A stretch of 64,000 bases of DNA from Ferranicluibacter rubi (lineage in GTDB: Bacteria; Pseudomonadota; Alphaproteobacteria; Rhizobiales; Rhizobiaceae). Both the position numbers and the translations under genes were made by a program. The stretch is from assembly GCF_011603255.1 (NCBI RefSeq), contig NZ_JAANCM010000001.1:62001-126000 (forward strand), written 5' to 3'. Each line of letters opens with the position of its first letter. The first letter of the stretch is position 1. Below, one piece after another: positions 1-64,000 of the stretch. The notes below the pieces were generated by a model that saw only the letters and a program-made list of their open reading frames with translations, did no database searches and was not told where the DNA came from.

Positions 1-288
1 GGCAACGGTGGAGAAGCGGGCAAGCATCGGGGTTTCCGCACCCGGCTGGAAAACGGCGGCCTTGGTGTATTTGGAAATGTCGCCGGTGATCTTCAGCGTG
101 CCATAGGCACCCCAGCCCTTGGCGTGCACAGCGCGTTCCGGAATACGCTCGCGGTTCTGGTGGGCCAGCTTTTCGATCAGCTGGTAGTCCTGAAGCATGA
201 TGCCGCCCTTGGGGCCGGCCGTCAGCGAGTTCTGGTTGTCCGGCACGGGCGCGCCGGCGGTCGTCGTCATTGTCGGGCGATCAGTCAT
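1..288 (-). CDS. katA: Catalase, N-terminal part (runs off the left edge)
   Basis: Monofunctional haem catalase that would convert hydrogen peroxide to water and oxygen in the cytoplasm. The 96 visible residues show the standard catalase opening: a polar leader, then [15 protein letters not shown], [39 protein letters not shown] sequence and a K-A-A-V-F-Q-P-G stretch that leads to the haem-binding region outside the window. The start at 288 is backed by an AGGAGG sequence 5 bases upstream; another in-frame ATG lies at 270. The gene is divergent from an OxyR-type regulator 300 bp away, a pairing known in rhizobia where OxyR controls katA. The family assignment is secure; the symbol is by analogy. 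Confidence 0.88.
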
Positions 289-542
289 TTCGTCCTCCTG
301 TCTGGACATGTCGGGCCCGGTCATGCCGGTCCCGCTCGTTCATCGCCGGGGCACATGGGCGCTCCGGCACGTTCGGCTTGCAAGTCTCTCATCGAGATCT
401 TGCTCACCCAATTCCGCTTGCAAGGCCTCTGGAGCCTCTCCGGCCGTTGGGCCTGAGGCTCATCTTGATCGTCCAACATGCCGAAAATGCGACATGCGTC
501 AGATATCAGACGCCAGATCCTCTTCTCGCATCCGGGATCGAT

Positions 543-582
543 AATTTCCAATTGTATTTCTTGTAATGTTCGATAGGAAATT
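543..582. promoter_or_regulatory. Inverted repeat upstream of oxyR, possible OxyR-type site
   Basis: The 300 bp between katA and oxyR hold no gene. Next to the oxyR start is an AT-rich stretch with arms AATTTCC (543-549) and GGAAATT (576-582) separated by 26 bases. OxyR and other LysR proteins bind extended, AT-rich dyads in divergent promoters, so this is a plausible operator, but no consensus was matched exactly. Confidence 0.3.
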
Positions 583-588
583 CCGATC

Positions 589-1488
589 ATGCTCACCGTC
601 CGACAAATGCGCTATTTCGATGCTCTCGCCACCACGCGCCACTTCGGCCGCGCGGCCGAGATGGTCAATGTCAGCCAGCCGGCGCTTTCGGCGCAGATCG
701 CGGAGATGGAGAAGGACCTCGGCGTTGCCCTCTTCGAGCGCAACCGTGCCGGCGCGCTGCTGACGCGGCAGGGAGAGGCGCTGCTGCCGGAGGTGCAGGC
801 GATCCTGCGGGCGGTCGATGCCCTCTACGACCGGGCGCGGCAGGTCACCGGCATTCTCGAAGGGCGGTTGCGGCTCGGCATCATCCCCACCGTCGCACCC
901 TATCTGGTGCCGGTGCTGATCCCCATGCTGCGGGAGCGGTTTCCCAAGCTCGAAATCGAGCTGCGCGAATTGCTCACCTCGGGCTGCGTCGACGATGTAA
1001 AGGCCGGGCGGCTCGACTGCGCCATCGTGGCGCTGCCGCAGAACGAGGAGACGCTGGAAACGCTGCTGCTGTTCCAGGACCGGTTCCTCATCGCCACGGC
1101 GGACGACGAGAGCACCGTGCTGATGTCGCCGATGACGGAGGCGCAGGTGGATGTCGACCGGTTGCTGCTGCTGGAGGAAGGCCACTGCCTGCGCGACCAG
1201 GCGCTGGCCGTCTGCGGCGCGTCGGCCGGGCGGCGGGTGGCGAATTACGGTGCGACCTCCATGGCGACGCTGCTGCAGATGGTGAGCCATGGCATGGGCA
1301 TCACGCTCATTCCGGAGATTGCGGTGAAGGAAGAGCGCGGCCGCAGCCGCATGCGCATCGTGCCTTTCGCCGAGCCGCAGCCATCGCGGCAGATCGGGCT
1401 CGTCTGGCGTGGCCGGTCGCGCCGGACCGCCGATCACCGGGCGCTCGCCGAGGTCGTCATCGACGCCTCGGCGAAGCTGCTCGAATGA
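589..1488 (+). CDS. oxyR: Peroxide-sensing LysR-family regulator OxyR
   Basis: A 299-residue LysR-type regulator. Residues 1-60 form the winged helix-turn-helix (RQMRYFDALATTRHFGRAAE, then SQPALSAQI), followed by a linker and a periplasmic-binding-protein-like effector domain. OxyR identity rests on the redox motif GHCLRDQALAVC, whose cysteines are residues 200 and 209; these match the E. coli OxyR disulfide pair C199/C208. It is divergent from the catalase, its expected target, so peroxide oxidation should switch on catalase expression. The ATG at 589 has an AGGA sequence about 10 bases upstream. Family and sensor cysteines are clear. Confidence 0.93.
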   Translation: MLTVRQMRYFDALATTRHFGRAAEMVNVSQPALSAQIAEMEKDLGVALFERNRAGALLTRQGEALLPEVQAILRAVDALYDRARQVTGILEGRLRLGIIPTVAPYLVPVLIPMLRERFPKLEIELRELLTSGCVDDVKAGRLDCAIVALPQNEETLETLLLFQDRFLIATADDESTVLMSPMTEAQVDVDRLLLLEEGHCLRDQALAVCGASAGRRVANYGATSMATLLQMVSHGMGITLIPEIAVKEERGRSRMRIVPFAEPQPSRQIGLVWRGRSRRTADHRALAEVVIDASAKLLE

Positions 1489-1498
1489 GCTGAAAAAC

Positions 1499-2281
1499 CT
1501 AACGCATACCCCAGCCGTGGCTGACCATCAGCGACTGGCCGGTCAGGGCATTGGTCTCGAAACCCGCGAGGAACAGCGCGACCTCGGCCACATCCTCGAT
1601 GGTGGTGAACTCGGTATCGACAGTGCCGCCCAGCATGACGCGCTTGACGACCTCTTCCTCCGAAATGCCCAGCGCCTTCGCCTGTTCCGGGATCTGCTTT
1701 TCCACCAGCGGCGTCTTGACGAAGCCGGGGCAGATGACGTTGGAGCGCACCCCATGCGGGCCGCCTTCCTTGGCGACCACGCGCGCGAGACCGAGCAAGC
1801 CGTGCTTGGCGGTGACATAGGCCGACTTCAGCGGCGAGGCTTCGTGCGAGTGGACGGAGCCCATGTAGATCAGCGCGCCGCCGCCTTGGCGCTTCATGTG
1901 TGGCATGCAGGCCTTGGTGGTGAGGAAGGCGCCGTCGAGGTGGATGGACAGCATCTTCTTCCAGTCCTCGAACGGGAAATCCTCGATTTTGTGGACGATC
2001 TGGACGCCCGCGTTGGAGACAAGCACATCGACGCGACCCCATTTTTCCACCACAGCGGCAACGCCGGCATTGACCGCATCCTCCGACGTCACGTCCATGG
2101 CAAGGCCGATGGCTTCCCCGGGCCCGGAGGCGGTGAGGTCCGCGGCGGTGGCGTCCGACACCTCCCGCTTCAGGTCGGCGATGGCGACGCGGGCGCCTTC
2201 GCCGACGTATCGCGCGGCGATGGCCCGGCCGATGCCGCTGGCAGAGCCGGTGACGATGCAGACCTTGTCTTTCAGTTTCAT
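1499..2281 (-). CDS. bdhA: D-3-hydroxybutyrate dehydrogenase (SDR family)
   Basis: A 260-residue classical short-chain dehydrogenase. It has the Rossmann motif TGSASGIG near residue 10, NAG at the end of beta-4, the catalytic serine in GSVHSHEAS and the YVTAK active-site pair. Overall sequence, including the [12 protein letters not shown] region and the C-terminus [11 protein letters not shown], matches 3-hydroxybutyrate dehydrogenases, which oxidise 3-hydroxybutyrate to acetoacetate with NAD during polyhydroxybutyrate breakdown. The frame is open further upstream, but the ATG at 2281 begins exactly at the conserved [12 protein letters not shown] start and has a GGGAG ribosome site. It faces the end of oxyR with an 11-bp gap. 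Confidence 0.9.
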
Positions 2282-2381
2282 GTTGCTCTCCCTCAATGCC
2301 CGGTGGTCGTGGCCACAGCTTGGACGATAATCGCTTCGCGCACGGGGTAAAGCCGGCAGGTCCGGGAAATGTGCCGAACGA

Positions 2382-2792
2382 TCAGACGATGTGGATCGCG
2401 AGCAGCAGCCAGAGCAGCGCATTGAGGAAAAGGCCGGCGACGAACAGCCTGTGGCGGAGCATCAGCCGGTTGGAGGTGACGTGCACGAAGGCATGGCCAT
2501 AGCGGGAAAGGACGAAGAGCCATGCCGCGGAGACCGTCAGGATGGACACGCCATCGGTGACATATAGAAGCGTGCAGACGAAGCAGAAGAGGACGGGAAG
2601 CTCGAACTGGTTGGTGAGGTTGCGCGCGACCGTGGCGCTCGTTTCCGGCTCGACCGACGGGATCAGGAAATCGCGGGCGCGAGCCGTTCCCTGCCGCACC
2701 GCGCCGAAGCGCCGTTTTCCCATCAGGCCATAGACGATGTAAACCAGCAGGACTTGCGCGATCACGGGCCAGATCATGGCAGTATTGGTCAT
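2382..2792 (-). CDS. MAPEG-family membrane protein
   Basis: A 136-residue integral membrane protein with about four hydrophobic helices (residues roughly 5-25, 65-85, 85-100 and 115-135). The short polar loop with the E/N pair ([13 protein letters not shown]) is the typical core of the MAPEG family (membrane-associated proteins in eicosanoid and glutathione metabolism). Bacterial members are mostly uncharacterised, and no substrate can be read from the sequence. It is a single gene between bdhA and guaB on the same strand, with about 100 bp on each side, so it may be transcribed alone. Confidence 0.75.
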
Positions 2793-2864
2793 GCGGCTTG
2801 GTCTCCTCGCCTGATGATCGGTTCGATATGTCCGGGAGAAGTAGGTGAGGTCCTGCTAAAGGAA

Positions 2865-2895
2865 AGGGAGCCGCGCGGCTTGCGTGCGGCTCCCT
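2865..2895 (-). terminator. Rho-independent terminator downstream of guaB
   Basis: A 9-bp perfect stem, GGGAGCCGC at 2866-2874 with GCGGCTCCC at 2886-2894 and an 11-base loop. On the minus strand it is followed by a short T-rich tract (TTTCCTTTA). It lies 25 bp past the guaB stop. Confidence 0.65.
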
Positions 2896-2919
2896 CCCGA
2901 GTTCAGGTCATACCAACGA

Positions 2920-4738
<1,819 letters not shown>

Positions 4739-5047
4739 ATGACCGCACTGCGCAAGCGAGCCCACGCTCAGGAAACACGTTTTGTACGTGAAGAAGAACT
4801 GACCTTTCGCGCCGAAGCGCGCCGTAACGCGCTGATCGGCCTGTGGGCCGCTGTCATGATCGACACACCGGATGCCGAAGCCTATGCCCGTGGCATCGTG
4901 GAGGCCGGCGTGGAGAACCCGAACGGCGTCATCGACCGGCTGCACAGCGACTTCGAAGCCGCTGGCGTGATCTTCCTGGAAGACGACATTCGCGACCGCA
5001 TGACCGGCATGCTGCGCTCGCTGCGCGACGAGATGTACGCCGCCTGA
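4739..5047 (+). CDS. DUF1476 protein, ATPase inhibitor zeta-subunit-like
   Basis: A 102-residue alpha-helical protein. The segment FVREEELTFRAEARRNALIGLWAA matches the conserved opening of DUF1476 proteins, whose studied member is the zeta inhibitor of the F1-ATPase in Paracoccus and other alphaproteobacteria. The C-terminal DDIRDRMTGMLRSLRDEM corresponds to the family's final helix. Usual family length is 104-107. The central part is more divergent than usual (the acidic GDEDVFRK-type loop is not conserved), so whether it inhibits ATP synthase is uncertain. It stands alone, divergent from guaB. Confidence 0.68.
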   Translation: MTALRKRAHAQETRFVREEELTFRAEARRNALIGLWAAVMIDTPDAEAYARGIVEAGVENPNGVIDRLHSDFEAAGVIFLEDDIRDRMTGMLRSLRDEMYAA

Positions 5048-5084
5048 CGGGCTGCCCGCGTCGAAGGACACAGGCCATCAACCG

Positions 5085-6086
5085 TCACAGATACAGCTGA
5101 TACGACGCCGGCACGAAGCGGTAGCCGGCGTCCAGCTTCTCGGCATAGCCGACGGCCGGGAACGGCATGTGGTAGCCGATGAAGGGCAGCCGCTCTGAGG
5201 CCACCATGTCGAACACCTTGCGGCGCGACGCTGCGGCCTCTTCCTTGTCCATGTCGAACTTCACCTGCCAATTCGGCTGCTGGAGCGACAGGACATAGTG
5301 ATTGGCCGTATCGGCCGTCAGCATGAGATCCTTGCCCTGAGAGGAGACGCGGAAGACCATGTGGCCGGGCGAGTGGCCGAAGGCGGCGATGGCCGTGATT
5401 CCCGATGCGACATCGGCGCCATCGCCGATCAGCGTCGCCTTTTCCACCAGCGGCACGACATTCTTCAGCACCGCCTTGTGCCCGCCCTCGGCGGGCGACC
5501 CCACGCGGGCCGGATCCTTCCAGAAGGCGAGTTCCGTTTCGCCCATCACATAGCGCGCATTGGGAAAGGCCGGCTTGCCGCCGTCCATGAGGCCATTGAT
5601 ATGATCGCCATGCATGTGGGTGAGAACCACGAGCGTGATGCTTTCCGGCGGATAGCCAGCCGTCCGCAGGCCCTCCAGCAGCAGGCCGGTGCCGGCGGCG
5701 CGTCCTGCCTCGCCATTGCCGGTGTCGAACAGCACGACCTCCGACCCGGTCTCCACGACCACAGGCGAAAAGCCGTTGGCAAAGCGATCGGTCGGCAGGA
5801 AGTTCTTTTCCAGACGTGCGGCCACGGCCTCCGGCGGCTGGTCGATGCCGAAGGTCTCGCTCGGCTTGTCGGCGAGCCGCAGACCGTCGCTAACGACGGT
5901 GATGGTGAAATCGCCGAGCTTGAAGCTTGAGCTCTTGCCGCCCGTCGTGGCCTTCGGCGTTTCCTTCGCACCCTTTCCGGCCGCATCCTGCGCAAAGGCA
6001 GCGCGCTTCATGATGAGGGGCGCGGCCAGCGCGCCGATGGCGGTTGCAGCAAAGAGGGCGCGTCGGCCGAGGGAAAATCCGTGCAT
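5085..6086 (-). CDS. Exported metallo-beta-lactamase-fold hydrolase
   Basis: A 333-residue protein with an N-terminal export signal: GRRALFAATAIGALAAP followed by an AFAQ-type cleavage region near residue 32. The adjacent arginines suggest but do not prove a Tat signal. The mature part is an MBL-fold hydrolase with THMHGDH (zinc ligands) near residue 157, VLFDTGNG before it, a later GHSPGHM ligand, an ADTAN aspartate and a C-terminal IGYHMPFP histidine. Such lactonase-like enzymes act on lactones, esters or thioesters; the substrate is not evident. It probably acts in the periplasm. It is transcribed alone and faces the DUF1476 gene. Confidence 0.82.
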   Translation of the reverse strand: MHGFSLGRRALFAATAIGALAAPLIMKRAAFAQDAAGKGAKETPKATTGGKSSSFKLGDFTITVVSDGLRLADKPSETFGIDQPPEAVAARLEKNFLPTDRFANGFSPVVVETGSEVVLFDTGNGEAGRAAGTGLLLEGLRTAGYPPESITLVVLTHMHGDHINGLMDGGKPAFPNARYVMGETELAFWKDPARVGSPAEGGHKAVLKNVVPLVEKATLIGDGADVASGITAIAAFGHSPGHMVFRVSSQGKDLMLTADTANHYVLSLQQPNWQVKFDMDKEEAAASRRKVFDMVASERLPFIGYHMPFPAVGYAEKLDAGYRFVPASYQLYL

Positions 6087-6428
6087 CGATCGTTTCCTTT
6101 GTCTTTAAGCCGCAAGGCCCAGCCGCGGAGGATGGTCGTCCGCATCCGACCATGAAGCGTCCCGCTTCGTGCGTGATCCGCCGGCAGAAGCGGCCAAGGT
6201 AGCGCAAGACGCACGCCTTGACAGAACGCGCGTTACGCCTTCACAGGAAGTTGACTATTGCGTGAGACGGGACACGGGACTTTCGTGTTTCCGTTTCTAT
6301 CTCCCTCGCCATACAACCTCGCAAGACCGCATGCCCCCGCGCACCGGCATCTGCTCCCCTACCGTAGCGGCCATTCCCGGCATTCTCCGCCGGGCGCCCA
6401 AGAGGCCGTCGAAAAGGCTTGCCTTCGC
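6087..6428. other. Intergenic region upstream of the MFS gene
   Basis: The reading frame of the MFS gene is open back to 6258, but that extension is polar and lacks transporter character. The region should hold the divergent promoters of the MBL-fold and MFS genes. No RNA gene or repeat was seen. Confidence 0.45.
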
Positions 6429-7853
6429 ATGAACCGCATCGTTCCGCTGATCCTCGCCGTCGCTCTTTTCATGGAGCAGATGGACTCCACGGTCATCGCG
6501 ACCTCCCTGCCCGCCATCGCCCGAGACCTTGGCGTCGGTCCGATCACGCTCAAGCTGGCGCTGACCTCCTACATGGTGTCGCTCGCGATCTTCATTCCCC
6601 TGAGCGGCTGGATGGCCGACAGGTTCGGCGCCAAGCGCATCTTCCGCTCGGCCATCCTCGTCTTCATCGTCGGCTCCATTCTCTGCGCCATCTCCGGCGA
6701 TCTCGTCTCCTTCGTCGGCGCGCGTTTCCTGCAGGGCATGGGCGGCGCGATGATGACGCCCGTGGCGCGGCTGGTGCTGGTGCGCAGCACGCAGCGCAGC
6801 GAACTGGTGAGCGCGATGGCGCTGCTTAGCATTCCCGCACTGACGGGGCCGCTCGCTGGCCCGCCGCTCGGCGGCTTCATCACCACCTATTTCTCCTGGC
6901 ACTGGATCTTCATCATCAACGTGCCGGTCGGCATTCTCGGCTATATCCTGTCGGGCATCTACCTTCCCGAGGTTATCAGCGACCGCCCGCCACCGATCGA
7001 CGTCACCGGCTTCTTCCTCAGCGCCATCGCCGCATCCGGCACAATGTTCGGCCTGTCGGTCATGAGCCTGCCGGCCCTGCCGCCGAGCGTCGGCGCGATT
7101 GCGGCGGGCATCGGCATTCTCTGCGGCTTTCTCTACGTCCGCCACGCCCGGCACCACCCGGCACCGCTGCTCGATCTTAACCTTTTCAAGGACAGCGCCT
7201 TTCGCGCTGCGGCCATCGGCGGCACGCTCTTCCGCATTTCCATCGGTGCCATTCCCTTCCTCATGCCGCTGATGCTGCAGGTGGGCTTCGGCCTGTCGCC
7301 GTTCCAGTCGGGCATGATCACCTTCGTCGGCGCCATCGGCGCGCTGACGACGAAGTTCTTCGCCAAGCGCGTGCTCGTTTTCGCCGGCTTTCGCACGACG
7401 CTGATCATCGCGGCGCTGATCGGCACCGTCCTGACCTTCGTCAACGGCCTCTTCACGCCGGCCACGCCCTATATCGTCATGTGCCTCGTGCTGCTGATCG
7501 CCGGCTTTGCCCGCTCGTTCTTCTTCACCAGCATCAACGCGCTTTCCTTCGCCGACATTCCCGACGCCATGGCCAGCAAGGCGACCGCCATGAGCGCCGT
7601 GCTGCAACAGATGAGCCTGGCGCTCGGCGTCGCCGTGGCCGGTGCTATTCTGGAAGTGGAAAACCGTTGGACCGGCACGCAGCTGGAACTCGGCGATTTC
7701 CAGCTCGCCTTCATGCTGATCTCCGCCATCACCCTCACCTCCGTCATCCCCTTCATCGGCATGGCGAAAACCGCCGGCGCCGAAGTGTCCGGCCACGGCG
7801 CCGCAGCGCGGGAGAAGGGTGAGGCACAGCTGGAGTCGCTTGGGGGGAAGTAA
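6429..7853 (+). CDS. Multidrug-type MFS transporter (DHA2-like)
   Basis: A 474-residue inner-membrane transporter. It begins MNRIVPLILAVALFMEQMDSTVIATSLPAIARDLG, the characteristic first helix with the D-S/T motif of the DHA2 drug:proton antiporters. It continues with GWMADRFGAKR (motif A), RFLQGMGGAMMTPVARL (motif B) and GPLAGPPLGGF (motif C). About 14 hydrophobic segments are visible. The start at 6429 was chosen because it places this motif at the N-terminus; an in-frame extension to 6258 is not transporter-like. Substrate unknown. Its stop codon abuts that of the convergent VOC gene. Confidence 0.88.
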   Translation: MNRIVPLILAVALFMEQMDSTVIATSLPAIARDLGVGPITLKLALTSYMVSLAIFIPLSGWMADRFGAKRIFRSAILVFIVGSILCAISGDLVSFVGARFLQGMGGAMMTPVARLVLVRSTQRSELVSAMALLSIPALTGPLAGPPLGGFITTYFSWHWIFIINVPVGILGYILSGIYLPEVISDRPPPIDVTGFFLSAIAASGTMFGLSVMSLPALPPSVGAIAAGIGILCGFLYVRHARHHPAPLLDLNLFKDSAFRAAAIGGTLFRISIGAIPFLMPLMLQVGFGLSPFQSGMITFVGAIGALTTKFFAKRVLVFAGFRTTLIIAALIGTVLTFVNGLFTPATPYIVMCLVLLIAGFARSFFFTSINALSFADIPDAMASKATAMSAVLQQMSLALGVAVAGAILEVENRWTGTQLELGDFQLAFMLISAITLTSVIPFIGMAKTAGAEVSGHGAAAREKGEAQLESLGGK

Positions 7854-8237
7854 CTACTCTGCGCGTTCGCAAACCGCAGCGATCTTGTTGCCATCGGGAT
7901 CGCGCAGGAAGGCGGCGTAAAACGAGGCATGAAACGGCCGAAGGCCCGGCGCGCCTTCGCATGTGCCGCCCATCCGAAGGCCTTCCGCATGAAACGAATC
8001 CACCGCCGCACGGCTGGCTGCTTCCAGTGCGATCGTCACGCCATTGCCGAAGCTTGCCGGTCGCCCGTTATAGGGCGCGACGACCCAGAGGCGGCACCGG
8101 CTGTCATCGGGATGCGCATAGCCGATATCGGAGCCGCTTTCCTGCCGGCGGACCAGGCCGAGAGGGGCCAGCGCAGCATCGTAGAACGTGCCTGCGCGGA
8201 CCGGATCGTTCGAACCGACGGTGACGTAGAGCAGCAT
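7854..8237 (-). CDS. VOC-superfamily (glyoxalase-like) protein
   Basis: A 127-residue cytoplasmic protein of the vicinal oxygen chelate fold. It opens LLYVTVGSNDPVRAGTFYDAAL, the usual first beta-alpha unit, and ends with FYAAFLRDPDGNKIAAVCE, the conserved DPDGN segment. This is the common single-module VOC arrangement of uncharacterised bacterial proteins; glyoxalase I activity should not be assumed. It lies 4 bp after rlmE on the same strand and may be co-transcribed with rlmE and the Ppx/GppA gene. Confidence 0.8.
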   Translation of the reverse strand: MLLYVTVGSNDPVRAGTFYDAALAPLGLVRRQESGSDIGYAHPDDSRCRLWVVAPYNGRPASFGNGVTIALEAASRAAVDSFHAEGLRMGGTCEGAPGLRPFHASFYAAFLRDPDGNKIAAVCERAE

Positions 8238-8241
8238 CCGC

Positions 8242-9027
8242 TCAGCCCTCGTCGTCGTGTTCCGTCACATCCTCGCGCTCGTCCCGAAAGGTCTGACCTT
8301 CCGCCCGAAGATCGTCGTGATCCGAGATGCCCTCGCGCCGGCCCTTGAAGTCCTTTGCCAGTAGGAACATCTCGACCGATTCGGCGCGGGACGATGCCGG
8401 CTTGATGTGCAGGACCTGGCGGAAATTCTGCTTCAGCAGGTTGAGAAGCTCGCGCTCCGTGCCGCCCTGGAAGGTCTTGGCGAGAAAGTGCCCCCCGGGG
8501 CCGAGCACATCGATGGCGAAGTGGGCCGCGACCTCGCAGAGGTGCATGGTGCGGATATGGTCCGTCTGGCGGTGGCCGGTGGTGGGGGCCGCCATGTCGG
8601 AGAGCACGAGATCCGGCGTGCCGCCCAGCGCATCCATAATGGCGTCGGGAGCGGAGGGATCGAGGAAATCGAGCTTCAGGATGATGACGCCGGGCAGCGG
8701 ATCGACGTCGAGAAAATCGATCGCCACCACGCGCGGGTCCGTATCCGTCGAGCTCGTGACCTTGGCGGCGATCTGCGACCAGCTGCCGGGGGCCGTGCCC
8801 AGATCGATGATGCGCTTGGCGCCGGTCAGGATCTTGTGCTTCTCGTCGATCTCTAGGAGCTTGAAGGCCGCACGGGCGCGATAGCCTTCCAGCTGGGCGC
8901 GTTGCACATAGGGGTCGTTGATGTGGCGCTCGATCCAGCGCCGCGACGACGCCTTCAGCTTGCCCTTCTTCACCCTCTGCCCGAGTTTGCGTCCGGTCCG
9001 ATTGCCGCCGATGGGGGGCTTGGTCAT
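8242..9027 (-). CDS. rlmE: 23S rRNA 2'-O-ribose methyltransferase RlmE (FtsJ/RrmJ)
   Basis: A 261-residue SAM-dependent methyltransferase that modifies U2552 in the A loop of 23S rRNA. It shows the catalytic tetrad context K (AAFKLLEID), D (VLSDMAAP), K (FLAKTFQGG) and E ([10 protein letters not shown]), and the SAM-binding motif [13 protein letters not shown]. The N-terminus is basic, as in alphaproteobacterial homologues, and an acidic C-terminal tail extends beyond the E. coli protein (about 209 residues). Its ATG overlaps the end of the upstream Ppx/GppA gene by 4 bp, which implies translational coupling. Confidence 0.93.
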
Positions 9028-11234
9028 GAGCTTCGGCCCTCCTCGGAGCCAGTTTGTGGGCCGGGACGCGACAGGCGGCGGCCTCGACCGCGGCGCCAGA
9101 CGCCATCATCGGCCATCATATCCGTCAAAAGGCCCTCGCGCAGCCCGCGATCGGCAACCCGCATGCGGGTCGACGGCCAGCGCCGGCGAATGGCTTCCAG
9201 AATGGCACAGCCGGCCAGAACGAGATCCGCCCGATCCGGCCCGATACAGGGATTGGCGGCGCGCGCCGCGAAATCCCAGGAGAGCAGACGCGCCTGCATG
9301 GCGGAGACCTCGTCGTCCGACAGCCACAGCCCATCCACCCGGCGGCGGTCGTAGCGCGGCAGGTCGAGATGGACGCCGGCAAGCGTGGTGACCGTGCCGG
9401 ACGTGCCGATGAGGTGGAAATCGTCGGCCGCACGCACGGCCTCGATCTCCGGGCAGTCGAAGCGATCGAGCATGCCGGAGACTTCGCGGATCATGCCCTC
9501 GAAGCTTTCCGGCGTGACGTCGCGGCCGCCGTGCCGCTCCGACAGCGTGACCACGCCGACCGGCAGCGAGGTCCAGTGGGTGATGTGATTGGCAAGCCGG
9601 CTCGACCTGTTATCGCCGATGTGCAGCACGGCGATTTCCGACGAGCCGCCGCCGATATCGAACAGCACCACGGAGCGCGCCTCGCGCCCGACCAGCGATG
9701 CGCAGCCGGACACGGCGAGCCGCGCCTCGGTTTCCCGGTCGATGATCTCGAGCTCGAGCCCGGTTTCCGCAGACACGCGCTCCATGAAGATCACGCCGTT
9801 TTCGGCAGCACGGGCGGCTTCGGTCGCGATCAGCCGGGCACGCCGGATGTTGCGGTGCCCAAGCTTCGCCGCGCAGATCTTCAGCGCCTCGACCGAGCGG
9901 TTCATGGCATCCTCGGACAGGCGTCCGCTGGCCGCAAGGCCCTCGCCGAGCCGCACGATCCGGGAGAAGCCATCCACGACGCGAAACTGCCCCGGTCGCG
10001 TCGGCTGCGCGATCAGGAGACGGCAATTGTTGGTGCCGAGATCGAGCGCGGCATACAGCGGCGGCGGGCCGGAATCGTCGCTCTCGAACGTATCCATGCG
10101 CCCGTTGGAGGCTGCGGCACGGTTTCCGGCGTTGAAGCCGGGGCCGGGCCGCGCGGCGTACCCGCCCTCCGCAACCGATCCATGATGCCCGCCCTGCCCG
10201 GCGCCATTGGCGCCGCGCCCGTGGCCCGCATGACCGGATGTCTTGTTGATCGCCGCATTCGCGTGCGGGCCACCACGGGCTCCGCCCTGATTGGTGCCCT
10301 GTTCGAAACGCTGATGCCCGGAATGGCCGCTTTGCTGCGACACCGGGCGACCGGACGCGCCAGCCTGCGAACCGGAATCCGAATGCGCCGCCGTCCCGGC
10401 ACCGCCCTGGACGCCCGGATTGCGGCCCTGCCTCTGCCCCGCCGACGCGCGACCGTCACTACTGGGCGCGCCGACGCGGTCGCGCCCGGACCTTACGACA
10501 TCCGTGCCCTGCAGCGGACGCGCCTGGGCATTACGGCGATGACGATGCTTGTGATTGCGGTGGCCTTTGCCGGCCGGTTCCGCCCCGCGTCCCTGCCCGG
10601 GCTTCGAACCGTTGCCACTGGACGCGCCCTGTGCCGCCGAGCCGCCATCGGGATGGCTGCGCGAAGCGCCGGCCGCACCACCTGCATCCTGTGCCGCGGC
10701 ACCTGCGCCGCCACCCGCATGACCATGACTACCCGCTTCGTCCCGTCGCTCGCCCGACCGGCGACCGGAAGCGGGACGCGAACCCTCGAACGCGCCGCTA
10801 CGATGCGCATCCCCATCGCGTGCATCACGCGCCTGGAGATCACGTGCCGGGCCATCCTGTGTTTGAGGGCCGCGAACATGCGCGTCCGAACCGGACGCCT
10901 TGATGTCGGCGCCGTGAACCGCACCATCGCCATGCAAAGCGCCACGCCCCTGCGCAGAGCCTGGAGACGCGGACTTCGTCCGCCGCCGCCGCTTGCGTTT
11001 GCGCACGGGTTCGCCGTCCAGAACGGTCTGTCCGGAATGGCCTGCTCCAGATACGGAGGGGCCTTGGTTATGTGGGGAGCTGGCATGTGCGGAGCCCTTG
11101 CGCGCCGCCTTACGACGCCTGCGCTTGGCTTTGCCGGACCCGGGGATGGATTGCCCCTGGTTTCCGGCCGCTGCCGACGCCCCGCTCTCATACGGCGTAT
11201 CGCCGTGCTCGGGGTCTTTCACTGATCTTACCAC
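9024..11234 (-). CDS. Ppx/GppA-family phosphatase with a very long disordered N-terminus
   Basis: A 736-residue protein. From about residue 393 ([18 protein letters not shown]) it is a typical exopolyphosphatase / guanosine pentaphosphatase domain: the [11 protein letters not shown] phosphate loop, [10 protein letters not shown], and [12 protein letters not shown]. This family hydrolyses polyphosphate or pppGpp. Residues 1-390 are low complexity, rich in G, A, S, R, H and Q, with basic clusters such as KRRRRK and KRKRRRR. Rhizobial homologues often have a short basic leader, but this one makes up half the protein. Overlap with rlmE and the RNA-binding-like character of the tail suggest a link to RNA or ribosomes; that is inference. 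The start may lie further downstream. Confidence 0.82.
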
Positions 11235-11502
11235 CGCGTCGCGCGAAGCCTTACAGGTCGCTCAAGACGCTCTCTCGATTTTCGTTGCCCCGACTCTACC
11301 AGCGCGCCCGCCTTTCGCCAACTGCTTTTTCCTAAACGACAATCCACCCCGCCAAACCGCCCCGTTTCCCCCTGAAACCTTCCGGTTCCCAAAACAAAAA
11401 CCACCCCATTCGACCATCCCGCAAAGTTTTTCAAAAACCCCCTTTGCATCCCGCCTCCTTTTGTCTATAAGCCCGGCACACCGACGGGCACAGCCCGCGC
11501 GT

Positions 11503-11576
11503 TGGGGAATAGGTTAACGGTAGACCCACGGACTCTGACTCCGTTAGTCCTGGTTCGAATCCAGGTTCCCCAGCCA
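11503..11576 (+). tRNA. tRNA-Gln (anticodon CTG)
   Basis: Acceptor stem TGGGGAA pairs with TTCCCCA, the discriminator is G, and CCA is encoded at 11574-11576. The anticodon arm is ACGGA-CTCTGAC-TCCGT, giving anticodon CTG, which reads the CAG codon. The T arm contains GGTTCGAATCC. The last 20 bases are duplicated at 44592-44611, so this gene is the integration site of the island. The tRNA itself looks intact. Confidence 0.96.
11557..11576 (+). repeat. attL: 3' end of tRNA-Gln
   Basis: GAATCCAGGTTCCCCAGCCA, covering part of the T arm, the acceptor strand and CCA. It is identical to 44592-44611. The flanking bases differ on both sides, so the match is exactly 20 bp. Confidence 0.93.
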
Positions 11577-11734
11577 GCTTTCTCATTTTTCCCTGAATTT
11601 CTTGTTTTTTCGGCCTTTTTGGATCCCGTTCTGGGCATTAACTGCGACCTGATGCCCAGAACTGATGCCCAAAGGTGGTGTCCATCGCTTCGCGCGAGGG
11701 CAACACTGAGGGTCGTTCAAAGGGCTAGAGCCTC

Positions 11735-13801
11735 ATGACGGTTCGTCACCACGTCGAGAACCTCATCCGTCGGGGAAATATCTTTTATTGGCGGCCGCGG
11801 ATTCCGCGCAGTTTCCTCCTCTGCCCAGCAGGCAGCCGGCTTTCACTCTCTCTTCAGGCCTCCGATCATAGAAAGGCACATATGATGGCGAGGCGCCTCA
11901 ACACCCTTCTAGCGGACTTGAAGGTAGGATCGATGGCAGGAACGACGACGAAGGATCAGTTGGCAAGATTGTGTGCGGCCGAACGAGACCAGATGATGGA
12001 TCATCTCGAGGGCATCGCCTTTGCGGCCCGTCGTCGCGGAAGACCCCATGACATCACAGACGTGGAGATGGACCTGGAGAACGGTTGGGCGTACCGGCTG
12101 CTTGAGAACTTCGGGCCCCATACCCTGCTTACTCTGGACGATGGATGCCCAGGGCGCGCCCTGCTGGACAGGAACGGGATACCTGACGCACATATCGCCA
12201 ACATCAAAGCAGACTACGCTTCGGCCAGATCTCAATTTCTTCATAAGGGACACGAGAATCGCCTTCGTGCCATCATGAAGGAGTTCGAGATCCCGGACAG
12301 CGCGCTCAACCAAGAGCGGACAGCTATGAATATTTTCCGTGGTCGAGCAGATGCATTGATGGCGACGGACGAGCGCTACCCGTTAGCCGACAAAAACCTC
12401 AGTGAACTTACGGGCGGATCACCGCCTCGAGAAACTGCAGACCAGTCATCGGACCAACCCCATCAAACGAAAGCCTCGGCGTCGTCTGCAGACTCAGAGG
12501 CAGTGCCTTTTCGGCTTACTCATACTGCACCCGATCTCACACTTCTCTCTACGCCACCTGAGGAGGAGCTCAGGAACGTAGATTTCGGAGAGGTTGCGCG
12601 TTCTACGCTTGTCGACCTGCCCATCTCAGCTTTCACCCAAGAGTGCGAGAACCTGGTCAAGAACAAGAAGGACGAGTGGGAGGCGGCGACAGCAAATGAC
12701 GCGCGCGCTCTTGTGCGCATATTCACCGGCGTCCTTCAGGAACACGACGTCGCGCATTCTGGACAGATCACGCAATATCACATCGGCCGTTTGCGGCAGC
12801 ACTTCAACGACATACCGACACGATGGGGGCAAAGCTCGCAGCTCCGAGCTCTGTCAACTGCCGACCTGCGCAAGCAAGGTCTGCAGATGAGAGCGGACGC
12901 TGAAGCATCGGGAGCAAAATCCCCGGTGGGATTGAGTGCCCAGACCATCCGAAAGCACTTTGCCAATCTTCAGACATTCCTCCAGCATCTTCGCGGTAAC
13001 GGGTTCAATATTCTCGACTGGACGTTCGAAGGCGTTCGACCAAAGAAGCCAAAGCCCGGTTCAATCAGAACCCAACAGTACAAGCCTACACCCGCGGATA
13101 TCAAACCGATTTTCTCTGCCCCTATATTCACAGGATGCGCTGGCTGGGAGGAGCGGGAAAAATCTGGCGACGTCGTGTATCACGACAGCCTTTTCTATAT
13201 GCCGCTGCTTTTCGTTTACCTCGGTGCGCGCCGTAAGGAGCTCGCCGGCCTGGGGGTGAATGATGTGTATGAGACAGAAAACGGCTGGGTTGTCGATGTC
13301 CGGGCTAATGAGCTTCGTCGTATCAAGACCATCCAATCACACAGGCTGCTCCCGCTGCCGGATGAACTCATCCGATTGAATTTCCTCCAATACAGGACCG
13401 AGATCAAAAAGCTTGGATACGACGCGCTCTTCCCAGATCTATTCTCACATTTGACGGAGAATGATCCAGGCGATCGCTTTTACGATCAATTCATACCGGT
13501 GATGCAGCAGTCGCTCGGTGAGGCTCTTTGGCAGCGCTCGCTTCACGCACTTCGGCACGGCCTTTCCAACAGTCTGAAACAGAGGGGCGTTCCTCCGGCG
13601 ATCATCGATGACCTTTCCGGACGACTGAGCGACGGTGAAACCAACAATCGATATACCGATGTTGCCGGTATTTCCTTGATGCGCGATGCCCTAGCAAAGT
13701 TTCCGATCATTACGGACGATATCCAGCCTCGAGACATCAATCTACTGCCGTGGGTTAGAAAGAAACAACCGCCGCCGTGGGCACGACCGGGTCGTAAATA
13801 A
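11735..13801 (+). CDS. Tyrosine recombinase (site-specific integrase)
   Basis: A 688-residue integrase predicted to insert and excise the island at tRNA-Gln. The N-terminal 40 residues (MTVRHHVENLIRRGNIFYWRPRIPR) resemble the small N-terminal domain common in alphaproteobacterial tRNA-island integrases. A long low-complexity linker lies at about 205-260 and a core-binding domain at about 290-430. The catalytic domain has LGARRKEL (R499), a lysine near 530 (IKTIQSHR), HALRHGLSN (the H-x-x-R pair near 604-607) and NRYTDVAG (tyrosine near 638). All catalytic residues are present, so it may be active. It starts 158 bp downstream of the tRNA. Confidence 0.93.
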   Translation: MTVRHHVENLIRRGNIFYWRPRIPRSFLLCPAGSRLSLSLQASDHRKAHMMARRLNTLLADLKVGSMAGTTTKDQLARLCAAERDQMMDHLEGIAFAARRRGRPHDITDVEMDLENGWAYRLLENFGPHTLLTLDDGCPGRALLDRNGIPDAHIANIKADYASARSQFLHKGHENRLRAIMKEFEIPDSALNQERTAMNIFRGRADALMATDERYPLADKNLSELTGGSPPRETADQSSDQPHQTKASASSADSEAVPFRLTHTAPDLTLLSTPPEEELRNVDFGEVARSTLVDLPISAFTQECENLVKNKKDEWEAATANDARALVRIFTGVLQEHDVAHSGQITQYHIGRLRQHFNDIPTRWGQSSQLRALSTADLRKQGLQMRADAEASGAKSPVGLSAQTIRKHFANLQTFLQHLRGNGFNILDWTFEGVRPKKPKPGSIRTQQYKPTPADIKPIFSAPIFTGCAGWEEREKSGDVVYHDSLFYMPLLFVYLGARRKELAGLGVNDVYETENGWVVDVRANELRRIKTIQSHRLLPLPDELIRLNFLQYRTEIKKLGYDALFPDLFSHLTENDPGDRFYDQFIPVMQQSLGEALWQRSLHALRHGLSNSLKQRGVPPAIIDDLSGRLSDGETNNRYTDVAGISLMRDALAKFPIITDDIQPRDINLLPWVRKKQPPPWARPGRK

Positions 13802-14137
13802 CCAGCAAGCCGGCCGGAAATCATTTCCTCGGCAGTGCTCACTGTGCCTATGCGTACATCGTGCGCCGCAGCCCGTCCCATAGCTGCTCAAGACCGTTGA
13901 CGTCTCATACCTCTGCTCCGTCCGAGGAAGCTTTCGGCGGGTTGCGCTACAGACTGGACAATCCCGGTCGTACGTAGCGTGTCGCCGAGCCAGTCAGCTA
14001 TCTCTTGAAAAAAACGATTCAGAATCAAACGGCGTTTTAAGAAGTAATGGGGGGAAGACAGTCGTGTCACTTGAACGCCGTTTGCACCAGTCGGGGCGAC
14101 TTACGGGAGAAACAGGCAAGCTGAAGCGGCCTGGCAA
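13802..14137. other. Non-coding stretch after the integrase
   Basis: No supported gene. A degenerate copy of the island palindrome (CGGAAATCATTTCCTCGG) lies near 13815-13832, directly after the integrase stop. Confidence 0.5.
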
Positions 14138-14473
14138 TCACTCATCCTGATTGACCTCTGGCGGATAGAGAAGATGCGGTTTCCTTCGAAAGCCCCAGGC
14201 ATTGCCTCCGTACTTATCGACGAGGGCATCGAAGACGGCGTAGGACGCGGCCTCGTCGAACCCCTGTTCGACCAGTCTCTTGACGATGATCTCTCCGGTG
14301 CGGTCGAGTTCATGCTCGCGACCTTTCACCGTTGCACCGCGGATGAACCAATGCAGAAGAACGCGCGCCACATCATCACGGCCCGGTCGCTTCTCTGCTT
14401 TCTGCTTCGCCCTCAGTGTGCGCTGTCGCTCCTTCTGCTCACGGTTCCGCACCGCTTCAGATTTCCGGGTCAT
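14138..14473 (-). CDS. Small basic/helical hypothetical protein
   Basis: A 111-residue protein with no recognised domain. The first 40 residues are highly charged and lysine/arginine/glutamate-rich (MTRKSEAVRNREQKERQRTL), probably helical. The second half (EIIVKRLVEQGFDEAASYAVFDALVDKY) looks like a compact helical domain. The start at 14473 has a perfect AGGAGG 5 bases upstream; the open frame extends to 14503 without a better signal. It lies on the same strand as the DUF429/M41/AAA genes but is separated from them by 310 bp. Function unknown. Confidence 0.6.
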   Translation of the reverse strand: MTRKSEAVRNREQKERQRTLRAKQKAEKRPGRDDVARVLLHWFIRGATVKGREHELDRTGEIIVKRLVEQGFDEAASYAVFDALVDKYGGNAWGFRRKPHLLYPPEVNQDE

Positions 14474-14783
14474 ATGTCCTCCTGCGTTGTTGGCTCCTAC
14501 CAATGGTCAGAGGACCGCCCCACCGGCGCAAGGCGTTTCCGCGTGAATCGGAATTCCGGAACTTGGAATCGGTTCAGCCGAGTTTTGAATCGAACAAACG
14601 CAATTTGAGTCAACGTGCCTGCACGTCATGGAGAGTTACACGGCTCCGAGCGGCTGCAAACGGCGTTTGCGGAATCGCTTGCGCAAAAGCTTGAATCAGA
14701 AATCCGCAGTTTAGAATCGAATGATCGCAATGTGTTTCAAGTTGCAGGCACATCAGCCTGAGTTTGCCAAAAGTCGACTCGCT
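14474..14783. other. Intergenic region upstream of the small hypothetical gene
   Basis: Nothing recognisable apart from several loose repeats of GAATC(G/A)-type words (GGAATCGGTT, TTTTGAATCGAAC, TTAGAATCGAATG). No gene supported. Confidence 0.4.
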
Positions 14784-15734
14784 TCAAGTCAGGTCGCCGC
14801 GAGAGCTGGCCTGCCCCAAAATCCAGCCTTCCCATGTTTTCACGGCATCGTCGGTCGGGGCGCCTTCTGGCCTTGCTTCAGTGACGACATCGATCATGCC
14901 CAAGAGTCCGACTGTCGCGTCGAATCTGTCTTCGCCGGTCTTATCCGAACCGAATCCATCTTCGATGAGTTCGAGAATGGCTGAGGCATCCACATGCGCT
15001 CGCCGCGTGATCCAGCGTTGGAGGTGGTTGCCGACAGCGCGACGGCCGAACTGCTGCCGCTTGCTCCACACCGGTCGGCGCGGAATGCCGAGCTGGGCGT
15101 AGACATCGCCTGGGTAGGTCTCAGCTAGGACTACGGGATGCACGGCGGTCAATTCCAGCAAGCTGCCATCGAACGGCCAGAGGCCAACGTTGTCTAGGCG
15201 CGGCAGGATGACTTCGCGCCAGCCGGCCAGAGCTGCCTTGCCGACCTGATTGCCGCCGAGTGTCCAGAACAGTGAACACGCCGCCTGGCGATCAGCCGTC
15301 GAACGCTCGCATCGCCGCAACAGATCCGCGGTCTCGTTGACCCCAAGTCCCTCCAGCAAATGCGCGCGTTTCGTTCCGCCCGGACCCATCGGATAGAAAG
15401 GACGATGGACCGAGATCTGGTCGCGGTGTTCTGCGACCTTGTACCAATCAGACCAAGCTCCCTTGCCGAACCCTGCCAACGCATCCCGGAAGGACTTGAA
15501 TTCGGTTTTCTGCCCGTAGGATCGCGGCAAGCCGATTGGAAAGTCGAAGCCAACCAACACTGAGCCTCCGATGACAGCACGACGTTGCAGGCGATCAATC
15601 AGTGACGCAGTGTCGCCGACAGGCTCAGGCACGCCGATGACCCAGCCGCTCTGCGGCGCCGCGACCGCGACCGCCATCCAACGTTTGGACATGTCGATGC
15701 TCCAGTCACAGTGCGCGATCACCGAAATGGTCAT
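14784..15734 (-). CDS. DUF429-type RNase H-fold nuclease-like protein
   Basis: A 316-residue protein whose motif order fits the DUF429 family of predicted RNase H-like nucleases: an N-terminal acidic strand CDWSIDMSKRWMAVA (about residue 9), VGFDFPIGLPRSYG (about 61), LAETYPGDVYAQLG (about 207) and a C-terminal acidic motif EDRFDATVGLLGMIDV (about 270). The aspartate/glutamate positions would form a metal site. No member's substrate is well defined. It lies 75 bp downstream of the M41 peptidase gene on the same strand and may be the last gene of that operon. Confidence 0.68.
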   Translation of the reverse strand: MTISVIAHCDWSIDMSKRWMAVAVAAPQSGWVIGVPEPVGDTASLIDRLQRRAVIGGSVLVGFDFPIGLPRSYGQKTEFKSFRDALAGFGKGAWSDWYKVAEHRDQISVHRPFYPMGPGGTKRAHLLEGLGVNETADLLRRCERSTADRQAACSLFWTLGGNQVGKAALAGWREVILPRLDNVGLWPFDGSLLELTAVHPVVLAETYPGDVYAQLGIPRRPVWSKRQQFGRRAVGNHLQRWITRRAHVDASAILELIEDGFGSDKTGEDRFDATVGLLGMIDVVTEARPEGAPTDDAVKTWEGWILGQASSRGDLT

Positions 15735-15809
15735 ACCTCTGCGCCCCCATTGCTCCGAGACATCTGTATCAGAACAATGAGCTTTTGAGGCTGTTATCCT
15801 GATGCACCG

Positions 15810-16595
15810 CTAGTCATAGGACCTCCGCAGGATCGCCATGACTGCCGGACCGTCCAGTGCCTGGGCACCGAACAGGGCTCTCACCAGGGCGTCCATTGGC
15901 GGCCGATTGAGCTTGATCACCTCCATTGCCAGCTCCAGCCCTGTCTCGATGCGGACGTGGACGCGGTTCGCCAGATTCCGATCAGAGGTCAGTGCCTGTT
16001 CCGGAACGGGATGCGATAAATACAGCAGCGGCCGAACGCCGCCAAAGCCAAGCTTTGTCTCCATCGCCAGTCCAAGGTCGGTCGCCTTGGCGAGATCGGA
16101 GTGGTCAGCACCTGCCGATCCCGTGGAAGCTGACGTCAGCAAAAGCAACTCGGCCGCCCGACCAGCCATCAGCATAGCCATCATGTTTTCATGCCAAGCA
16201 AGCGTGCCCGCGCTGCCGCCGCTGAAGTTCAGGATGTTGTAACCGCCGTCGTTGGCGTCGATCGTCAGTCCGGTGACATCGCCAAGACCGAGCGCGTGAT
16301 GCACCACGGCATGGCCCGCCTCATGGATCGCGTAGCGCCATCTGACATCGTAGGGCAGGGTCGGTCGGTGATTGCGAAGGCCGGCTTCGATATCATCATA
16401 GCGCAACGGCCGCTTCTCGCGGCGTGCCGTCAACCGGGCTTGCCGGACGATCCGCTCGATATCCGCACCGGTCATGCCCATCGCGCGGGTTGCAAGCTGC
16501 CGTAACAGCGGCGCGGTCTCCGGGGCCAAGGCATCCGTCGGTTGAAGGCCGGAAGCGTTCGACGTTGTCGTCATGATCGAGGAGATGGGTGTCAT
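15810..16595 (-). CDS. Stand-alone FtsH-type M41 zinc peptidase
   Basis: A 261-residue protein that corresponds to the C-terminal half of FtsH. Residues 30-75 (LATRAMGMTGADIERIVRQARLTARREKRPLRYDDIEAGL) are the helical lid subdomain of an AAA+ ATPase. Then comes the M41 peptidase with HEAGH at residues 91-95 and the third zinc-ligand region GADHSDLAKAT (D167 or D164). There is no Walker A or B and no membrane helix. The gene overlaps the preceding AAA+ gene by ATGA, so the two proteins are expected to work as one protease complex, with the ATPase lid carried by the peptidase. It is not a simple frameshift: the ATPase has its own extended end and this protein its own leader. Confidence 0.82.
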   Translation of the reverse strand: MTPISSIMTTTSNASGLQPTDALAPETAPLLRQLATRAMGMTGADIERIVRQARLTARREKRPLRYDDIEAGLRNHRPTLPYDVRWRYAIHEAGHAVVHHALGLGDVTGLTIDANDGGYNILNFSGGSAGTLAWHENMMAMLMAGRAAELLLLTSASTGSAGADHSDLAKATDLGLAMETKLGFGGVRPLLYLSHPVPEQALTSDRNLANRVHVRIETGLELAMEVIKLNRPPMDALVRALFGAQALDGPAVMAILRRSYD

Positions 16596-18517
16596 GCTCG
16601 GGCTCCCTCCTGATCGGTATCAACGGGCGCACCGAACGTCTCTTCCTCAAGGGCATTTCCGACCGCCGTATCGATCCATTGCCGCTTCGATAGCTCGGCA
16701 GTCTGCAGCACCACATCGACGTCCTTGCCGAGATGATGGGCGATGATCCCGGCCAGTGCCGGAATGTCGGGTTTGGGGATTTCGATATGCGTCTCCAGCC
16801 GGCCGGAACGCTTGATTGCCTTGTCGATCTGCTCGGGCCTGTTCGTCGCACCGACCACAACGACACCCTCGCATCTGACTGCGCCATCGAGCAGCTCGAG
16901 CATTTTGTTGACGATAGCGTTCCAGTATTCGCTGTACTCGCGGTTGGGATCGACCCGTTTCCCGATCCCGTCGATCTCGTCGATGAACAGAATGCATGGT
17001 GCGTGATCGCGCGCTTCGGCGAAGGTTCGCGACATCCGGTCGATGACATCGTTGAGATGGCCGCCCTGCAGCCAGGTCGAGACCGATGTCACCACTAGCG
17101 GGACCTGCAAGGTGTTGCACAGAGCCCGTGCGAAGCTGGTCTTGCCGGTTCCTGGCGGGCCAGACAGCAACAGCTTGGTGCTCATCTCGTCCCAGCCGAG
17201 GTCGCCGGTTCGGTAGTCACCAAGATCGCGTCCGAGATCGAGCGCCCAGGTTCGCGCTGCGCCATAGCCCGACAGGGTCTCGACGGTCACCGGTGGCTTG
17301 CCGCCCTCTGCACGGTCGCCGGGAGTAGGTTGCGGGTGAATAACCTCAGCGCCTGACGGTTTGCCTTTCCTGGACGAGGGAGCCGCCGAAGCCTTCTTCC
17401 CTTCCCTCGCTGTCCCCTGCCCTGTCGCGGGCTCAGTTGGGAACCTATCTCGATTGTCCCTGGTATCCTCACCGCGTTCGCCCTGAACCTTGCACGCAGC
17501 AAGCTGGCGGAGGGCAACCAGAGCCTCATCCCGCGGTCGGCCGGGTCGCAGCGCAAGGGCGAGATCGTCAAGCGTCAACACACTCGCATCGAACGCCCTG
17601 AGATGGGGGTTATCTAAGACCATACCGTCGACATCGCCATAGACCGCTTCGAAGAGATCGACCACGAACGCCCGATCGACCGCGCCGGCATCGAGATGCA
17701 AGTCGGCTGCCGCCGAGATCTGGTCTGGGATGTCGGTGACGTGGTGCGCGATGGCAAGGATCGGATCCTCTTTGCCAAGCACAGCCGCCAGCCCGCGCTT
17801 CATGGCCCGGCTTTCGCGGCCAGTTTCTTTTCCCTGGAAGAACACGAAGCGGCGTCGAAGGGCCATGTCCGTAAAGCCACCGACGTCGCGCTCATAGAAA
17901 CTGTCGCCGGACAGACCTGCATAGGGACCTGACGGGACAAGACCAGTCATCTCGATCAGCCGCAAGAACGCGTCCTGTGTCCCCTCCACCTGTGATCGCA
18001 GGACGATGATTGGGGCCGGTCGCCGGATGATCTCGACCACGCGTCGCAGCGTCATGCGGAATGAGGTGATGGCGCGGGCGATGAGCAAGGCGGTAGCAAG
18101 ATGTGCGACATGAACGGGAGGCGCTGCCAAGCCGACCAGCGTCGTGGCGTACGCACGCCGGTCGGGAATGGGTTCTGGGAGATCGAGGGCTGTGTCTGCT
18201 CGCAGGCTGACCGCCCTGGAAGGCGTGCCGGACAGTTTGGTGGTCGACTGCGCGACAACGGCGGCCGCTCCATCGGCCTCCGGCTTGACAGCGTCCAGTA
18301 ACAGCGAGCCGAAGGTCCGGGTCAGCCAGGCAAGATCCGCGGACCGGTTGAATGTCAGCGAGCCGGTGTTAAAGGCCGGGGTGTAGCGCCGCACGAGATG
18401 GCCTTGCACGTCGATGCTCGACACGGCGATCAAGCCATTCGCCGAGGCATGACGGCGGGTATCGCGGGCTGCAAGATGACGCAGGCGACGGACAAACAAA
18501 CGGGACAATCTGTTCAT
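16592..18517 (-). CDS. AAA+ ATPase partner of the split FtsH-like protease
   Basis: A 641-residue protein. The N-terminal 370 residues match no family I recognise; the first 35 residues are very basic (NRLSRLFVRRLRHLAARDTRRH) and a hydrophobic stretch lies near 125-150. A charged linker follows (about 350-410). The AAA+ domain has Walker A GPPGTGKT near 451, Walker B ILFIDEIDGIG near 507 and the second region of homology VVGATNRPEQIDKAIKRSGR near 550-570. This is FtsH/CDC48-like. It ends before the helical lid, which is on the downstream peptidase gene. ATGA overlaps link it to both neighbours. Probable unfoldase feeding the M41 protein. Confidence 0.85.
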   Translation of the reverse strand: MNRLSRLFVRRLRHLAARDTRRHASANGLIAVSSIDVQGHLVRRYTPAFNTGSLTFNRSADLAWLTRTFGSLLLDAVKPEADGAAAVVAQSTTKLSGTPSRAVSLRADTALDLPEPIPDRRAYATTLVGLAAPPVHVAHLATALLIARAITSFRMTLRRVVEIIRRPAPIIVLRSQVEGTQDAFLRLIEMTGLVPSGPYAGLSGDSFYERDVGGFTDMALRRRFVFFQGKETGRESRAMKRGLAAVLGKEDPILAIAHHVTDIPDQISAAADLHLDAGAVDRAFVVDLFEAVYGDVDGMVLDNPHLRAFDASVLTLDDLALALRPGRPRDEALVALRQLAACKVQGERGEDTRDNRDRFPTEPATGQGTAREGKKASAAPSSRKGKPSGAEVIHPQPTPGDRAEGGKPPVTVETLSGYGAARTWALDLGRDLGDYRTGDLGWDEMSTKLLLSGPPGTGKTSFARALCNTLQVPLVVTSVSTWLQGGHLNDVIDRMSRTFAEARDHAPCILFIDEIDGIGKRVDPNREYSEYWNAIVNKMLELLDGAVRCEGVVVVGATNRPEQIDKAIKRSGRLETHIEIPKPDIPALAGIIAHHLGKDVDVVLQTAELSKRQWIDTAVGNALEEETFGAPVDTDQEGARA

Positions 18518-18861
18518 CGGGTACCCTCCCCGGTCGCGGCAATAATTGCCGTTTTGGGAAACCGCGAGCGCGCGCGGCCGCGGCTATAAGAGGGTCGAGA
18601 CGCGGAGTTCGAGCGCGTCGCAAGCCAGTCGGAGACAAGGCGGCAGGTGGCATCACCCTTGGCTGCAAGCTCCGTCAACGGCAAGGCGATTGCTGCAGGC
18701 ACCGCTGCTCGTCGCCGGGCATAGGCAAGAGACAGGCCGATCAGCACGGCAGGATCAAGATGGCGCTCACAGACGGATGAAGTCTGTGTTTCCGCCTCGG
18801 CGGCATCGCAGCGGATTGTGGACCGTCGGGATGAAGGCAGGGATGTGTCTGAGGATGACAT
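18514..18861 (-). CDS. Small hypothetical protein of the AAA/M41 operon
   Basis: A 115-residue protein with a polar, serine-rich N-terminus and a helical centre (LDPAVLIGLSLAYARRRAAVPAAIALPLTELAAKGDATCRLVSDWL). It ends in an arginine-rich tail. No known domain. Its stop overlaps the AAA+ start by ATGA, so it is translationally coupled to it. The start is uncertain: ATG at 18861 is used here, and an in-frame GTG at 18879 is possible. The fixed position in the operon suggests an adaptor or regulatory subunit, by inference only. Confidence 0.55.
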   Translation of the reverse strand: MSSSDTSLPSSRRSTIRCDAAEAETQTSSVCERHLDPAVLIGLSLAYARRRAAVPAAIALPLTELAAKGDATCRLVSDWLATRSNSASRPSYSRGRARSRFPKTAIIAATGEGTR

Positions 18862-18984
18862 GGGGACAAAGCTCCGCACGCAGCGTCCTATAGGGACGGC
18901 GGCAATAGAAGGGGGATGATGCGAGATGAAAGGCTGGAGGCGCGACAGGACATGTCCTCACGCCGCAGCACAGTCAGCGGTCGG

Positions 18985-20025
18985 TCAGCTATCGAGCAGC
19001 CGACGGGCAAAGCCGACGCGGATGCGCTGTGGCTGGCGGATCGGCGGCAGATCCTCCGCGGGCTCATCCTGCTCGTCAGCCTCGAAGGGGAGGATGACAT
19101 CCTCATCGCCATCGTCGCTGTTAGACCCAAGAGCGTTGAGGTTGATCATCGCCCGACGGATCCCGGCTGGTGGAACGCCCGTGATGGCGGCCGGTGCCAC
19201 CCCGGCCAGACCCAGCGCCTTGCGGGCCTCCGCTTCGAGAAGCTGCTGCACCCGGATGCCGAAGCGACGGCGAAGCTCGGCCATGCAGGCTGCCGCACCA
19301 TCGATCTCCAGCAGGTCGTCGATCTCCGACAAGGCCCAGATGCCGGTCTCATGACTGCTCGGACGGCTTGCGCCATCGACAATGGCAACACCAACCGTAT
19401 CGACCATGGTCCGCTTTTGGGTCTTGTACAGCCAGTCCGGCAGGATCATCGCAGCCGCCATCATTTTTGCCTTCAACTCCTCCAGCCGGCTCGTGTCGCC
19501 GTAGGACGCGAGCGAACGCTTGACATCCAAGATAGAAGCCGAGTGCCGGGCGCGGTTCACGATGATCAAGTCCGGGGTGTAGGATCCCTTAGCCGGGGCC
19601 TCGCAGTCGAGCTTAATGCCATCGAGATCATGCCAGGCGTTTCCGGCAATCGCCTCAATCGCCGTCTTCACGAGTGGAAGCTTGATCGACTGCGTCAGCA
19701 CGATGAGATCCGGGTTCGCTTTCGATAGGCGCTCGACTGCCTGTTCCAGGAGCTTGCCTTCCCGGAAGCTGATGGCGCGGACCAGAGAGGCGACATGGAC
19801 GTAGTGACCGAGGATCTCGTCATCAGCAGGCTCGCCATCGGCAATCGCGGCAATCGCCTTGTCGAGCAGAAGCTCGAGGTCGGCCTCGACCTCTGCGAAG
19901 CGGACGCTGTGCGGGAAGCGCCGAAGCGCTGGCGGCTCGACGGCCGTAACGGATGCACGGATGCCGAAACGGCGAAGGGTTTGGGGAGCTTCCCCGGTAG
20001 AGACAGAGGCAGTATGGGTACTCAT
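18985..20025 (-). CDS. PD-(D/E)xK-like predicted nuclease of the AAA/M41 operon
   Basis: A 346-residue protein. Residues 141-159 carry a PD-(D/E)xK signature: YTPDLIIVN (D142), then SILDVKRSL (D157, K159) on the next strand. This is the spacing seen in restriction-like nucleases. An upstream acidic helix is present (FREGKLLEQAVE). The C-terminal 80 residues are acidic and end in a basic stretch. AAGGAA lies 7 bases before the ATG. It is the first gene of a run that continues with the small protein (123 bp away), AAA+ and M41 genes. The nuclease assignment is from motif inspection only and could be wrong; a DNA-binding or inactive role is possible. Confidence 0.6.
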   Translation of the reverse strand: MSTHTASVSTGEAPQTLRRFGIRASVTAVEPPALRRFPHSVRFAEVEADLELLLDKAIAAIADGEPADDEILGHYVHVASLVRAISFREGKLLEQAVERLSKANPDLIVLTQSIKLPLVKTAIEAIAGNAWHDLDGIKLDCEAPAKGSYTPDLIIVNRARHSASILDVKRSLASYGDTSRLEELKAKMMAAAMILPDWLYKTQKRTMVDTVGVAIVDGASRPSSHETGIWALSEIDDLLEIDGAAACMAELRRRFGIRVQQLLEAEARKALGLAGVAPAAITGVPPAGIRRAMINLNALGSNSDDGDEDVILPFEADEQDEPAEDLPPIRQPQRIRVGFARRLLDS

Positions 20026-20272
20026 AGCCCGATTCCTTTTCTAAGAAGGCGGAGGGTCAGGCCCTTGTCGGTGTTGGCGCACCGGCTCGGGCCGTTCATG
20101 TTCCCGTCTGGAACGCGTTTAGAGATGACAGGACCATACCTGGATCTCAAGGACCTCGGTGAGCTCGATGAGAACAGAGCCCGAACACGGTTAATTTCGG
20201 GCTCACGAGGTTGATAGGTGCTTACGGGTAAGTGTTTCCGGGAGCTAACGATGTCAGCTCCCGATACTCGCT

Positions 20273-21472
20273 TCAAAGCGAATGGGCCGGCAAGATGTCT
20301 GAGGCCGTCAGTTGGGGGAAATCGCGCGTCTCGATATCCGACCCAAGATCCTCCTTTGAGAAGAAGGCTCCCAAAGTCTCGTCGTCGTCAGCGTGAGCCG
20401 ATACGAGCGACGGCCAAGCCTTAGTCTTAACATCGGCTACAGCGGGACTGCGAGCAACCGCCCGGTGTCCGGAATTGAACGCACTGTTCAGCGCGAGCTC
20501 CGTCTGCCGGTGCTTGGATTCTGGGGCCTGGGTAGCGATCTTGCCATCTTCAGGCACCACAGTGACGCCGCTGACGTCGGACGGAGTGATGGCGGCTGAA
20601 TCCAGCCAGACCGGCATCTTGGTTTTCGCGGTTGCCCAGTCGAGAGCCGGAAGAACGTCCACCTCTAGCCAAGAACGAACCTTTGTCGCTTCTGGCCAGC
20701 TATCGATGCCGCCCAAGTCTTGGAGAACACTGAATACTCGAGCCCAGTGACTTCCATTTGCAAAGGTGGTGTCCCACACGACGCTCGGATCGAACCCACC
20801 CGGCTGTACGAACAACGCCAAACTCTTGAGTTCCGCCTTCGCAAGACGGGTAACGACCACAACCTCGTCGGCAAGCTTTGACTTGACCACGCGTTTGCCA
20901 GAAAGCGCTGCGGTGATCTTGGCTTGAATCTCTGCAACGTGCATGAGGAACAGCCGAAGCCCTTCCCGCACTTTCGCGACAATCAATGCTTTGAGGCCAT
21001 CTACACCGCCGACATCCGCAGGGTCGATTGTCGGCGTCGGCTTGTCGTCGGTTTCCATAGCCAGGATCGCCTGCACGTCCTTGACCTTGATCGACCCGTT
21101 CGCTCTGCACAGATCGATGGCAGCCTCGATCTGATCATCCGTTGCCGCCGTCAGTCGAACGAGCACCGTGGAGTTGACGCCAAGATCGACCAGTCGAGGC
21201 CGGTATGGCGCGAGGACACGATGAATTGCGCGGAAATTTCGCGCGTGACGCTCTGTCATCCCGCATCGCTTCCCAACCCACTTTCCGAATGAACCTTCTG
21301 GAAGAAGCTCACTGGCATGCTCAAGATGCTCGCCAAGTTGAAAGGCCTGCTCTGTCGATTTCCGACCGAGCTGGTAGATATGGGATGCGCTATCTTCAAG
21401 TCTCCTTTTATCATCCTCAATGATATCGTATGCATCGTAGTCGAACTTGGTAGTCGTGATGGTGGCGTTCAT
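20273..21472 (-). CDS. DUF3102 domain protein
   Basis: A 399-residue protein with a DUF3102-like segment at about residues 25-85 (IYQLGRKSTEQAFQLGEHLEHASELL, then FGKWVGKRCGMTERHARNFRAIHRV). This domain is found in plasmids, phages and islands and looks like a helix-turn-helix DNA-binding unit. The following residues (VLVRLTAATDDQIEAAIDLCRANGSIKVKDVQAIL) are similar to what follows the HTH in ParB-like regulators. The rest is unrecognised. ATG at 21472 has GAAGGA 7 bases upstream. It heads the minus-strand run 250 bp upstream of the PD-(D/E)xK gene and may regulate island genes. Confidence 0.65.
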   Translation of the reverse strand: MNATITTTKFDYDAYDIIEDDKRRLEDSASHIYQLGRKSTEQAFQLGEHLEHASELLPEGSFGKWVGKRCGMTERHARNFRAIHRVLAPYRPRLVDLGVNSTVLVRLTAATDDQIEAAIDLCRANGSIKVKDVQAILAMETDDKPTPTIDPADVGGVDGLKALIVAKVREGLRLFLMHVAEIQAKITAALSGKRVVKSKLADEVVVVTRLAKAELKSLALFVQPGGFDPSVVWDTTFANGSHWARVFSVLQDLGGIDSWPEATKVRSWLEVDVLPALDWATAKTKMPVWLDSAAITPSDVSGVTVVPEDGKIATQAPESKHRQTELALNSAFNSGHRAVARSPAVADVKTKAWPSLVSAHADDDETLGAFFSKEDLGSDIETRDFPQLTASDILPAHSL

Positions 21473-21869
21473 ATGATTATCCTTCAAACGCGTTTCAGAT
21501 CACCACAACGCTTTCGCACTGTGAATTCACTTATTGTCGTTCTAAATCATACGCTTGTCAAATTTCATCAGTCTGCACGCCAAAGAAAAGCGCCTGCATA
21601 TACTTATAACTAACCTTCGTTCTTGCCAAAATTAACCGTATTAATAACTGAAAAAAATTATTTTGCTGTGAGAGATACTTCAAGTATCTAAGGCCGCCTT
21701 TTGTCCTGGTGAGACGTTGATGAAGGTGGTTTGGAGAGTGCCGGGGGCCATGCCGTCCAAAAGAGTGAGGCTCAGGCGTAACAGGTGTTACCGCCACTGC
21801 GATGCTGAGGATTGCTATTTCGCCACATCTACGCGCCTGGTAGACCGCTTCAGGGCAGGAGACGGCGCG
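21473..21869. other. AT-rich divergent promoter region
   Basis: Markedly A+T-richer than its surroundings, especially 21490-21690. It separates the minus-strand DUF3102/AAA/M41 run from the plus-strand HNH gene, so it should hold divergent promoters. The HNH frame is open back to 21717, but the extension is arginine-rich and lacks a ribosome site. Confidence 0.5.
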
Positions 21870-22805
21870 ATGACGAAAGCGGTACTGACGACGAAAATCG
21901 ATCCGACCTATGACGACCTGCCTGAGCAGCGCTATCATTTTCCAAGGACGTATCTGCGTCAGGTCGAGGCCGCTCTATCGGACTGGATTGTCTATTACGA
22001 ACCACGGCGTCCGAGCGGCGACCTGATGCGTACAGGAGGCAAGCAGGCTTACTTCGCGACGGCACGCATAGCTTCCATCATCTCAGATCCGTCCAAACCG
22101 GACCACTTTTACGCGCTCATCGAGGATTTTCTTCCGTTCGATCATGACGTGCCATTCAAGGACGGCAGCCACTACTATGAAAGCGGGCTCCAAAAGGCCG
22201 ATGGTTCGACGAACAAAGGTGCTTTTGGTCGCGCGGTGCGGACCATGCCCGAGACCGAATACGACCTGATCCTAGCTGCGGGCTTCGCCCATGTCCTCGG
22301 CGTCAAAGACCGGACTCGGCCGGTTCCTGACCCTGCCGAACAGGCGAATGACGGGTTTCGCGAGCAGAACCAGGTTGCCTATGAGCCTGAATTCGTGGAG
22401 CGCCGGCTCATATCCCAAGTCGTGCAGAGGCCGTTCAGGGACCGTGCATTCTCCGCCGCGATCAAGACTGCGTACCGCGATACATGCGCCGTCACCGGCC
22501 TCAAACTCATCAACGGCGGCGGACGCTCCGAAGTCGAGGCTGCGCACATCCGTCCCGTTGCCGACAACGGCCCCGATAGTGTTCGCAACGGCATCGCTTT
22601 GTCCGGAACAGTGCATTGGATGTTCGATAGAGGGCTGATTTCTGTCGACGACGACTACAGCATTCTCATTGCCGAGGGATCTGTTCCGGATACGGCGCGA
22701 AGGTTGATCAATTCTGATCTCCGCTTGATTTTGCCAGATCGGTTTGAAGACCGGCCGCATTCCCAGTTTCTGAGGCATCATCGGAACACGGTCTTCAAGG
22801 GATGA
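21870..22805 (+). CDS. HNH endonuclease
   Basis: A 311-residue protein. The C-terminal HNH domain reads CAVTGLKLINGGGRSEVEAAHIRPV, then GPDSVRNGIALSGTVHWMFDRGLISVDDDY: a cysteine-containing first strand, the AAH histidine, the RNGIAL asparagine and the final H/D. This is the HNH_2-like arrangement of restriction-associated nucleases. The N-terminal 200 residues probably form a recognition module. The start at 21870 has AGGAGA 7 bases upstream. It stands alone, with no methyltransferase nearby, so a modification-dependent or defence nuclease is more likely than a classical restriction enzyme. Confidence 0.82.
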   Translation: MTKAVLTTKIDPTYDDLPEQRYHFPRTYLRQVEAALSDWIVYYEPRRPSGDLMRTGGKQAYFATARIASIISDPSKPDHFYALIEDFLPFDHDVPFKDGSHYYESGLQKADGSTNKGAFGRAVRTMPETEYDLILAAGFAHVLGVKDRTRPVPDPAEQANDGFREQNQVAYEPEFVERRLISQVVQRPFRDRAFSAAIKTAYRDTCAVTGLKLINGGGRSEVEAAHIRPVADNGPDSVRNGIALSGTVHWMFDRGLISVDDDYSILIAEGSVPDTARRLINSDLRLILPDRFEDRPHSQFLRHHRNTVFKG

Positions 22806-22807
22806 TA

Positions 22808-22824
22808 GCGGAAATTATTTCCGG
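22808..22824. repeat. Island palindromic repeat, copy 1
   Basis: GCGGAAATTATTTCCGG, starting 2 bp after the HNH stop codon. It matches the palindrome seen between other island modules (29971, 35279) with one change in the right arm. Confidence 0.7.
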
Positions 22825-22841
22825 CGAGTACGATCAATAAT

Positions 22842-23831
22842 CTACTTAACAGCGATTTCTTGCAGCAGCAGTTCCGCCTGAGCCAGTACCGTCTGGACAG
22901 CCTCCTGCTCCAAGTCCGGCGGATAGCCGAACCGTTTTAGAATGCGCTTCACCAGAATCCGCATTTTCGCTCGCGCACTTGCCTTGTGCTGCCAGTCGAC
23001 GGTGACCGAGCCGCGCATCTGCTCGACGAGTTCGTGGGCAATGACACGAAGTTGCTCGCTGCCCATTGCCTCAACGGCATTGTCATTGCCCGCCAAGGCA
23101 TCGTAGAAGGCAATTTCTTCTGGAGTTAGCCCCATCTCTTCGCCACGGGCGGAGGCAGCCTGCATCTCCTTTGCCAAGGCGATGAGTTCTTGGATCATCT
23201 CGACGGTGGAAATGGCGTTGGCATGGTAACGCGCTACGGCCTCCTCTAGCCGACGAGAGAAGGTTTTGGCCTCAACCACGTTGGATTTCGAGCGGCTCTT
23301 GATTTCGCCGTTCAGCAGCTTTTTCAGCGCCTCCAGGGCAAGGTTCTTTTTCTCCATCTTCTGGATGTCGGCGAGGAATTGGTCGGAAAGAACGGAAATA
23401 TCGGGACTGTCGAGGCCCGCAGCTTTGAGGATGTCGACAATCTCGGCATTGGCCACAGCCTGATTGAGAAGCTGCTCGACAGCCAATGACTTTGCCCTAT
23501 CGGAGATCTTGCCGGTGGCCGTGGTCTTGACGAGCGCGGCTCTAACAGCCTGGAAGAAGCCCACTTCATCCCTGATCTCGGCGGCATCATCACTCGCAGA
23601 GGCAAGTGCATATGCCTTGCTGAGTTCCAAAACGGCATCCTGATATCGCCGGTGGGCCTGTTTCTTGGCCTCCTGACTGTCGACCTTCGCGGCCTCCGCC
23701 TGCTGCCACCTCAGGATCCAGTCGATGCCGTCTGCAAGTGCTCTGAGCCGCTCGAAGGGCTTATGGCAGTGCGACGGGCGCAATGAAGAAGATTGGTGCA
23801 CGGGGAATGGATACAGAGTTCGGCGATTCAC
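22842..23831 (-). pseudogene. C-terminal remnant of a type I restriction subunit (HsdR)
   Basis: The encoded 329 residues match only the C-terminal end of HsdR: the helical region LRALADGIDWILRWQQAEAAK onward, GLTPEEIAFYDAL and VDWQHKASARAKMRILVKRILKRFGYPPDLEQEAV, which tethers HsdR to the methylase. The nuclease and helicase motor (about 700 residues) are absent. The upstream coding sequence ends at about 23.78 kb, where an oppositely oriented helicase fragment begins. No hsdM or hsdS is present. This is a decayed type I restriction locus, and the first 20-25 residues of the open frame probably derive from the junction. Confidence 0.82.
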
Positions 23832-25111
23832 TTCTCGAACTCGGATTTCTGGAAGATGCGATCCGCCAAGGCCGCGGACATGACTTTTGGGTGCTGACGA
23901 CCTACACGACGCTCACGAATTATCAGCACTCACTGGGCGCCATCCCCTTCAGCGTGGCCGTGTTCGACGAAATTCAGGCCTTGAAGAACCCAGTCAGCCT
24001 GCGCGCGAAAGCCGGTGTCGCCGTGAACGCGGATTTCCACATCGGCCTGACCGGCACCCCGATCGAAAATACGACTATCGACCTCTGGGCCATCTTCGAG
24101 CAACTGTTTCCAGGACCACTTGGTACACTTCGCGATTTCCGGGCGCGATTCAAAAGCCCTGACGAAGGAAACATGAGCGAACTGAGCAACCTCGTGTTCA
24201 GTGGAAAGGACGGTCATCCACCCATGGCGCGGCGCCGTCTTAAGGAAAACGTCGCTCGTGATCTGCCGATTAAGCGGAGAGTTCTGCGGCCGCGGCTTAT
24301 GCCCGAACATCACTCGCGGACTTACGAAGATGCCCGCTTGAAACTCGCGACAAGCAGCCGAGGCGGCGCCCTAAAGATGCTACACCACATTCGTACGGTT
24401 TCGGTCCATCCCGCTATTACGGCCTCTGAGGAGGCCCAAGCCTTCATTGAGATGTCTGCCCGCCTTTCTTCCTGCTTCTCCGTGCTGGAAACGATCCGGG
24501 GGAGAGGTGAGCGTGCGCTTGTCTTTATCGAACACGTTCAGATGCAGCACCGCTTCATCAGCCTGGTGAAACATGTCTTCGGACTGGAGCGGGTCGATCT
24601 GATTAACGGCTCCACTCCGATCCACCGGCGTCAGGAAATCGTCAACCGCTTTCAGCGACACCTTGCCAATGATCGAGGGTTTGATCTCCTCGTCCTCGGG
24701 CCGAAAGCAGCGGGAACCGGCCTGACTTTGACCGCCGCGACTCATGTCATTCATCTATCGCGCTGGTGGAACCCTGCCGTTGAGGAACAGTGCAACGATC
24801 GTGTGCATCGGATCGGCCAAACGAAACCTGTGACAGTGCATATGCCGATGGCCATTCACCCGGCCTTCCAGGAGCATTCCTTCGATTGCCTTTTGAACAG
24901 CTTGATGACGAAAAAGCGGAATCTGGCGAAAAGTGTTCTATGGCCCATGGGCGACACGGACGATGACGCCGATCAACTACAGGCCATGCTGAAAAACGAT
25001 AGTCGCCGCTCAACCATCAATCCGGTGCAGAATGCAATGGCCGCGATGTTCAATCGAGAGGGGGCCGCTCTCCCGGAACTCTCAAAGGATGGCGGATACG
25101 AAATTGCATAG
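23783..25111 (+). pseudogene. N-terminally truncated SNF2-family helicase
   Basis: The 442 residues begin at about helicase motif Ib/II. Present are motif II VFDEIQALKN, motif III GLTGTPIENT, the helicase C-terminal motifs GPKAAGTGLTLTAATHVIHLSRWWNP (V) and RVHRIGQ (VI). Motif I (Walker A) and the whole N-terminal domain are missing; full-length homologues of this SNF2 type are usually around or above 1000 residues. It cannot be an active ATPase. The broken end lies at 23.78-23.83 kb against the broken end of hsdR on the other strand, which points to one recombination or deletion event that removed both. Confidence 0.8.
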
Positions 25112-25663
25112 TATCCGATTTTCGAAGATCACTGTGTCCGGGCCAAAACTTATCCTGCAGATCGAAAAACTGGCCGTTGCGGCACCGCAACTGAGGCGGG
25201 AAGCGGAAATTATTGCCGCGTGCCCATGCTGTCGACTGATGCCCAAAGCCAGGGCACAAGATGACATCTAAAGGTCGCTCGCGATGGGAAGATAGATGAA
25301 TTTTCAAGGCCTTTCCGTTAACACCCTAAAATCGTGTGTGAATCTCGGCCACCTGGGCGAACTATTTTAGACCAGTTTGCGCTTCAAATCAGAGACTTTC
25401 TCCCTGACCAAAGAGTGGCGTTTTCCAAGGAACTTAGGCTGCGTCTTTGACAATATGCGGGCCAACTGGCCACATTTAAAGGACGACGGAGAGGGTAGCT
25501 TGGGGCCCGCAGGCAATGACTGCAATGGGGCCGTATTCTGTCAGGCAGCTTGTGAATTTGTTCGGCGATAAGCCGACATCAACTTTCCGAGGTCCCTGGT
25601 TATCTGCTACCGAAACCAGTAGAAAAGACGTTAAATCACCCGATCAAGAATGGATGACATCGA
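25112..25663. other. Non-coding spacer between the SNF2 fragment and the KAP gene
   Basis: No supported gene; short open frames here have no ribosome site or family resemblance. It contains the longer island repeat at 25203-25280. The promoter of the KAP gene should be in the right half. Confidence 0.5.
25203..25280. repeat. Longer island repeat, copy A
   Basis: Begins with GCGGAAATTATTGCCGC and continues with a segment containing CCAAAGCCAGGGCACAA and a final AAGGTCG. The same order and spacing recurs at 44457-44535 near attR, with scattered differences. Confidence 0.7.
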
Positions 25664-27949
25664 ATGGTCTTCTCTGCCTTCTTTCGCTTTCTGACGGGGG
25701 AAAGGGAAGTGCCGAAAGACATCGGTCCCACTGAAATCGGAGCTGATGTACCAATCAAAGCGTCAGGTCAAGACTTACTTCGCCGTGTAAGTTTCGCGGA
25801 ACGCATCGCGACTATTCTGTCTGAACTGAGTTTGGAGGAAGGCCGCGTTTTCGCGGTTCGAGGTCAATGGGGCGCCGGGAAAACGTCACTCAAGAACCTC
25901 GTCATAGAGCAACTCGGCAGCCGCGAAGGCTCGGCTGACTGGATGGACTTCAATCCATGGCAGTGGGGTGACGGTGAGGCTATTGCCAAGGCTCTGTTTC
26001 AGCAAATCGCGGACAAAATTGGTGGAGCACTGTCCTCGAATGCGGGAAAGCGCGCCGCGATGTTCCGACGTTATGGCTCAACGCTCACTGGGAGCGCCGG
26101 CTCAGTAAAGAAGCTCGGCGCGAACGCGCCTCTCATCACTCTCGTCCTGGCGAATGCATCGGTAGTGGCGCTGGCGACGTCTATTGGATGGTCATTGCCC
26201 GAGGCAGCGACGGTCGCTAGATGGCTAACCGGTGCAAGTATTGTGCTTCCGGTCGTCGGATGGTTGCTGCTTTACTTTGGAAAAGATCGATGGGCCGAGC
26301 CAGTCGACAAGATCCGCGCTGACCTTGAATCCAGTTTGCGGGGTTTGGAAAAGCCGCTCGTGATCTTCGTTGATGACATCGATAGGCTGGAACCGGAGCA
26401 AATCCGATCGCTCATACGCCAAATCAAGGTCAACGCAAATCTTCCGAACATTGTGTTCGTGCTGCTATTCCAACCAAGCATCGTTGAACGTGCGCTCGAT
26501 CCTATCGCAAATGGGCAAGGCCGCGAGTTTCTCAAAAAGATCGTTCAGGCCAATTTCGACTTGCCGGCTGTTTCAAAGCCGATGGTCCATTCCATAATGA
26601 CAAAAGACCTAGACCAACTGATGGGCACCTATGCAGTCGCCGAAAACGGCTTTGAAGTCGTCAGGTGGGGGAACGCGTTGGTTGGCGCCATCCAACCCTA
26701 TGTAGAAAACCTACGCGATGCGCGACGGTACGTCTCGTCCGTTGCCATTCACCTTCCGCTTCATACGGGTCGACAGGTGATGGAAGTCAATGTTGTCGAC
26801 TTCCTTGTCCTTGAAGCGTTAAGGGTCTTCGAACCTGATCTACACTCTGCCATTTTCCGAGACCGGGATTTGTTTCTCCAAAACGGACGCTTCCGCGATG
26901 ATCGCGCCGATGATGACAACCGTAGCAGAATCAAAGAACAGATTGCATCGCTTGATCCGCAACGACAACCGTTCGCCGAAGCGGCGATAAAGCAGCTATT
27001 TCCGAAAACCGAATGGGCCTTTGGTGGGTCGCACTATGGGAATGATTGGCTAAGTTCCTGGAACTCGGCCAAGCGCGTCTGCACGGCCAGATATTTTCCC
27101 CGCTACTTTGAACTGCAAACCCCGCAAGGTGAAATGTCGGAGAACGAGTTTTCGGACCTTCTTGAGATATCAGGAGACGGAAAACTGCTGAGCGAGGCAA
27201 TCAAAAGTGTCGAAAGTCGAGAGCTGCTAGGCTCTCTTGCATCGAGGCTTGATGATTCCGTCGAAACACTTCCGACTGCAACGGCGTCTGTACTCTTACC
27301 AGCAATGTTTGAAATCGCTCAGAAGCTTGTCGACCATAGTGCGACGCCATTTGGGTCGCCGTGGACCTCCGCTTGGCGAGCGATAAGCTGGTACATTGAT
27401 CGGCTCTCCAAGGAGGAGCGAGGAGCGCTTACACTCGCGGCGTTCCGATCGACCAAAGCATTGTCCGTCGCCGCTACGATCATCCACCTCAATGACCCGG
27501 AGTCGCAAGAGGAAGGTTCGCGTATCGAACCTAAGCTTGAGAGGGAGACAGTTGAGGAGATGAAAGCTGAATGGGTTCGGCAAATACGAGAGCGCGCAAC
27601 GACACCGGACAAGCTCCTCGAAGATTCCGACCTCGGCTCATTGCTCTACCGCTGGAGAGACTACACCGAAAGTTTGGACGAACCGCGAAACTGGGTTAAG
27701 GCCACCGTCAAAACGGATGAGGTCTTTGTTACTTTATTGAAACGGCTAATGACCACGGGAACCAGTCACACGATGGGCGACTTCGTTTCACGAAGCGTGG
27801 ATTCCATCCGGCTTAACACAATCGAGGATTTCTTAGGCATAGGCACCGCACAAAGACGGCTCGCTATGTTGAAACGACCTGCCGATGAGCTCGGGAGGCG
27901 AGCTGTCGACGCGCTCGCAAAGGCTTTGTCCGGCAAAGCAGAGCATTGA
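25664..27949 (+). CDS. KAP-family P-loop NTPase (membrane-anchored)
   Basis: A 761-residue KAP NTPase. Walker A is GQWGAGKT at residues 67-74, the family motif WMDFNPWQWGDGEAI follows at about 95, and Walker B is VIFVDDIDRLEPEQIRSLI near 232. The two hydrophobic helices typical of KAP proteins sit between the Walker motifs (about 155-175 and 183-206), so the ATPase is on the cytoplasmic face of the inner membrane. The C-terminal 450 residues are unrecognised. The F-plasmid phage-exclusion protein PifA belongs to this family, and KAP genes are frequent in defence islands. Single gene; anti-phage role inferred. Confidence 0.85.
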   Translation: MVFSAFFRFLTGEREVPKDIGPTEIGADVPIKASGQDLLRRVSFAERIATILSELSLEEGRVFAVRGQWGAGKTSLKNLVIEQLGSREGSADWMDFNPWQWGDGEAIAKALFQQIADKIGGALSSNAGKRAAMFRRYGSTLTGSAGSVKKLGANAPLITLVLANASVVALATSIGWSLPEAATVARWLTGASIVLPVVGWLLLYFGKDRWAEPVDKIRADLESSLRGLEKPLVIFVDDIDRLEPEQIRSLIRQIKVNANLPNIVFVLLFQPSIVERALDPIANGQGREFLKKIVQANFDLPAVSKPMVHSIMTKDLDQLMGTYAVAENGFEVVRWGNALVGAIQPYVENLRDARRYVSSVAIHLPLHTGRQVMEVNVVDFLVLEALRVFEPDLHSAIFRDRDLFLQNGRFRDDRADDDNRSRIKEQIASLDPQRQPFAEAAIKQLFPKTEWAFGGSHYGNDWLSSWNSAKRVCTARYFPRYFELQTPQGEMSENEFSDLLEISGDGKLLSEAIKSVESRELLGSLASRLDDSVETLPTATASVLLPAMFEIAQKLVDHSATPFGSPWTSAWRAISWYIDRLSKEERGALTLAAFRSTKALSVAATIIHLNDPESQEEGSRIEPKLERETVEEMKAEWVRQIRERATTPDKLLEDSDLGSLLYRWRDYTESLDEPRNWVKATVKTDEVFVTLLKRLMTTGTSHTMGDFVSRSVDSIRLNTIEDFLGIGTAQRRLAMLKRPADELGRRAVDALAKALSGKAEH

Positions 27950-28205
27950 AAAGTTCTGCTTTGCTTCAAGATCACTTGCTGCCAATAGCGGCGGCTTTCT
28001 GGATGCCCAACAGGCAGGTCGATCGTCTAATAGGGGCGCGCCTACCCGCCATTCAAAGGCTCAACCGATCGACGGGTAGCTTAATCGAAGCCCGGCCACG
28101 GGCTATTCTATCTGGGCGCCAACTGGCAAGCGGCATGTCTGCCGCAATCCTTGACGAAACCAGATCGAGGCGGTCGGACGGTTCGTTCCAGACCATTCTT
28201 CGGGT

Positions 28206-29672
28206 TCAAGCCTGAGTGCCAGCGCAAGTACAGGGCCGGCCAGTTACCGAAAGTTCTGCGGCCAGTGCCCGACGGTAGTGCAACGGCACCAAAGCCAGGT
28301 GGTCGAGGAGATAGTTCGCAAAGGGCCCAGGGTGCGGCAGCGCGGATACCTTGAGAGGTGCGGTCAAGGTAACCGCCTTGGCCTGGAAGGCCCCACGGGC
28401 AGTGACCACAAGCGCGCCCTGGGCCTCAGCTTTCTCGGCAACGACGATGCAGGGCAAAGTAAACCGCACGCCCTGGCGCAATTCTTCGCAGCGCCAGGAT
28501 ATCCTCCGACTCGGGTCGGCGTCATCGTCGTCGGGTTCATCAAGGGGGTAAAACGCATCAACACGCGGCGTGCCGAGGCCGGGGCCGTCGCCGAAATAGG
28601 GTGTCAGATACGGCTTGGGCACGTGGGGTACCTCCAGCAGATCTTCGAGCGCTACGTCGAAATGGTCGATGGCCAGGAAATGAAACGGGCCGGATAATGT
28701 TGCTTCAAGATGCACCTTGTCGGCCGCGCGATCTCCCTCGTTACTGATTTCGATATCGATGGGGCGTATCACGCCTGGCTTGCTTAAGATCTTGGGCAGG
28801 CCGCTCGCCCAGATATGGAGGTGGCGCCGGTAGCTGTCGAATTCCTGTTCGTAGCGATCCAGCATGCCGCTAGACACAGCCCCGACCGGCGTAATGCTCG
28901 GTATCTGGTAGGCCCCCAAACTCATGGGACGCGCACTGGGATATCTCGCCTCAAGGGTTGATCGGGGCACTTCCGGATCAAGTGCCAGCGACGTGCGGTA
29001 GATGCGGTCGACGCAGTCCTCGCAGATGCCATCTGGCGGCGACACGAGGTCATGTCGGCGGTTATGGTCGGCTGTGGCGGGGAAGTTGAGGACCAGGTTC
29101 GGTTGCGGACCAAGCTGCCGCCGTAGATCGGCGATGGTCTCGTCCCGCTCGTCTCCGTCTGCCGGCCGGCGCCAAGTGCGGGGCGGCCTGACATGAAGCA
29201 ATCCGACATGACGTGCCAGGCGAATAGGGAGACTATCGTCCGCAAGCAGGATCAGGTCGGGAATGTCTCGGGCGATTACGGTCGCTTCGGCGACAACACG
29301 GTTGTCGGGATCGTCAAGATCGAATCGCTCTCCATCAAGGTCCTTGGTGCGGTAGAGCGGCCCGAACTCGATCGTCACCGCAATATTGGCGTCAGGCGTC
29401 GACAGTCGTACCGGACGGTCTCCACTATCCTCGATGCGGCGCGCCAGTTCGGCGAAATCGGCGGCGCGCTTGCGCAAGCGGCCGCTGCTGAACTTGTGCT
29501 GATCCATCTCGGTGCCGACCTTGGTTGGCACGATAAGACGGATCGAGGTCGCGTTTGGCGCAAGCTCTTTCCAAGGCAGCTCGGCCAGTGAGCGGAATTC
29601 GATCAGGATGTTGGTGTCGAGGCAGAACACCACTTCAGTGGCAGCAAGATACTCGGCGACAGTCATCGTCAT
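28206..29672 (-). CDS. PIN-domain protein with long C-terminal extension
   Basis: A 488-residue protein. The first 150 residues are a PIN nuclease domain: VFCLDTNILIEF with the first aspartate near residue 19, PTKVGTEMDQHK with the glutamate near 55, DDPDNRVVAEA and LILLADDSLPIRLARHVGL as the C-terminal acidic positions. PIN domains are metal-dependent ribonucleases. The remaining 330 residues have no family I recognise; a short pair DGICEDCVDRIYR carries two cysteines. No VapB-like antitoxin is adjacent, and the length is far above toxin PINs (about 130). The start is ATG at 29672; GTG at 29678 is possible. Role unknown; RNA-targeting defence is plausible. Confidence 0.72.
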   Translation of the reverse strand: MTMTVAEYLAATEVVFCLDTNILIEFRSLAELPWKELAPNATSIRLIVPTKVGTEMDQHKFSSGRLRKRAADFAELARRIEDSGDRPVRLSTPDANIAVTIEFGPLYRTKDLDGERFDLDDPDNRVVAEATVIARDIPDLILLADDSLPIRLARHVGLLHVRPPRTWRRPADGDERDETIADLRRQLGPQPNLVLNFPATADHNRRHDLVSPPDGICEDCVDRIYRTSLALDPEVPRSTLEARYPSARPMSLGAYQIPSITPVGAVSSGMLDRYEQEFDSYRRHLHIWASGLPKILSKPGVIRPIDIEISNEGDRAADKVHLEATLSGPFHFLAIDHFDVALEDLLEVPHVPKPYLTPYFGDGPGLGTPRVDAFYPLDEPDDDDADPSRRISWRCEELRQGVRFTLPCIVVAEKAEAQGALVVTARGAFQAKAVTLTAPLKVSALPHPGPFANYLLDHLALVPLHYRRALAAELSVTGRPCTCAGTQA

Positions 29673-30132
29673 GGACACCGCAGATCGCCAACACTATCGA
29701 GGATGGCCAAAGGGTCGGTTGATTTCGACAAGAAGTGGACGCCGGCGCATGTCCTCACCGCTCTACTGCGCCTTAGTGCTGGAACTAACTCGCGAGCATA
29801 GCGCTGCGAACGTGCTGTTGTTGTCATTGCATTTCCACCCGTCACTGATCACAGACCGTCTAGCAGAACTCAGGTTCTAGGTCGCGTGACTTGACACTGC
29901 TGCGCGCTATAAAATGTCAGCTCTTGGGCAATGAAGAATCAGGTCAGAACGGCGAGAATGAAGGCGCATAGCGGAAATCATTTCCGCAAGGGGGCCGACA
30001 GCCGACGGTCCGTTGCCAGAAAACCACCTCGAATACCTGATATCAGCGTGCTATTTGTTACTCGGGGTCAAGTTCAGCCCCGCGCTTCCGTTGCCGATTT
30101 ACATACAACTCGGTAGTCGAAAGACAATTACG
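29673..30132. other. Spacer between the PIN gene and the Detocs-like set
   Basis: No supported gene. Contains the promoter side of the PIN gene and a complete copy of the island palindrome at 29971-29987. Confidence 0.5.
29956..29987. repeat. Island palindromic repeat, copy 2 with flank
   Basis: The palindrome GCGGAAATCATTTCCGC at 29971-29987 is preceded by GAATGAAGGCGCATA, which resembles GAATGAGGGCGCAAA at the 35279 copy. The flank and palindrome therefore form one repeat unit. Confidence 0.72.
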
Positions 30133-31437
30133 TCATGGAGCCTGACTGGCCGTCAGGATTTGGTCGCTCAGTTCAAGGGCGACCTTTGCTGAGATGAAAT
30201 TGCAGGCCTCGTGGACACCGTCGTTTTTCTTACTATCGCAGTAGTCCGAGACGGACTTTACGCATATGAACATGGGTTTGACGACGTTGGTGTTCTTCGC
30301 CGCGTAATAGAGGCCGTAAGCCTCCATATCAGCCGCCAGGATATCCTCGTTGAGGCTCTTTATCCTCGGTATCATGTACTCGTCCGCTATTACCGCTCCG
30401 CCCGATGCCACCGGTCCGTATCGGACTTGCGGAGAGGTCAGGTCGTAGTTGGGCGCTAGACCCTTGATGGTTGTAATTTCCTCGTGGGAGAACTTGTATC
30501 CGGAGGTCCGCATGGCGCGGCATGCGGAAGTGACCGATGGGTGCTCCACCGCAAGCGGCGTGGGACGGGCATAAAAAGTTCTCCGGCCATGGGTGATCGA
30601 GCTGTCTTCGTTCACGATTTCCACGTCGGTCACCCCGGCCATGGCTTCGGGAAATTTCTCGATGGCCCATTTTCCGTAATCCCAGTCAAAGACCTGCTGG
30701 AAAAGAACGATATCGCCCAGTTTGACCTTTTCTGGCATGCCGCCGCATATCCCGGACATCACTATAAGTTTGGGCCTGTATTGCAAAAGGAGCACCTGCG
30801 TCGCGGATGCGACGGAGGACTGGCCTGCCCTCCCAATCGCGAACGCTACGCCTCTTCGATTCCTGCCGTCAGAGGAAGTGAAGGCGAAACGCTTCACGCC
30901 TTGCATCTCTTCGCAATCTACGAGGGTCAGCCGTTGATTGTACGCAGCCATCTCGCTGTCCAGAGCCGTGATAATGCAGAGATCGACATCATACCGACTG
31001 TTGCGGCTTAGCTGGCGCGCCTTCGAAACGCGTTTAGCGTAGGAGAGCTTGTCGCGAAGGTCTTCTTTCCACGTCCCTCCATCATCCTCTTCGATCACCG
31101 CGAGGACGTGGGAGCCGATCGTCTTCGACACGGCCGATACGGCGCTTGGTTCCTTGGTGATCCCAATGATGTCTGCCGGGATATGGAGCGTTTCCGTCTG
31201 AAAGATTTCGACAAGTAGGTTCTCAACAACTTCGTAGCTCGGAATGCCTCGGCCTTTTTTGTATTGAAGCGTGAGGTCCAGGATCGCGATGTCAAACATG
31301 TCGTTGCGGAGTTTCTCCGTGGCCGACCGAACGTCGTCCGCCACTGCGACGTCACCTTCTTCGCAGCCGCATTCAACCAGCAGCGCGCTAATCTTCGACG
31401 CGATTTCCTCGCGGTCATGGACGACCAAGGCCCTCAT
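30133..31437 (-). CDS. dtcC: Detocs effector: receiver domain fused to a nucleoside phosphorylase-like domain
   Basis: A 434-residue protein. Residues 1-130 are a response-regulator receiver (VVHDREE acidic pocket, phosphoacceptor D54 in AILDLTL, ITKEPSA in place of the usual later segment). Residues 150-430 are a purine nucleosidase/phosphorylase-like domain: VMSGICGGMPEKVKLGDIV, VFDWDYGKW, DILAADMEAYGLYYA and KSVSDYCDSKKNDGVHEACN. Receiver plus this domain is the DtcC effector of Detocs, shown to split ATP to adenine and ribose-5'-triphosphate in phage-infected cells. It directly follows the stand-alone receiver gene with no gap. Assignment rests on architecture and gene order; ATP specificity is inferred from the family. 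Confidence 0.82.
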   Translation of the reverse strand: MRALVVHDREEIASKISALLVECGCEEGDVAVADDVRSATEKLRNDMFDIAILDLTLQYKKGRGIPSYEVVENLLVEIFQTETLHIPADIIGITKEPSAVSAVSKTIGSHVLAVIEEDDGGTWKEDLRDKLSYAKRVSKARQLSRNSRYDVDLCIITALDSEMAAYNQRLTLVDCEEMQGVKRFAFTSSDGRNRRGVAFAIGRAGQSSVASATQVLLLQYRPKLIVMSGICGGMPEKVKLGDIVLFQQVFDWDYGKWAIEKFPEAMAGVTDVEIVNEDSSITHGRRTFYARPTPLAVEHPSVTSACRAMRTSGYKFSHEEITTIKGLAPNYDLTSPQVRYGPVASGGAVIADEYMIPRIKSLNEDILAADMEAYGLYYAAKNTNVVKPMFICVKSVSDYCDSKKNDGVHEACNFISAKVALELSDQILTASQAP

Positions 31438-31905
31438 TCAAGCTCTCCAGTTCATAATCAGGCTCTGGAGATCGTCTCTCCATCCGGTGTCTTGATAGCG
31501 GACCACGCCAAGGAAATTCTTGCCAATCTTGGCGGCAGCGGTCGCTGCGATCTTGTCCAACCCCACAAGTTCCGTCATCCGCTCTTCGGAGCGCGCTGCT
31601 TCGAAGTAGTCGAAACCCGTGATGATTATAGTCGGAAGACTCACCTCGAAGAGGTAGAGGTATTCGATGATGTCGAGACCACCTAAATTAGCATGGCCCC
31701 CTCTAGCGACATTCACTTTGCCCGATCGGATGTCGATCGACATGTCCAGAAGCAGAAGAGACCAGGGGCAACGGCCGAGTTCGTCGATCGCCGAAACAGA
31801 AGTGGTCGACCGGTGAAAGGACGAACCTTGCGGGCACGAAGGCCGCGCTACCAGCGCAATATCTTCAAACTTGTCGTCACGGTCTTCTACGATCAAAATC
31901 TTCAT
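31438..31905 (-). CDS. dtcB: Detocs stand-alone receiver protein
   Basis: A 155-residue single receiver domain with no output domain: KILIVEDRDDKFEDI (acidic pocket), LLLLDMSIDI (phosphoacceptor aspartate near residue 54) and LPTIIITGFDY (beta-4 with a threonine). In Detocs the DtcB protein drains phosphate from the kinase and prevents accidental activation of the effector. The ATG at 31905 overlaps the kinase stop by one base (TGATG); a GTG one codon upstream is possible. It is followed immediately by the effector gene. The three-gene order makes the role likely. Confidence 0.8.
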   Translation of the reverse strand: MKILIVEDRDDKFEDIALVARPSCPQGSSFHRSTTSVSAIDELGRCPWSLLLLDMSIDIRSGKVNVARGGHANLGGLDIIEYLYLFEVSLPTIIITGFDYFEAARSEERMTELVGLDKIAATAAAKIGKNFLGVVRYQDTGWRDDLQSLIMNWRA

Positions 31906-34900
31906 CACGCGCAGGTGCCTACGGGAAGCAGGATGTGGAAAGCCTTGCGGCGCTTGTAGATCTTGATCAGAGACGGTTCCCCGATAACGGAGGCAGCGAG
32001 GAAGGCAACTTTTTCAAGTCCCGTGTTTCCGCTGTTGAATATGCCTTCGGTGTAACTACCCGAAGGCCTGCCTTCAATGGTCCACTCCGCGTCATCGTCA
32101 CCCCGTCTCGGCGACGAGAAGAGTACCAGCATCTTTCCACTGGATTTAATGGGTTTGATCCGCAAACGGGTTTTGTTCCCAGATCCGTACTTGACTGCGT
32201 TCAGCGTCAACTCCGACATGGCGACAAAGAGATTGCGGATATTCTGAGGCAAGACCTCAACACCCTGAAACTGTTGCGAAAGACGCGGGAAAGCAATTTC
32301 ATCGTTCTGAACCTCTTGTTCAAACCGACCTTCCACCGCCAGCAGCAGTTCCGCGAAACTAATTGACTTGTCACGCGCGTGCGCTGGGGACTTGAACCAT
32401 TCCCGAAGTTCCACCGCGGTCTTGTTGATGGCCTGAAGCGCGACCCGTTCTGCAGCTAGGACATCCGACGGCGAACGCGTCGAGCGCGCATCGGCGGAAG
32501 CCGCCTCGATCACACTTTTGAGGTTGTGCACGAGCTCGCCTGAGAGCAACTCTTGGGCCTCTCCAAGGAACACGTCCAGTCGCGATCGGATCCACTCGAT
32601 GACCGCGTCTATCAGGTCTTCCTGCGAGTTCGTCTGCGCGAACCCCTTGATGAAGGCGTCGAGGTCGGCCTGGCTGGGCACGAAGTTAAAGAGCGCCGTC
32701 TCGGGTGAATTGCGACCCGTGTGCATATATCTCCGGACCCAGTCGCGGACCGTCAGGGACACGACCTCTCTATACATCGCGAACATCGCGTTCTTCACCG
32801 GAAGACGGAGGTTAAATGCCAGCCTTGCCGCCTCAAGCGACCGATCAAATTCGCGGCGGATGTTGTCGTGTCGAATTCGTATCGCAAGTACCGACTCGAT
32901 CCCATGCGCCGGGTTGGAAAAAAAGACTTCGATGGCCTGGAATGCCATCTGCGCAATGTAGGTTTCGTTGTTCCGCGCCAGATAGCTGGCGCTTTGCTTG
33001 TTCGAAAAATAATGTGAAAACTTGGTTTGCGCCTGCGATATAATATCTAGGGAGTTGTATTTTTTCGAGAGAGGAATGTAGGCTTTGTAGATGTCCGCCG
33101 TCGCGGAGAGCGCCTCGTTCTTGATCGTGTCCCAATTGATCTCAAACTGGTTCGCGTTGACGCTCATCAAGGACAGGACGCTGATCACCGCCTTCTGTTC
33201 TTTCTCGAGTTCCTGCCCAGTGATCGTATCTTCCGAAAACTTGAATTTTTTAACTAGAGCTTCTAAGGCGTTCATCCGTTCGCTTATCGCAGCAGTGAAA
33301 TTGTTCTCCAGATTCAGATGCAGTATTTCATCGGCGGTCAAAAAGCGCCGTAGGAATACGATCGACGCAGCCCCGTACTCTACCGCTAGTGCGTCAGCGA
33401 ACACATCGACGCGAGGGAATTGTTCTGCCCAGGGCCGCATCGCGAAGCGCAGGATGGCTGAGTCATGCCGACGCTCCTCACTCTGGCGGAGCATTAGCAC
33501 GAAAATGGCATCGCGGTTCTTGAGGAACGGCTTGATCCGGTAAGTGTCGATGATCGTATCTAATGTGGTCCAGTCGATGCCCGAAAGGTACCGCTGCGTA
33601 CCGAAAAGCGGGATATTCACGCGGATCGCTTCAAACCATTCATTGAAACGGAATTCGGCCTCGTTCCGACGCTGTCCCCAATGGAAAACCTTGATCCATC
33701 GCCTTCCGGTGGCGGCAATGACAGCGACCTGCTTTTCAATCAGACCGTCGATCTCCTGAACACTGTTGACGAGGCGTCCGCACGCGTGGGTGTGTCGAAG
33801 GAATGCGTATCCGCGGGGCGAGGTCGCGGTCCAGGACGTCAGTGCCCCGAAAAGCGCGATCTGTGTGAACAGGTCGAAGAACTCGGTCACGAGATTTTGA
33901 CGGGGCCACATGTAGAGCGAAGTCATGAAGACCCGTAGAACTCTCCCGGCGGTAGAGAAACTATATCTCGTGGTCCAGGAAGACAGCTCGTGGAAATCCG
34001 CTATGTCTGGATACTTCTCGAAACGAAGGCGATAGAGCGTCTCGAGAAGCGGCCTGCTGATCTGCGGTCCCGACCCGGCCTCCAGCGAGAACACGGCACG
34101 ATAGAATTCCGCCGTTTCCGAGGTCAGCCCAAGCGTCGAGAAGACTGCGGATGTTCCGTCTATCTCCGTAGCGATCGAAGCGCCTGATACGTGGTCGACT
34201 ATGGCGTTCAAGCGGGAGTTTCGAGTGGTTCCAGCGAGTTTGCTGAGCAAACGCACCTCTTCCGGCGAAGGGGCTGCACAACTGGCCAGGACAGCTTCGT
34301 AGAATCTGGCGACCAATATGACGGCGTCGTACGGGTGAACAAGTAGAGCGAGATAGAATGTGTGCGATGCTGAGGCGCTGATCACGTGATTGTCGTCGAT
34401 CAAGGTCTGGATGACCTCTCTCTCCGCGTTCAGTATATCGGTGTCGGCAAAAAGCTGCTTCAGGAAGAAGTCGAAATGGTCGGAGTCCGGCTCCGCGGTG
34501 AAGTAGTAGCTCAACGGATAGAGGAGACGCTGGCGAAGCCAGTCAGCATACATCCCGGCGCCGAAATACTGCGAGATATCTTCGTTATTGCTACCGAAAA
34601 GTGCGCAGTAAGCCTTCATGACGAAAACACATTGGGACCTTCCGCGCGACTCACCAGAAAATTCCGAGGCGATATCTGTATCAAGACCTCCTGACAGGAC
34701 CGCGGTCGAAAGGAGTTTGTCGAACTCATCGATATCTCGATACATGTCGATGTTGTATTCGACATAATCGCATAACAGATCGAGGTAACTCACAGCACTG
34801 CGATCGGTTTTGTTGAGCTGGCAAAGAAACAAGAAGTCTTTCTTTGAGAGTTCTAACGCCGTGAATGCCTCGTCCGGTTTAAGAAAAAGGAGCTTCTTTC

Positions 34901-35042
34901 GCAGGAACGAATTCAAGTTTGAGATGGCCGAGGTATCGGAAAGCAATTGGGAAATCTTCCATCGAAACGGCCTGTAACCCCGGTCCCCGCGGGCAATGTT
35001 TTTGAGGTCCAAACCGATCGACTTACGGATTCTACGTTCCAT
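31905..35042 (-). CDS. dtcA: Detocs sensor kinase
   Basis: A 1045-residue protein, soluble by inspection. About 800 N-terminal residues are helical and unrecognised, consistent with the large repeat-like sensor of DtcA. A dimerisation/phosphoacceptor-like helix has ELVHNLKSVIEAA with histidine 839. The C-terminal 110 residues are a GHKL ATPase with N-box ELTLNAVKYG (about 940) and G-box NSGNTGLEKVAFLA (about 997). It would detect infection and phosphorylate the downstream receivers. ATG at 35042 is used (GTG precedes it). The D-box between the N and G boxes is weak, but sequence of this family diverges strongly from standard kinases. Confidence 0.8.
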   Translation of the reverse strand: MERRIRKSIGLDLKNIARGDRGYRPFRWKISQLLSDTSAISNLNSFLRKKLLFLKPDEAFTALELSKKDFLFLCQLNKTDRSAVSYLDLLCDYVEYNIDMYRDIDEFDKLLSTAVLSGGLDTDIASEFSGESRGRSQCVFVMKAYCALFGSNNEDISQYFGAGMYADWLRQRLLYPLSYYFTAEPDSDHFDFFLKQLFADTDILNAEREVIQTLIDDNHVISASASHTFYLALLVHPYDAVILVARFYEAVLASCAAPSPEEVRLLSKLAGTTRNSRLNAIVDHVSGASIATEIDGTSAVFSTLGLTSETAEFYRAVFSLEAGSGPQISRPLLETLYRLRFEKYPDIADFHELSSWTTRYSFSTAGRVLRVFMTSLYMWPRQNLVTEFFDLFTQIALFGALTSWTATSPRGYAFLRHTHACGRLVNSVQEIDGLIEKQVAVIAATGRRWIKVFHWGQRRNEAEFRFNEWFEAIRVNIPLFGTQRYLSGIDWTTLDTIIDTYRIKPFLKNRDAIFVLMLRQSEERRHDSAILRFAMRPWAEQFPRVDVFADALAVEYGAASIVFLRRFLTADEILHLNLENNFTAAISERMNALEALVKKFKFSEDTITGQELEKEQKAVISVLSLMSVNANQFEINWDTIKNEALSATADIYKAYIPLSKKYNSLDIISQAQTKFSHYFSNKQSASYLARNNETYIAQMAFQAIEVFFSNPAHGIESVLAIRIRHDNIRREFDRSLEAARLAFNLRLPVKNAMFAMYREVVSLTVRDWVRRYMHTGRNSPETALFNFVPSQADLDAFIKGFAQTNSQEDLIDAVIEWIRSRLDVFLGEAQELLSGELVHNLKSVIEAASADARSTRSPSDVLAAERVALQAINKTAVELREWFKSPAHARDKSISFAELLLAVEGRFEQEVQNDEIAFPRLSQQFQGVEVLPQNIRNLFVAMSELTLNAVKYGSGNKTRLRIKPIKSSGKMLVLFSSPRRGDDDAEWTIEGRPSGSYTEGIFNSGNTGLEKVAFLAASVIGEPSLIKIYKRRKAFHILLPVGTCA

Positions 35043-35551
35043 CACTCTCGGCTATACAGATTCGCGCGGTGCGTGCAATAGGGCATCCGGCATTACAGAC
35101 GACACCCTGCATGTTTCCGTTGTAGAATGGAAGACGTAAGGCAGCACTGTCTTTGTTTGCTCCCAAGCATGGCAGTTCAACCGTTTTGCCTTCGTACGCT
35201 ATAGCTTCTTCGAAAGAGGTGTATGTCCGCTTTCAGGGAGAGTTTCTACTCACTGGGCGACCGGAATGAGGGCGCAAAGCGGAAATTATTTCCGCCTCGG
35301 GGCCGTGAGCAGACCGACTGGTTCTGGAGCTCAAGGAAGAATTAGCTGCCATAGAGCGTGAGAGACCTTCATGACCGATTCCGACGCCTCGGAGTCGTTT
35401 GACGCCCTTTCAGCTTGCCGCCGTTAGCGGACGTTGCGTCTGAACGCCGAACTGAACCTGCTCGTCTCTAATTTTTAGTCCTTTGGGAATAAGCGCCGTT
35501 GCAGAACGTCTTCCGTTGGCCAATCGCGGCCGAACCGAAGGACACCGAGCC
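35043..35551. other. Spacer between the Detocs-like set and the ECF sigma module
   Basis: No supported gene. Holds a full palindrome repeat at 35279-35295 and a TGTCCGCTTTC word near 35224 that recurs near 44143. Base composition changes across this spacer: coding DNA to the right is clearly more G+C-rich. Confidence 0.5.
35263..35295. repeat. Island palindromic repeat, copy 3 with flank
   Basis: Perfect 17-base palindrome GCGGAAATTATTTCCGC at 35279-35295, preceded by GGAATGAGGGCGCAAA. This copy is the best match to an overall consensus. Confidence 0.78.
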
Positions 35552-35968
35552 ATGAAGACCCTTTTCGCAGCCATCACCATTCTTTCCGCCGCGGCTTCGA
35601 CCGCGCTTGCGGGTCCCGCCGGCGACATGGCGAAGGCGCATATCGAAGCGATCGCCAAGGGCGATAGCGCCGCGGTCACCGCCGCCTATGCCCCGTCCGC
35701 AACGCTTCACTGGGTCGGGGGGCCGCTCGATGGCACCTACACGGGCCCCGAGATCGTCGCGACCTGGGCAAAGTTCGCCAAGGCGCAGACGGGCCTCAAG
35801 GCCACCATCGTCGAGATGCGCGAGAGCGTGAACTCGAAGGGCGCCACCGTCGTCGCCGATGTCGTCTTCGCCAACGACAACAAGATCCCGGTGCGCTACG
35901 TCATGATGTTCCGGGACGGCACGCTCACCGATGAGATCTGGCAGATCGACCCCGCGCTGGAGAAGTAA
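35552..35968 (+). CDS. Exported SnoaL/NTF2-like protein
   Basis: A 138-residue protein with a signal peptide (MKTLFAAITILSAAASTALAG, cleavage after ALA near residue 20). The mature domain of about 115 residues looks like the SnoaL/DUF4440 cone fold: AKAHIEAIAKGDSAAVTAAYAPSATLHWVGGPLDG, TGPEIVATWAKF and the terminal DEIWQIDP. Such domains bind small molecules or act as isomerase-like enzymes; function unknown. It starts 3 bp before the ECF sigma gene, so it leads that operon and could be the periplasmic input or a main target of the sigma factor. Confidence 0.7.
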   Translation: MKTLFAAITILSAAASTALAGPAGDMAKAHIEAIAKGDSAAVTAAYAPSATLHWVGGPLDGTYTGPEIVATWAKFAKAQTGLKATIVEMRESVNSKGATVVADVVFANDNKIPVRYVMMFRDGTLTDEIWQIDPALEK

Positions 35969-35971
35969 GGC

Positions 35972-36487
35972 ATGTCCACCGACGAGATCGCGGCGCGGAT
36001 CGAACCGCTCATTCCGGGCCTGAGGCGCTATGCCTATGCGCTGGTGCGCGACAGCGACGCCGCCGACGATCTCGTCCAGGACTGCCTGGAGCGCGCCGTC
36101 GGGCGCTGGCACCTGCGCCGGCCCGACGGCGACCTGCGCGCCTGGCTATTCGCCATCCTGCGCAACCTCCACATCTCAGGCCTGCGCCAGCACAAGCGGC
36201 GTGGGCCCCACGTGGCGCTCGACGAGATGGCCTCGCCGCCGGCGGTGGACGGCGACCAGGACGGTCGCGCCGGGCTCCGCGACGTCCTGGCTGGGCTCGA
36301 TGCGCTCAGCGAAGAGCACCGCACCGTCCTCCTTCTCGTCAGCGTCGAAGACATGAGCTACGACGAGGCGGCACGGGTGATCGGGCTTCCGGTCGGCACG
36401 GTCATGTCGCGCCTGTCGCGGGCGCGTGAGAAGCTGCGCGCCATCCTGGAGACCGGGATCCGCGCGCCCTTGAGGAGAGTCAAATGA
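35972..36487 (+). CDS. ECF-type RNA polymerase sigma factor
   Basis: A 171-residue sigma-70 family ECF factor. Region 2 is at residues 10-75 (GLRRYAYALVRDSDAADDLVQDCLERAV, then DLRAWLFAILRN) and region 4 at about 110-160 (ALSEEHRTVLLLVSVEDMSYDEAARVIGLPVGTVMSRLSRAREKLR). Region 3 is absent, as expected for ECF. The stop overlaps the anti-sigma start by ATGA, the usual coupling for a sigma/anti-sigma pair. Target promoters unknown; the adjacent genes are the likely regulon. Confidence 0.92.
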   Translation: MSTDEIAARIEPLIPGLRRYAYALVRDSDAADDLVQDCLERAVGRWHLRRPDGDLRAWLFAILRNLHISGLRQHKRRGPHVALDEMASPPAVDGDQDGRAGLRDVLAGLDALSEEHRTVLLLVSVEDMSYDEAARVIGLPVGTVMSRLSRAREKLRAILETGIRAPLRRVK

Positions 36488-37293
36488 GCCGCAGGGACAC
36501 GCCCGTCGGCGAGGACGACCTGCAAGCCTATGTGGACGGACGGCTCGAGGCCGAGCGGCTGTCCGCAGTCGAGGCCTATCTCACGGAGCGACCGGAGATC
36601 GCCGCGGCCCTCGATCGCGACCGCGAGATCGCCCGGACACTGCGCGAACGCCTTGCCTTCAAGGCCGGGGAGCCGATCCCGGCGCGGTTACGAATCGCCA
36701 ACATCCGCGAGGCCCGGCGCGGTCGGTTTGCTGTCACGCGTCTGCGCCTCGCGGCTGTCATGGGCTGGCTGATCCTCGGCAGCTCCGGCGGGTGGCTGGC
36801 GAACGACGTCCTGCGCGTGCCGCCGCAGATGCCTCGCGTGGCGGTCATGGCCGACGAGGCAATCGCGGCGCATCGCACCTTCGTGGTCGAGGTGGTCCAT
36901 CCCGTCGAAGTGCGCGCGAACGAGGAGGCGCATCTCCTGCAATGGCTGTCGAAGCGGCTTGGAACGCGGCTGTCGGCTCCGGACCTGACAGGGCTCGGAT
37001 ATCGGCTGATGGGTGGGCGCCTGCTGCCTGCGGGCGCAGGTCCTGCCGCGATGCTGATGTACGATGACGACCAGGGCACGCGTCTGACGCTCTTCGTGAA
37101 GACCGACGAGAAGGCCGAGACGTCGTTCCAGTTCGTCGAGGAGGACGGCATCTCCGCCTTCTTCTGGCGCGACGCCGGCCTTGGCTACGTTGTCTCGGCC
37201 GAGGCACCGCGCGAGCGGCTGATGCAGGTGGCGACCGCCGTCTACGACAGCCTGAACCGCTCGGCGCCGAGCCTTTCCGGCGATACGCTGTGA
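36484..37293 (+). CDS. Transmembrane anti-sigma factor
   Basis: A 269-residue protein. The N-terminal 80 residues contain a short anti-sigma helix bundle (EDDLQAYVDGRLEAERLSAVEAYL); the H-x3-C-x2-C zinc motif of ZAS proteins is not present. One membrane helix lies at about residues 84-104 (LRLAAVMGWLILGSSGGWLAN), then a periplasmic domain of about 160 residues with HPVEVRANEEAHLLQWLSKRLG, a segment frequent in redox- or envelope-stress anti-sigma factors of alphaproteobacteria. It should hold the ECF factor at the membrane. ATGA overlaps at both ends show coupled translation. Confidence 0.85.
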   Translation: MSRRDTPVGEDDLQAYVDGRLEAERLSAVEAYLTERPEIAAALDRDREIARTLRERLAFKAGEPIPARLRIANIREARRGRFAVTRLRLAAVMGWLILGSSGGWLANDVLRVPPQMPRVAVMADEAIAAHRTFVVEVVHPVEVRANEEAHLLQWLSKRLGTRLSAPDLTGLGYRLMGGRLLPAGAGPAAMLMYDDDQGTRLTLFVKTDEKAETSFQFVEEDGISAFFWRDAGLGYVVSAEAPRERLMQVATAVYDSLNRSAPSLSGDTL

Positions 37294-38183
37294 CGCTCGA
37301 CCAGCTTCGCGTATTCGTCGCCGTGGCCGAGCGCGAGCATGTAACGGAGGCGGCGAAGGCGCTGAACCTCACGCAGTCGGCGACGAGCGCCGCTATCGCT
37401 GCGCTGGAGGAGCGCCACGATGTCCGGCTGTTCGACCGCGTCGGACGACGGATCGAACTGACCGAAGCGGGGCGCCTGTTCTTGCCCGAGGCCCGCGCGG
37501 TGCTTGCGCGGGCCGAGGATGCCGGCCTCATGCTTTCCGAACTTGCCGGACTGAAGCGGGGTCGTCTCTGCATCGTCGCCAGCCAGACGGTGGCGAACCA
37601 CTGGTTGCCGCCGGTGCTCGCGGGCTTCAAGGCCCGCCATCCCGGCATCGAACTTCGGCTGAGCATCGCCAACACGGCGCGCACGGCCGAGGCGGTGCTG
37701 GATGGCACGGCCGATCTCGGCTTCGTGGAGGACGAGCTCGGCGATGTCCGGCTCGGCACGCAACGCGTCGCCGATGATCGGCTGATGCTGGTCGCGGCAT
37801 CAGGGCACAGAGGCTCTGGGTCTCCCGTCGCGGCCGGGGATCTTGCATCGGCGCGCTGGGTGCTTCGCGAACGAGGCTCGGGCACCCGCGCGATCCTCGA
37901 AGGTGCGCTCGAAGCCTTCGGTGTCGATCTCACCGCGCTGTCGGTCGAACTCGAACTGCCCTCGAACGAGGCCGTGCGCGCGGCGATCGAGGCGGGCGCC
38001 GGCGTCGGGATCCTCCCCGCCGTGGTCGCGGATGCCGCCCTTCGCACGGGGACACTGGTGGCGCTACCCTTCGACCTGCCGTCGCGCGGGTTCTATTCGG
38101 TGTTGGCGAGGGACCGTCACTCGAGCCGCGCCGTCGCCGCCTTTCTCGCCGAGCTGCCGACGATCAAGGTGCCGCCGGCGTGA
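37290..38183 (+). CDS. LysR-family transcriptional regulator
   Basis: A 297-residue LysR regulator. The N-terminal winged helix has LDQLRVFVAVAEREHVTEAAKALNLTQSATSAAIAALEE. The effector domain starts near residue 90 (GRLCIVASQTVANHWLPPVLAGFKARHPGIELRL), the style of the CysB/CbbR/YeiE-like branch. The effector is unknown. It is coupled by ATGA overlaps to the anti-sigma gene before it and the UDG-like gene after it. The position suggests it may control the TDT transporter gene that follows in the opposite direction. Confidence 0.88.
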   Translation: MTLDQLRVFVAVAEREHVTEAAKALNLTQSATSAAIAALEERHDVRLFDRVGRRIELTEAGRLFLPEARAVLARAEDAGLMLSELAGLKRGRLCIVASQTVANHWLPPVLAGFKARHPGIELRLSIANTARTAEAVLDGTADLGFVEDELGDVRLGTQRVADDRLMLVAASGHRGSGSPVAAGDLASARWVLRERGSGTRAILEGALEAFGVDLTALSVELELPSNEAVRAAIEAGAGVGILPAVVADAALRTGTLVALPFDLPSRGFYSVLARDRHSSRAVAAFLAELPTIKVPPA

Positions 38184-38884
38184 TCGATGGATCGACCACG
38201 TCCGGACGACATTCAGTCGACGCGATCGTCGAGCGTCTCGCGGCGCTGCCCGGCAAGGCCAACCTGTTCAACCCCTATGCCGGGTTCGACGCGGAGATTG
38301 AGGACGCTGACGCGCCGGTGACTCGCCGTCGCAATCTTCAACGCTATCTCGCCGCGTTGGCGGATCGCGGCGTCCGTGACCTTTGGCTCGGCGAAGCGCC
38401 CTCGCGCTTCGGAGCGCGTCGGACGGGCGTGCCGTTCACCGGTGACCGGCGGCTCGCCGACCTGTCGGAGCGGCTCGGCCTCGATCCGCCGCTGGCGCGG
38501 GCGACCCGCGAGACCCTGCCGACACCGGAGTCTGGAACCTCCCTGGAGATCTGGAACGCGATACCCGACCCGCTGCCGCTGTTCTGGAACGCGGTGCTCT
38601 TCCATCCCCATCGCGGCGTTCTGCCCTTGCGCAACCGGACGCCCACCTGGACCGAGATCGCCGAACATCGGAAGGTGCTGGAGATAATCGTCGCGATCTT
38701 CGCGCCGCGCCGAATCCTCTGCATCGGCCGGGTGGCGCAGCGTGCGGCGGACGGGCTCGGTATCCCCGCCACCTACGTGCGCCACCCCGCCCAGGGCGGC
38801 GCCGTCCGGTTCCGTGCTGGCGTCGCCGCGTTCCTCAACGACCGACCGCCGGCGGATGCCCCTCCTTCTCTCAGTCGGCCTTGA
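38180..38884 (+). CDS. Uracil-DNA glycosylase superfamily protein
   Basis: A 234-residue protein with features of a UDG-superfamily fold: LWLGEAPSRFGARRTGVPFTGDR (the GEAPG-like motif I with a downstream G-x-PF loop), a central WNAVLFHPH and a C-terminal TYVRHPAQGGAVRFRAGVAAFL that resembles the HPS motif II. The catalytic aspartate/asparagine of family 1 enzymes is not obvious, so glycosylase activity is uncertain. It is the fifth gene of the ECF operon and overlaps LysR by 4 bp. Its end overlaps the convergent TDT gene by 14 bp. Confidence 0.68.
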   Translation: MIDGSTTSGRHSVDAIVERLAALPGKANLFNPYAGFDAEIEDADAPVTRRRNLQRYLAALADRGVRDLWLGEAPSRFGARRTGVPFTGDRRLADLSERLGLDPPLARATRETLPTPESGTSLEIWNAIPDPLPLFWNAVLFHPHRGVLPLRNRTPTWTEIAEHRKVLEIIVAIFAPRRILCIGRVAQRAADGLGIPATYVRHPAQGGAVRFRAGVAAFLNDRPPADAPPSLSRP

Positions 38885-40022
38885 GGCAGGGCGAGACAAA
38901 GAGATCTCCCCTCCAGGCGCCGCGCACCGTCCTCGTGCCGACGATCAGCCAAAGCAGCGCCAGCACCGCGACGAGCAACGTGCCGAAGACGTGGATGGCA
39001 GCGATCGGCAAAAGGGTGCCGAGCTTCAGCGTAGTCACGGCATAGACACCAAGCGGGAACGTGTAGCCCCACCAGCCGATGTTGAAGGGAAGGCCATCGC
39101 GCAGGTAGCGCAGCGTCACGAGCACAGCCATCGCCAGCCACCAAAGCCCGTAACCCCAAAGGAGCAGACCGCCGAAGAAGCCGAGCCCTTCCGCAAACGC
39201 GCCGAAACGCTCCAGCCCGTTGGCGGAAAGGATCGCGGGTGCCGCGCCGCCCAGCGTCATCAGCCCGAGCGCGCCAGTGCCGATCGGTCCGAGCGCCAGC
39301 CAGCTCGACGCCGCCATGTTGGCGTGCGGCAGCTTGTGGATGGCCATGCGCAGGAGGAGCACGACAAGGATGCTGAGCGCGATCGGCACCGACAGCGCCC
39401 AGAGCGCATAGCAGAGCGTCAACACCACGAGCTGTGAATGCGGGTCGACGAGATGCGGCGCGAGCAAGCCGCCGGAGACGGCGGCGACTTCGGCCGCGAC
39501 CACCGGCAGGAGCCAGACCGCCGTCATCTGGTCGATCGAGTGGCTCTGCCGGGTGAACATCATGAAGGGGATGGCAACCCCGCAGGCTGCTGCCATCGCA
39601 ATGTCGATCCACCAGAGCGTCCCTGCGATCCTGACTGCGACCTCACCATAGCGCGGCAGGCCGAAGATCAGGAAGCCGTTGACGATGGTGGCGAGGCCCA
39701 TCGGGATGCAGCCGAAGAACATCGACACGACGGAATGGCCAAAGATGCGCTTGGCCCCGTCGAAGAAGAAGATCCAGCGGGCGGCGTAGAGGCCGGCGAA
39801 GAGTGTGAACAACGCGATGTTGAACATCCAGAGGCCCTCGGCCACCGGATGCAGCATCGGCATGTCTGCCTGGAACTGCGAGAGCGCGATTGCCAGGATC
39901 CCGGTGCCCATCGTGGCGGCGAACCAGTTCGGGGTGAACTGGCGCACGACCTCGCGCGGGCTGTCGAGGCGCGACAGCGGTTGGAGGCCGAGGGTGACGG
40001 CACGCATCTGTTCGAAGGTCAT
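38871..40022 (-). CDS. TDT-family membrane transporter (SLAC1/TehA-like)
   Basis: A 383-residue integral membrane protein with about ten hydrophobic segments. It starts with FTPNWFAATMGTGILAIALSQF, the signature first helix of the tellurite-resistance/dicarboxylate transporter family, whose members move malate, sulfite or other anions. Also characteristic are WWGYTFPLGVYAVTTLKLG and GLWWLAMAVL. The start at 40022 was chosen over upstream codons because AAGGA precedes it and homologues begin near here. Substrate is not determinable. It is divergent from the DUF305/YncE pair, with 197 bp of shared promoter region. Confidence 0.85.
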   Translation of the reverse strand: MTFEQMRAVTLGLQPLSRLDSPREVVRQFTPNWFAATMGTGILAIALSQFQADMPMLHPVAEGLWMFNIALFTLFAGLYAARWIFFFDGAKRIFGHSVVSMFFGCIPMGLATIVNGFLIFGLPRYGEVAVRIAGTLWWIDIAMAAACGVAIPFMMFTRQSHSIDQMTAVWLLPVVAAEVAAVSGGLLAPHLVDPHSQLVVLTLCYALWALSVPIALSILVVLLLRMAIHKLPHANMAASSWLALGPIGTGALGLMTLGGAAPAILSANGLERFGAFAEGLGFFGGLLLWGYGLWWLAMAVLVTLRYLRDGLPFNIGWWGYTFPLGVYAVTTLKLGTLLPIAAIHVFGTLLVAVLALLWLIVGTRTVRGAWRGDLFVSPCLKAD

Positions 40023-40219
40023 TGGCGGGGTCCTTATCCTGCTGGGGACCATACACAACGGGAATCGTTCGATCCAACGCGTTGTTTTGGTCATTTCGAT
40101 CGATGGAGGCGATTAATCCTTCAGGCGCTTCGCCCCGAATAAATTTTGCCGCCACGGGAATAAAAGGCTTCCGCAAGCGTCTTTTTGTCGAACCCGTACT
40201 TCGAGGACCTTGTGATTCC

Positions 40220-40624
40220 ATGCTGAAGACGCTTTTCCTGACCCTGGCCTTCGCCGGGGTGTCACTCTCCTCGGCAGAGGCGCAGGACGCGCACGCCCAT
40301 CAGCACTCGCCGATGGTGCCGGCCACGCCCGACGGTCCACACTATGCCGAAGCGACCGCGGAGGCGATGGAGAGGATGCACGCCGGCATGATGTCGGCTC
40401 CGGTGACCGGGGATCCCGAGCACGACTTCCTGTCCCAGATGATCCCGCATCACCAGGGCGCGATCGACATGGCCAAGGCCGTCCTCGGCTCGACCCGGGA
40501 CCCAGCGATCCGCAACCTCGCGCAGTCCATCATCACCGAACAGACCTACGAGATTACGCTGATGCGCTCGATGCTCGCCGCATCTGCCGACAAACCAAAG
40601 CCCGTTCCGGAGACAACCCCATGA
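40220..40624 (+). CDS. Exported DUF305 protein
   Basis: A 134-residue protein with a signal peptide (MLKTLFLTLAFAGVSLSSAEAQ, about 21 residues). The mature part has the DUF305 signature FLSQMIPHHQGAIDMAKAVL and IITEQTYEITLMRSML, a four-helix bundle rich in H and M. Relatives are often found with copper-handling genes and can bind metal. Residues HAHQHSP near the N-terminus could add ligands. Its stop overlaps the next gene by ATGA. The open frame extends to 40022, but the signal peptide fixes the start at 40220. Confidence 0.85.
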   Translation: MLKTLFLTLAFAGVSLSSAEAQDAHAHQHSPMVPATPDGPHYAEATAEAMERMHAGMMSAPVTGDPEHDFLSQMIPHHQGAIDMAKAVLGSTRDPAIRNLAQSIITEQTYEITLMRSMLAASADKPKPVPETTP

Positions 40625-42003
40625 CCCGCATCGCCATTCTCGCCGCCGCGCTCCTCGTCTCGACATCGGCCTTCGCGCTGCCCGCCGCCTCAGACCGCGT
40701 CTACACCGCCGACCAGAACTCCAACACGGTCTCGGTCATCGACCCCGTCTCAAACAAGCTTCTGGGCCAGATCCGGCTCGGCAATCCGCGGCCGGACGTT
40801 CTGAGCCCCCTCTACAAGGGCGAGGTCAACGTCCACGGCCTAGGATTTTCGCCGGACCACAAGACGCTCGTCGTCGTCTCGACGGTGACGAACTCCGTCA
40901 CCTTCATCGACACGGCGACCAATGCCGTGAAGGGCACGACCTATGTCGGGCGCAACCCGCACGAGGCCTTCTTCACGCCGGACGGGAGGGAAGTCTGGGC
41001 GACGGTGCGCGGCGAGGACTACCTCTCGGTGATCGATGCCACGACCTTCAAGGAGACGGGCCGCATCCCGACGACAAGCGGCCCCGGCATGACCAAGTTC
41101 TCGCGAGACGGCAAGCTCGCCTTCGTCGCCAACTCGTTCAACCCGGTGCTCGAGGTCTTCGACGTCGCGAGCCATAAATTGGTGAAGCGGATCCCCGTCG
41201 TCTCGCCCTTCGTGCCCTTCGTGCAGGTGAGCCCGGACGGCAGCAGCGTTTGGCTGACGCACAAGGACGTCGGTAAGGTCACACGCGTCGATGCCAGGAC
41301 GCTCGAGGTGAAGGAGGTGATCGACAGCGGGCCGGTCTCCAACCATCTCGGCTTCGGAACGGTGGACGGCGAGACGCTGGTTTACGTGACGATCGGCGGC
41401 GAGAACGTCGTGAAGGTCTATAGGCCCGGCGAGACAACGCAGCTCGTCGCGACTATCCCAGTCGGCGCCCTGCCGCACGGCATCTGGGGATCGGAAGACG
41501 GCAGCCGCATCTTCGTCGGGCTGGAGAACGGCGACAAGGTCGACGTGATCGACACGGCCAAGCAGAAGGTCGTGGCCGAGATCCCGATCGGTCAGGCCCC
41601 GCAGGCCCTCGTCTTCGTGCCGGGCGCGGTGCCCGACGGTGCGGGAACCCAGAACCTCATGCCGCTGAAAACGGGTCCGGAGAACCTGACGCTCTCGCTG
41701 AAGGCACCCGAGGGCGCCACCGGCTCCGGCATGGTCGTCTCGCGCAATCTCGGGCTCGTCGATACGATCGACGTCAGCATCGCCAAACTGAAGCCGATGA
41801 CGGAGTACGGCGTATTCTTCGAAGGACAGGACGAGCCCGTCGTGGTGTTGAAGACCAACGACAAGGGCGCCGGCATGGCCTCCAGCATCGGTCCGGTGCG
41901 CACGATCGGCGCCCCCAGGGAGCCGACGGCGGGCAAGGAGCCGCGGCTGGTTGTGGTCGAGGGTCTGAAGGGCACGGCCAGCCCGGTCCTCGCCAGCCGC
42001 TAG
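40621..42003 (+). CDS. Exported YncE-type beta-propeller protein
   Basis: A 460-residue protein with a signal peptide (MTRIAILAAALLVSTSAFALP). The mature part to about residue 340 consists of repeated blades with the form V(Y/F)TADQNSNTVSVIDPVSNKLLG and GLENGDKVDVIDTAKQKVVAEIPIG, the YVTN/YncE seven-blade propeller. A C-terminal beta-rich domain of about 110 residues follows. Such proteins are periplasmic and often accompany metal or redox modules. It is translationally coupled to the DUF305 gene, which suggests the two act together, possibly in copper handling. Confidence 0.85.
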   Translation: MTRIAILAAALLVSTSAFALPAASDRVYTADQNSNTVSVIDPVSNKLLGQIRLGNPRPDVLSPLYKGEVNVHGLGFSPDHKTLVVVSTVTNSVTFIDTATNAVKGTTYVGRNPHEAFFTPDGREVWATVRGEDYLSVIDATTFKETGRIPTTSGPGMTKFSRDGKLAFVANSFNPVLEVFDVASHKLVKRIPVVSPFVPFVQVSPDGSSVWLTHKDVGKVTRVDARTLEVKEVIDSGPVSNHLGFGTVDGETLVYVTIGGENVVKVYRPGETTQLVATIPVGALPHGIWGSEDGSRIFVGLENGDKVDVIDTAKQKVVAEIPIGQAPQALVFVPGAVPDGAGTQNLMPLKTGPENLTLSLKAPEGATGSGMVVSRNLGLVDTIDVSIAKLKPMTEYGVFFEGQDEPVVVLKTNDKGAGMASSIGPVRTIGAPREPTAGKEPRLVVVEGLKGTASPVLASR

Positions 42004-42341
42004 AGACGGCTGGGTCCAAAATCGCCATTTTCGGCGCGAGCAACAGTCCGCGCCGAATTGGCTTGGTGGCATGTTCGCTGCTTGTGGCGCTGTCTTTGGG
42101 GCCGATCGATTGGACTCAAATTTGGGTGTCGCCGAACCCGTCGGGAGCAACTGAATGTCAGCTATCTACGAGTAGCAGCAGTAAGCGGACAGGCGGAAAA
42201 CCACCCCATTTCGGCAGTAGTACCGACCAAAAAAGAAGATCTGCTTTCGGTATTCGGCCGAGGCCCGGTGGATGGCTGAAATGAGGGCGCAAAGCGGCAG
42301 TCGCTTGTCGGACCAACGCAGACTGCGGATCTCCGTTGGAC
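42004..42341. other. Non-coding spacer, end of the G+C-rich module
   Basis: Short open frames are present but none is supported. At 42280-42297 it carries AATGAGGGCGCAAAGCGG, the flank of the island repeat without the palindrome, so this is a broken copy. Confidence 0.5.
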
Positions 42342-43256
42342 TTAATCTCTCCTTTCTGAGCCAACAAAATCTATAAATGCCCTCAGCGGCGCGGGCATGA
42401 ACCTGCGGGAGAAATACAGGCTGGGACCGTCGAAGGTCGTCCACCATTCCGGCAGAACTGGTTCGAGGTCGCCAGAAGCGAAGTGTGGCTGCAACCAGTT
42501 TTCGAACGTGTAGATCAGGCCACGGCTGGATCGGGCGAAATCAATTGCGGCGGCGGCGGCATCCACCCCTACGACCAGCCGTCCCTGTGGATCGACCGTG
42601 AGCGCTTCGCCCTCCCTTTCGAACTCCCAGAGCACGTAAGCCCCGCTGGAGAATCTAAGTCGGATGCACTCGTGATCAAGCACATCCTTTGGATGCAGAA
42701 GCCTTCTTCGACCCGCAAGGTACGATGGACTTGCGGCGAGTGCGCACCGCTGTCTGCGCGGGCCCAACGGTACGGCGATCATGTCTTGAGCGAGATGTTC
42801 GCCATAGCGGATGCCTGCATCACATCCGGCGGCGACGGCGTCCACAAGTCTATCCTCGACCACGAACTCCATGCGCACGCCAGGATGCATTTCAAGGAAG
42901 CGGCCAACCAGCGGCGGCAGGATGTCTACCATGACTGCTCCAGTCACGTTGAGCTTCAGCAGGCCGCGCACCTCGCGCTGAGAACTTGCAGCATCTTTCA
43001 GGGCAGCACGAGCTTCATAATAAAGCGGCAAAAGACGTTCCGCCAGCGAGCGGCCTGCATCCGTTGGTGAAACGCTCCGCGTAGTCCTTGTCAGCAACGG
43101 GACGCCAACCTGCCGCTCCAGGCGCTTCACGCGTTCGCTGACCGAAGACGGCGACAGCCCAAGCCGCTGCGCGGTCTTCCGGAAGCCGCCAGTGTCGCAG
43201 ATGTCGAGAAACACTGCCAGGTCGTCAAAGCCGGAAATGTCTTCATTGTTCGCCAT
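42342..43256 (-). CDS. LysR-family transcriptional regulator
   Basis: A 304-residue LysR regulator of the type with a C-terminal region ending in a short helix (FSRRFMPAPLRAFIDFV), seen in regulators next to SDR or quinone-reductase genes. The helix-turn-helix is FLDICDTGGFRKTAQRLGLSPSSVSERVKRLER. The start at 43256 (MANNEDISGFDDLAVF) fits homologue length; the frame is open to 43307. It is divergent from an SDR gene 98 bp away, its probable target. Confidence 0.88.
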   Translation of the reverse strand: MANNEDISGFDDLAVFLDICDTGGFRKTAQRLGLSPSSVSERVKRLERQVGVPLLTRTTRSVSPTDAGRSLAERLLPLYYEARAALKDAASSQREVRGLLKLNVTGAVMVDILPPLVGRFLEMHPGVRMEFVVEDRLVDAVAAGCDAGIRYGEHLAQDMIAVPLGPRRQRCALAASPSYLAGRRRLLHPKDVLDHECIRLRFSSGAYVLWEFEREGEALTVDPQGRLVVGVDAAAAAIDFARSSRGLIYTFENWLQPHFASGDLEPVLPEWWTTFDGPSLYFSRRFMPAPLRAFIDFVGSERRD

Positions 43257-43354
43257 AGCGATCAGTATATGCACGGATCGGGTGGTTATCGAAAGCCATT
43301 CCAGCATCTATCTCTCAGTCGATCGGGCAGCCTTTGCCGATCAAAAAGGAAAAT

Positions 43355-44080
43355 ATGATGTACAAGAAAACAGTGTTGATCACAGGTGCGAACAAAAGCA
43401 TCGGGTTTGAAACCGCGCGCCAGCTTGGACACAAGGGTTACAGCGTATGGCTTGGAAGCCGGGATGCCGCACGCGGCGAAGAGGCTTTACGCTTGCTGTC
43501 TGCCCAAGGCGTTGAGGCAAGGCCTATTGTCATTGACGTGACTGACGAGGCATCGGTGAGGCAGGCGGCTGATCGCGTGCTGACAGAAGATGGCAAGCTG
43601 GATGTGCTCATCAACAATGCTGGCATTCCCGGCCAGATGGTCCCACCCTCTCAGCAGTCCATCAATGACATCCGCCACATTTACGAGACCAACGTCTTCG
43701 CACCTGTTCTGGTGACCCAGGCTTTTCTCCCCCTTCTCAAGAAGGCGGGGAATGCAACCATCGTCATGGTCAGCAGCGGCCTCGGGTCCCTTGGCTGGCT
43801 CTCGGACCCGGACAATCAGTTCTACGGCGTCAACATCCTCGGCTACAACAGCTCCAAAACGGCTCTCAACGCCATAACGGTGGCTTTTGCCAAGGAACTT
43901 GCGGACTCCGGCATCAAGGTGAACGCGGCCGATCCCGGCTACACAGCAACGGACTTCAACGGTCATTCCGGCTACAGGACGGTGGAACAGGCTGCAAGCG
44001 GCATCGCGTGGCTTGCGACGCTGGATGGGAAAGGACCGACAGGCGGCTTCTACTTCGACGGGGCGGTGGTGCCCTGGTAA
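43355..44080 (+). CDS. Short-chain dehydrogenase/reductase
   Basis: A 241-residue classical SDR with the cofactor motif TGANKSIG near residue 9, NNAG near 85, the catalytic serine in VMVSSGLGS and the YNSSK active-site pair near 165. The SRD after beta-2 suggests NADP(H) preference. Substrate unknown; homologues of this carbonyl-reductase-like branch are often under a divergent LysR gene, as here. Two ATGs are adjacent: 43355 and 43358. AAAAGGA at 43344-43350 is better spaced for 43358. It is the last gene before attR. Confidence 0.88.
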   Translation: MMYKKTVLITGANKSIGFETARQLGHKGYSVWLGSRDAARGEEALRLLSAQGVEARPIVIDVTDEASVRQAADRVLTEDGKLDVLINNAGIPGQMVPPSQQSINDIRHIYETNVFAPVLVTQAFLPLLKKAGNATIVMVSSGLGSLGWLSDPDNQFYGVNILGYNSSKTALNAITVAFAKELADSGIKVNAADPGYTATDFNGHSGYRTVEQAASGIAWLATLDGKGPTGGFYFDGAVVPW

Positions 44081-44199
44081 GCTTCCACAGAGTGTCAAAA
44101 CACCGCTTCGGCGCGCAGGTGCATGACACTATCATAGGGGCATGTCCGCTTTCGAGTACCTTCGGGGCTAGGCCTCAATGTCCGACATGCAGGCGCGAA

Positions 44200-44215
44200 G
44201 CGGAAAATGTTTCCG
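44200..44215. repeat. Island palindromic repeat, copy 4 (degenerate)
   Basis: GCGGAAAATGTTTCCG, preceded by GCAGGCGCGAA, a degenerate version of the GGGCGCAAA flank seen at 35271. Confidence 0.6.
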
Positions 44216-44456
44216 TGTCCGGCGATTGCTACTCAATGTTCATTTATGTCACCGAGTGCGGACAACCCGCCGCCGGCCCCTGATCCGTCGTTCGGTTGAG
44301 CCGCGGTGATGACTCACCGTTGCGCGCGGGCGTGAAGGTCGAACCGACGGGGACACTGAATGCGAGTGGCCGCTGCGCTGTTCTGCTCATCGACAATTGG
44401 GTGCAATTTAGCCATTCGAGCCATGTCCGACAGGTTGCTAGTTAGAAATCGAATAG

Positions 44457-44535
44457 CGGAAATTATTGCCGCGGGCCCTTCCGCTTGACTGAGGTCCAAA
44501 GCCAGGGCACAAAGGCGGCATCCAAGGTCGTTTGC
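44457..44535. repeat. Longer island repeat, copy B
   Basis: GCGGAAATTATTGCCGC at 44457-44473, then CCAAAGCCAGGGCACAA and AAGGTCG in the same order as 25203-25280. The two copies bracket about 19 kb from the KAP gene to the SDR gene. Confidence 0.7.
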
Positions 44536-44591
44536 GGCCGGAGAAACACAGCGAAGTCAGGGTCTCAGCTAAGCCCTTAAGAAGTCAGTGA

Positions 44592-44611
44592 GAATCCAGG
44601 TTCCCCAGCCA
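44592..44611 (+). repeat. attR: duplicated tRNA-Gln 3' end
   Basis: GAATCCAGGTTCCCCAGCCA, identical to 11557-11576. No tRNA body precedes it, so it is the site scar at the far end of the island. Chromosomal DNA resumes at 44612. Confidence 0.93.
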
Positions 44612-44774
44612 AATCTTGTTAAATTCCATTTTTGGCTATTATTTTCGTCATGCCGGACCCCGTATCGGCATCATTGGCGACCTGATGCCATGCGGCCCTA
44701 AGCGGCGTGCATCTCGCGGGCTACCTTTCTTTGCTGGCTACCTGCCGATGGGACAAAGCGGCCAATTCCTTCCC

Positions 44775-44799
44775 GGAACATTGGCTTCCAACCAGCGTT
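44775..44799 (+). promoter_or_regulatory. EcfG-type general stress promoter
   Basis: GGAAC (44775-44779), 16-base spacer, CGTT (44796-44799): exact match to the alphaproteobacterial EcfG consensus, 28 bp before the ATG at 44828. Confidence 0.8.
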
Positions 44800-44827
44800 T
44801 TCGATCAGGAAACCAAGGAGAAGCGAA

Positions 44828-45076
44828 ATGGCCGACAAAGACCTGGCTGGCGAAAAGGCTCATACGGACCGCAATCTCGATATTCACGACGAGGATGTGA
44901 CGCCGATCGGGAGCGAGGCGGAGTTGAGAGGCGATGATGTGGAGCCGGATGATGTGATGTCGGCGGCTGCGCGTCGGGAGGCGGTTCGGTTGAAGGGGGA
45001 CGTTTTTCTGGTGCGTTCCGATCTGGAAGATGCCGATCAGCGGGAAGCGACACCAGGTGTGCGTGAGCAGGACTGA
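44828..45076 (+). CDS. Small acidic hypothetical protein, stress promoter
   Basis: An 82-residue, strongly charged soluble protein (MADKDLAGEKAHTDRNLDIHDEDV, then ELRGDDVEPDDVMSAAARREAVRLKGDVF). No known domain. An AGGAGA ribosome site lies 6 bases before the ATG, and an EcfG-type promoter lies directly upstream, so it is a likely member of the general stress regulon. It is the first chromosomal gene after the island. Composition suggests a partly disordered protein. Confidence 0.7.
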   Translation: MADKDLAGEKAHTDRNLDIHDEDVTPIGSEAELRGDDVEPDDVMSAAARREAVRLKGDVFLVRSDLEDADQREATPGVREQD

Positions 45077-45185
45077 CGTTTTTCCCAAGAATAATTTCGA
45101 ACGGTGAGAATCGAGCGGCGGGGTAGAACTCTGCCGCTAGCTTTTTGCGCTTGCCCTGCTTGGCGAACGGGCCTGGGGTGCCTGC

Positions 45186-45210
45186 CAGGAACTTAAGCTT
45201 CGACAGCGCG
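45186..45210 (+). promoter_or_regulatory. EcfG-type general stress promoter
   Basis: GGAAC (45186-45190), 16-base spacer, CGTT (45207-45210); exact consensus, 50 bp before the ATG at 45261. Confidence 0.8.
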
Positions 45211-45260
45211 TTTTCTCCTCATGTGCCGGTATTCGGCGAAACCACAAGGAGGAAGCTGTC

Positions 45261-45800
45261 ATGAACCAGCGTTTTGATCCGAACGAAAAGCGCCCCGCAA
45301 ATCCCACGTCCTGGCCCGCCGATGATGCGGCGAGAGCCGAGCAGGCTGCTCGCACAGACGCGGCGACGATGCGCCCAACCGCCGGGATTGACCCGGTGAC
45401 GGCGGCACCAATGGGCGATCCCTTGGCCCAGCGTCCGCTGGATCCGGCAGCACCGACCGCGCGGGCCCGTCGCAGCAACTGGCCGGTTCTGATCATTCTG
45501 CTTGCCGGTCTCGTACTGGCATTGCTGGTATGGTTGCCTGCGGAAATGTCGAATGACGCGTCCGACACGGCGATACAGCCCGCACCTGCCAGCCAGACGG
45601 CAACACCGCCGGTAGCAGACGCGCCTGCCGCCACCGGTACGCAGGCCCCTGCAACGGCGCCGACCGCGACCCCGCCAGCGGCAACTGCCCCGGCTGAGAC
45701 GGCTCCGGTCACCCCGGCAACGCCGCCGGCTGCAACGGATACCGCTCCGGCCACCGGCACGGCTCCGGCAACGGGTACTACGCCGAGCACGGCTCCGTAA
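45261..45800 (+). CDS. Single-span membrane protein with Ala/Pro/Thr-rich tail
   Basis: A 179-residue protein: a hydrophilic 70-residue N-terminus, one membrane helix at about residues 75-92 (PVLIILLAGLVLALLVWL), and an 85-residue tail of almost only A, P, T and G. The topology is probably N-inside with the tail in the periplasm. No domain match. AAGGAGG lies about 9 bases before the ATG. It has an EcfG-type promoter upstream and a strong terminator downstream, so it is a monocistronic stress gene. The tail may act as a flexible cell-wall or envelope spacer, by inference. Confidence 0.75.
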   Translation: MNQRFDPNEKRPANPTSWPADDAARAEQAARTDAATMRPTAGIDPVTAAPMGDPLAQRPLDPAAPTARARRSNWPVLIILLAGLVLALLVWLPAEMSNDASDTAIQPAPASQTATPPVADAPAATGTQAPATAPTATPPAATAPAETAPVTPATPPAATDTAPATGTAPATGTTPSTAP

Positions 45801-46126
45801 GTCAGGCGTGAAGCACGGTAAGTGCTTTAAGAGAATAATGAAAGCGAGGCCGGAAGGTCTCGCTTTTTTATTGGCGGGTTCCTTCAACACGCTGACGCGT
45901 TGCCCGGGTCGGTAAGGATGCAGAGAGACTCGCTTATCCGAGCGAGATGCTCGACCGCATATCGACGGTAGGCGTCTGCTCCTCGCCCACCCCACGCTGA
46001 GCAACCGTCATCGTCTGGACGAGGCGCGCGTGCGGGCCGGTGGCGTGACATAATCAGCCGTCCGGTCGAACCAAAGCGTTGCTCAGCGGTTTACCCAGGT
46101 GAAACGACCAGATCGAGGATCCGACG
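45801..46126. other. Intergenic region upstream of the BON-domain gene
   Basis: After the terminator at 45841 no gene is seen. No exact EcfG consensus was found before the BON gene. Confidence 0.45.
45841..45869 (+). terminator. Rho-independent terminator
   Basis: Stem GCGAGGCC / GGTCTCGC with a GGAA loop followed by TTTTTTATT; AAA before the stem extends the pairing. It lies 41 bp after the stop at 45800. Confidence 0.85.
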
Positions 46127-46612
46127 ATGATCGAGAAGACCACACGCCGCGAAGAAGACTATCGTGATTATGAAGACCGCGACCTCAAGGACGGCTGGCC
46201 TTATGCCGACGACGTGTCCGGTTCGCCGACCGATGTCGCTAACCGGTCTTATGGCGAGACGCCGGAGAGTTTCGACGAGTCGGGTAATCCTGGCTTCGAG
46301 AGATCGGACGAAACGGCTCGGATCGGCCATGGCGGTCCGGATATCCTGCGGGACGATCCGGAGGCCGACACCGATGATGACGGCATGGAAGAGGCGCTTT
46401 CCAATGCGCTTGAAGAGCATGAGATCGACACATCCGCCGTTGAGATCAAAGTTCTGCGTGGCGTTGCCGAACTGTCCGGTGAGGTCGAGACGGCAGCCGA
46501 TCGTCGTGCTGTCGAGGAACTTGCATACCGCATTCCCGGCATCTCCAAGGTGCGGAACGACCTGACGACGATTGCCGTCGATGCGGCATTCCCGAGCGGG
46601 TTGAACGATTGA
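46127..46612 (+). CDS. BON-domain protein
   Basis: A 161-residue protein. The N-terminal 85 residues are very acidic and polar (EEDYRDYEDRDLKDGWPYADD and DDPEADTDDDGM). A BON domain occupies about 88-150 (LSNALEEHEIDTSAVEIKVLRGVAELSGEVETAADRRAVEELAYRIPGISKVRNDL), the OsmY-like fold thought to bind phospholipid or envelope components. No signal peptide is visible, so a cytoplasmic location is more likely. It lies in the stress gene cluster. Confidence 0.83.
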   Translation: MIEKTTRREEDYRDYEDRDLKDGWPYADDVSGSPTDVANRSYGETPESFDESGNPGFERSDETARIGHGGPDILRDDPEADTDDDGMEEALSNALEEHEIDTSAVEIKVLRGVAELSGEVETAADRRAVEELAYRIPGISKVRNDLTTIAVDAAFPSGLND

Positions 46613-46755
46613 GATCCTGCCGGAGTGTGAGCTGCCTAGGTGGCGCCGCTGCATAAGCATTTGCCTACGCTCGGCGTGTCGGACTATGAACCTTGGATTT
46701 ATCTGCGCGGTCCTGTGGGCCGCGCAGTTTTGTGTTTGGCGCGTTGGGGGTGACG

Positions 46756-47595
46756 ATGGAGGATGTGGACGAGGCGCGCGGGGCGCCGTTTCATACGACC
46801 GCGTTCGTCACCGGGCTCGGGCGCGGCATTGCGGGCGCGCTCCTCTTTGCTCTGCCCATGCAGATGACGATGGAGATGTGGGATCTCGGCTTTGCCATGG
46901 ATCGCTTCCGGCTCGCTCTGCTTCTCGTCATTACCGTGCCCCTGCTTGTGGGCATCGCGCATCGCATCGGTTTCGAGAAGACGTTTTCCTGGCGCGAGGA
47001 TATTCGCGATGCCATGATCGCCTATGCGATCGGCATTCTCGCCAGCGCGATGATCCTCACTTTGTTCAAGCTTTTGACGCCGGAGACGGCCGAGCAGGAT
47101 TTCCTCGGCAAGATCGCACTGCAGGCCGTTGCCGCCGGTATCGGCGCGCTTCTCGGCCGCAGTCAGCTCGGCACGGATCCCGACGACGCGGAAGATGAGC
47201 CGGACAGCGGCTATGGCGCCGAGCTTTTCATGATGGCGGTGGGTGCGCTGTTTCTCAACCTCAACATGGCGCCGACGGAAGAGATGATCCTGATCTCCTA
47301 CAAAATGACGCCGTGGCATGCGCTGGCCACCATCGCCCTGTCGATCCTCGTCATGCATGCGTTCGTCTATGCCGTCTCGTTCAAGGGTGGGCACGAGTTG
47401 GAGGATACGCCGGGATGGCACGCGCTGATCCGGTTCACCCTGCCGGGCTATGTCATCGCGCTGCTGGTCAGCCTTTATTGCCTGTGGAGTTTCGGCAGAC
47501 TGGACGGGTCAGGCTCTATGCCTGCCTTGATGTCCACCATCGTGCTCGGCTTTCCCGGCGCGATCGGCGCAGCCGCCGCACGGCTGATCCTGTGA
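46756..47595 (+). CDS. TIGR02587-family integral membrane protein
   Basis: A 279-residue membrane protein with about seven helices (GRGIAGALLFALPMQMTMEMW, LALLLVITVPLLVGIAH, DAMIAYAIGILASAMILTLF, AELFMMAVGALFLNLNMAPTEEM, ALATIALSILVMHAFVYAV, PGYVIALLVSLYCLWSF and the C-terminus). The NMAPTEEM segment and the coupling to a TIGR02588 protein mark the uncharacterised TIGR02587 family. The start at 46756 was chosen because the upstream frame (to 46693) lacks membrane character. It is followed 7 bp later by its usual partner. Confidence 0.82.
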   Translation: MEDVDEARGAPFHTTAFVTGLGRGIAGALLFALPMQMTMEMWDLGFAMDRFRLALLLVITVPLLVGIAHRIGFEKTFSWREDIRDAMIAYAIGILASAMILTLFKLLTPETAEQDFLGKIALQAVAAGIGALLGRSQLGTDPDDAEDEPDSGYGAELFMMAVGALFLNLNMAPTEEMILISYKMTPWHALATIALSILVMHAFVYAVSFKGGHELEDTPGWHALIRFTLPGYVIALLVSLYCLWSFGRLDGSGSMPALMSTIVLGFPGAIGAAAARLIL

Positions 47596-47602
47596 GGTTC
47601 TG

Positions 47603-48010
47603 ATGGCACGTTCCCGCCGCAAGGTCGTTCGCCGCCACCCGCATTGGATCGAGTGGACCACCGGTCTTCTCTCCACGGCGCTCGTCGCCACCATGACCGG
47701 CATGATTCTTTACCACGGCCTTACCGCCAAGGACGCGATACCGGAGCTTAGCGTCACCATCACCACACAAAGGCCGACGGTGCAGGGCTTCGAGGTTTCC
47801 TTCATCGTCTCCAATGCCGGCAAGAAGACGGCTGCAGGCGTGCCCGTGACGGGACGGCTGCTGGATGGTGAAAAGCAGGAGGTGGAGACGCGGGAGGTGA
47901 CGATCGACTATGTGCCCGCTCAGTCTCAGGTCGAAGGCGCCCTCATGTTTTCTGCAAATCCCGGCACCTATCGGCTCGATATTCATGCCTCCGGTTACAG
48001 CGAACCCTGA
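47603..48010 (+). CDS. TIGR02588-family protein
   Basis: A 135-residue protein with a basic N-terminus (ARSRRKVVRRHPHWIEW), one membrane helix at about 18-38 (TGLLSTALVATMTGMILYHGL) and a 90-residue outer beta-sandwich-like domain (FEVSFIVSNAGKKTAAGVPVTGRLLDGEKQ). This is the TIGR02588 family, nearly always encoded next to TIGR02587 proteins, so the two probably form a membrane complex. Function unknown. Confidence 0.83.
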   Translation: MARSRRKVVRRHPHWIEWTTGLLSTALVATMTGMILYHGLTAKDAIPELSVTITTQRPTVQGFEVSFIVSNAGKKTAAGVPVTGRLLDGEKQEVETREVTIDYVPAQSQVEGALMFSANPGTYRLDIHASGYSEP

Positions 48011-48034
48011 CCTCTTTTTCCGCCGATCTCGCCA

Positions 48035-48235
48035 TCAGTGAACGCGGTCGGCCATGGCCTCGCGGGTTGCGGCGATGTGGGCGGTGACGGCCCGATGCGC
48101 TGTGGCGGGATCGGCATAGACCTCGCCATCCAGCGGCCAGACGTGAAACTTGACGGCCATGAAGCGCAAGCCGCGCGCGTGCGGCATCAAGGTGCCGACG
48201 GCTTCGCCGGCAATCTCAACGATCTGTTTTTGCAT
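48035..48235 (-). CDS. Small hypothetical protein, stress promoter
   Basis: A 66-residue soluble protein (MQKQIVEIAGEAVGTLMPHARGLRFMAVKFHVWPLDGEVYADPATAHRAV). The pattern of a short beta-rich core and C-terminal helix looks like a folded domain, but I do not recognise the family. Start at 48235 has GGGAG 7 bases upstream; the frame is open to 48283. A perfect EcfG-type promoter lies 77 bp upstream, supporting both the gene and its place in the stress regulon. Confidence 0.72.
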   Translation of the reverse strand: MQKQIVEIAGEAVGTLMPHARGLRFMAVKFHVWPLDGEVYADPATAHRAVTAHIAATREAMADRVH

Positions 48236-48311
48236 GTCTATCTCCCGCCGCCGTGCCCCGTCAGCCCATCTCGTGGCGGCCACGACGGCCTGTCGTTTGC
48301 AGCGACGGGGA

Positions 48312-48336
48312 AACGGCAGGAGCGCCCTATCGTTCC
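48312..48336 (-). promoter_or_regulatory. EcfG-type general stress promoter
   Basis: On the minus strand GGAAC (48336-48332), 16-base spacer, CGTT (48315-48312); exact consensus upstream of the gene ending at 48035. Confidence 0.78.
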
Positions 48337-48409
48337 GTGCCCGACATCAAACAAACTTGTCCGCATCGCGAGGTCGCTTGATGGGAGCCGGCGTTGCAAA
48401 GACGTGCGC

Positions 48410-49666
48410 TCAGGCGACGAAGCGTTCCGGACGATAGGGGCCGAGATCGACGATGGTCGTGCGTTCGCCGGTCATCTTTTCGGCCAGCGCACGGCCGGTG
48501 ACGGGGCCGAGGGTCATGCCGTGATGGGCGTGGCCGAAGGCAAACCACAGGCCTTCATGCCGCGGCGCCTTGCCGATGATAGGCATCATGTCCGGGGTGC
48601 AGGGCCGCGCACCCATCCACGGCTCTTCGTCGCGGCGCTCGGCGAGCGGGAAGAAGTCGCGGGCGACGCGCTCGGCACGGGCGAGCTGCACCGGCGTCTT
48701 CGGCGCATCGCGGGTCGCGAACTCGGCGCCGGTCGTGAGTCGGATTCCGCGCAGCATGGGCGCGAGGAAATATCCCTTCTCGGCGTCGAGCACCCAGTTG
48801 TTCAACCGTTCGCCCTCCTGCGTGCCGTAATGCATATGGTAGCCACGCTTGACCGCGAGCGGGTAGCGGTAACCGAGCTTGCGGGTGACGGTGTCCGCCC
48901 AGGGACCGAGGGCCACGACGACCTCCGCCGCCTCGATCGGTCCATCCGGCGAAGCGATACGCCAGCCGGGACCTTCCAGAACGTGCTCGAGCGTTGCGGC
49001 ATCGCCCGCGACCAGGCGCCCGCCCAGGGACTGGAAATAGGTGAGGTAGGCCTTGTTCAGGCTATGGGGATCGCGGATCGACCACGGATCGGTCCAGCGC
49101 AGACCACCGGCAAGGTCGATGCGGATCGAGGGTTCCAGTGCCTTGACATCGCTCGGCGACAGCTTCTGGTGATTGACGCCGAAGCCGGCCGACAGGCGCT
49201 CGGCCTCCTTATAGGCAGCATCGCGGGCGGCATCCGTGCGGAAAACCTTCATCCAGCCATCGCGCTGGATGAGGTTGTCGGCACCGGACGCCTTGATGAG
49301 GTCGGCATGTTCGGTGATCGAGTTCTCGATCAGCGGCGCATAGAGCCTTGCGATGTGCTGGTGCTGGGTAAAGCCTGAATTCCACCAGTAGCGCACCAGA
49401 AACGGCACCAGACCCGGGAGGGCCTTCAGGTGGTAATGGGCCTCGATCGTGTTGTTCAGGGCATAGCGGAACAGAGCGCCGAAATCGTGCGGGAAGCCGT
49501 AGGGCACGACGCCCTCGCGCTGGATGAGGCCGGCATTGCCGAAAGAGGTCTCCTCCCCTGCCCCACGGCGATCGACGAGCAGAACCGATTTTCCACGCCG
49601 TGCGAGATGGATCGCCGTGGACAGGCCGACAATCCCCGCACCCAGAACCGCCACATCCGTCTTCAT
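48410..49666 (-). CDS. FAD-dependent D-amino-acid dehydrogenase-like oxidoreductase
   Basis: A 418-residue flavoprotein of the DAO family. The N-terminus has the dinucleotide motif VAVLGAGIVGLSTAIHLARRGKSVLLVDRRG; ETSFGNAGLIQREGV is the typical DadA-like segment; the C-terminal FAD site is GLWFAFGHAHHGMTLGPVTGRALAE. Enzymes of this type oxidise D-amino acids or related amines and pass electrons to the quinone pool. Substrate not determinable. Start at 49666 is used because MKTDVAVLGAG begins at the flavin motif; ATG at 49681 is possible. Confidence 0.86.
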   Translation of the reverse strand: MKTDVAVLGAGIVGLSTAIHLARRGKSVLLVDRRGAGEETSFGNAGLIQREGVVPYGFPHDFGALFRYALNNTIEAHYHLKALPGLVPFLVRYWWNSGFTQHQHIARLYAPLIENSITEHADLIKASGADNLIQRDGWMKVFRTDAARDAAYKEAERLSAGFGVNHQKLSPSDVKALEPSIRIDLAGGLRWTDPWSIRDPHSLNKAYLTYFQSLGGRLVAGDAATLEHVLEGPGWRIASPDGPIEAAEVVVALGPWADTVTRKLGYRYPLAVKRGYHMHYGTQEGERLNNWVLDAEKGYFLAPMLRGIRLTTGAEFATRDAPKTPVQLARAERVARDFFPLAERRDEEPWMGARPCTPDMMPIIGKAPRHEGLWFAFGHAHHGMTLGPVTGRALAEKMTGERTTIVDLGPYRPERFVA

Positions 49667-49782
49667 CGTGCTCAACTCCATGTTCCCAGCGCGTCGCGTC
49701 TTCGCGCCTATGTCAGCATTTTCCGGACGTTCCGCAACAGGTCTGATCAGGAATTCGCTGTTCGGGGCGCTCTCCGCACAAC

Positions 49783-49812
49783 GAAAAAGGGAGTGGCGAA
49801 CCACTCCCTTTC
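49783..49812 (-). terminator. Rho-independent terminator of the DUF1328 gene
   Basis: An 11-bp stem AAAGGGAGTGG / CCACTCCCTTT with a CGAA tetraloop (49786-49811). On the minus strand it ends in a T-run (CCCTTTTTCG). It follows the small gene at 49845 by about 30 bp. Confidence 0.85.
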
Positions 49813-49844
49813 CAATGCTATCCGTACGTCGTTTCTGACAAACC

Positions 49845-50012
49845 TCAGGTGCGGCGACGCATCAAGCTTGCGACGAGCGAGATGACGAGGAAGGCAAGAA
49901 ACAGGAAGAACAGGATCTGCGCAATACCGGCAGATGCACCCGCAACGCCGCCGAAGCCGAGAACACCTGCGATGATAGCAACAACGAGAAAAACAAGTGC
50001 GTAGTACAACAT
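49845..50012 (-). CDS. DUF1328 small membrane protein
   Basis: A 55-residue protein that is almost entirely two membrane helices: [20 protein letters not shown], then [23 protein letters not shown], ending in the basic RRRT. This is the DUF1328 (YtjA-like) family, widely induced by stress in proteobacteria. GGAGA precedes the ATG. It has a perfect EcfG-type promoter 32 bp upstream and its own terminator, so it is a monocistronic stress gene. Confidence 0.88.
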
Positions 50013-50043
50013 GGTTTCTTTCTCCGATTAACTCATGCTCACT

Positions 50044-50068
50044 AACGCATCACAATATCGTTTGTTCC
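50044..50068 (-). promoter_or_regulatory. EcfG-type general stress promoter
   Basis: Minus strand GGAAC (50068-50064), 16-base spacer, CGTT (50047-50044); exact consensus upstream of the DUF1328 gene. The rest of the 343-bp gap up to 50355 holds no gene. Confidence 0.82.
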
Positions 50069-50298
50069 CTCAGTGCGTGCAATGCGAATACGGCCGGCAG
50101 GCTTGATGTGATGGCTGCGCGGTACGAGGCCGGAGGTAACAGCTGGAAAAATCGGGATCTTCTAGCGGCGCATTCGCCCCTTCGTCGCGGCCACAAAGCG
50201 CCTCCCCGCCAACCCCTGCGGAGCAACGACATTTAAGTATTCATTTACCATAACTGGCGCACTGGTTCATTTTGACACGACGTTGCCACAGGATTGGC

Positions 50299-50323
50299 GG
50301 AACTTCACCGTGCACGAGGCGTT
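50299..50323 (+). promoter_or_regulatory. EcfG-type general stress promoter
   Basis: GGAAC (50299-50303), 16-base spacer, CGTT (50320-50323); exact consensus 32 bp before the ATG at 50356. Confidence 0.82.
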
Positions 50324-50355
50324 GAGTTCACGAATCATTGAGGCGAGACACCAAC

Positions 50356-50556
50356 ATGACCGTATCGAACGCACATATCTGGAAGTCCGTTGCGGCCTCG
50401 GCGCGGCCTGCATCGCGGTCGAGCGAGAAGAACCTTCACATCGGCCAAACGCTGAAGGATCTCTACTTCAACGGTCAGATGCCGGCGACGGATGGGCGGT
50501 TCGAGCAGTTGCTGGATGCGCTGGATTCGTCGGAAGACCGCAGCGAGCGGCATTGA
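50356..50556 (+). CDS. NepR-like small anti-sigma candidate
   Basis: A 66-residue protein. Residues 29-60 (LHIGQTLKDLYFNGQMPATDGRFEQLLDALD) follow the NepR pattern: IG-x2-L(R/K)-x2-Y, a short polar loop, then RF-x2-LL-x2-L. NepR proteins bind and inhibit EcfG and are released by PhyR. The true nepR of this window lies at 52668 and is closer to consensus, so this would be a second, divergent paralogue. It is driven by an EcfG-type promoter and followed by a strong terminator. The ATG at 50356 follows a weak GAGAC site. Assignment is moderate. Confidence 0.58.
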   Translation: MTVSNAHIWKSVAASARPASRSSEKNLHIGQTLKDLYFNGQMPATDGRFEQLLDALDSSEDRSERH

Positions 50557-50580
50557 TTTTTATTCAACAGACATCGTGAG

Positions 50581-50605
50581 GGCGGCCCGGTGGGTCGCCT
50601 TTTTT
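50581..50605 (+). terminator. Rho-independent terminator
   Basis: Stem GGCGGCCC / GGGTCGCC (one G-T pair), 3-base loop, then TTTTTT; 25 bp after the NepR-like stop. Confidence 0.83.
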
Positions 50606-50642
50606 GTTGTCTGGAGATGGGTGATGACAACCGGCGAACATG

Positions 50643-50672
50643 AAAAAGGCGGCTGAGCGATCAGCCGCCTTG
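50643..50672 (-). terminator. Rho-independent terminator of the PRC-barrel gene
   Basis: Stem AAGGCGGCTGA / TCAGCCGCCTT with a 4-base loop, followed on the minus strand by TTTTTCATG; 12 bp past the stop at 50684. Confidence 0.85.
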
Positions 50673-50683
50673 TCCTCACACGA

Positions 50684-51661
50684 TCAGGGCTTCGGGTTGG
50701 CGAGCACGATGCTGCCGGGATTGGCCTTGTAGGCGGCAGCGTCGTAGGCGGGCTGGGTTTCCAGCTGCTCCTTGGTGTAGGGCGAGTAGATCGTCATCGC
50801 GCCCTTGGCATCGGCCATCACCTGAATATTGGCGGCACTCATCGCCACCGGCTTCTGCGCGATGCCGAGAAAGCCGCCGACATCAATGATGTAGGCTTCG
50901 AGCTTGCCGTCCTTCGCCAGAATCACATCGCCGACCTCGCCGATCTTTGTGTCGTCGGCCACCTTCACCGGCGTGCCGATCAGCTTGTCGGCCGACAGCA
51001 TGGCGGCATCGACCGGCTTCAGCTCATCGGTGGGCTCGACCGTCGCGGTGATCGCCGCGTCAGGCGCCAGATCCGGATCGGTCATCTCCGGTGTGGTACC
51101 GGTCTGCGGAACGGTCGGTTCGGCGCCGGCGGCATCCAGTGGGACTTCCGTATTCTCCGGCGTTGCAAGCGGCTTGGCCGCAGTGTCCGTGGATGCTGCA
51201 GGCGTCGTCGCCGCGGTATCCTTGGTAACGGCACCATCCATGACAGCCTTGCGCTGGAAGGCGGGCGCGGCTTCCAGATCCTGCTTGGTCATGGAGACCA
51301 CGAGGATCTTGGCGCCATCACGCTCCGACCAAGAGGCGCGATCGAAATTGACGGCCACATCCTTTTCGCCGATGCCGAGGAAGCCGCCGACACCGACGAC
51401 GAGCGCTTCGGTGGCGCCGGCCGCATTGATCACGACATCCTTGACCTCGCCGATCGCTTCGCCTTCCTCGTCAACGCCGGTATAGACCGTCTTGCCGATA
51501 ACGTTGGACGCGAGCATATCGTCGCCTGCGGCGGCAGACGGTGATGCCGCAGGGGCAGAGGCTGCCGGTGCTGTTGCGGGTGCCGCCGGCGTCTGCTGCG
51601 CCAGTGCGGTACCGGCGAGAGCGGCAGCAAGAACTGTGCTTGCCAGAAGGGTTTTCAGCAT
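50684..51661 (-). CDS. Exported protein with two PRC-barrel domains
   Basis: A 325-residue protein with a signal peptide (MLKTLLASTVLAAALAGTALAQ). Two PRC-barrel units are visible: about 50-125 (NVIGKTVYTGVDEEGEAIGEVKDVVINAAG, ALVVGVGGFLGIGEKDVAVNF) and about 228-295 (KLIGTPVKVADDTKIGEVGDVILAKDGK, IIDVGGFLGIAQKPVAM). They are joined by an A/T/P-rich linker. PRC barrels bind partner proteins or RNA; exported double versions are common in rhizobia and are often stress-induced, but their role is unknown. No exact EcfG box was found upstream. Confidence 0.85.
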   Translation of the reverse strand: MLKTLLASTVLAAALAGTALAQQTPAAPATAPAASAPAASPSAAAGDDMLASNVIGKTVYTGVDEEGEAIGEVKDVVINAAGATEALVVGVGGFLGIGEKDVAVNFDRASWSERDGAKILVVSMTKQDLEAAPAFQRKAVMDGAVTKDTAATTPAASTDTAAKPLATPENTEVPLDAAGAEPTVPQTGTTPEMTDPDLAPDAAITATVEPTDELKPVDAAMLSADKLIGTPVKVADDTKIGEVGDVILAKDGKLEAYIIDVGGFLGIAQKPVAMSAANIQVMADAKGAMTIYSPYTKEQLETQPAYDAAAYKANPGSIVLANPKP

Positions 51662-52122
51662 CGGATTGCTCCTTAAAACGTAAGACGATGAGACAGAATT
51701 GAATAAAGGGCTGGGGCTGCGAGGCGCGTGCGACGCCTTGTCGGCATGTGCGGTCTCGGACTGTATTCTGGAACAGAGAGAACATGTGGGAGGCGAAACG
51801 CCGCTTGATGCGCGTGCCGGCGGCCGTCATGGCCGACTTCGTGTTGCGGAGGTGATGGCATCACCCCTTTGGTGACGCTGGATACGTCGCTGATTCCGCG
51901 CCGGCCACCTGCCACACCACATTATCCCTTCATCCACACAGCCCCCACAACGCAGCCAGGGCAGGATTTGTTCCCAAGGCGAGGCCGCAGACCGCGCTGG
52001 AGGCAGGTCGGTGAACGGCTCCCGGATGCGGGCATCAAACTGGTATGATCAGTGCTTGGAACAAAAGAGAGAAACGCGCGTTATAGCTCGGCATTCCGAA
52101 TGAACCCAAAGAGGAACCGCCA
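51662..52122. other. Intergenic region between the PRC-barrel and DUF3309 genes
   Basis: No supported gene. It contains the PRC-barrel promoter side on the left and the EcfG-type promoter at 52058 on the right. Confidence 0.45.
52058..52082 (+). promoter_or_regulatory. EcfG-type general stress promoter
   Basis: GGAAC (52058-52062), 16-base spacer, CGTT (52079-52082); exact consensus 40 bp before the ATG at 52123. Confidence 0.82.
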
Positions 52123-52278
52123 ATGCTCGGCACCATTCTCGTGATCGTCCTCGTACTCCTGCTCATCGGCGCTCTGCCGACGTGGGGCCACAGCCGCAGC
52201 TGGGGCTACGGACCTTCCGGTGGCTTGGGCCTGGTGGTCGTTATCCTTCTTGTGTTGGTCCTTATGGGACGCATATAA
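52123..52278 (+). CDS. DUF3309 small membrane protein
   Basis: A 51-residue protein with two membrane segments around a polar middle: MLGTILVIVLVLLLIGALPTW, then HSRSWGYGPSGG, then LGLVVVILLVLVLMGRI. This is the DUF3309 pattern, common in alphaproteobacteria and frequently part of the stress regulon. AGAGGAA lies about 9 bases before the ATG. The gene follows an EcfG-type promoter and may be read together with the lipoprotein gene 55 bp downstream. Confidence 0.86.
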   Translation: MLGTILVIVLVLLLIGALPTWGHSRSWGYGPSGGLGLVVVILLVLVLMGRI

Positions 52279-52333
52279 AACCTCGGCTTTCCCAGAGGGC
52301 CATCCACACCAAGTTGAACCGGAGGATATCACC

Positions 52334-52582
52334 ATGAAAAAAGCTCTTCTCGTCGTCGCCCTGATCATGCCGCTCGCAGCCTGCACCCAGACGGAACGCG
52401 GCGCCGGCATCGGCGCCGCATCGGGTGCCATCATCGGCGGCGTGGCAACGGGCAACGTCCGTGGCGCAGCGATCGGCGCTGGCGTTGGCGGCCTTGCCGG
52501 CGCGCTGATCGGTCAGGCGAACGAACCGGGCCGCTGCATCTACCGCGACCGTAACGGCCGCCGCTATACGGCCTCCTGCTGA
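52334..52582 (+). CDS. Glycine-zipper lipoprotein
   Basis: An 82-residue lipoprotein. The signal peptide MKKALLVVALIMPLAAC ends in a lipobox (LAAC) with Cys17 as the lipidation site. The mature part is a glycine-zipper: IGAASGAIIGGVATGNVRGAAIGAGVGGLAGALIG, followed by a short C-terminus with two cysteines (GRCIYRDRNGRRYTASC) that could form a disulfide. Similar small proteins sit in the outer membrane or periplasm. GGAGG precedes the ATG. It ends at a strong terminator shared with nepR. Confidence 0.85.
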   Translation: MKKALLVVALIMPLAACTQTERGAGIGAASGAIIGGVATGNVRGAAIGAGVGGLAGALIGQANEPGRCIYRDRNGRRYTASC

Positions 52583-52611
52583 TCGGATCTTTCGGTCATA
52601 GACTGAAACGG

Positions 52612-52637
52612 AAAAACGGGCCTCGGCCCGTTTTTTT
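52612..52637. terminator. Terminator between the lipoprotein gene and nepR
   Basis: Stem AAACGGGC / GCCCGTTT around a CTCG loop with seven T residues on the plus strand. The AAAAA before the stem gives a weaker T-run on the minus strand, so it may serve both convergent genes. Confidence 0.85.
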
Positions 52638-52667
52638 GTGTCGCTCATCTGAGGCTTCGCTCTTTCG

Positions 52668-52853
52668 TCAGCCCTTGCGCGCGTCCTCGACGCTGTCAAG
52701 TTGCTGCAGGAGATCGAGAAACGCATCGGGAAGAGGTTCCCGTTCCACGGCACTGTAGAGGGCTCTCAGTTTCGAGACGATTTGGCTGTTCGGGTCCATG
52801 GTCTCCGCATGTTGCAGGACCGGGCCGGGTTTGGGGTTTGTCATATCCGCCAT
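52668..52853 (-). CDS. nepR: NepR, anti-sigma factor of the general stress response
   Basis: A 61-residue protein whose C-terminal two thirds match NepR: IVSKLRALYSAVEREPLPDAFLDLLQQLDSVE, two amphipathic helices around the EP-x-PD motif. NepR sequesters the ECF sigma EcfG in unstressed cells and is captured by phosphorylated PhyR. It is divergent from phyR (213 bp), the classic arrangement, but the ecfG gene that usually follows nepR is absent; the next gene is a convergent lipoprotein. The start is uncertain (52853 or 52844). Confidence 0.87.
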   Translation of the reverse strand: MADMTNPKPGPVLQHAETMDPNSQIVSKLRALYSAVEREPLPDAFLDLLQQLDSVEDARKG

Positions 52854-53066
52854 GATGTCAGGTCCGTTTCGTCCGAAATCCGATCGCGCTCGTCCCGGTG
52901 CGGCCTGTCGGCATCCTCAAATTGATCACGTCGCCCTCATGCTTTGTAATTCTTGCCGATCAAACTTTCCACACGACGGGAAACATGGTCAAACGTCCCT
53001 GTTTCGACTCGTCGAACGATCTAACTTTGTCCGGTTTCGGCGCCAATATATCGAAGGACGTCTTTC

Positions 53067-53870
53067 ATGTCACTTTCCATGCGGATCGCCGCACACCTTC
53101 CCTATGTCCGCCGCTTCTCCCGCGCCATCACGGGCTCGCAGACGTCGGGCGATGCCTATGTCGCGGCCGTCCTCGAAGCGTTGATTGCCAATATCGACCT
53201 GTTCCCCAAGGCGTCGAGCGACCGGGTCAGCGTCTTCAAACTCTATTGCTCGCTGTTCGATACGATCACCATCAAGATCGACGAAGAGGCAGTGAACTCG
53301 CCCTATGCCTGGGAAAAGCGGGCCGCCGCCAATCTGGCGCGGATCTCGCCCGATGCGCGAAAGGCGTTCCTGCTCGTCTCTGTCGAAGGCTTCAGCCCGG
53401 ATGAGACCGCGGAAATTCTGAGCGTGACGCCGGATGCCGTGGCCGGACTGATCCAGCAGGCGTCGACGGACATTGCCCGTCAGGTCGTGACCGACATCCT
53501 CATCATCGAGGACGAGCCGCTGATCGCCATGGATATCGAGGATATGGTGCGCAGCCTCGGCCACGGCGTGGCCGGCATCGCCCGCACGCATAGCGAGGCG
53601 GTCGAGCTGTTCAAGCGGACATCGCCGAAGATGGTTCTGGCCGACATCCAGCTTGCGGATGGCAGCTCCGGTATCGATGCGGTGAACGAGATTCTTTCGA
53701 CGGCGACCGTACCGGTGATCTTCATCACCGCGTTTCCGGAGCGCCTGCTGACGGGCGAAAAGCCGGAACCGGCCTTCCTCGTGACCAAGCCGTTCAACCC
53801 CGACATGGTGAAGGCGCTGATCAGCCAGGCGCTGTTCTTCAACGAGAACGCCCCCGCCGGCGAGGCCTGA
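53067..53870 (+). CDS. phyR: PhyR, response regulator of the general stress response
   Basis: A 267-residue protein with a sigma-factor-like N-terminal domain (residues 1-140: HLPYVRRFSRAITGSQTSGDAYVAAVLEALI, and the sigma-4-like FLLVSVEGFSPDETAEILSVTPDAVAGLI) and a C-terminal receiver (ILIIEDEPLIAMDIEDMV, phosphoacceptor D193 in VLADIQLADGSSG, ITAFPERLL). This order is unique to PhyR. On phosphorylation its sigma-like domain binds NepR and frees EcfG. It is divergent from nepR. Confidence 0.95.
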   Translation: MSLSMRIAAHLPYVRRFSRAITGSQTSGDAYVAAVLEALIANIDLFPKASSDRVSVFKLYCSLFDTITIKIDEEAVNSPYAWEKRAAANLARISPDARKAFLLVSVEGFSPDETAEILSVTPDAVAGLIQQASTDIARQVVTDILIIEDEPLIAMDIEDMVRSLGHGVAGIARTHSEAVELFKRTSPKMVLADIQLADGSSGIDAVNEILSTATVPVIFITAFPERLLTGEKPEPAFLVTKPFNPDMVKALISQALFFNENAPAGEA

Positions 53871-53878
53871 GAGGCTCA

Positions 53879-55006
53879 TTAGCCCGGCAGCTGGCGTTCC
53901 GGCGGCCGGGTGCGGACCTCGTTGAAGATGGTGAGACCGATGAGCGCGAGCGGCATGGCCAGCATCGCGCCGACGGCACCCCACATCCATGTCCAGAAGA
54001 TGATGGCGATGAAGATCAGGAACGGGTTGATCTCCAGGCGATGCCCAAGGATCGCCGGTGTCACCAGATTTTCCATGACCAGATGCAGCAGGAAGAAGCA
54101 GGCAGCCGGCAACAGTGCCATGATCATGCTGTCATGCGTCATCAGGCCGGCGCAGGTGAGCGCGATCGTCATGGCGGTAACGCCGAGATAGGGAATGAAG
54201 CTCGACACGAAGGCGAAGAGACCCCAGAGAACCGCGCCCGAGAGCCCGCCGGCAAAGGCGATGAGCGCCGTGATCGTGCCGAGCGAGATATAGATCAGGC
54301 TGGCGGTGGAGAAATAGAAGCCCACCGCACTCTCCGTGGCGTTCATGACGCGGATGGCCGTCAGGCGGCGCTCATGTGTGGCGAAGGCGAGGATGATGGT
54401 CTTGCGCAGATGCGCGCGGCCGATGAGGAACAGACCAAGGGCTGCGAGGAAGATCAGCGTCTGGACGAAGGCGGGCGTAAGGCCCGTGGCGACCAGCCCC
54501 AGCATGGAACCGGCATTGGCCATGACCATATCCGAGATCGCCTTCTCGTTCGCGCCGTTGATGGCGCGCTTCACCCATTCGAACCGCTCGAAGAAGGGCA
54601 GGAACCGCTGGACCGCGTCTTCCATCATCACCGGCGCCTTGGCGGTCAGCGTGGAGATCGGCTCGATCAAGGCATTAACGAGGAAAAAGACCAGCACCAC
54701 AAAGACGATGCCGAAGAACAGGCCACCGAGCATGGGCGGTAGGCCGAAGCGCGAGAGCCTGTCGGCCGCAACACCCAGCACCATACCGACGACGATTGCC
54801 AGCGTGACGGGCATCAGGATGGATTCAAGCGTGTAAATGACGCCGGACATGAGGATGACGAATGTTCCGACGATGCTCCAGGCGACGACGAGATCGAGGC
54901 CGGTCTTCGGATCGGCCAGTGCCGTCGCCTCGGACGGCGGCGGGTTTTCGATGTGCGCTTTCTTCTTCGCCTTGAACAAGGCTCGCTCCGGTATGGCAGA
55001 ATTCAT
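53879..55006 (-). CDS. AI-2E (PerM)-family permease
   Basis: A 375-residue inner-membrane protein with about eight helices in the AI-2E/PerM arrangement: an N-terminal pair (VAWSIVGTFVILMSGVIYTLESILMPVTLAIVVGMVLG), a large periplasmic loop (about 120-200), then a C-terminal bundle with FIPYLGVTAMTIAL, the family's P-x-x-G region, and NPFLIFIAIIFWTWMWGAVGAMLAMPL. Members transport quorum signals, ions or osmolytes; no substrate can be named. Start at 55006 has GAGG about 5-8 bases upstream; a TTG extension to 55087 is less likely. It converges on phyR with an 8-bp gap. Confidence 0.86.
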   Translation of the reverse strand: MNSAIPERALFKAKKKAHIENPPPSEATALADPKTGLDLVVAWSIVGTFVILMSGVIYTLESILMPVTLAIVVGMVLGVAADRLSRFGLPPMLGGLFFGIVFVVLVFFLVNALIEPISTLTAKAPVMMEDAVQRFLPFFERFEWVKRAINGANEKAISDMVMANAGSMLGLVATGLTPAFVQTLIFLAALGLFLIGRAHLRKTIILAFATHERRLTAIRVMNATESAVGFYFSTASLIYISLGTITALIAFAGGLSGAVLWGLFAFVSSFIPYLGVTAMTIALTCAGLMTHDSMIMALLPAACFFLLHLVMENLVTPAILGHRLEINPFLIFIAIIFWTWMWGAVGAMLAMPLALIGLTIFNEVRTRPPERQLPG

Positions 55007-55224
55007 CTTTGACCTCCACTCGCAATGAGCGCGGGCCGAAAGCTGCCGCGGTATCTTGCCTGACGCCCCACATTTGCGGTCTTGCAATGCTCAACGAGCA
55101 TGACCTGATAGCCGGGACGTCCGTCAATCCGGATACGGGAGAAAAGTTCCCGTAACGCTCTGAAGGCCCACCATTTTCCACCAAAAATGGTATTTTTCGG
55201 TGGGCGCTTCTACATTCGGCAGGA

Positions 55225-55395
55225 TCAGTATTTTTCCGGCGGAAAGATCCGCAGGGTCAGCGAGAAGAGGCCGAGACCCAAGAGAACGACGAGCAGCGTG
55301 TTTGCCACGTCGTCGGATGTTGCGGAGACGACGCCGACGGCAAGTGCGGCGCAGACGAGCAGGATCAGGCCGAGCCTGGGCAGCCAGTAAAGCAT
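55225..55395 (-). CDS. Small membrane protein, stress promoter
   Basis: A 56-residue protein with two hydrophobic helices: LPRLGLILLVCAALAVGVVSA and LLVVLLGLGLFSLTLRIF, separated by the polar TSDDVANT and ending FPPEKY. No named family recognised. AAGGA lies 7 bases before the ATG, and an EcfG-type promoter (N17) is 44 bp upstream, which together support a real gene. It probably belongs to the same stress set as the DUF1328 and DUF3309 proteins. Confidence 0.75.
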   Translation of the reverse strand: MLYWLPRLGLILLVCAALAVGVVSATSDDVANTLLVVLLGLGLFSLTLRIFPPEKY

Positions 55396-55438
55396 GGGGG
55401 CGTCCTTCGATGTGTGAAAACGTTAATTCTGGCCTAAC

Positions 55439-55464
55439 AACGGCCCGATTTGCCAAATTGTTCC
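55439..55464 (-). promoter_or_regulatory. EcfG-type general stress promoter (17-base spacer)
   Basis: Minus strand GGAAC (55464-55460), 17-base spacer, CGTT (55442-55439), upstream of the small membrane protein gene. Confidence 0.75.
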
Positions 55465-55543
55465 CAAGCTTTCGCGAAGCTTGTGATCCGGGACATTTCC
55501 GGCGGCGTACGTCTCGACGAACAAAGAACCGAGAGCGCGCGCC

Positions 55544-55927
55544 ATGCACAGATTCCTTCTCTCCATCAGCCTGTTACTGGCCTCCGGCAGCACCGCAGCC
55601 GTTGCGGCCGGCATGACCGAGGCCGACATCCGCGACAAGATCATCGGGCGCACGATCTATCTCGAAGCGCCGATGGGCGGAGAGTTTCCGCTGAACTACC
55701 GGACGTCAGGCGTGGTGGATGGGGATGGCAAGGCGCTTGGGATCGGCAAGCTGATCCAGCCGAGCGACACCGGCAAATGGTGGATCGCCGACGACAAGCT
55801 CTGCCAGCAGTTCACTACCTGGTACAAGGGCGCGAAGATGTGCTTCGACCTGACCGCAACCGGCGCCGACAAGGTGAAGTGGGTGCGCGACAATGGCGAG
55901 AGCGGCATGGCGCGGATCGGCAACTAG
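55544..55927 (+). CDS. Small exported protein, DUF995-like
   Basis: A 127-residue protein with a signal peptide (MHRFLLSISLLLASGSTAAVAAG, cleavage near residue 22). The mature domain has MTEADIRDKIIGRTIYLEAPMGGEFPLNYRTSGVVDGDGKALG, WWIADDKLCQQFTTWYKGAKMCFDL and a GxxKVKWVRDNGESGMARI end. This resembles DUF995-like secreted proteins of rhizobia, of unknown function. Two cysteines (in KLCQQF and KMCFDL) could form a disulfide in the periplasm. Single gene. Confidence 0.68.
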   Translation: MHRFLLSISLLLASGSTAAVAAGMTEADIRDKIIGRTIYLEAPMGGEFPLNYRTSGVVDGDGKALGIGKLIQPSDTGKWWIADDKLCQQFTTWYKGAKMCFDLTATGADKVKWVRDNGESGMARIGN

Positions 55928-55987
55928 GATTGCTTTCAATGCCGCAGGCGTATCCGGGCGACGGTGTCGTCGCCCGGCGTCCGCACA

Positions 55988-56332
55988 TTAAAGGGCGGCG
56001 ATAACGATGACTTCGACCAGGTATTCCGGGGTCGCGAGCTTGGCTTCGCCCGTGGCGCGCGCCGGCGTGTTGCCCTGCGGTGCCCACTTGTCCCAGACGG
56101 CATTCATCTTCGGGAAGTCGGCCATGTCGGCCAGCCAGATGGTGGCGTTGAGGATGCGGGTCTTGTCGGTGCCGGCCTGTTCCAGCAGGCGATCGACCGA
56201 GGCCAGAGCCTGGCTCGTCTGGGTTGCGACGTCGTCGCCGGCATTGCCGACCTGGCCGGCGAGATAGACCGTGCCGTTGTGAACGACGGCCTGGCTCATG
56301 CGCGGGCCGGTCTCGAAGCGTGTGATATCCAT
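55988..56332 (-). CDS. RidA/YjgF-family protein
   Basis: A 114-residue protein of the Rid family: MSQAVVHNGTVYLAGQVGNAGDDVATQTSQALASVDRLLEQAGTDKTRILNATIWLADMADFPKMNAVWDKW, then PARATGEAKLATPEYLVEVIVIAAL. The arginine in the PARATGEA motif is in place of the substrate-carboxylate-binding arginine of RidA. Members deaminate reactive enamines and imines or have other hydrolase roles; the divergent sequence suggests an Rid subgroup rather than RidA itself. Cytoplasmic, single gene. Confidence 0.85.
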   Translation of the reverse strand: MDITRFETGPRMSQAVVHNGTVYLAGQVGNAGDDVATQTSQALASVDRLLEQAGTDKTRILNATIWLADMADFPKMNAVWDKWAPQGNTPARATGEAKLATPEYLVEVIVIAAL

Positions 56333-56447
56333 GGTGAAATTCCTCTTGCTCGAATGCGTTGACGCCGAAGCGCAGACGCATCGGGGCTTACAGGAGAACA
56401 GGCCTCAGGAAAACCTTCCGGCTGAAAAGTTCGTCGCGTTCCCGCGT

Positions 56448-57815
56448 TTAAACCGGCGCAGGTGACGGGGGGAATTCGAGCCGCACGCGCGTCCCCTCCC
56501 CGGGACGCGAGTCAACCGTCAGCGCGGCGTCGTGCAGTTCGGCGATGCGCTCCACGATCTTCAGGCCGACGCCGAGTGCGTCCGAACTCTTGATCCGCCC
56601 GCCGTCGAGGATGTGGCTGGGGGAGCGTCCGAAGCCGGGGCCATCGTCGGCCACCTCCAGCAGGCCCGTCTCCGCCGTGCGCACCGAGATGCGCGTGCCC
56701 TTCGGCGTGTGCTTGACCGCGTTCTCGACGAGGTTGCTGATGGTGTTTTCGACCAGTGCCGGCACGGCGCGGATCTCGCCGCCGCCCTCCTCCACGAATT
56801 CGAGCGTGCGACCGCTGTTGAAGACGAAGGGCGCGAGCTGGGCGACGACATCGCTCGCAAGCCCCGCCAGCGACACCGGCTTGAACGAGGCGGCATCGAC
56901 CACGTCGAGCCTGGCGAGCGAGGTCAGCTGCTCCAGCATGTGAGTCAACGCCTCCAAGTCCTTTTCGGCCTTGCGCGCACGGGGGTCGTCGATCCGCTCC
57001 AGCTCCATGCGGACGACGGCGACCGGCGTTCGGATTTCATGAGCGATGGAGGTGGAGAATATTTTTTGCGCCTGGATGAGGTCGGCGACGCGCACCAACA
57101 GCCGGTTGACCGCATTGGCGAAATTGGCGATCTCGCGCGGCATGCCCTCCGTCGAGAGCGGATTGAAGGCCGCACGCGGATCGATGGCGTCTGCCGCCTT
57201 GCCGGCTTCGACCACCGGCTTCAGCGCGCGCCGGACGGAGAGAATGGTGGCGCCGGCGACGAGACCGAACATCAGCGGCATGGGGATGATCAGATGATCC
57301 CGCAGCTCGTGCAGCAGCACGCTGGTGACGAAGCCGTGGGGATCGCGCAGGACCGCAAGCTCGACGAACACCTCCTGTGTCCCGAACCGGAACGAGCGCC
57401 CACCGGCGACGCTGAGCGGCTTTCCGGGCGCGATCTCGCGCTGCCAGAAGGTCGGCGGGTTGATTTCGATCGGCAGGAAGTGGCGCTGGCAGAGCGCCTC
57501 GCAATTGGAAAACAGGACTTCGCCGGCGGAGGTGCGGACCCGGACGAAGATATCGCCGTCAGTCTCGTCCTCGCGCATCGTATAGCGTTCGGCGAGCGCC
57601 GGCGGCATCTGGAAGGAGATGCGGTCCTTGGCGACGACGATGCCTTCGGCCAGCGTTTCCGCCTCCTGCCCGATGAGAAAGCCGCCGAGATCGGCATCGT
57701 TCGACCAGTATTCGGCCAGCACGATGCCGAACTCCAGCATCATGGCGAGCACCGTGAAGGTGACGATGCGTAGCGAGACGATGCCGATCAGGGAGCGATC
57801 CCGCACGGCGTTCAT
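56448..57815 (-). CDS. Membrane sensor histidine kinase
   Basis: A 455-residue kinase with two membrane helices (about 12-32 and 172-192) around a periplasmic sensor domain of about 140 residues. Then come a HAMP-like segment, the H-box STSIAHEIRTPVAVVRMELER with the phosphoacceptor histidine, and the ATPase N-box (SNLVENAVKHTPKG), G1 (VADDGPGFG) and G2 (GVGLKIVERIAELH) motifs. It overlaps the upstream response regulator gene by 4 bp and forms a two-component pair with it. The signal is unknown. Confidence 0.9.
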   Translation of the reverse strand: MNAVRDRSLIGIVSLRIVTFTVLAMMLEFGIVLAEYWSNDADLGGFLIGQEAETLAEGIVVAKDRISFQMPPALAERYTMREDETDGDIFVRVRTSAGEVLFSNCEALCQRHFLPIEINPPTFWQREIAPGKPLSVAGGRSFRFGTQEVFVELAVLRDPHGFVTSVLLHELRDHLIIPMPLMFGLVAGATILSVRRALKPVVEAGKAADAIDPRAAFNPLSTEGMPREIANFANAVNRLLVRVADLIQAQKIFSTSIAHEIRTPVAVVRMELERIDDPRARKAEKDLEALTHMLEQLTSLARLDVVDAASFKPVSLAGLASDVVAQLAPFVFNSGRTLEFVEEGGGEIRAVPALVENTISNLVENAVKHTPKGTRISVRTAETGLLEVADDGPGFGRSPSHILDGGRIKSSDALGVGLKIVERIAELHDAALTVDSRPGEGTRVRLEFPPSPAPV

Positions 57816-58486
57816 GGCGCGGCCTGCAGCATGTAGCCGACGCCCCGCACGGTGACGAGATCGGCGCCGGTCTCAAACGGCAGCAGCTTCTTGCGCAGGC
57901 GCGACACGGCAAGCTCCAGCGCGTTGGCGGTCATCTCCTCGCCGAATTCCGACAGCGCCAGTTCCAACTTGCGCTTCTGCACCACCCGGCCGGCATCGCG
58001 CATCAGCAGTTCGGCCAGCGCCCGCTCGCGCGGCGGCAGCGCGACGATGGTACCGCTGCAGGAAAGCTCCGCCATGGCGGGATCGTAGCGCAGATGGCCG
58101 CATTCGAGCACCGGCTGCAACGATGTTGGGCTGCGCCGCAGCATGGCGCGGCAGCGCGCCAGGAACTCGCGGTGGTGGAACGGCTTGACGAGGTAATCGT
58201 CCGCGCCCGCATCCAGGCCCTCGATCCGCTCCTCGATCGACCCGCGCGCCGTGATGACGAGGACCGGCAGGTCCTTATAGGTCTTGCGGATCTGGCGCAG
58301 CAGTTCGAGCCCGTTGCCGTCGGGCAGGCCGAGATCGAGCAGGATGAGGTCATGCTCGCGTAGCGTCAGCGTCACCGTGGCGTCGGCGATCGTCGTCACG
58401 ACATCGAGGCGCCAGCCGGCATCGCGGACGGTTTCGCCCAGAAGCTCGGCGAGCCGGGGACTGTCTTCAACCAGCAGCAGCCGCAT
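57812..58486 (-). CDS. OmpR-family response regulator
   Basis: A 224-residue regulator. Receiver domain 1-120: LLLVEDSPRLAELL, phosphoacceptor D51 in LILLDLGLPDGNG, the threonine in VLVITARG and the lysine in YLVKPF. The winged-helix DNA-binding domain covers about 128-220 (LPPRERALAELLMRDAGRVVQKRKLELAL, NALELAVSRLRKKL, VRGVGYML). It is the first gene of the operon with the sensor kinase. The targets might include the exported PepSY-like gene just upstream on the same strand, by inference. Confidence 0.92.
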   Translation of the reverse strand: MRLLLVEDSPRLAELLGETVRDAGWRLDVVTTIADATVTLTLREHDLILLDLGLPDGNGLELLRQIRKTYKDLPVLVITARGSIEERIEGLDAGADDYLVKPFHHREFLARCRAMLRRSPTSLQPVLECGHLRYDPAMAELSCSGTIVALPPRERALAELLMRDAGRVVQKRKLELALSEFGEEMTANALELAVSRLRKKLLPFETGADLVTVRGVGYMLQAAP

Positions 58487-58570
58487 GCATCTGTCTCACA
58501 TGTTGGAAAAGCGGATCTGGAAACACGCCGACCGTATCAGCTTTTGTGCCCCGCAACAGCGCCTCCCGCA

Positions 58571-58873
58571 TCATCGTTGCGGGCCGTTGCTCATGGAGGC
58601 CGCGACGACGTCGCCGGTCATCGGGTCCATGACGACATCGGCCTGCAGGCGGCGCGCCGTCAGGGCCTCGATCTCGTAGCAGGAGCCGATGACTTGGACA
58701 TGCCGGATATCGGGATAACCCGCGGCCACGGCCTTGCGGGAGATCGCCTCGCGGCTCATCCAGTGCGCCTGCGGTTCCCGCGTGCAATCCGCCTTCGGGC
58801 CACCAGCGAGCGCCGTGCCCGCGGGAAGTGCGAGGTGCAGAAGAGGAAGCACAAGACGGAGCAGGCGGCGCAT
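58571..58873 (-). CDS. Small exported PepSY-like protein
   Basis: A 100-residue protein with a signal peptide (MRRLLRLVLPLLHLALPAGTALAG). The mature part (WMSREAISRKAVAAGYPDIRHVQVIGSCYEIEALTARRLQADVVMDPMTGDVVAAS) has the PepSY pattern: helix, strands and a terminal D-P-x-T-G-x-V segment. PepSY proteins act in the periplasm, often near two-component systems of this type, possibly as sensors or inhibitors. Two cysteines are present. ATG at 58873 has GGAGA 6 bases upstream; a TTG extension exists. It lies 84 bp upstream of the response regulator and may be co-transcribed. Confidence 0.8.
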   Translation of the reverse strand: MRRLLRLVLPLLHLALPAGTALAGGPKADCTREPQAHWMSREAISRKAVAAGYPDIRHVQVIGSCYEIEALTARRLQADVVMDPMTGDVVAASMSNGPQR

Positions 58874-58950
58874 CAGCAATCTCCAAGGGCGAACCGCTGG
58901 AGATATGCCGATGTCTTGCCGTCATCCGCCTGTCAGAAGCCGATCGAACG

Positions 58951-59943
58951 TCAACCTGCCGGGACGGAAGGCGGAGCGTCATCAAGCGGGTGGTAGCAGG
59001 CGAAGCGATGATCGGCCGGGCCGTCGAGCGCGGGCATCTTTTCGCGACAGAGATCCGTCGCACGCCAGCAGCGGGGGTTGAACGGGCAGCCGCTCGGGGG
59101 GTTGAGCGGCGACGGCAGCTCGCCCTGCAGCTGGATGCGCTGGCGCTTGCCTTCCGGATTGGCGACCGGGGTCGCCGACAGGAGGGCTGCGGTATAGGGG
59201 TGCTGCGGGTTGGTGAACACGCTTTCCGCCGTCCCTGTTTCCACCGGGCTGCCGAGATACATGACCATGATGTCGTCTGCGATGTGGCGCACCACGGACA
59301 GGCCATGCGAGATGAAGAGGTAGGCAAGTCCCATCTCCTTCTGCAGATCCATCAACAGGTTGAGCACCTGCGCCTGGATCGACAGGTCGAGCGCGGACAC
59401 CGGTTCGTCCAGCACCAGCACCTTCGGCCGCAGCATCAGGGCGCGGGCAATGGCGATGCGCTGGCGCTGGCCACCGGAGAACATATGCGGGTAGCGGTCG
59501 TAATGCTCGGGCCGCAAGCCGACCTTGCGCATCATCTCCTCCACCTTGGCCCGGCGCGTGGCTGCGTCGTCGGTGGTGTTGATCTTCAGGGGCTCTTCCA
59601 GCAAGGACCCGACCTTCTGGCGTGGGTTGAGCGAGCCGTATGGGTTCTGGAAGACGATCTGCACGAGGCTGCGCAGCGAGGCATCGCCGACGCGGGCCGG
59701 CTTGCCGTCGATCAGCAGTTCGCCACCGCTCGGATCCTCGATCATGGTGACAAGGCGGGCGAGCGTGGACTTGCCGCAGCCGCTTTCGCCGACCACCGCC
59801 AGCGTGCGGCCGGAATGGAGCGAGAAAGATACGCCGTTCAACGCACGCACGGTCGCCGCCGGTTTGAACATGCCGCGGGAGACGGAATAGAAGCGCTGGA
59901 GGTCGTGGCCCTCGAGGACGGGTCTGGATGCGGTCTCGCTCAT
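58951..59943 (-). CDS. dppF: Dipeptide-type ABC transporter ATP-binding protein DppF
   Basis: A 330-residue ATPase of the peptide ABC importer. Walker A is GESGCGKST near residue 55, the signature FSGGQRQRIAIARAL, and Walker B LVLDEPVSALD with the D-loop and H-loop (FISHGLSVVRHI). The C-terminal cysteine-rich oligopeptide-transporter extension (GCPFNPRCWRATDLCREKMP) is present; it binds an iron-sulfur cluster in some members. The start at 59943 overlaps dppD by ATGA. Last gene of the dpp-type operon. Confidence 0.92.
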   Translation of the reverse strand: MSETASRPVLEGHDLQRFYSVSRGMFKPAATVRALNGVSFSLHSGRTLAVVGESGCGKSTLARLVTMIEDPSGGELLIDGKPARVGDASLRSLVQIVFQNPYGSLNPRQKVGSLLEEPLKINTTDDAATRRAKVEEMMRKVGLRPEHYDRYPHMFSGGQRQRIAIARALMLRPKVLVLDEPVSALDLSIQAQVLNLLMDLQKEMGLAYLFISHGLSVVRHIADDIMVMYLGSPVETGTAESVFTNPQHPYTAALLSATPVANPEGKRQRIQLQGELPSPLNPPSGCPFNPRCWRATDLCREKMPALDGPADHRFACYHPLDDAPPSVPAG

Positions 59944-60956
59944 CGCGTGCCCTCCCCTGCAAGCTCGACGGTCATCGTCGGGTGGTTCTGCGGAATACCT
60001 TGGATAAGCGGATAGTTGCATAGCGCGCGGCCGAGCTCGGGGCCCTGACGCATAACGGAGCGCGAACAGAGATCGGTGGCGAAGGCGCAGCGCGGCGAGA
60101 ACAGACAGCCTTGCGGGCGATCATGCTGGCCCGGCACGACGCCGAGAATGGAGGGCAGACGCTCGCCGATCTGCGCGCGTTCGGGAAGCGACGCGAGAAG
60201 GGCCGCCGTATAGGGGTGATGCGGATCGCGGAAGAGCGCCTTGACCGGCTGCTCCTCGACCTTCTGGCCGGCATATTGCACCTGCACACGCTCGGCGGTT
60301 TCCGCGACCACGCCCATGTCGTGGGTGATCAGCACCAGCGCCATGCCGTTTTCCTTCTGCAGGCGAACGAGCAGGTCGAGGATCTGGGCCTGGATGGTCA
60401 CGTCGAGCGCCGTCGTCGGCTCGTCGGCAATCAGGAGCTTCGGATTGCAGGAGAGTGCCATGGCGATCATGACGCGCTGGCTCATGCCGCCCGACATCTG
60501 GTGCGGGAAGTTCGACAAGCGGTCTTCCGGAGAGGGAATGCCGACGAGCTTGAGAAGCTCGATCGAGCGGGCGCGGCGCGCGGCGCGGTCGAGGCCCATG
60601 TGGATGCGCAGGCTTTCGCCCAGCTGAAAGCCGACCGTGAAGCACGGATTGAGGCTCGACATCGGCTCCTGGAAGATCATCGCCATGTCCTTGCCGATGA
60701 TCTTGCGCCGGTTGCGGGGCGAAAGTTTCAAGAGGTCCTGGCCGTTGAAGGCCATGCGGTCGGCGGTGATCTTCGCGGTCCAGGGCAGAAGGCCCATGAC
60801 GGCGAGCATGGAGACGGACTTGCCGGAGCCGCTTTCGCCGACGATCGACAGGATTTCGCCGGTGTCGCAGGTGAGCGAGACGCCATCCACCGCACGGAAG
60901 GTGCCGGTGGAGGTCTGGAACTCAACGGTGAGGTTCTGGATATCGAGAAGCGGCAT
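59940..60956 (-). CDS. dppD: Dipeptide-type ABC transporter ATP-binding protein DppD
   Basis: A 338-residue ATPase: Walker A GESGSGKSV near 40, Q-loop MIFQEPMSSLNP, signature MSGGMSQRVMIAMAL, Walker B LIADEPTTALDVT, H-loop ITHDMGVV. The C-terminal segment GCLFSPRCAFATDLC is the oligopeptide-transporter cysteine motif. It pairs with DppF as the two nucleotide-binding subunits. ATG at 60956 shares one base with the dppC stop. The open frame extends to 61112 inside dppC and is not used. Confidence 0.92.
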   Translation of the reverse strand: MPLLDIQNLTVEFQTSTGTFRAVDGVSLTCDTGEILSIVGESGSGKSVSMLAVMGLLPWTAKITADRMAFNGQDLLKLSPRNRRKIIGKDMAMIFQEPMSSLNPCFTVGFQLGESLRIHMGLDRAARRARSIELLKLVGIPSPEDRLSNFPHQMSGGMSQRVMIAMALSCNPKLLIADEPTTALDVTIQAQILDLLVRLQKENGMALVLITHDMGVVAETAERVQVQYAGQKVEEQPVKALFRDPHHPYTAALLASLPERAQIGERLPSILGVVPGQHDRPQGCLFSPRCAFATDLCSRSVMRQGPELGRALCNYPLIQGIPQNHPTMTVELAGEGTR

Positions 60957-61882
60957 CAGGACCTCTTCAGTTTGGGATCGAGCGCATCGCGCAGGCCGTC
61001 GCCCATCAGGTTGATGGCGAGAACGGTGATGAGAATGGCAAGGCCGGGGAAGGTGACGACCCACCAGGCGCGCTGGATGAATTCGCGCGCTTCGGCAAGC
61101 ATCGTGCCCCATTCCGGCGTCGGTGGTTGGGCGCCCATGCCGAGGAAGCCCAGCGCCGCAGCGTCGAGGATGGCGGCGGAGAAGGCGAGTGTCGCCTGCA
61201 CGATCAGCGGCGCCAGACAGTTCGGCAGGATGGTGACGAACATGATGCGTAGCGTGCCGGCACCCGCGACCTGGCTACCGATGACGTAGTCCTTGTTGCG
61301 CTCCGTCATGACGGAGGCACGCGTCAGGCGCACGAAATGCGGCAGGTTGACGAGCGCGATGGCGATCATGGCGTTGACGAGGCCCGGGCCGAGCACGGCG
61401 ACGAGCACAAGCGCCAGCAGAAGCGACGGGAATGCGAGGATGATGTCCATCAACCGCATGATGATGGTGTCGGTGGTGCCGCGGAAGAAGCCGGCGACGA
61501 GGCCGATCAATACGCCCGCCACCACCGACAGTGTGACGACGATGAGGCCGACGAACAGCGAGAAGCGCGCGCCGTACATCAGGCGGGTCAGGATATCGCG
61601 GCCGACAGGATCGGTGCCGAGAAGATACTCGGCGCGGCCGCCTTCGGCAAAGACCGGCGGCAGCAAAAGGACGTCGCGGTTCTGGATGATCGGATCATGG
61701 GCGGTCAGCAGTGGCGCGAAGATCGCCATCAGCAGGATGATCACGAAGATGCCAAGACCCAGCACGGCGCCGCGATTGCTGGAAAAATAGAACCAGAACT
61801 CGGCAAAGCCTGAGGGCGGCGCCGACGGGGTGGCGGCAGCTGCCGCTGCGGGGGATACGGATTTGGTTTCGACAGATGACAT
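60956..61882 (-). CDS. dppC: Dipeptide-type ABC transporter permease DppC
   Basis: A 308-residue inner-membrane permease. A cytoplasmic N-terminus (about 30 residues, A/S-rich) leads to a first helix (GAVLGLGIFVIILLMAIFAPLL), then the HDPIIQNRDVLLLPP and GTDPVGRDILTRLMYGARFSL segment that marks DppC/OppC. The transporter core and the EAA-loop (ASVMTERNKDYVIGSQVAGAGTLRIMFVTILPNCLAPLIV) follow, ending WGTMLAEAREFIQRAWWVVTFPGLAI. It forms the channel with DppB. It is 12 bp downstream of dppB. Confidence 0.93.
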   Translation of the reverse strand: MSSVETKSVSPAAAAAATPSAPPSGFAEFWFYFSSNRGAVLGLGIFVIILLMAIFAPLLTAHDPIIQNRDVLLLPPVFAEGGRAEYLLGTDPVGRDILTRLMYGARFSLFVGLIVVTLSVVAGVLIGLVAGFFRGTTDTIIMRLMDIILAFPSLLLALVLVAVLGPGLVNAMIAIALVNLPHFVRLTRASVMTERNKDYVIGSQVAGAGTLRIMFVTILPNCLAPLIVQATLAFSAAILDAAALGFLGMGAQPPTPEWGTMLAEAREFIQRAWWVVTFPGLAILITVLAINLMGDGLRDALDPKLKRS

Positions 61883-61894
61883 CGGTCGCGTCTC

Positions 61895-62899
61895 CTATCG
61901 CCGGATGCGGGGATTCGCCCAACCGTAAAGAAGGTCGACGATCAGATTGACGAACATGATCACGAGCGTGATCATCATGAGGCCGCCCTGCACGACGGCA
62001 TAGTCGCGCTTGAAGACGCTATCGACCATCCACTTGCCGATGCCCGGCCAAGAGAAGATGCTCTCGGTCAGGATCGCGCCGCCGAGCAGCACGCCGATCT
62101 GCAGGCCGATGGTGGTGATAACCGGGATCATGGCGTTGCGCAGCGCGTGCACGCCGATGATGCGGAACGGCGACATGCCCTTGGAGCGGGCGGTGCGGAC
62201 GTAGTCTTCGCTCAGCACTTCGAGCATGGCAGAGCGCGTCTGGCGCGCGATGACCGCGAGCGGAATGGTGGCGAGCACGATCGTCGGCAGGATCATGTGG
62301 CTGACGGCGGAGCTGAACGCGCCTTTCTGGCCGGACAGCAGACTATCGATCAGCATGAAGCCGGTGACGGGCGGGAAGAAATAGAGGAACGAGATGCGGC
62401 CCGAGACGGGCGTCCAGCCAAGCGTTCCCGAGAAGAAGATGATGAGCAGCAGACCCCACCAGAAGATCGGCATGGAATAGCCGACGAGTGCCGTGCCCAT
62501 GATGGTCTGGTCGAGCCAGGTGCCGCGCTTGACCGCCGCCACCACGCCTGCCGGGATCCCAAGACAGATCGCGAGGATGATGGCACAGATCGCAAGCTCC
62601 ATGGTCGCCGGAAACAGCGTCATGAAGTCATCGATGACAGGGCGCTTGGAGATGATGGAGCGTCCGAAATCGCCCTGCAGCAGGCCGGTGAGATAGTCGA
62701 AATACTGGACATACATCGGCCGGTCGAGGCCAAGCTCCGCCATGATCTGCGCATGCCGTTCCGGCGCCATGACGCGCTCTCCGGAGAGCAGCATGACGGG
62801 ATCGCCGGGAAGCAGGCGGATGAAGGAGAAGGCGATGATGGAAACCCCGACGAAGGTCGGGATGAGGACGGCGAGCCGCCCGAAAATGAAGCGCAGCAT
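61895..62899 (-). CDS. dppB: Dipeptide-type ABC transporter permease DppB
   Basis: A 334-residue permease with a first helix LRFIFGRLAVLIPTFVGVSIIAFSFIRLLPGDPV, the typical DppB/OppB opening with the R-L-L-P-G-D-P motif. The EAA loop is SEDYVRTARSKGMSPFRIIGVHALRNAMIPVITTIG. The C-terminus ends VDLLYGWANPRIRR. Start at 62899 fits the family; TTG-type extensions upstream are not needed. It is separated from the binding-protein gene by 84 bp that include a hairpin. Confidence 0.93.
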   Translation of the reverse strand: MLRFIFGRLAVLIPTFVGVSIIAFSFIRLLPGDPVMLLSGERVMAPERHAQIMAELGLDRPMYVQYFDYLTGLLQGDFGRSIISKRPVIDDFMTLFPATMELAICAIILAICLGIPAGVVAAVKRGTWLDQTIMGTALVGYSMPIFWWGLLLIIFFSGTLGWTPVSGRISFLYFFPPVTGFMLIDSLLSGQKGAFSSAVSHMILPTIVLATIPLAVIARQTRSAMLEVLSEDYVRTARSKGMSPFRIIGVHALRNAMIPVITTIGLQIGVLLGGAILTESIFSWPGIGKWMVDSVFKRDYAVVQGGLMMITLVIMFVNLIVDLLYGWANPRIRR

Positions 62900-62921
62900 G
62901 AGCGTTCCGTAAGATTGCAAA

Positions 62922-62953
62922 ACCGGCGGCCCGAAGACAATCGGACCGCCGGA
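62922..62953 (-). terminator. Hairpin between dppA and dppB, partial terminator
   Basis: Stem CCGGCGG (62923-62929) / CCGCCGG (62946-62952) followed on the minus strand by TTTTGC. Such a hairpin after the binding-protein gene commonly lowers transcription into the permease genes. Confidence 0.6.
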
Positions 62954-62983
62954 GACACCGCGGATGCGGCGGACGTGGCGATT

Positions 62984-64000
62984 TTATTCGGCGATATCAA
63001 CGCCGTCGAAGCGGTGGATGCCGAGCGGATCCTGAACGTAGCCCGAGACCTTCTTGTTCATCGGCATGAAGACCAGGGAGTGGTCGATCGTGTTCCAGGG
63101 CGCTTCCTTCTTGAAGACGAGCTGGGCCTGCTGGTAGAGCTTGGTGCGCTCTGCCTGGTCCGGCGTCAGCTTGGCCTTCTTGACGAGGTCGTCGAACTCC
63201 TTGTTGCACCACTGCGCACGATTGTTACCGCCAACCGCGGTGCAGCCGAGCAGCGTGTCGAGGAAGTTGTCCGGATCGCCATTGTCGCCGGTCCAGCCGA
63301 GGATGACCGCGCCGTCGCGGGCCTTGTCGGAGGAGAGCTTCAGGTATTCGGCCCATTCGTAGGAGACGATTTCGACCTCGACGCCGATCTTGGCAAGGTC
63401 GGCCTGCATGAGTTCGGCCGCACGGCGGGCGTTCAGCATGTAGGGACGCGACACGGGCATGGCCCAGATCTTCATCTTGAGGTTGGAGACGCCGGCGGCT
63501 TCGAGCGCCTTCTTGGCGGCTTCCGGATCGTACTTGTCGTCCTCGACGGCGTCGTTATAGGACCACATCGTCGGCGGGATCGGGTTCTTGGCAACGGTCG
63601 CGGCGCCCTGGAAGACGGCATCGACGATCGCCTGCTTGTTGACGGCCATGTTGAGCGCCTTGCGCACTTCCGGCTTGTCGAACGGTGCAACCAGCGTATT
63701 GTAGGCGAGGTAGGAGACGTTCAGCCCTTCTTCCTTGAGGACCGTGAGGTTCTCATCCTTCTGCAACTCGGAAACGTCGGCTGCATTCGGATACGGCATG
63801 ATGTGGCATTCGCCGGCCTTCAGCTTCTGCGCGCGCACGGCGGCATCCGTCGTGATGGCGAAGACGAGATCGTCGATCTTCTGCTTGCCGCCCCAGTAGT
63901 CGGGGTTCGCCTTGTAGCGGATGGCGGCGTCGGCCTGGTAGGCGACGAAGGTGTAGGGACCAGTGCCGAGCGGCTGCTGGTTCATCATCTCCATCTTGCC
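62984..64000 (-). CDS. dppA: Dipeptide-type ABC transporter substrate-binding protein (partial)
   Basis: The C-terminal 338 residues of a periplasmic peptide-binding protein; the signal peptide and N-terminal lobe lie beyond the right edge. Recognisable parts are PLGTGPYTFVAYQADAAIRYKANPDYWGG, LNVSYLAYNTLVAPFDKPEVRKALNMAVNKQAIVDAVFQG and KDEAPWNTIDHSLVFMPMNKKVSGY-like sequence near the end (DPLGIHRFDGVDIAE). This is the DppA/SBP family 5. It is the first gene of the minus-strand operon dppABCDF and would deliver dipeptides or related ligands to DppBC. Confidence 0.92.
   Translation of the reverse strand, partial: GKMEMMNQQPLGTGPYTFVAYQADAAIRYKANPDYWGGKQKIDDLVFAITTDAAVRAQKLKAGECHIMPYPNAADVSELQKDENLTVLKEEGLNVSYLAYNTLVAPFDKPEVRKALNMAVNKQAIVDAVFQGAATVAKNPIPPTMWSYNDAVEDDKYDPEAAKKALEAAGVSNLKMKIWAMPVSRPYMLNARRAAELMQADLAKIGVEVEIVSYEWAEYLKLSSDKARDGAVILGWTGDNGDPDNFLDTLLGCTAVGGNNRAQWCNKEFDDLVKKAKLTPDQAERTKLYQQAQLVFKKEAPWNTIDHSLVFMPMNKKVSGYVQDPLGIHRFDGVDIAE

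Follow-up and report, generated by a model that had tools for sequence, protein, structure and literature searches.

A conserved Rhizobiaceae gene unit with a divided FtsH-like protease and a predicted PD-(D/E)xK nuclease

An FtsH-like protease divided between two genes was found on a mobile island of Ferranicluibacter rubi, within a stretch of 64,000 nt of contig NZ_JAANCM010000001.1 (the window, whose positions are used throughout). Our survey shows that the two genes belong to a conserved Rhizobiaceae gene unit in the order UP1, predicted PD-(D/E)xK nuclease, SM, ATPase, M41 peptidase and DN2.

Composition and conservation of the unit

The core of the unit occupies positions 15810 to 20025 on the minus strand. 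It begins with a gene for a predicted PD-(D/E)xK-type nuclease of 346 residues (18985–20025), followed by SM, a small fast-evolving protein of 121 residues (18514–18879), an FtsH-like AAA+ ATPase of 641 residues that lacks the lid and has an N-terminal domain of its own (16592–18517), and an M41 zinc peptidase of 261 residues that carries the AAA+ lid at its N-terminus (15810–16595). Inspection of the open reading frames confirmed this four-gene order, which had been read from the sequence beforehand, along with the 4-base ATGA overlaps linking the last three genes (SM/ATPase at 18514–18517, ATPase/M41 at 16592–16595). The nuclease gene is separated from SM by a gap of 105 bases.

The original prediction had placed the limits of the unit at the ends of these four genes, which proved too narrow. 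UP1, a 404-residue protein of a DUF3102-like family (20273–21487, minus strand), lies upstream and DN2, a protein of 121 residues (14138–14503, minus strand), downstream; both recur with the unit and are probable members of it. A UP1 profile had matches in 32 of the 35 cassette-bearing genomes examined, compared to none of 34 cassette-free genomes. In a mixed set of 50 proteins containing 25 UP1 proteins, seven members matched DUF3102; the window UP1 has no DUF3102 match itself and matches phrog_15609 (7.3e-5). DN2 was matched in 55 of 71 sources scanned. On plasmids it was found in 13 records; every one of the 11 records with the nuclease gene is among them, though the two genes do not always adjoin. 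DN1 (316 residues, 14784–15734, minus strand) is an accessory gene of a minority of loci, present in 11 of the 71 sources (the window and two identical copies among them), and has a weak NCBIfam match to PRK14495 (8.2e-5), far under the cut-off.

To what extent the genes occur as a set was measured in 394 Rhizobiaceae genomes. The nuclease gene lies just upstream in 75 of the top 89 hits to the ATPase N-terminal domain and, counted from the nuclease, co-location holds for 73 of the top 92. A conserved predicted nuclease partner, and conservation of the genes together, had both been anticipated, and these counts bear them out. The other 14 of the 89 ATPase matches have no upstream nuclease match, and in 11 of the 13 such loci that were fetched a DUF6634-like gene takes the place of the nuclease. 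Conversely, seven nuclease genes without an ATPase N-domain match (L097–L099 and L248–L251) still adjoin an AAA+–M41 gene. Divergence of nuclease, ATPase and M41 is correlated across 60 loci (Spearman 0.60–0.78). UP1, DN2 and the alternative DUF6634 partner in relatives had been missed in the earlier reading.

The nuclease, ATPase and M41 genes are under purifying selection, with dN/dS values of 0.11–0.31 in seven pairs, compared to 0.39–0.46 for SM in four close pairs. Six residues of SM (D42, A44, P61, L68, R80 and W85) are invariant across 12 relatives.

A divided FtsH-like protease

FtsH is a textbook single-chain, membrane-bound AAA+ protease. In the unit, Pfam AAA matches the ATPase at residues 449–581 (4e-32), while the peptidase gene matches AAA_lid_3 at residues 31–63 (1.1e-5; 25.3 bits, below the cut-off of 27.2) and Peptidase_M41 at residues 88–252 (1.1e-8). 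The FtsH profile TIGR01241 is covered by the ATPase at positions 198–345 and by the M41 protein at positions 356–554, which puts the break after the ATPase core and ahead of the lid. With the genome's own FtsH as reference, the ATPase spans residues 212–359 and the M41 protein residues 370–618. Scores against TIGR01241 are 100.7 bits (ATPase) and 54.5 bits (M41), far under the family cut-off of 600. All three comparisons agree with the original proposal of an FtsH architecture divided so that the ATPase lid sits on the peptidase gene.

Walker A, D513/E514, N559, R570 and R573 are invariant in 37 split ATPases; in 37 M41 proteins E92, G94, H95 and D167 are invariant and H91 is conserved in at least 90%. 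The features of the FtsH family, namely an AAA+ module with Walker A/B, the arginines of the second region of homology and the lid, together with the M41 HExxH motif, are found jointly in the two proteins, which align with FtsH over these regions and conserve its catalytic residues. In contrast to FtsH, they are encoded by two overlapping reading frames in place of a single polypeptide, have a different N-terminal domain, and are carried by a mobile element with a nuclease gene alongside. No FtsH-type N-terminal membrane helices were seen in the ATPase when judged by hydropathy alone over 19-residue stretches, as the first reading had also noted: the peak value is 1.61 (residues 128–146), compared to 2.41 for the genome's own FtsH. 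A value of at least 1.6 was reached somewhere in 23 of 64 ATPases or fused proteins, the highest being 2.15. Fused AAA+–M41 relatives indicate that the two parts belong to one machine, and we infer that both proteins are soluble and combine in trans to form a single ATP-dependent protease.

Ahead of its conserved AAA+ region the ATPase has about 400 residues, rather than the 370 unrecognised residues counted originally. An inactive AAA domain in this part had been suggested by eye and by predicted MoxR-vWA ternary conflict systems, some of which, according to PMC7159879, have an FtsH-type AAA+ with an inactive N-terminal AAA domain. Profile comparison did not support it: the expected stretch aligned, at a probability of 0.2–0.3% and E values of 0.22–0.28, and PDB and Pfam searches of the N-terminal part found nothing resembling an inactive AAA domain. 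In these ternary systems, as in the unit, an FtsH-type AAA+ belongs to a predicted conflict system; the unit differs in its M41 domain and its PD-(D/E)xK gene. No MoxR or vWA match was present among the ten window proteins scanned with Pfam.

Predicted nuclease, known systems and mobile carriage

The nuclease-like proteins contain the PD-(D/E)xK motif, D-x(n)-(D/E)-x-K, with a conserved upstream glutamate. Among 59 homologues D152 is invariant and D167 and K169 are each conserved in at least 90%; D167-x-K169, R170, E89 and E94 are conserved. An alignment of 64 rows gave 100% for D152, 97% for D167, 98% for K169, 94% for E89 and 95% for E94. Single members gave weak Pfam matches to VRR_NUC (7 of 59), BsuBI_PstI_RE (4) and AHJR-like REase (4), among unrelated families. 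A PDB search with the nuclease-like protein returned no match up to E 10, and AlphaFold2 modelling of it and one relative gave a poor model (pLDDT 37).

To our knowledge the unit has no published name, and none was found in PADLOC-DB, Pfam, NCBIfam or the literature searched; within these sources, the initial impression that no named system has this composition held. In PADLOC-DB 2.0.0 at a threshold of 0.01, no family matched the nuclease, SM, M41, UP1, DN1 or DN2. In PADLOC the ATPase matches IetA best (3.2e-24), over the AAA part only. IetAS pairs an AAA+ ATPase with a subtilisin-like protease, and so resembles the unit in having a separate protease gene. However, the protease is a serine protease in IetAS and an M41 metallopeptidase in the unit, which adds the nuclease, SM, UP1 and DN2. 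We rejected the unit as an IetAS system on the limited IetA match, the absence of a PADLOC match to the M41 protein, and a score of 78 bits against NF042959, whose cut-off is 510. Near relatives of the protease, outside the unit, are AAA+–M41 genes on alphaproteobacterial plasmids, for which no name was found either. They differ in being single genes, with AAA+ and M41 in one reading frame in 12 of 13 records (one of the 12 broken), and in having GIY-YIG, metallophosphoesterase or DUF6634 partners, or none seen.

The window copy adjoins the integrase of a 33-kb element inserted in tRNA-Gln. This tyrosine recombinase of 688 residues (11735–13801, plus strand) matches Phage_integrase (2.2e-6), and DUF6538 below the cut-off. 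A 20-bp direct repeat flanks the element, with attL at the tRNA-Gln 3' end (11557–11576, plus strand) and attR at 44592–44611 (plus strand), and the relative G361 has the empty site. The integrase, the att repeats at tRNA-Gln and the empty site together identify an integrative island and substantiate the mobile carriage proposed at the outset. Relatives of the integrase were found in 20 of 72 sequences searched (the window and two identical copies among them). Plasmids also carry the unit, and two of them, from one strain, have it close to rep genes. A phage origin was rejected, the nuclease having no match in 50,697 phage records. In IMG/VR, the whole unit was found on one contig (L143) and related ATPases on two (L197 and L198); a further scan gave at least 37 loci, matching mainly in the AAA part.

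We compared the neighbours of the unit with control stretches from the same contigs, using 100 proteins each. At 1e-10, neighbour proteins matched 246 PADLOC families, compared to 34 for the controls; these figures count families rather than proteins, and there is redundancy among them, a few methylases matching many. Control proteins, too, matched some defence models. Of the 82 Pfam families matched by the neighbours, the 25 listed include, per 100 proteins, HNH_2 (4), Mrr_cat (3), C5-methylase (2), MmeI (1) and BrxA (1), none of which stands among the 25 rows listed for the controls, and no conjugative-transfer family was listed near the unit. An HNH endonuclease (21717–22805, plus strand; HNH_2, 1.2e-12) adjoins the unit and is counted as a neighbour rather than a part; relatives, some partial, occur in 14 of the 72 sequences (the window and two identical copies among them). 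Islands are generally rich in defence genes, so these neighbours do not prove that the unit defends.

Proposed function and its alternatives

We hypothesize, at about even chances, that the unit is a mobile conflict module, probably for defence, in which a soluble protease built from two proteins would control the predicted nuclease. Fast-evolving SM and the variable ATPase N-terminal domain may register infection or invasion; the protease would then degrade SM or another inhibitor, so that the PD-(D/E)xK enzyme is released and can cleave DNA, possibly guided by UP1 as a DNA-binding protein. The reverse wiring, in which the nuclease would be degraded by the protease in the normal state and freed when the protease fails, fits the data nearly as well. 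A conflict module is favoured by the co-location of the genes, the conserved catalytic residues of all three enzymes, purifying selection, the fused and split forms, the correlated divergence, the island, the restriction and defence families among the neighbours and the other partners of distant relatives; the ATPase matches that lack a nuclease match count against it.

The unit could instead serve the transfer or maintenance of its island or plasmid, the protease degrading a regulator such as an excision or replication repressor and the nuclease processing element DNA. We regard this as rather unlikely. The adjoining integrase with its relatives elsewhere, the rep genes on two plasmids, and UP1 (DUF3102-like) and DN2 travelling with the unit are all consistent with such a role, but the unit occurs on both an integrative element and plasmids, 52 of 72 sequences have no integrase relative within the stretch covered, and the listed Pfam matches include restriction and methylase families but no conjugative-transfer family. 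Carriage on plasmids and island would also suit a toxin–antitoxin-like addiction module, with the nuclease as toxin and SM or the protease as antidote, so that cells losing the element would die. The small fast-evolving gene directly between the nuclease and ATPase genes points the same way. However, the 14 ATPase matches without an upstream nuclease argue against it, as does the six-gene composition, which is unusual for addiction modules, and we consider this improbable.

We consider it very doubtful that an artefact or the decay of a fused gene explains the division of the protease, or that programmed frameshifting re-joins the parts. Fused AAA+–M41 genes do occur at loci of this kind, in 19 of 57 fetched loci with both domains and in 22 of 64 distinct loci of another count, as the original prediction had allowed for. 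Yet in one tree of 44 split and 28 fused relatives the window falls inside a clade that is split in 24 of 24 rows, and both ATPase and M41 parts are under purifying selection. The split, common to an old clade, is therefore not the local mutation that fused homologues might have signified. Among 42 split loci the ATPase/M41 frame offset is +2 in 28, +1 in 12 and 0 in 2, a spread that speaks against a single conserved frameshift site; we rejected programmed frameshifting as a general rule.

Returning to the conflict module, we tentatively propose a new immune class, in which a trans-assembled soluble FtsH-type protease with a variable sensor domain would gate a nuclease with a DUF3102-like partner. 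This class may be part of a wider set of alphaproteobacterial mobile AAA+–M41 machines whose partners are interchangeable (GIY-YIG, metallophosphoesterase, DUF6634 or a second AAA+); distant relatives were found with GIY-YIG nuclease, metallophosphoesterase or DUF6634-like proteins. Natural two-gene versions of FtsH that have no membrane part, are cut exactly between AAA+ core and lid, and have close one-gene relatives would give a direct test bed for motor–protease coupling. Should the unit prove defensive, known immunity would gain a metalloprotease–nuclease logic with exchangeable partners.

Anatomy and history of the divided protease

An ORF check on the minus strand bore out the expected four-gene order: a predicted PD-(D/E)xK-type nuclease (18985-20025), a small protein, SM (18514-18879), an ATPase (16592-18517) and an M41 peptidase (15810-16595). 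By Pfam and NCBIfam, the ATPase gene encodes the AAA+ domain and the next gene both the lid and the M41 domain, confirming the original prediction that an FtsH architecture is divided here with its lid on the peptidase gene. Relative to the FtsH of the same genome, residues 212-359 were matched by the ATPase and 370-618 by the peptidase gene, so that neither the N-terminal membrane part nor about 10 residues around the joint are covered. This FtsH is encoded by a separate gene and matches the window ATPase in the AAA part; of the five ATPase matches in the genome, the window copy alone is full-length. As originally claimed, the window ATPase showed by hydropathy no segment of the FtsH membrane type.

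The 37 split ATPases compared all share Walker A, D513/E514, N559, R570 and R573, with W482 nearly invariant; in 37 M41 proteins the invariant residues are E92, G94, H95 and D167, and H91 is almost always kept. Going by FtsH, we take conserved residues of the two proteins to be sensor 1, arginine fingers, the pore loop and the third zinc ligand. Over seven close pairs, dN/dS of the nuclease, ATPase and M41 genes was 0.11-0.31 (the latter two being one gene in two fused pairs, and dS exceeding 1 in one pair); for SM, read from the longest possible start, it was 0.39-0.46 in the four pairs measured.

Across 59 nuclease-like proteins, no variation was seen at D152 and R170 and very little at E89, E94, D167 and K169. 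The window protein matched no Pfam family. Single members of the family matched VRR_NUC (7/59), BsuBI_PstI_RE (4/59) and AHJR-like REase (4/59), all weakly (best 0.008), and unrelated families also appeared, DUF1902 (3/59, 0.0005) more strongly than the nuclease families. Motif and conservation predict that the window protein is likely a PD-(D/E)xK enzyme.

Both protease domains were present at 64 distinct loci, 42 split into two genes and 22 fused in one; the frame offset between split genes varies (+2 in 28, +1 in 12, 0 in 2). A quick IQ-TREE phylogeny with 72 rows (44 split, 28 fused; SH-aLRT support, midpoint root), its detail limited by long branches and open forks, required four changes of state, at least two of them on well-supported branches. 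A fully supported group of 57 rows contained 44 split and 13 fused, and the 15 rows outside it were all fused. Had the split been a local mutation, fused homologues would be expected, and these exist, but the window belongs to a fully supported clade whose 24 rows are all split. The tree is compatible both with a single early split followed by re-fusions and with several splits.

Conservation of the unit and its exceptions

A nuclease query found 111 places in 76 of 394 Rhizobiaceae genomes. The nuclease profile matched 3/385 genomes in a class sample (the genome itself and two weakly) and 6/398 in a phylum sample (four Rhizobiaceae and two weakly), which makes the family mostly one confined to Rhizobiaceae. 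In 60 regions, each taken around one nuclease match and one identical to the window, ATPase and M41 domains both lay downstream in 57; two others end at a contig edge (L066, L084) and the third is a remnant (L083). The M41 reading frame is broken in L091. A profile built from the N-terminal domain of the ATPase matched 87/394 Rhizobiaceae genomes; since FtsH is near-universal, this profile is not detecting FtsH. A nuclease gene lay within 3.5 kb upstream on the same strand for 75/89 of the strongest N-domain matches (E up to 8e-25, a threshold set after viewing the data) versus 2/25 weaker ones, and the N-domain lay downstream of 73/92 strongest nuclease matches (E up to 1.3e-14). This neighbourhood survey, proposed with the original prediction, thus found the genes conserved together.

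Two further genes recur beside this cassette, the DUF3102-like UP1 (20273-21487) in 45/71 sources and the small protein DN2 (14138-14503) in 55/71. With genomes chosen by list order, not at random, the UP1 profile matched 32/35 cassette-bearing versus 0/34 cassette-free genomes; 16 of the 35 had supplied the profile, and 16 of the other 19 matched. On plasmids, the nuclease gene accompanied UP1 in all five records with UP1; DN2 turned up in 13, among them every one of the 11 nuclease-bearing records, though sometimes away from the nuclease gene. Across 60 loci, nuclease, ATPase and M41 diverged in a correlated way (0.60, 0.69, 0.78). At the 39 loci also carrying UP1 and DN2, these three correlated at 0.71-0.86 with one another; their correlations with UP1 and DN2 were 0.55-0.65, and that between UP1 and DN2 was 0.75. 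Shared inheritance alone would equally produce such values.

Thirteen of the 14 ATPase matches lacking an upstream nuclease were examined, and 11 of these 13 had a DUF6634-like ORF near the ATPase, five of the 11 having supplied the profile. L236 and L238 carry a split protease and no nuclease match, plus a DUF6634-like protein and, upstream, a second AAA+ gene; L239, which ends at a contig edge, has an upstream ORF assigned as the second AAA+ by size and place only. Split protease, DUF6634-like protein and second AAA+ form an alternative composition. The same arrangement, again with no nuclease match, was seen in L197 (P-loop by eye); in all these loci the second AAA+ has about 512 residues and lies directly upstream, matching Pfam AAA in L236. 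L235 appears decayed, and a 314-residue upstream ORF in L245 gave a marginal nuclease-profile match (4.3e-5 with eight proteins searched).

Among 13 of the 19 nuclease matches lacking a downstream N-domain, L097-L099 have fused AAA+-M41 genes, and AAA+ and M41 still adjoin in L248-L251, fragmented in L248. L253 has a DUF6634-like ORF shortly before the contig end, and L252 has neither this nor AAA+-M41; L254, L066 and L084 are truncated at contig ends, and the remnant L083 completes the set. The profile of the small gene from nuclease-less loci matched three annotated DUF6634 proteins (7.6e-22, 5.9e-16, 5.5e-13) and 28 ORFs among the loci searched, five of them its sources, and nothing in the window. 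The DUF6634-like gene lies between the ATPase and M41 genes or at their joint in split loci L081, L100 and L240-L242, and after the fused gene in L069-L073 and L075.

Also examined were 13 plasmid records whose AAA+ relatives do not belong to the unit. AAA+ and M41 shared one ORF in 12 (broken in L013), and L202 had AAA+ alone. Annotated neighbours were GIY-YIG nuclease (2), metallophosphoesterase (6) and DUF6634 (3), with a further DUF6634 neighbour found by profile in L207; in 4/13 none of the three was annotated. In another family of the class, a divergent nuclease-profile match adjoins the fused gene in L182 and L189 (7.8e-9, 0.0043; near-identical proteins) and lies about 1.5 kb away in L183 (6.3e-7). 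L187, L188, L190 and L192-L194 hold long fused genes (about 900 residues), beside which no nuclease was recognised by eye. In L191, a different PD-(D/E)xK-looking ORF (7897-8436, by eye) directly precedes a fused gene that is followed by a serine recombinase.

A mobile element and its probable defence setting

Carriage on a mobile island, also predicted originally, held up. An integrase adjoins tRNA-Gln, and the end of this tRNA gene is repeated over 20 bp at 44592-44611, with no third copy in the window at up to two mismatches. Both flanks join at one repeat copy in the relative G361, and the element is therefore about 33.0 kb long (11577-44611), with the unit (14138-21487) at its integrase end. 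Further likely conflict genes on it encode an HNH endonuclease and part of a type I restriction subunit (its C-terminus, 22842-23831). Reading by eye adds four ORFs: a helicase-like one at 23783-25111, a large NTPase-like one at 25664-27949, and one with receiver and phosphorylase-like parts (30133-31437) next to one of 1046 aa whose end resembles a histidine kinase (31905-35045). The relative G324 (C1, about 2906471-2960722) has its own unit copy bracketed by attachment-site sequences some 54 kb from one another, suggesting that a related, larger element occupies this tRNA gene there. In L143 (8186-10810), and likewise in L048, L049, L050, L053 and L063, a second long ORF (about 800 residues) that looks recombinase-like by eye separates unit and integrase.

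We compared 100 proteins from five near long ORFs outside the unit at 20 of the 60 fetched loci with 100 from five central ORFs in 20 stretches starting 60-97 kb off on the same contigs, which had no match to the unit profiles. ORFs were defined by length rather than by a gene finder, and four of the neighbour set at or beside the SM position (L056, L078, two of L080) were removed by hand and replaced by the next ones. At 1e-10, PADLOC gave 246 families for neighbours versus 34 for control, counts of redundant families and not of proteins. Among the matches listed, neighbours (25 of 246) had HNH (4), PDC-S02 (3) and methylases, LmuB, type IV restriction and GajB (2 each), and control (25 of 34) had mad3 (2), AriA (2) and single helicase-type models such as BrxHI, DpdJ and HamB. 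Among the Pfam matches listed, neighbours (25 of 82 families) had HNH_2 (4), Mrr_cat (3), recombinases (3), C5-methylase (2), MmeI (1) and BrxA (1), and control (25 of 124 families) chiefly metabolic and regulatory families. These data support a defence-island setting for the unit.

Possible function of the unit

Defence systems that pair an AAA+ ATPase or a protease with an effector are already known. As originally supposed, no named system emerged: PADLOC, Pfam and NCBIfam contained no model or family describing the unit, and the literature searched contained no description of it. The nearest described idea, an FtsH-containing ternary conflict system, has other partners (PMC7159879).

What our data establish is the anatomy and evolution of the unit. 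Fused relatives and the complementary break suggest that the ATPase and M41 proteins would form one joint protease; co-location and conserved catalysis suggest that this protease may control the predicted nuclease. A defence purpose is suggested by the genomic setting, and such a setting is common among islands generally. Housekeeping of the mobile element ranks next among the explanations and seems rather unlikely. The leading reading, to which we give about an even chance, is that the unit would be a conflict module with a protease-gated nuclease.
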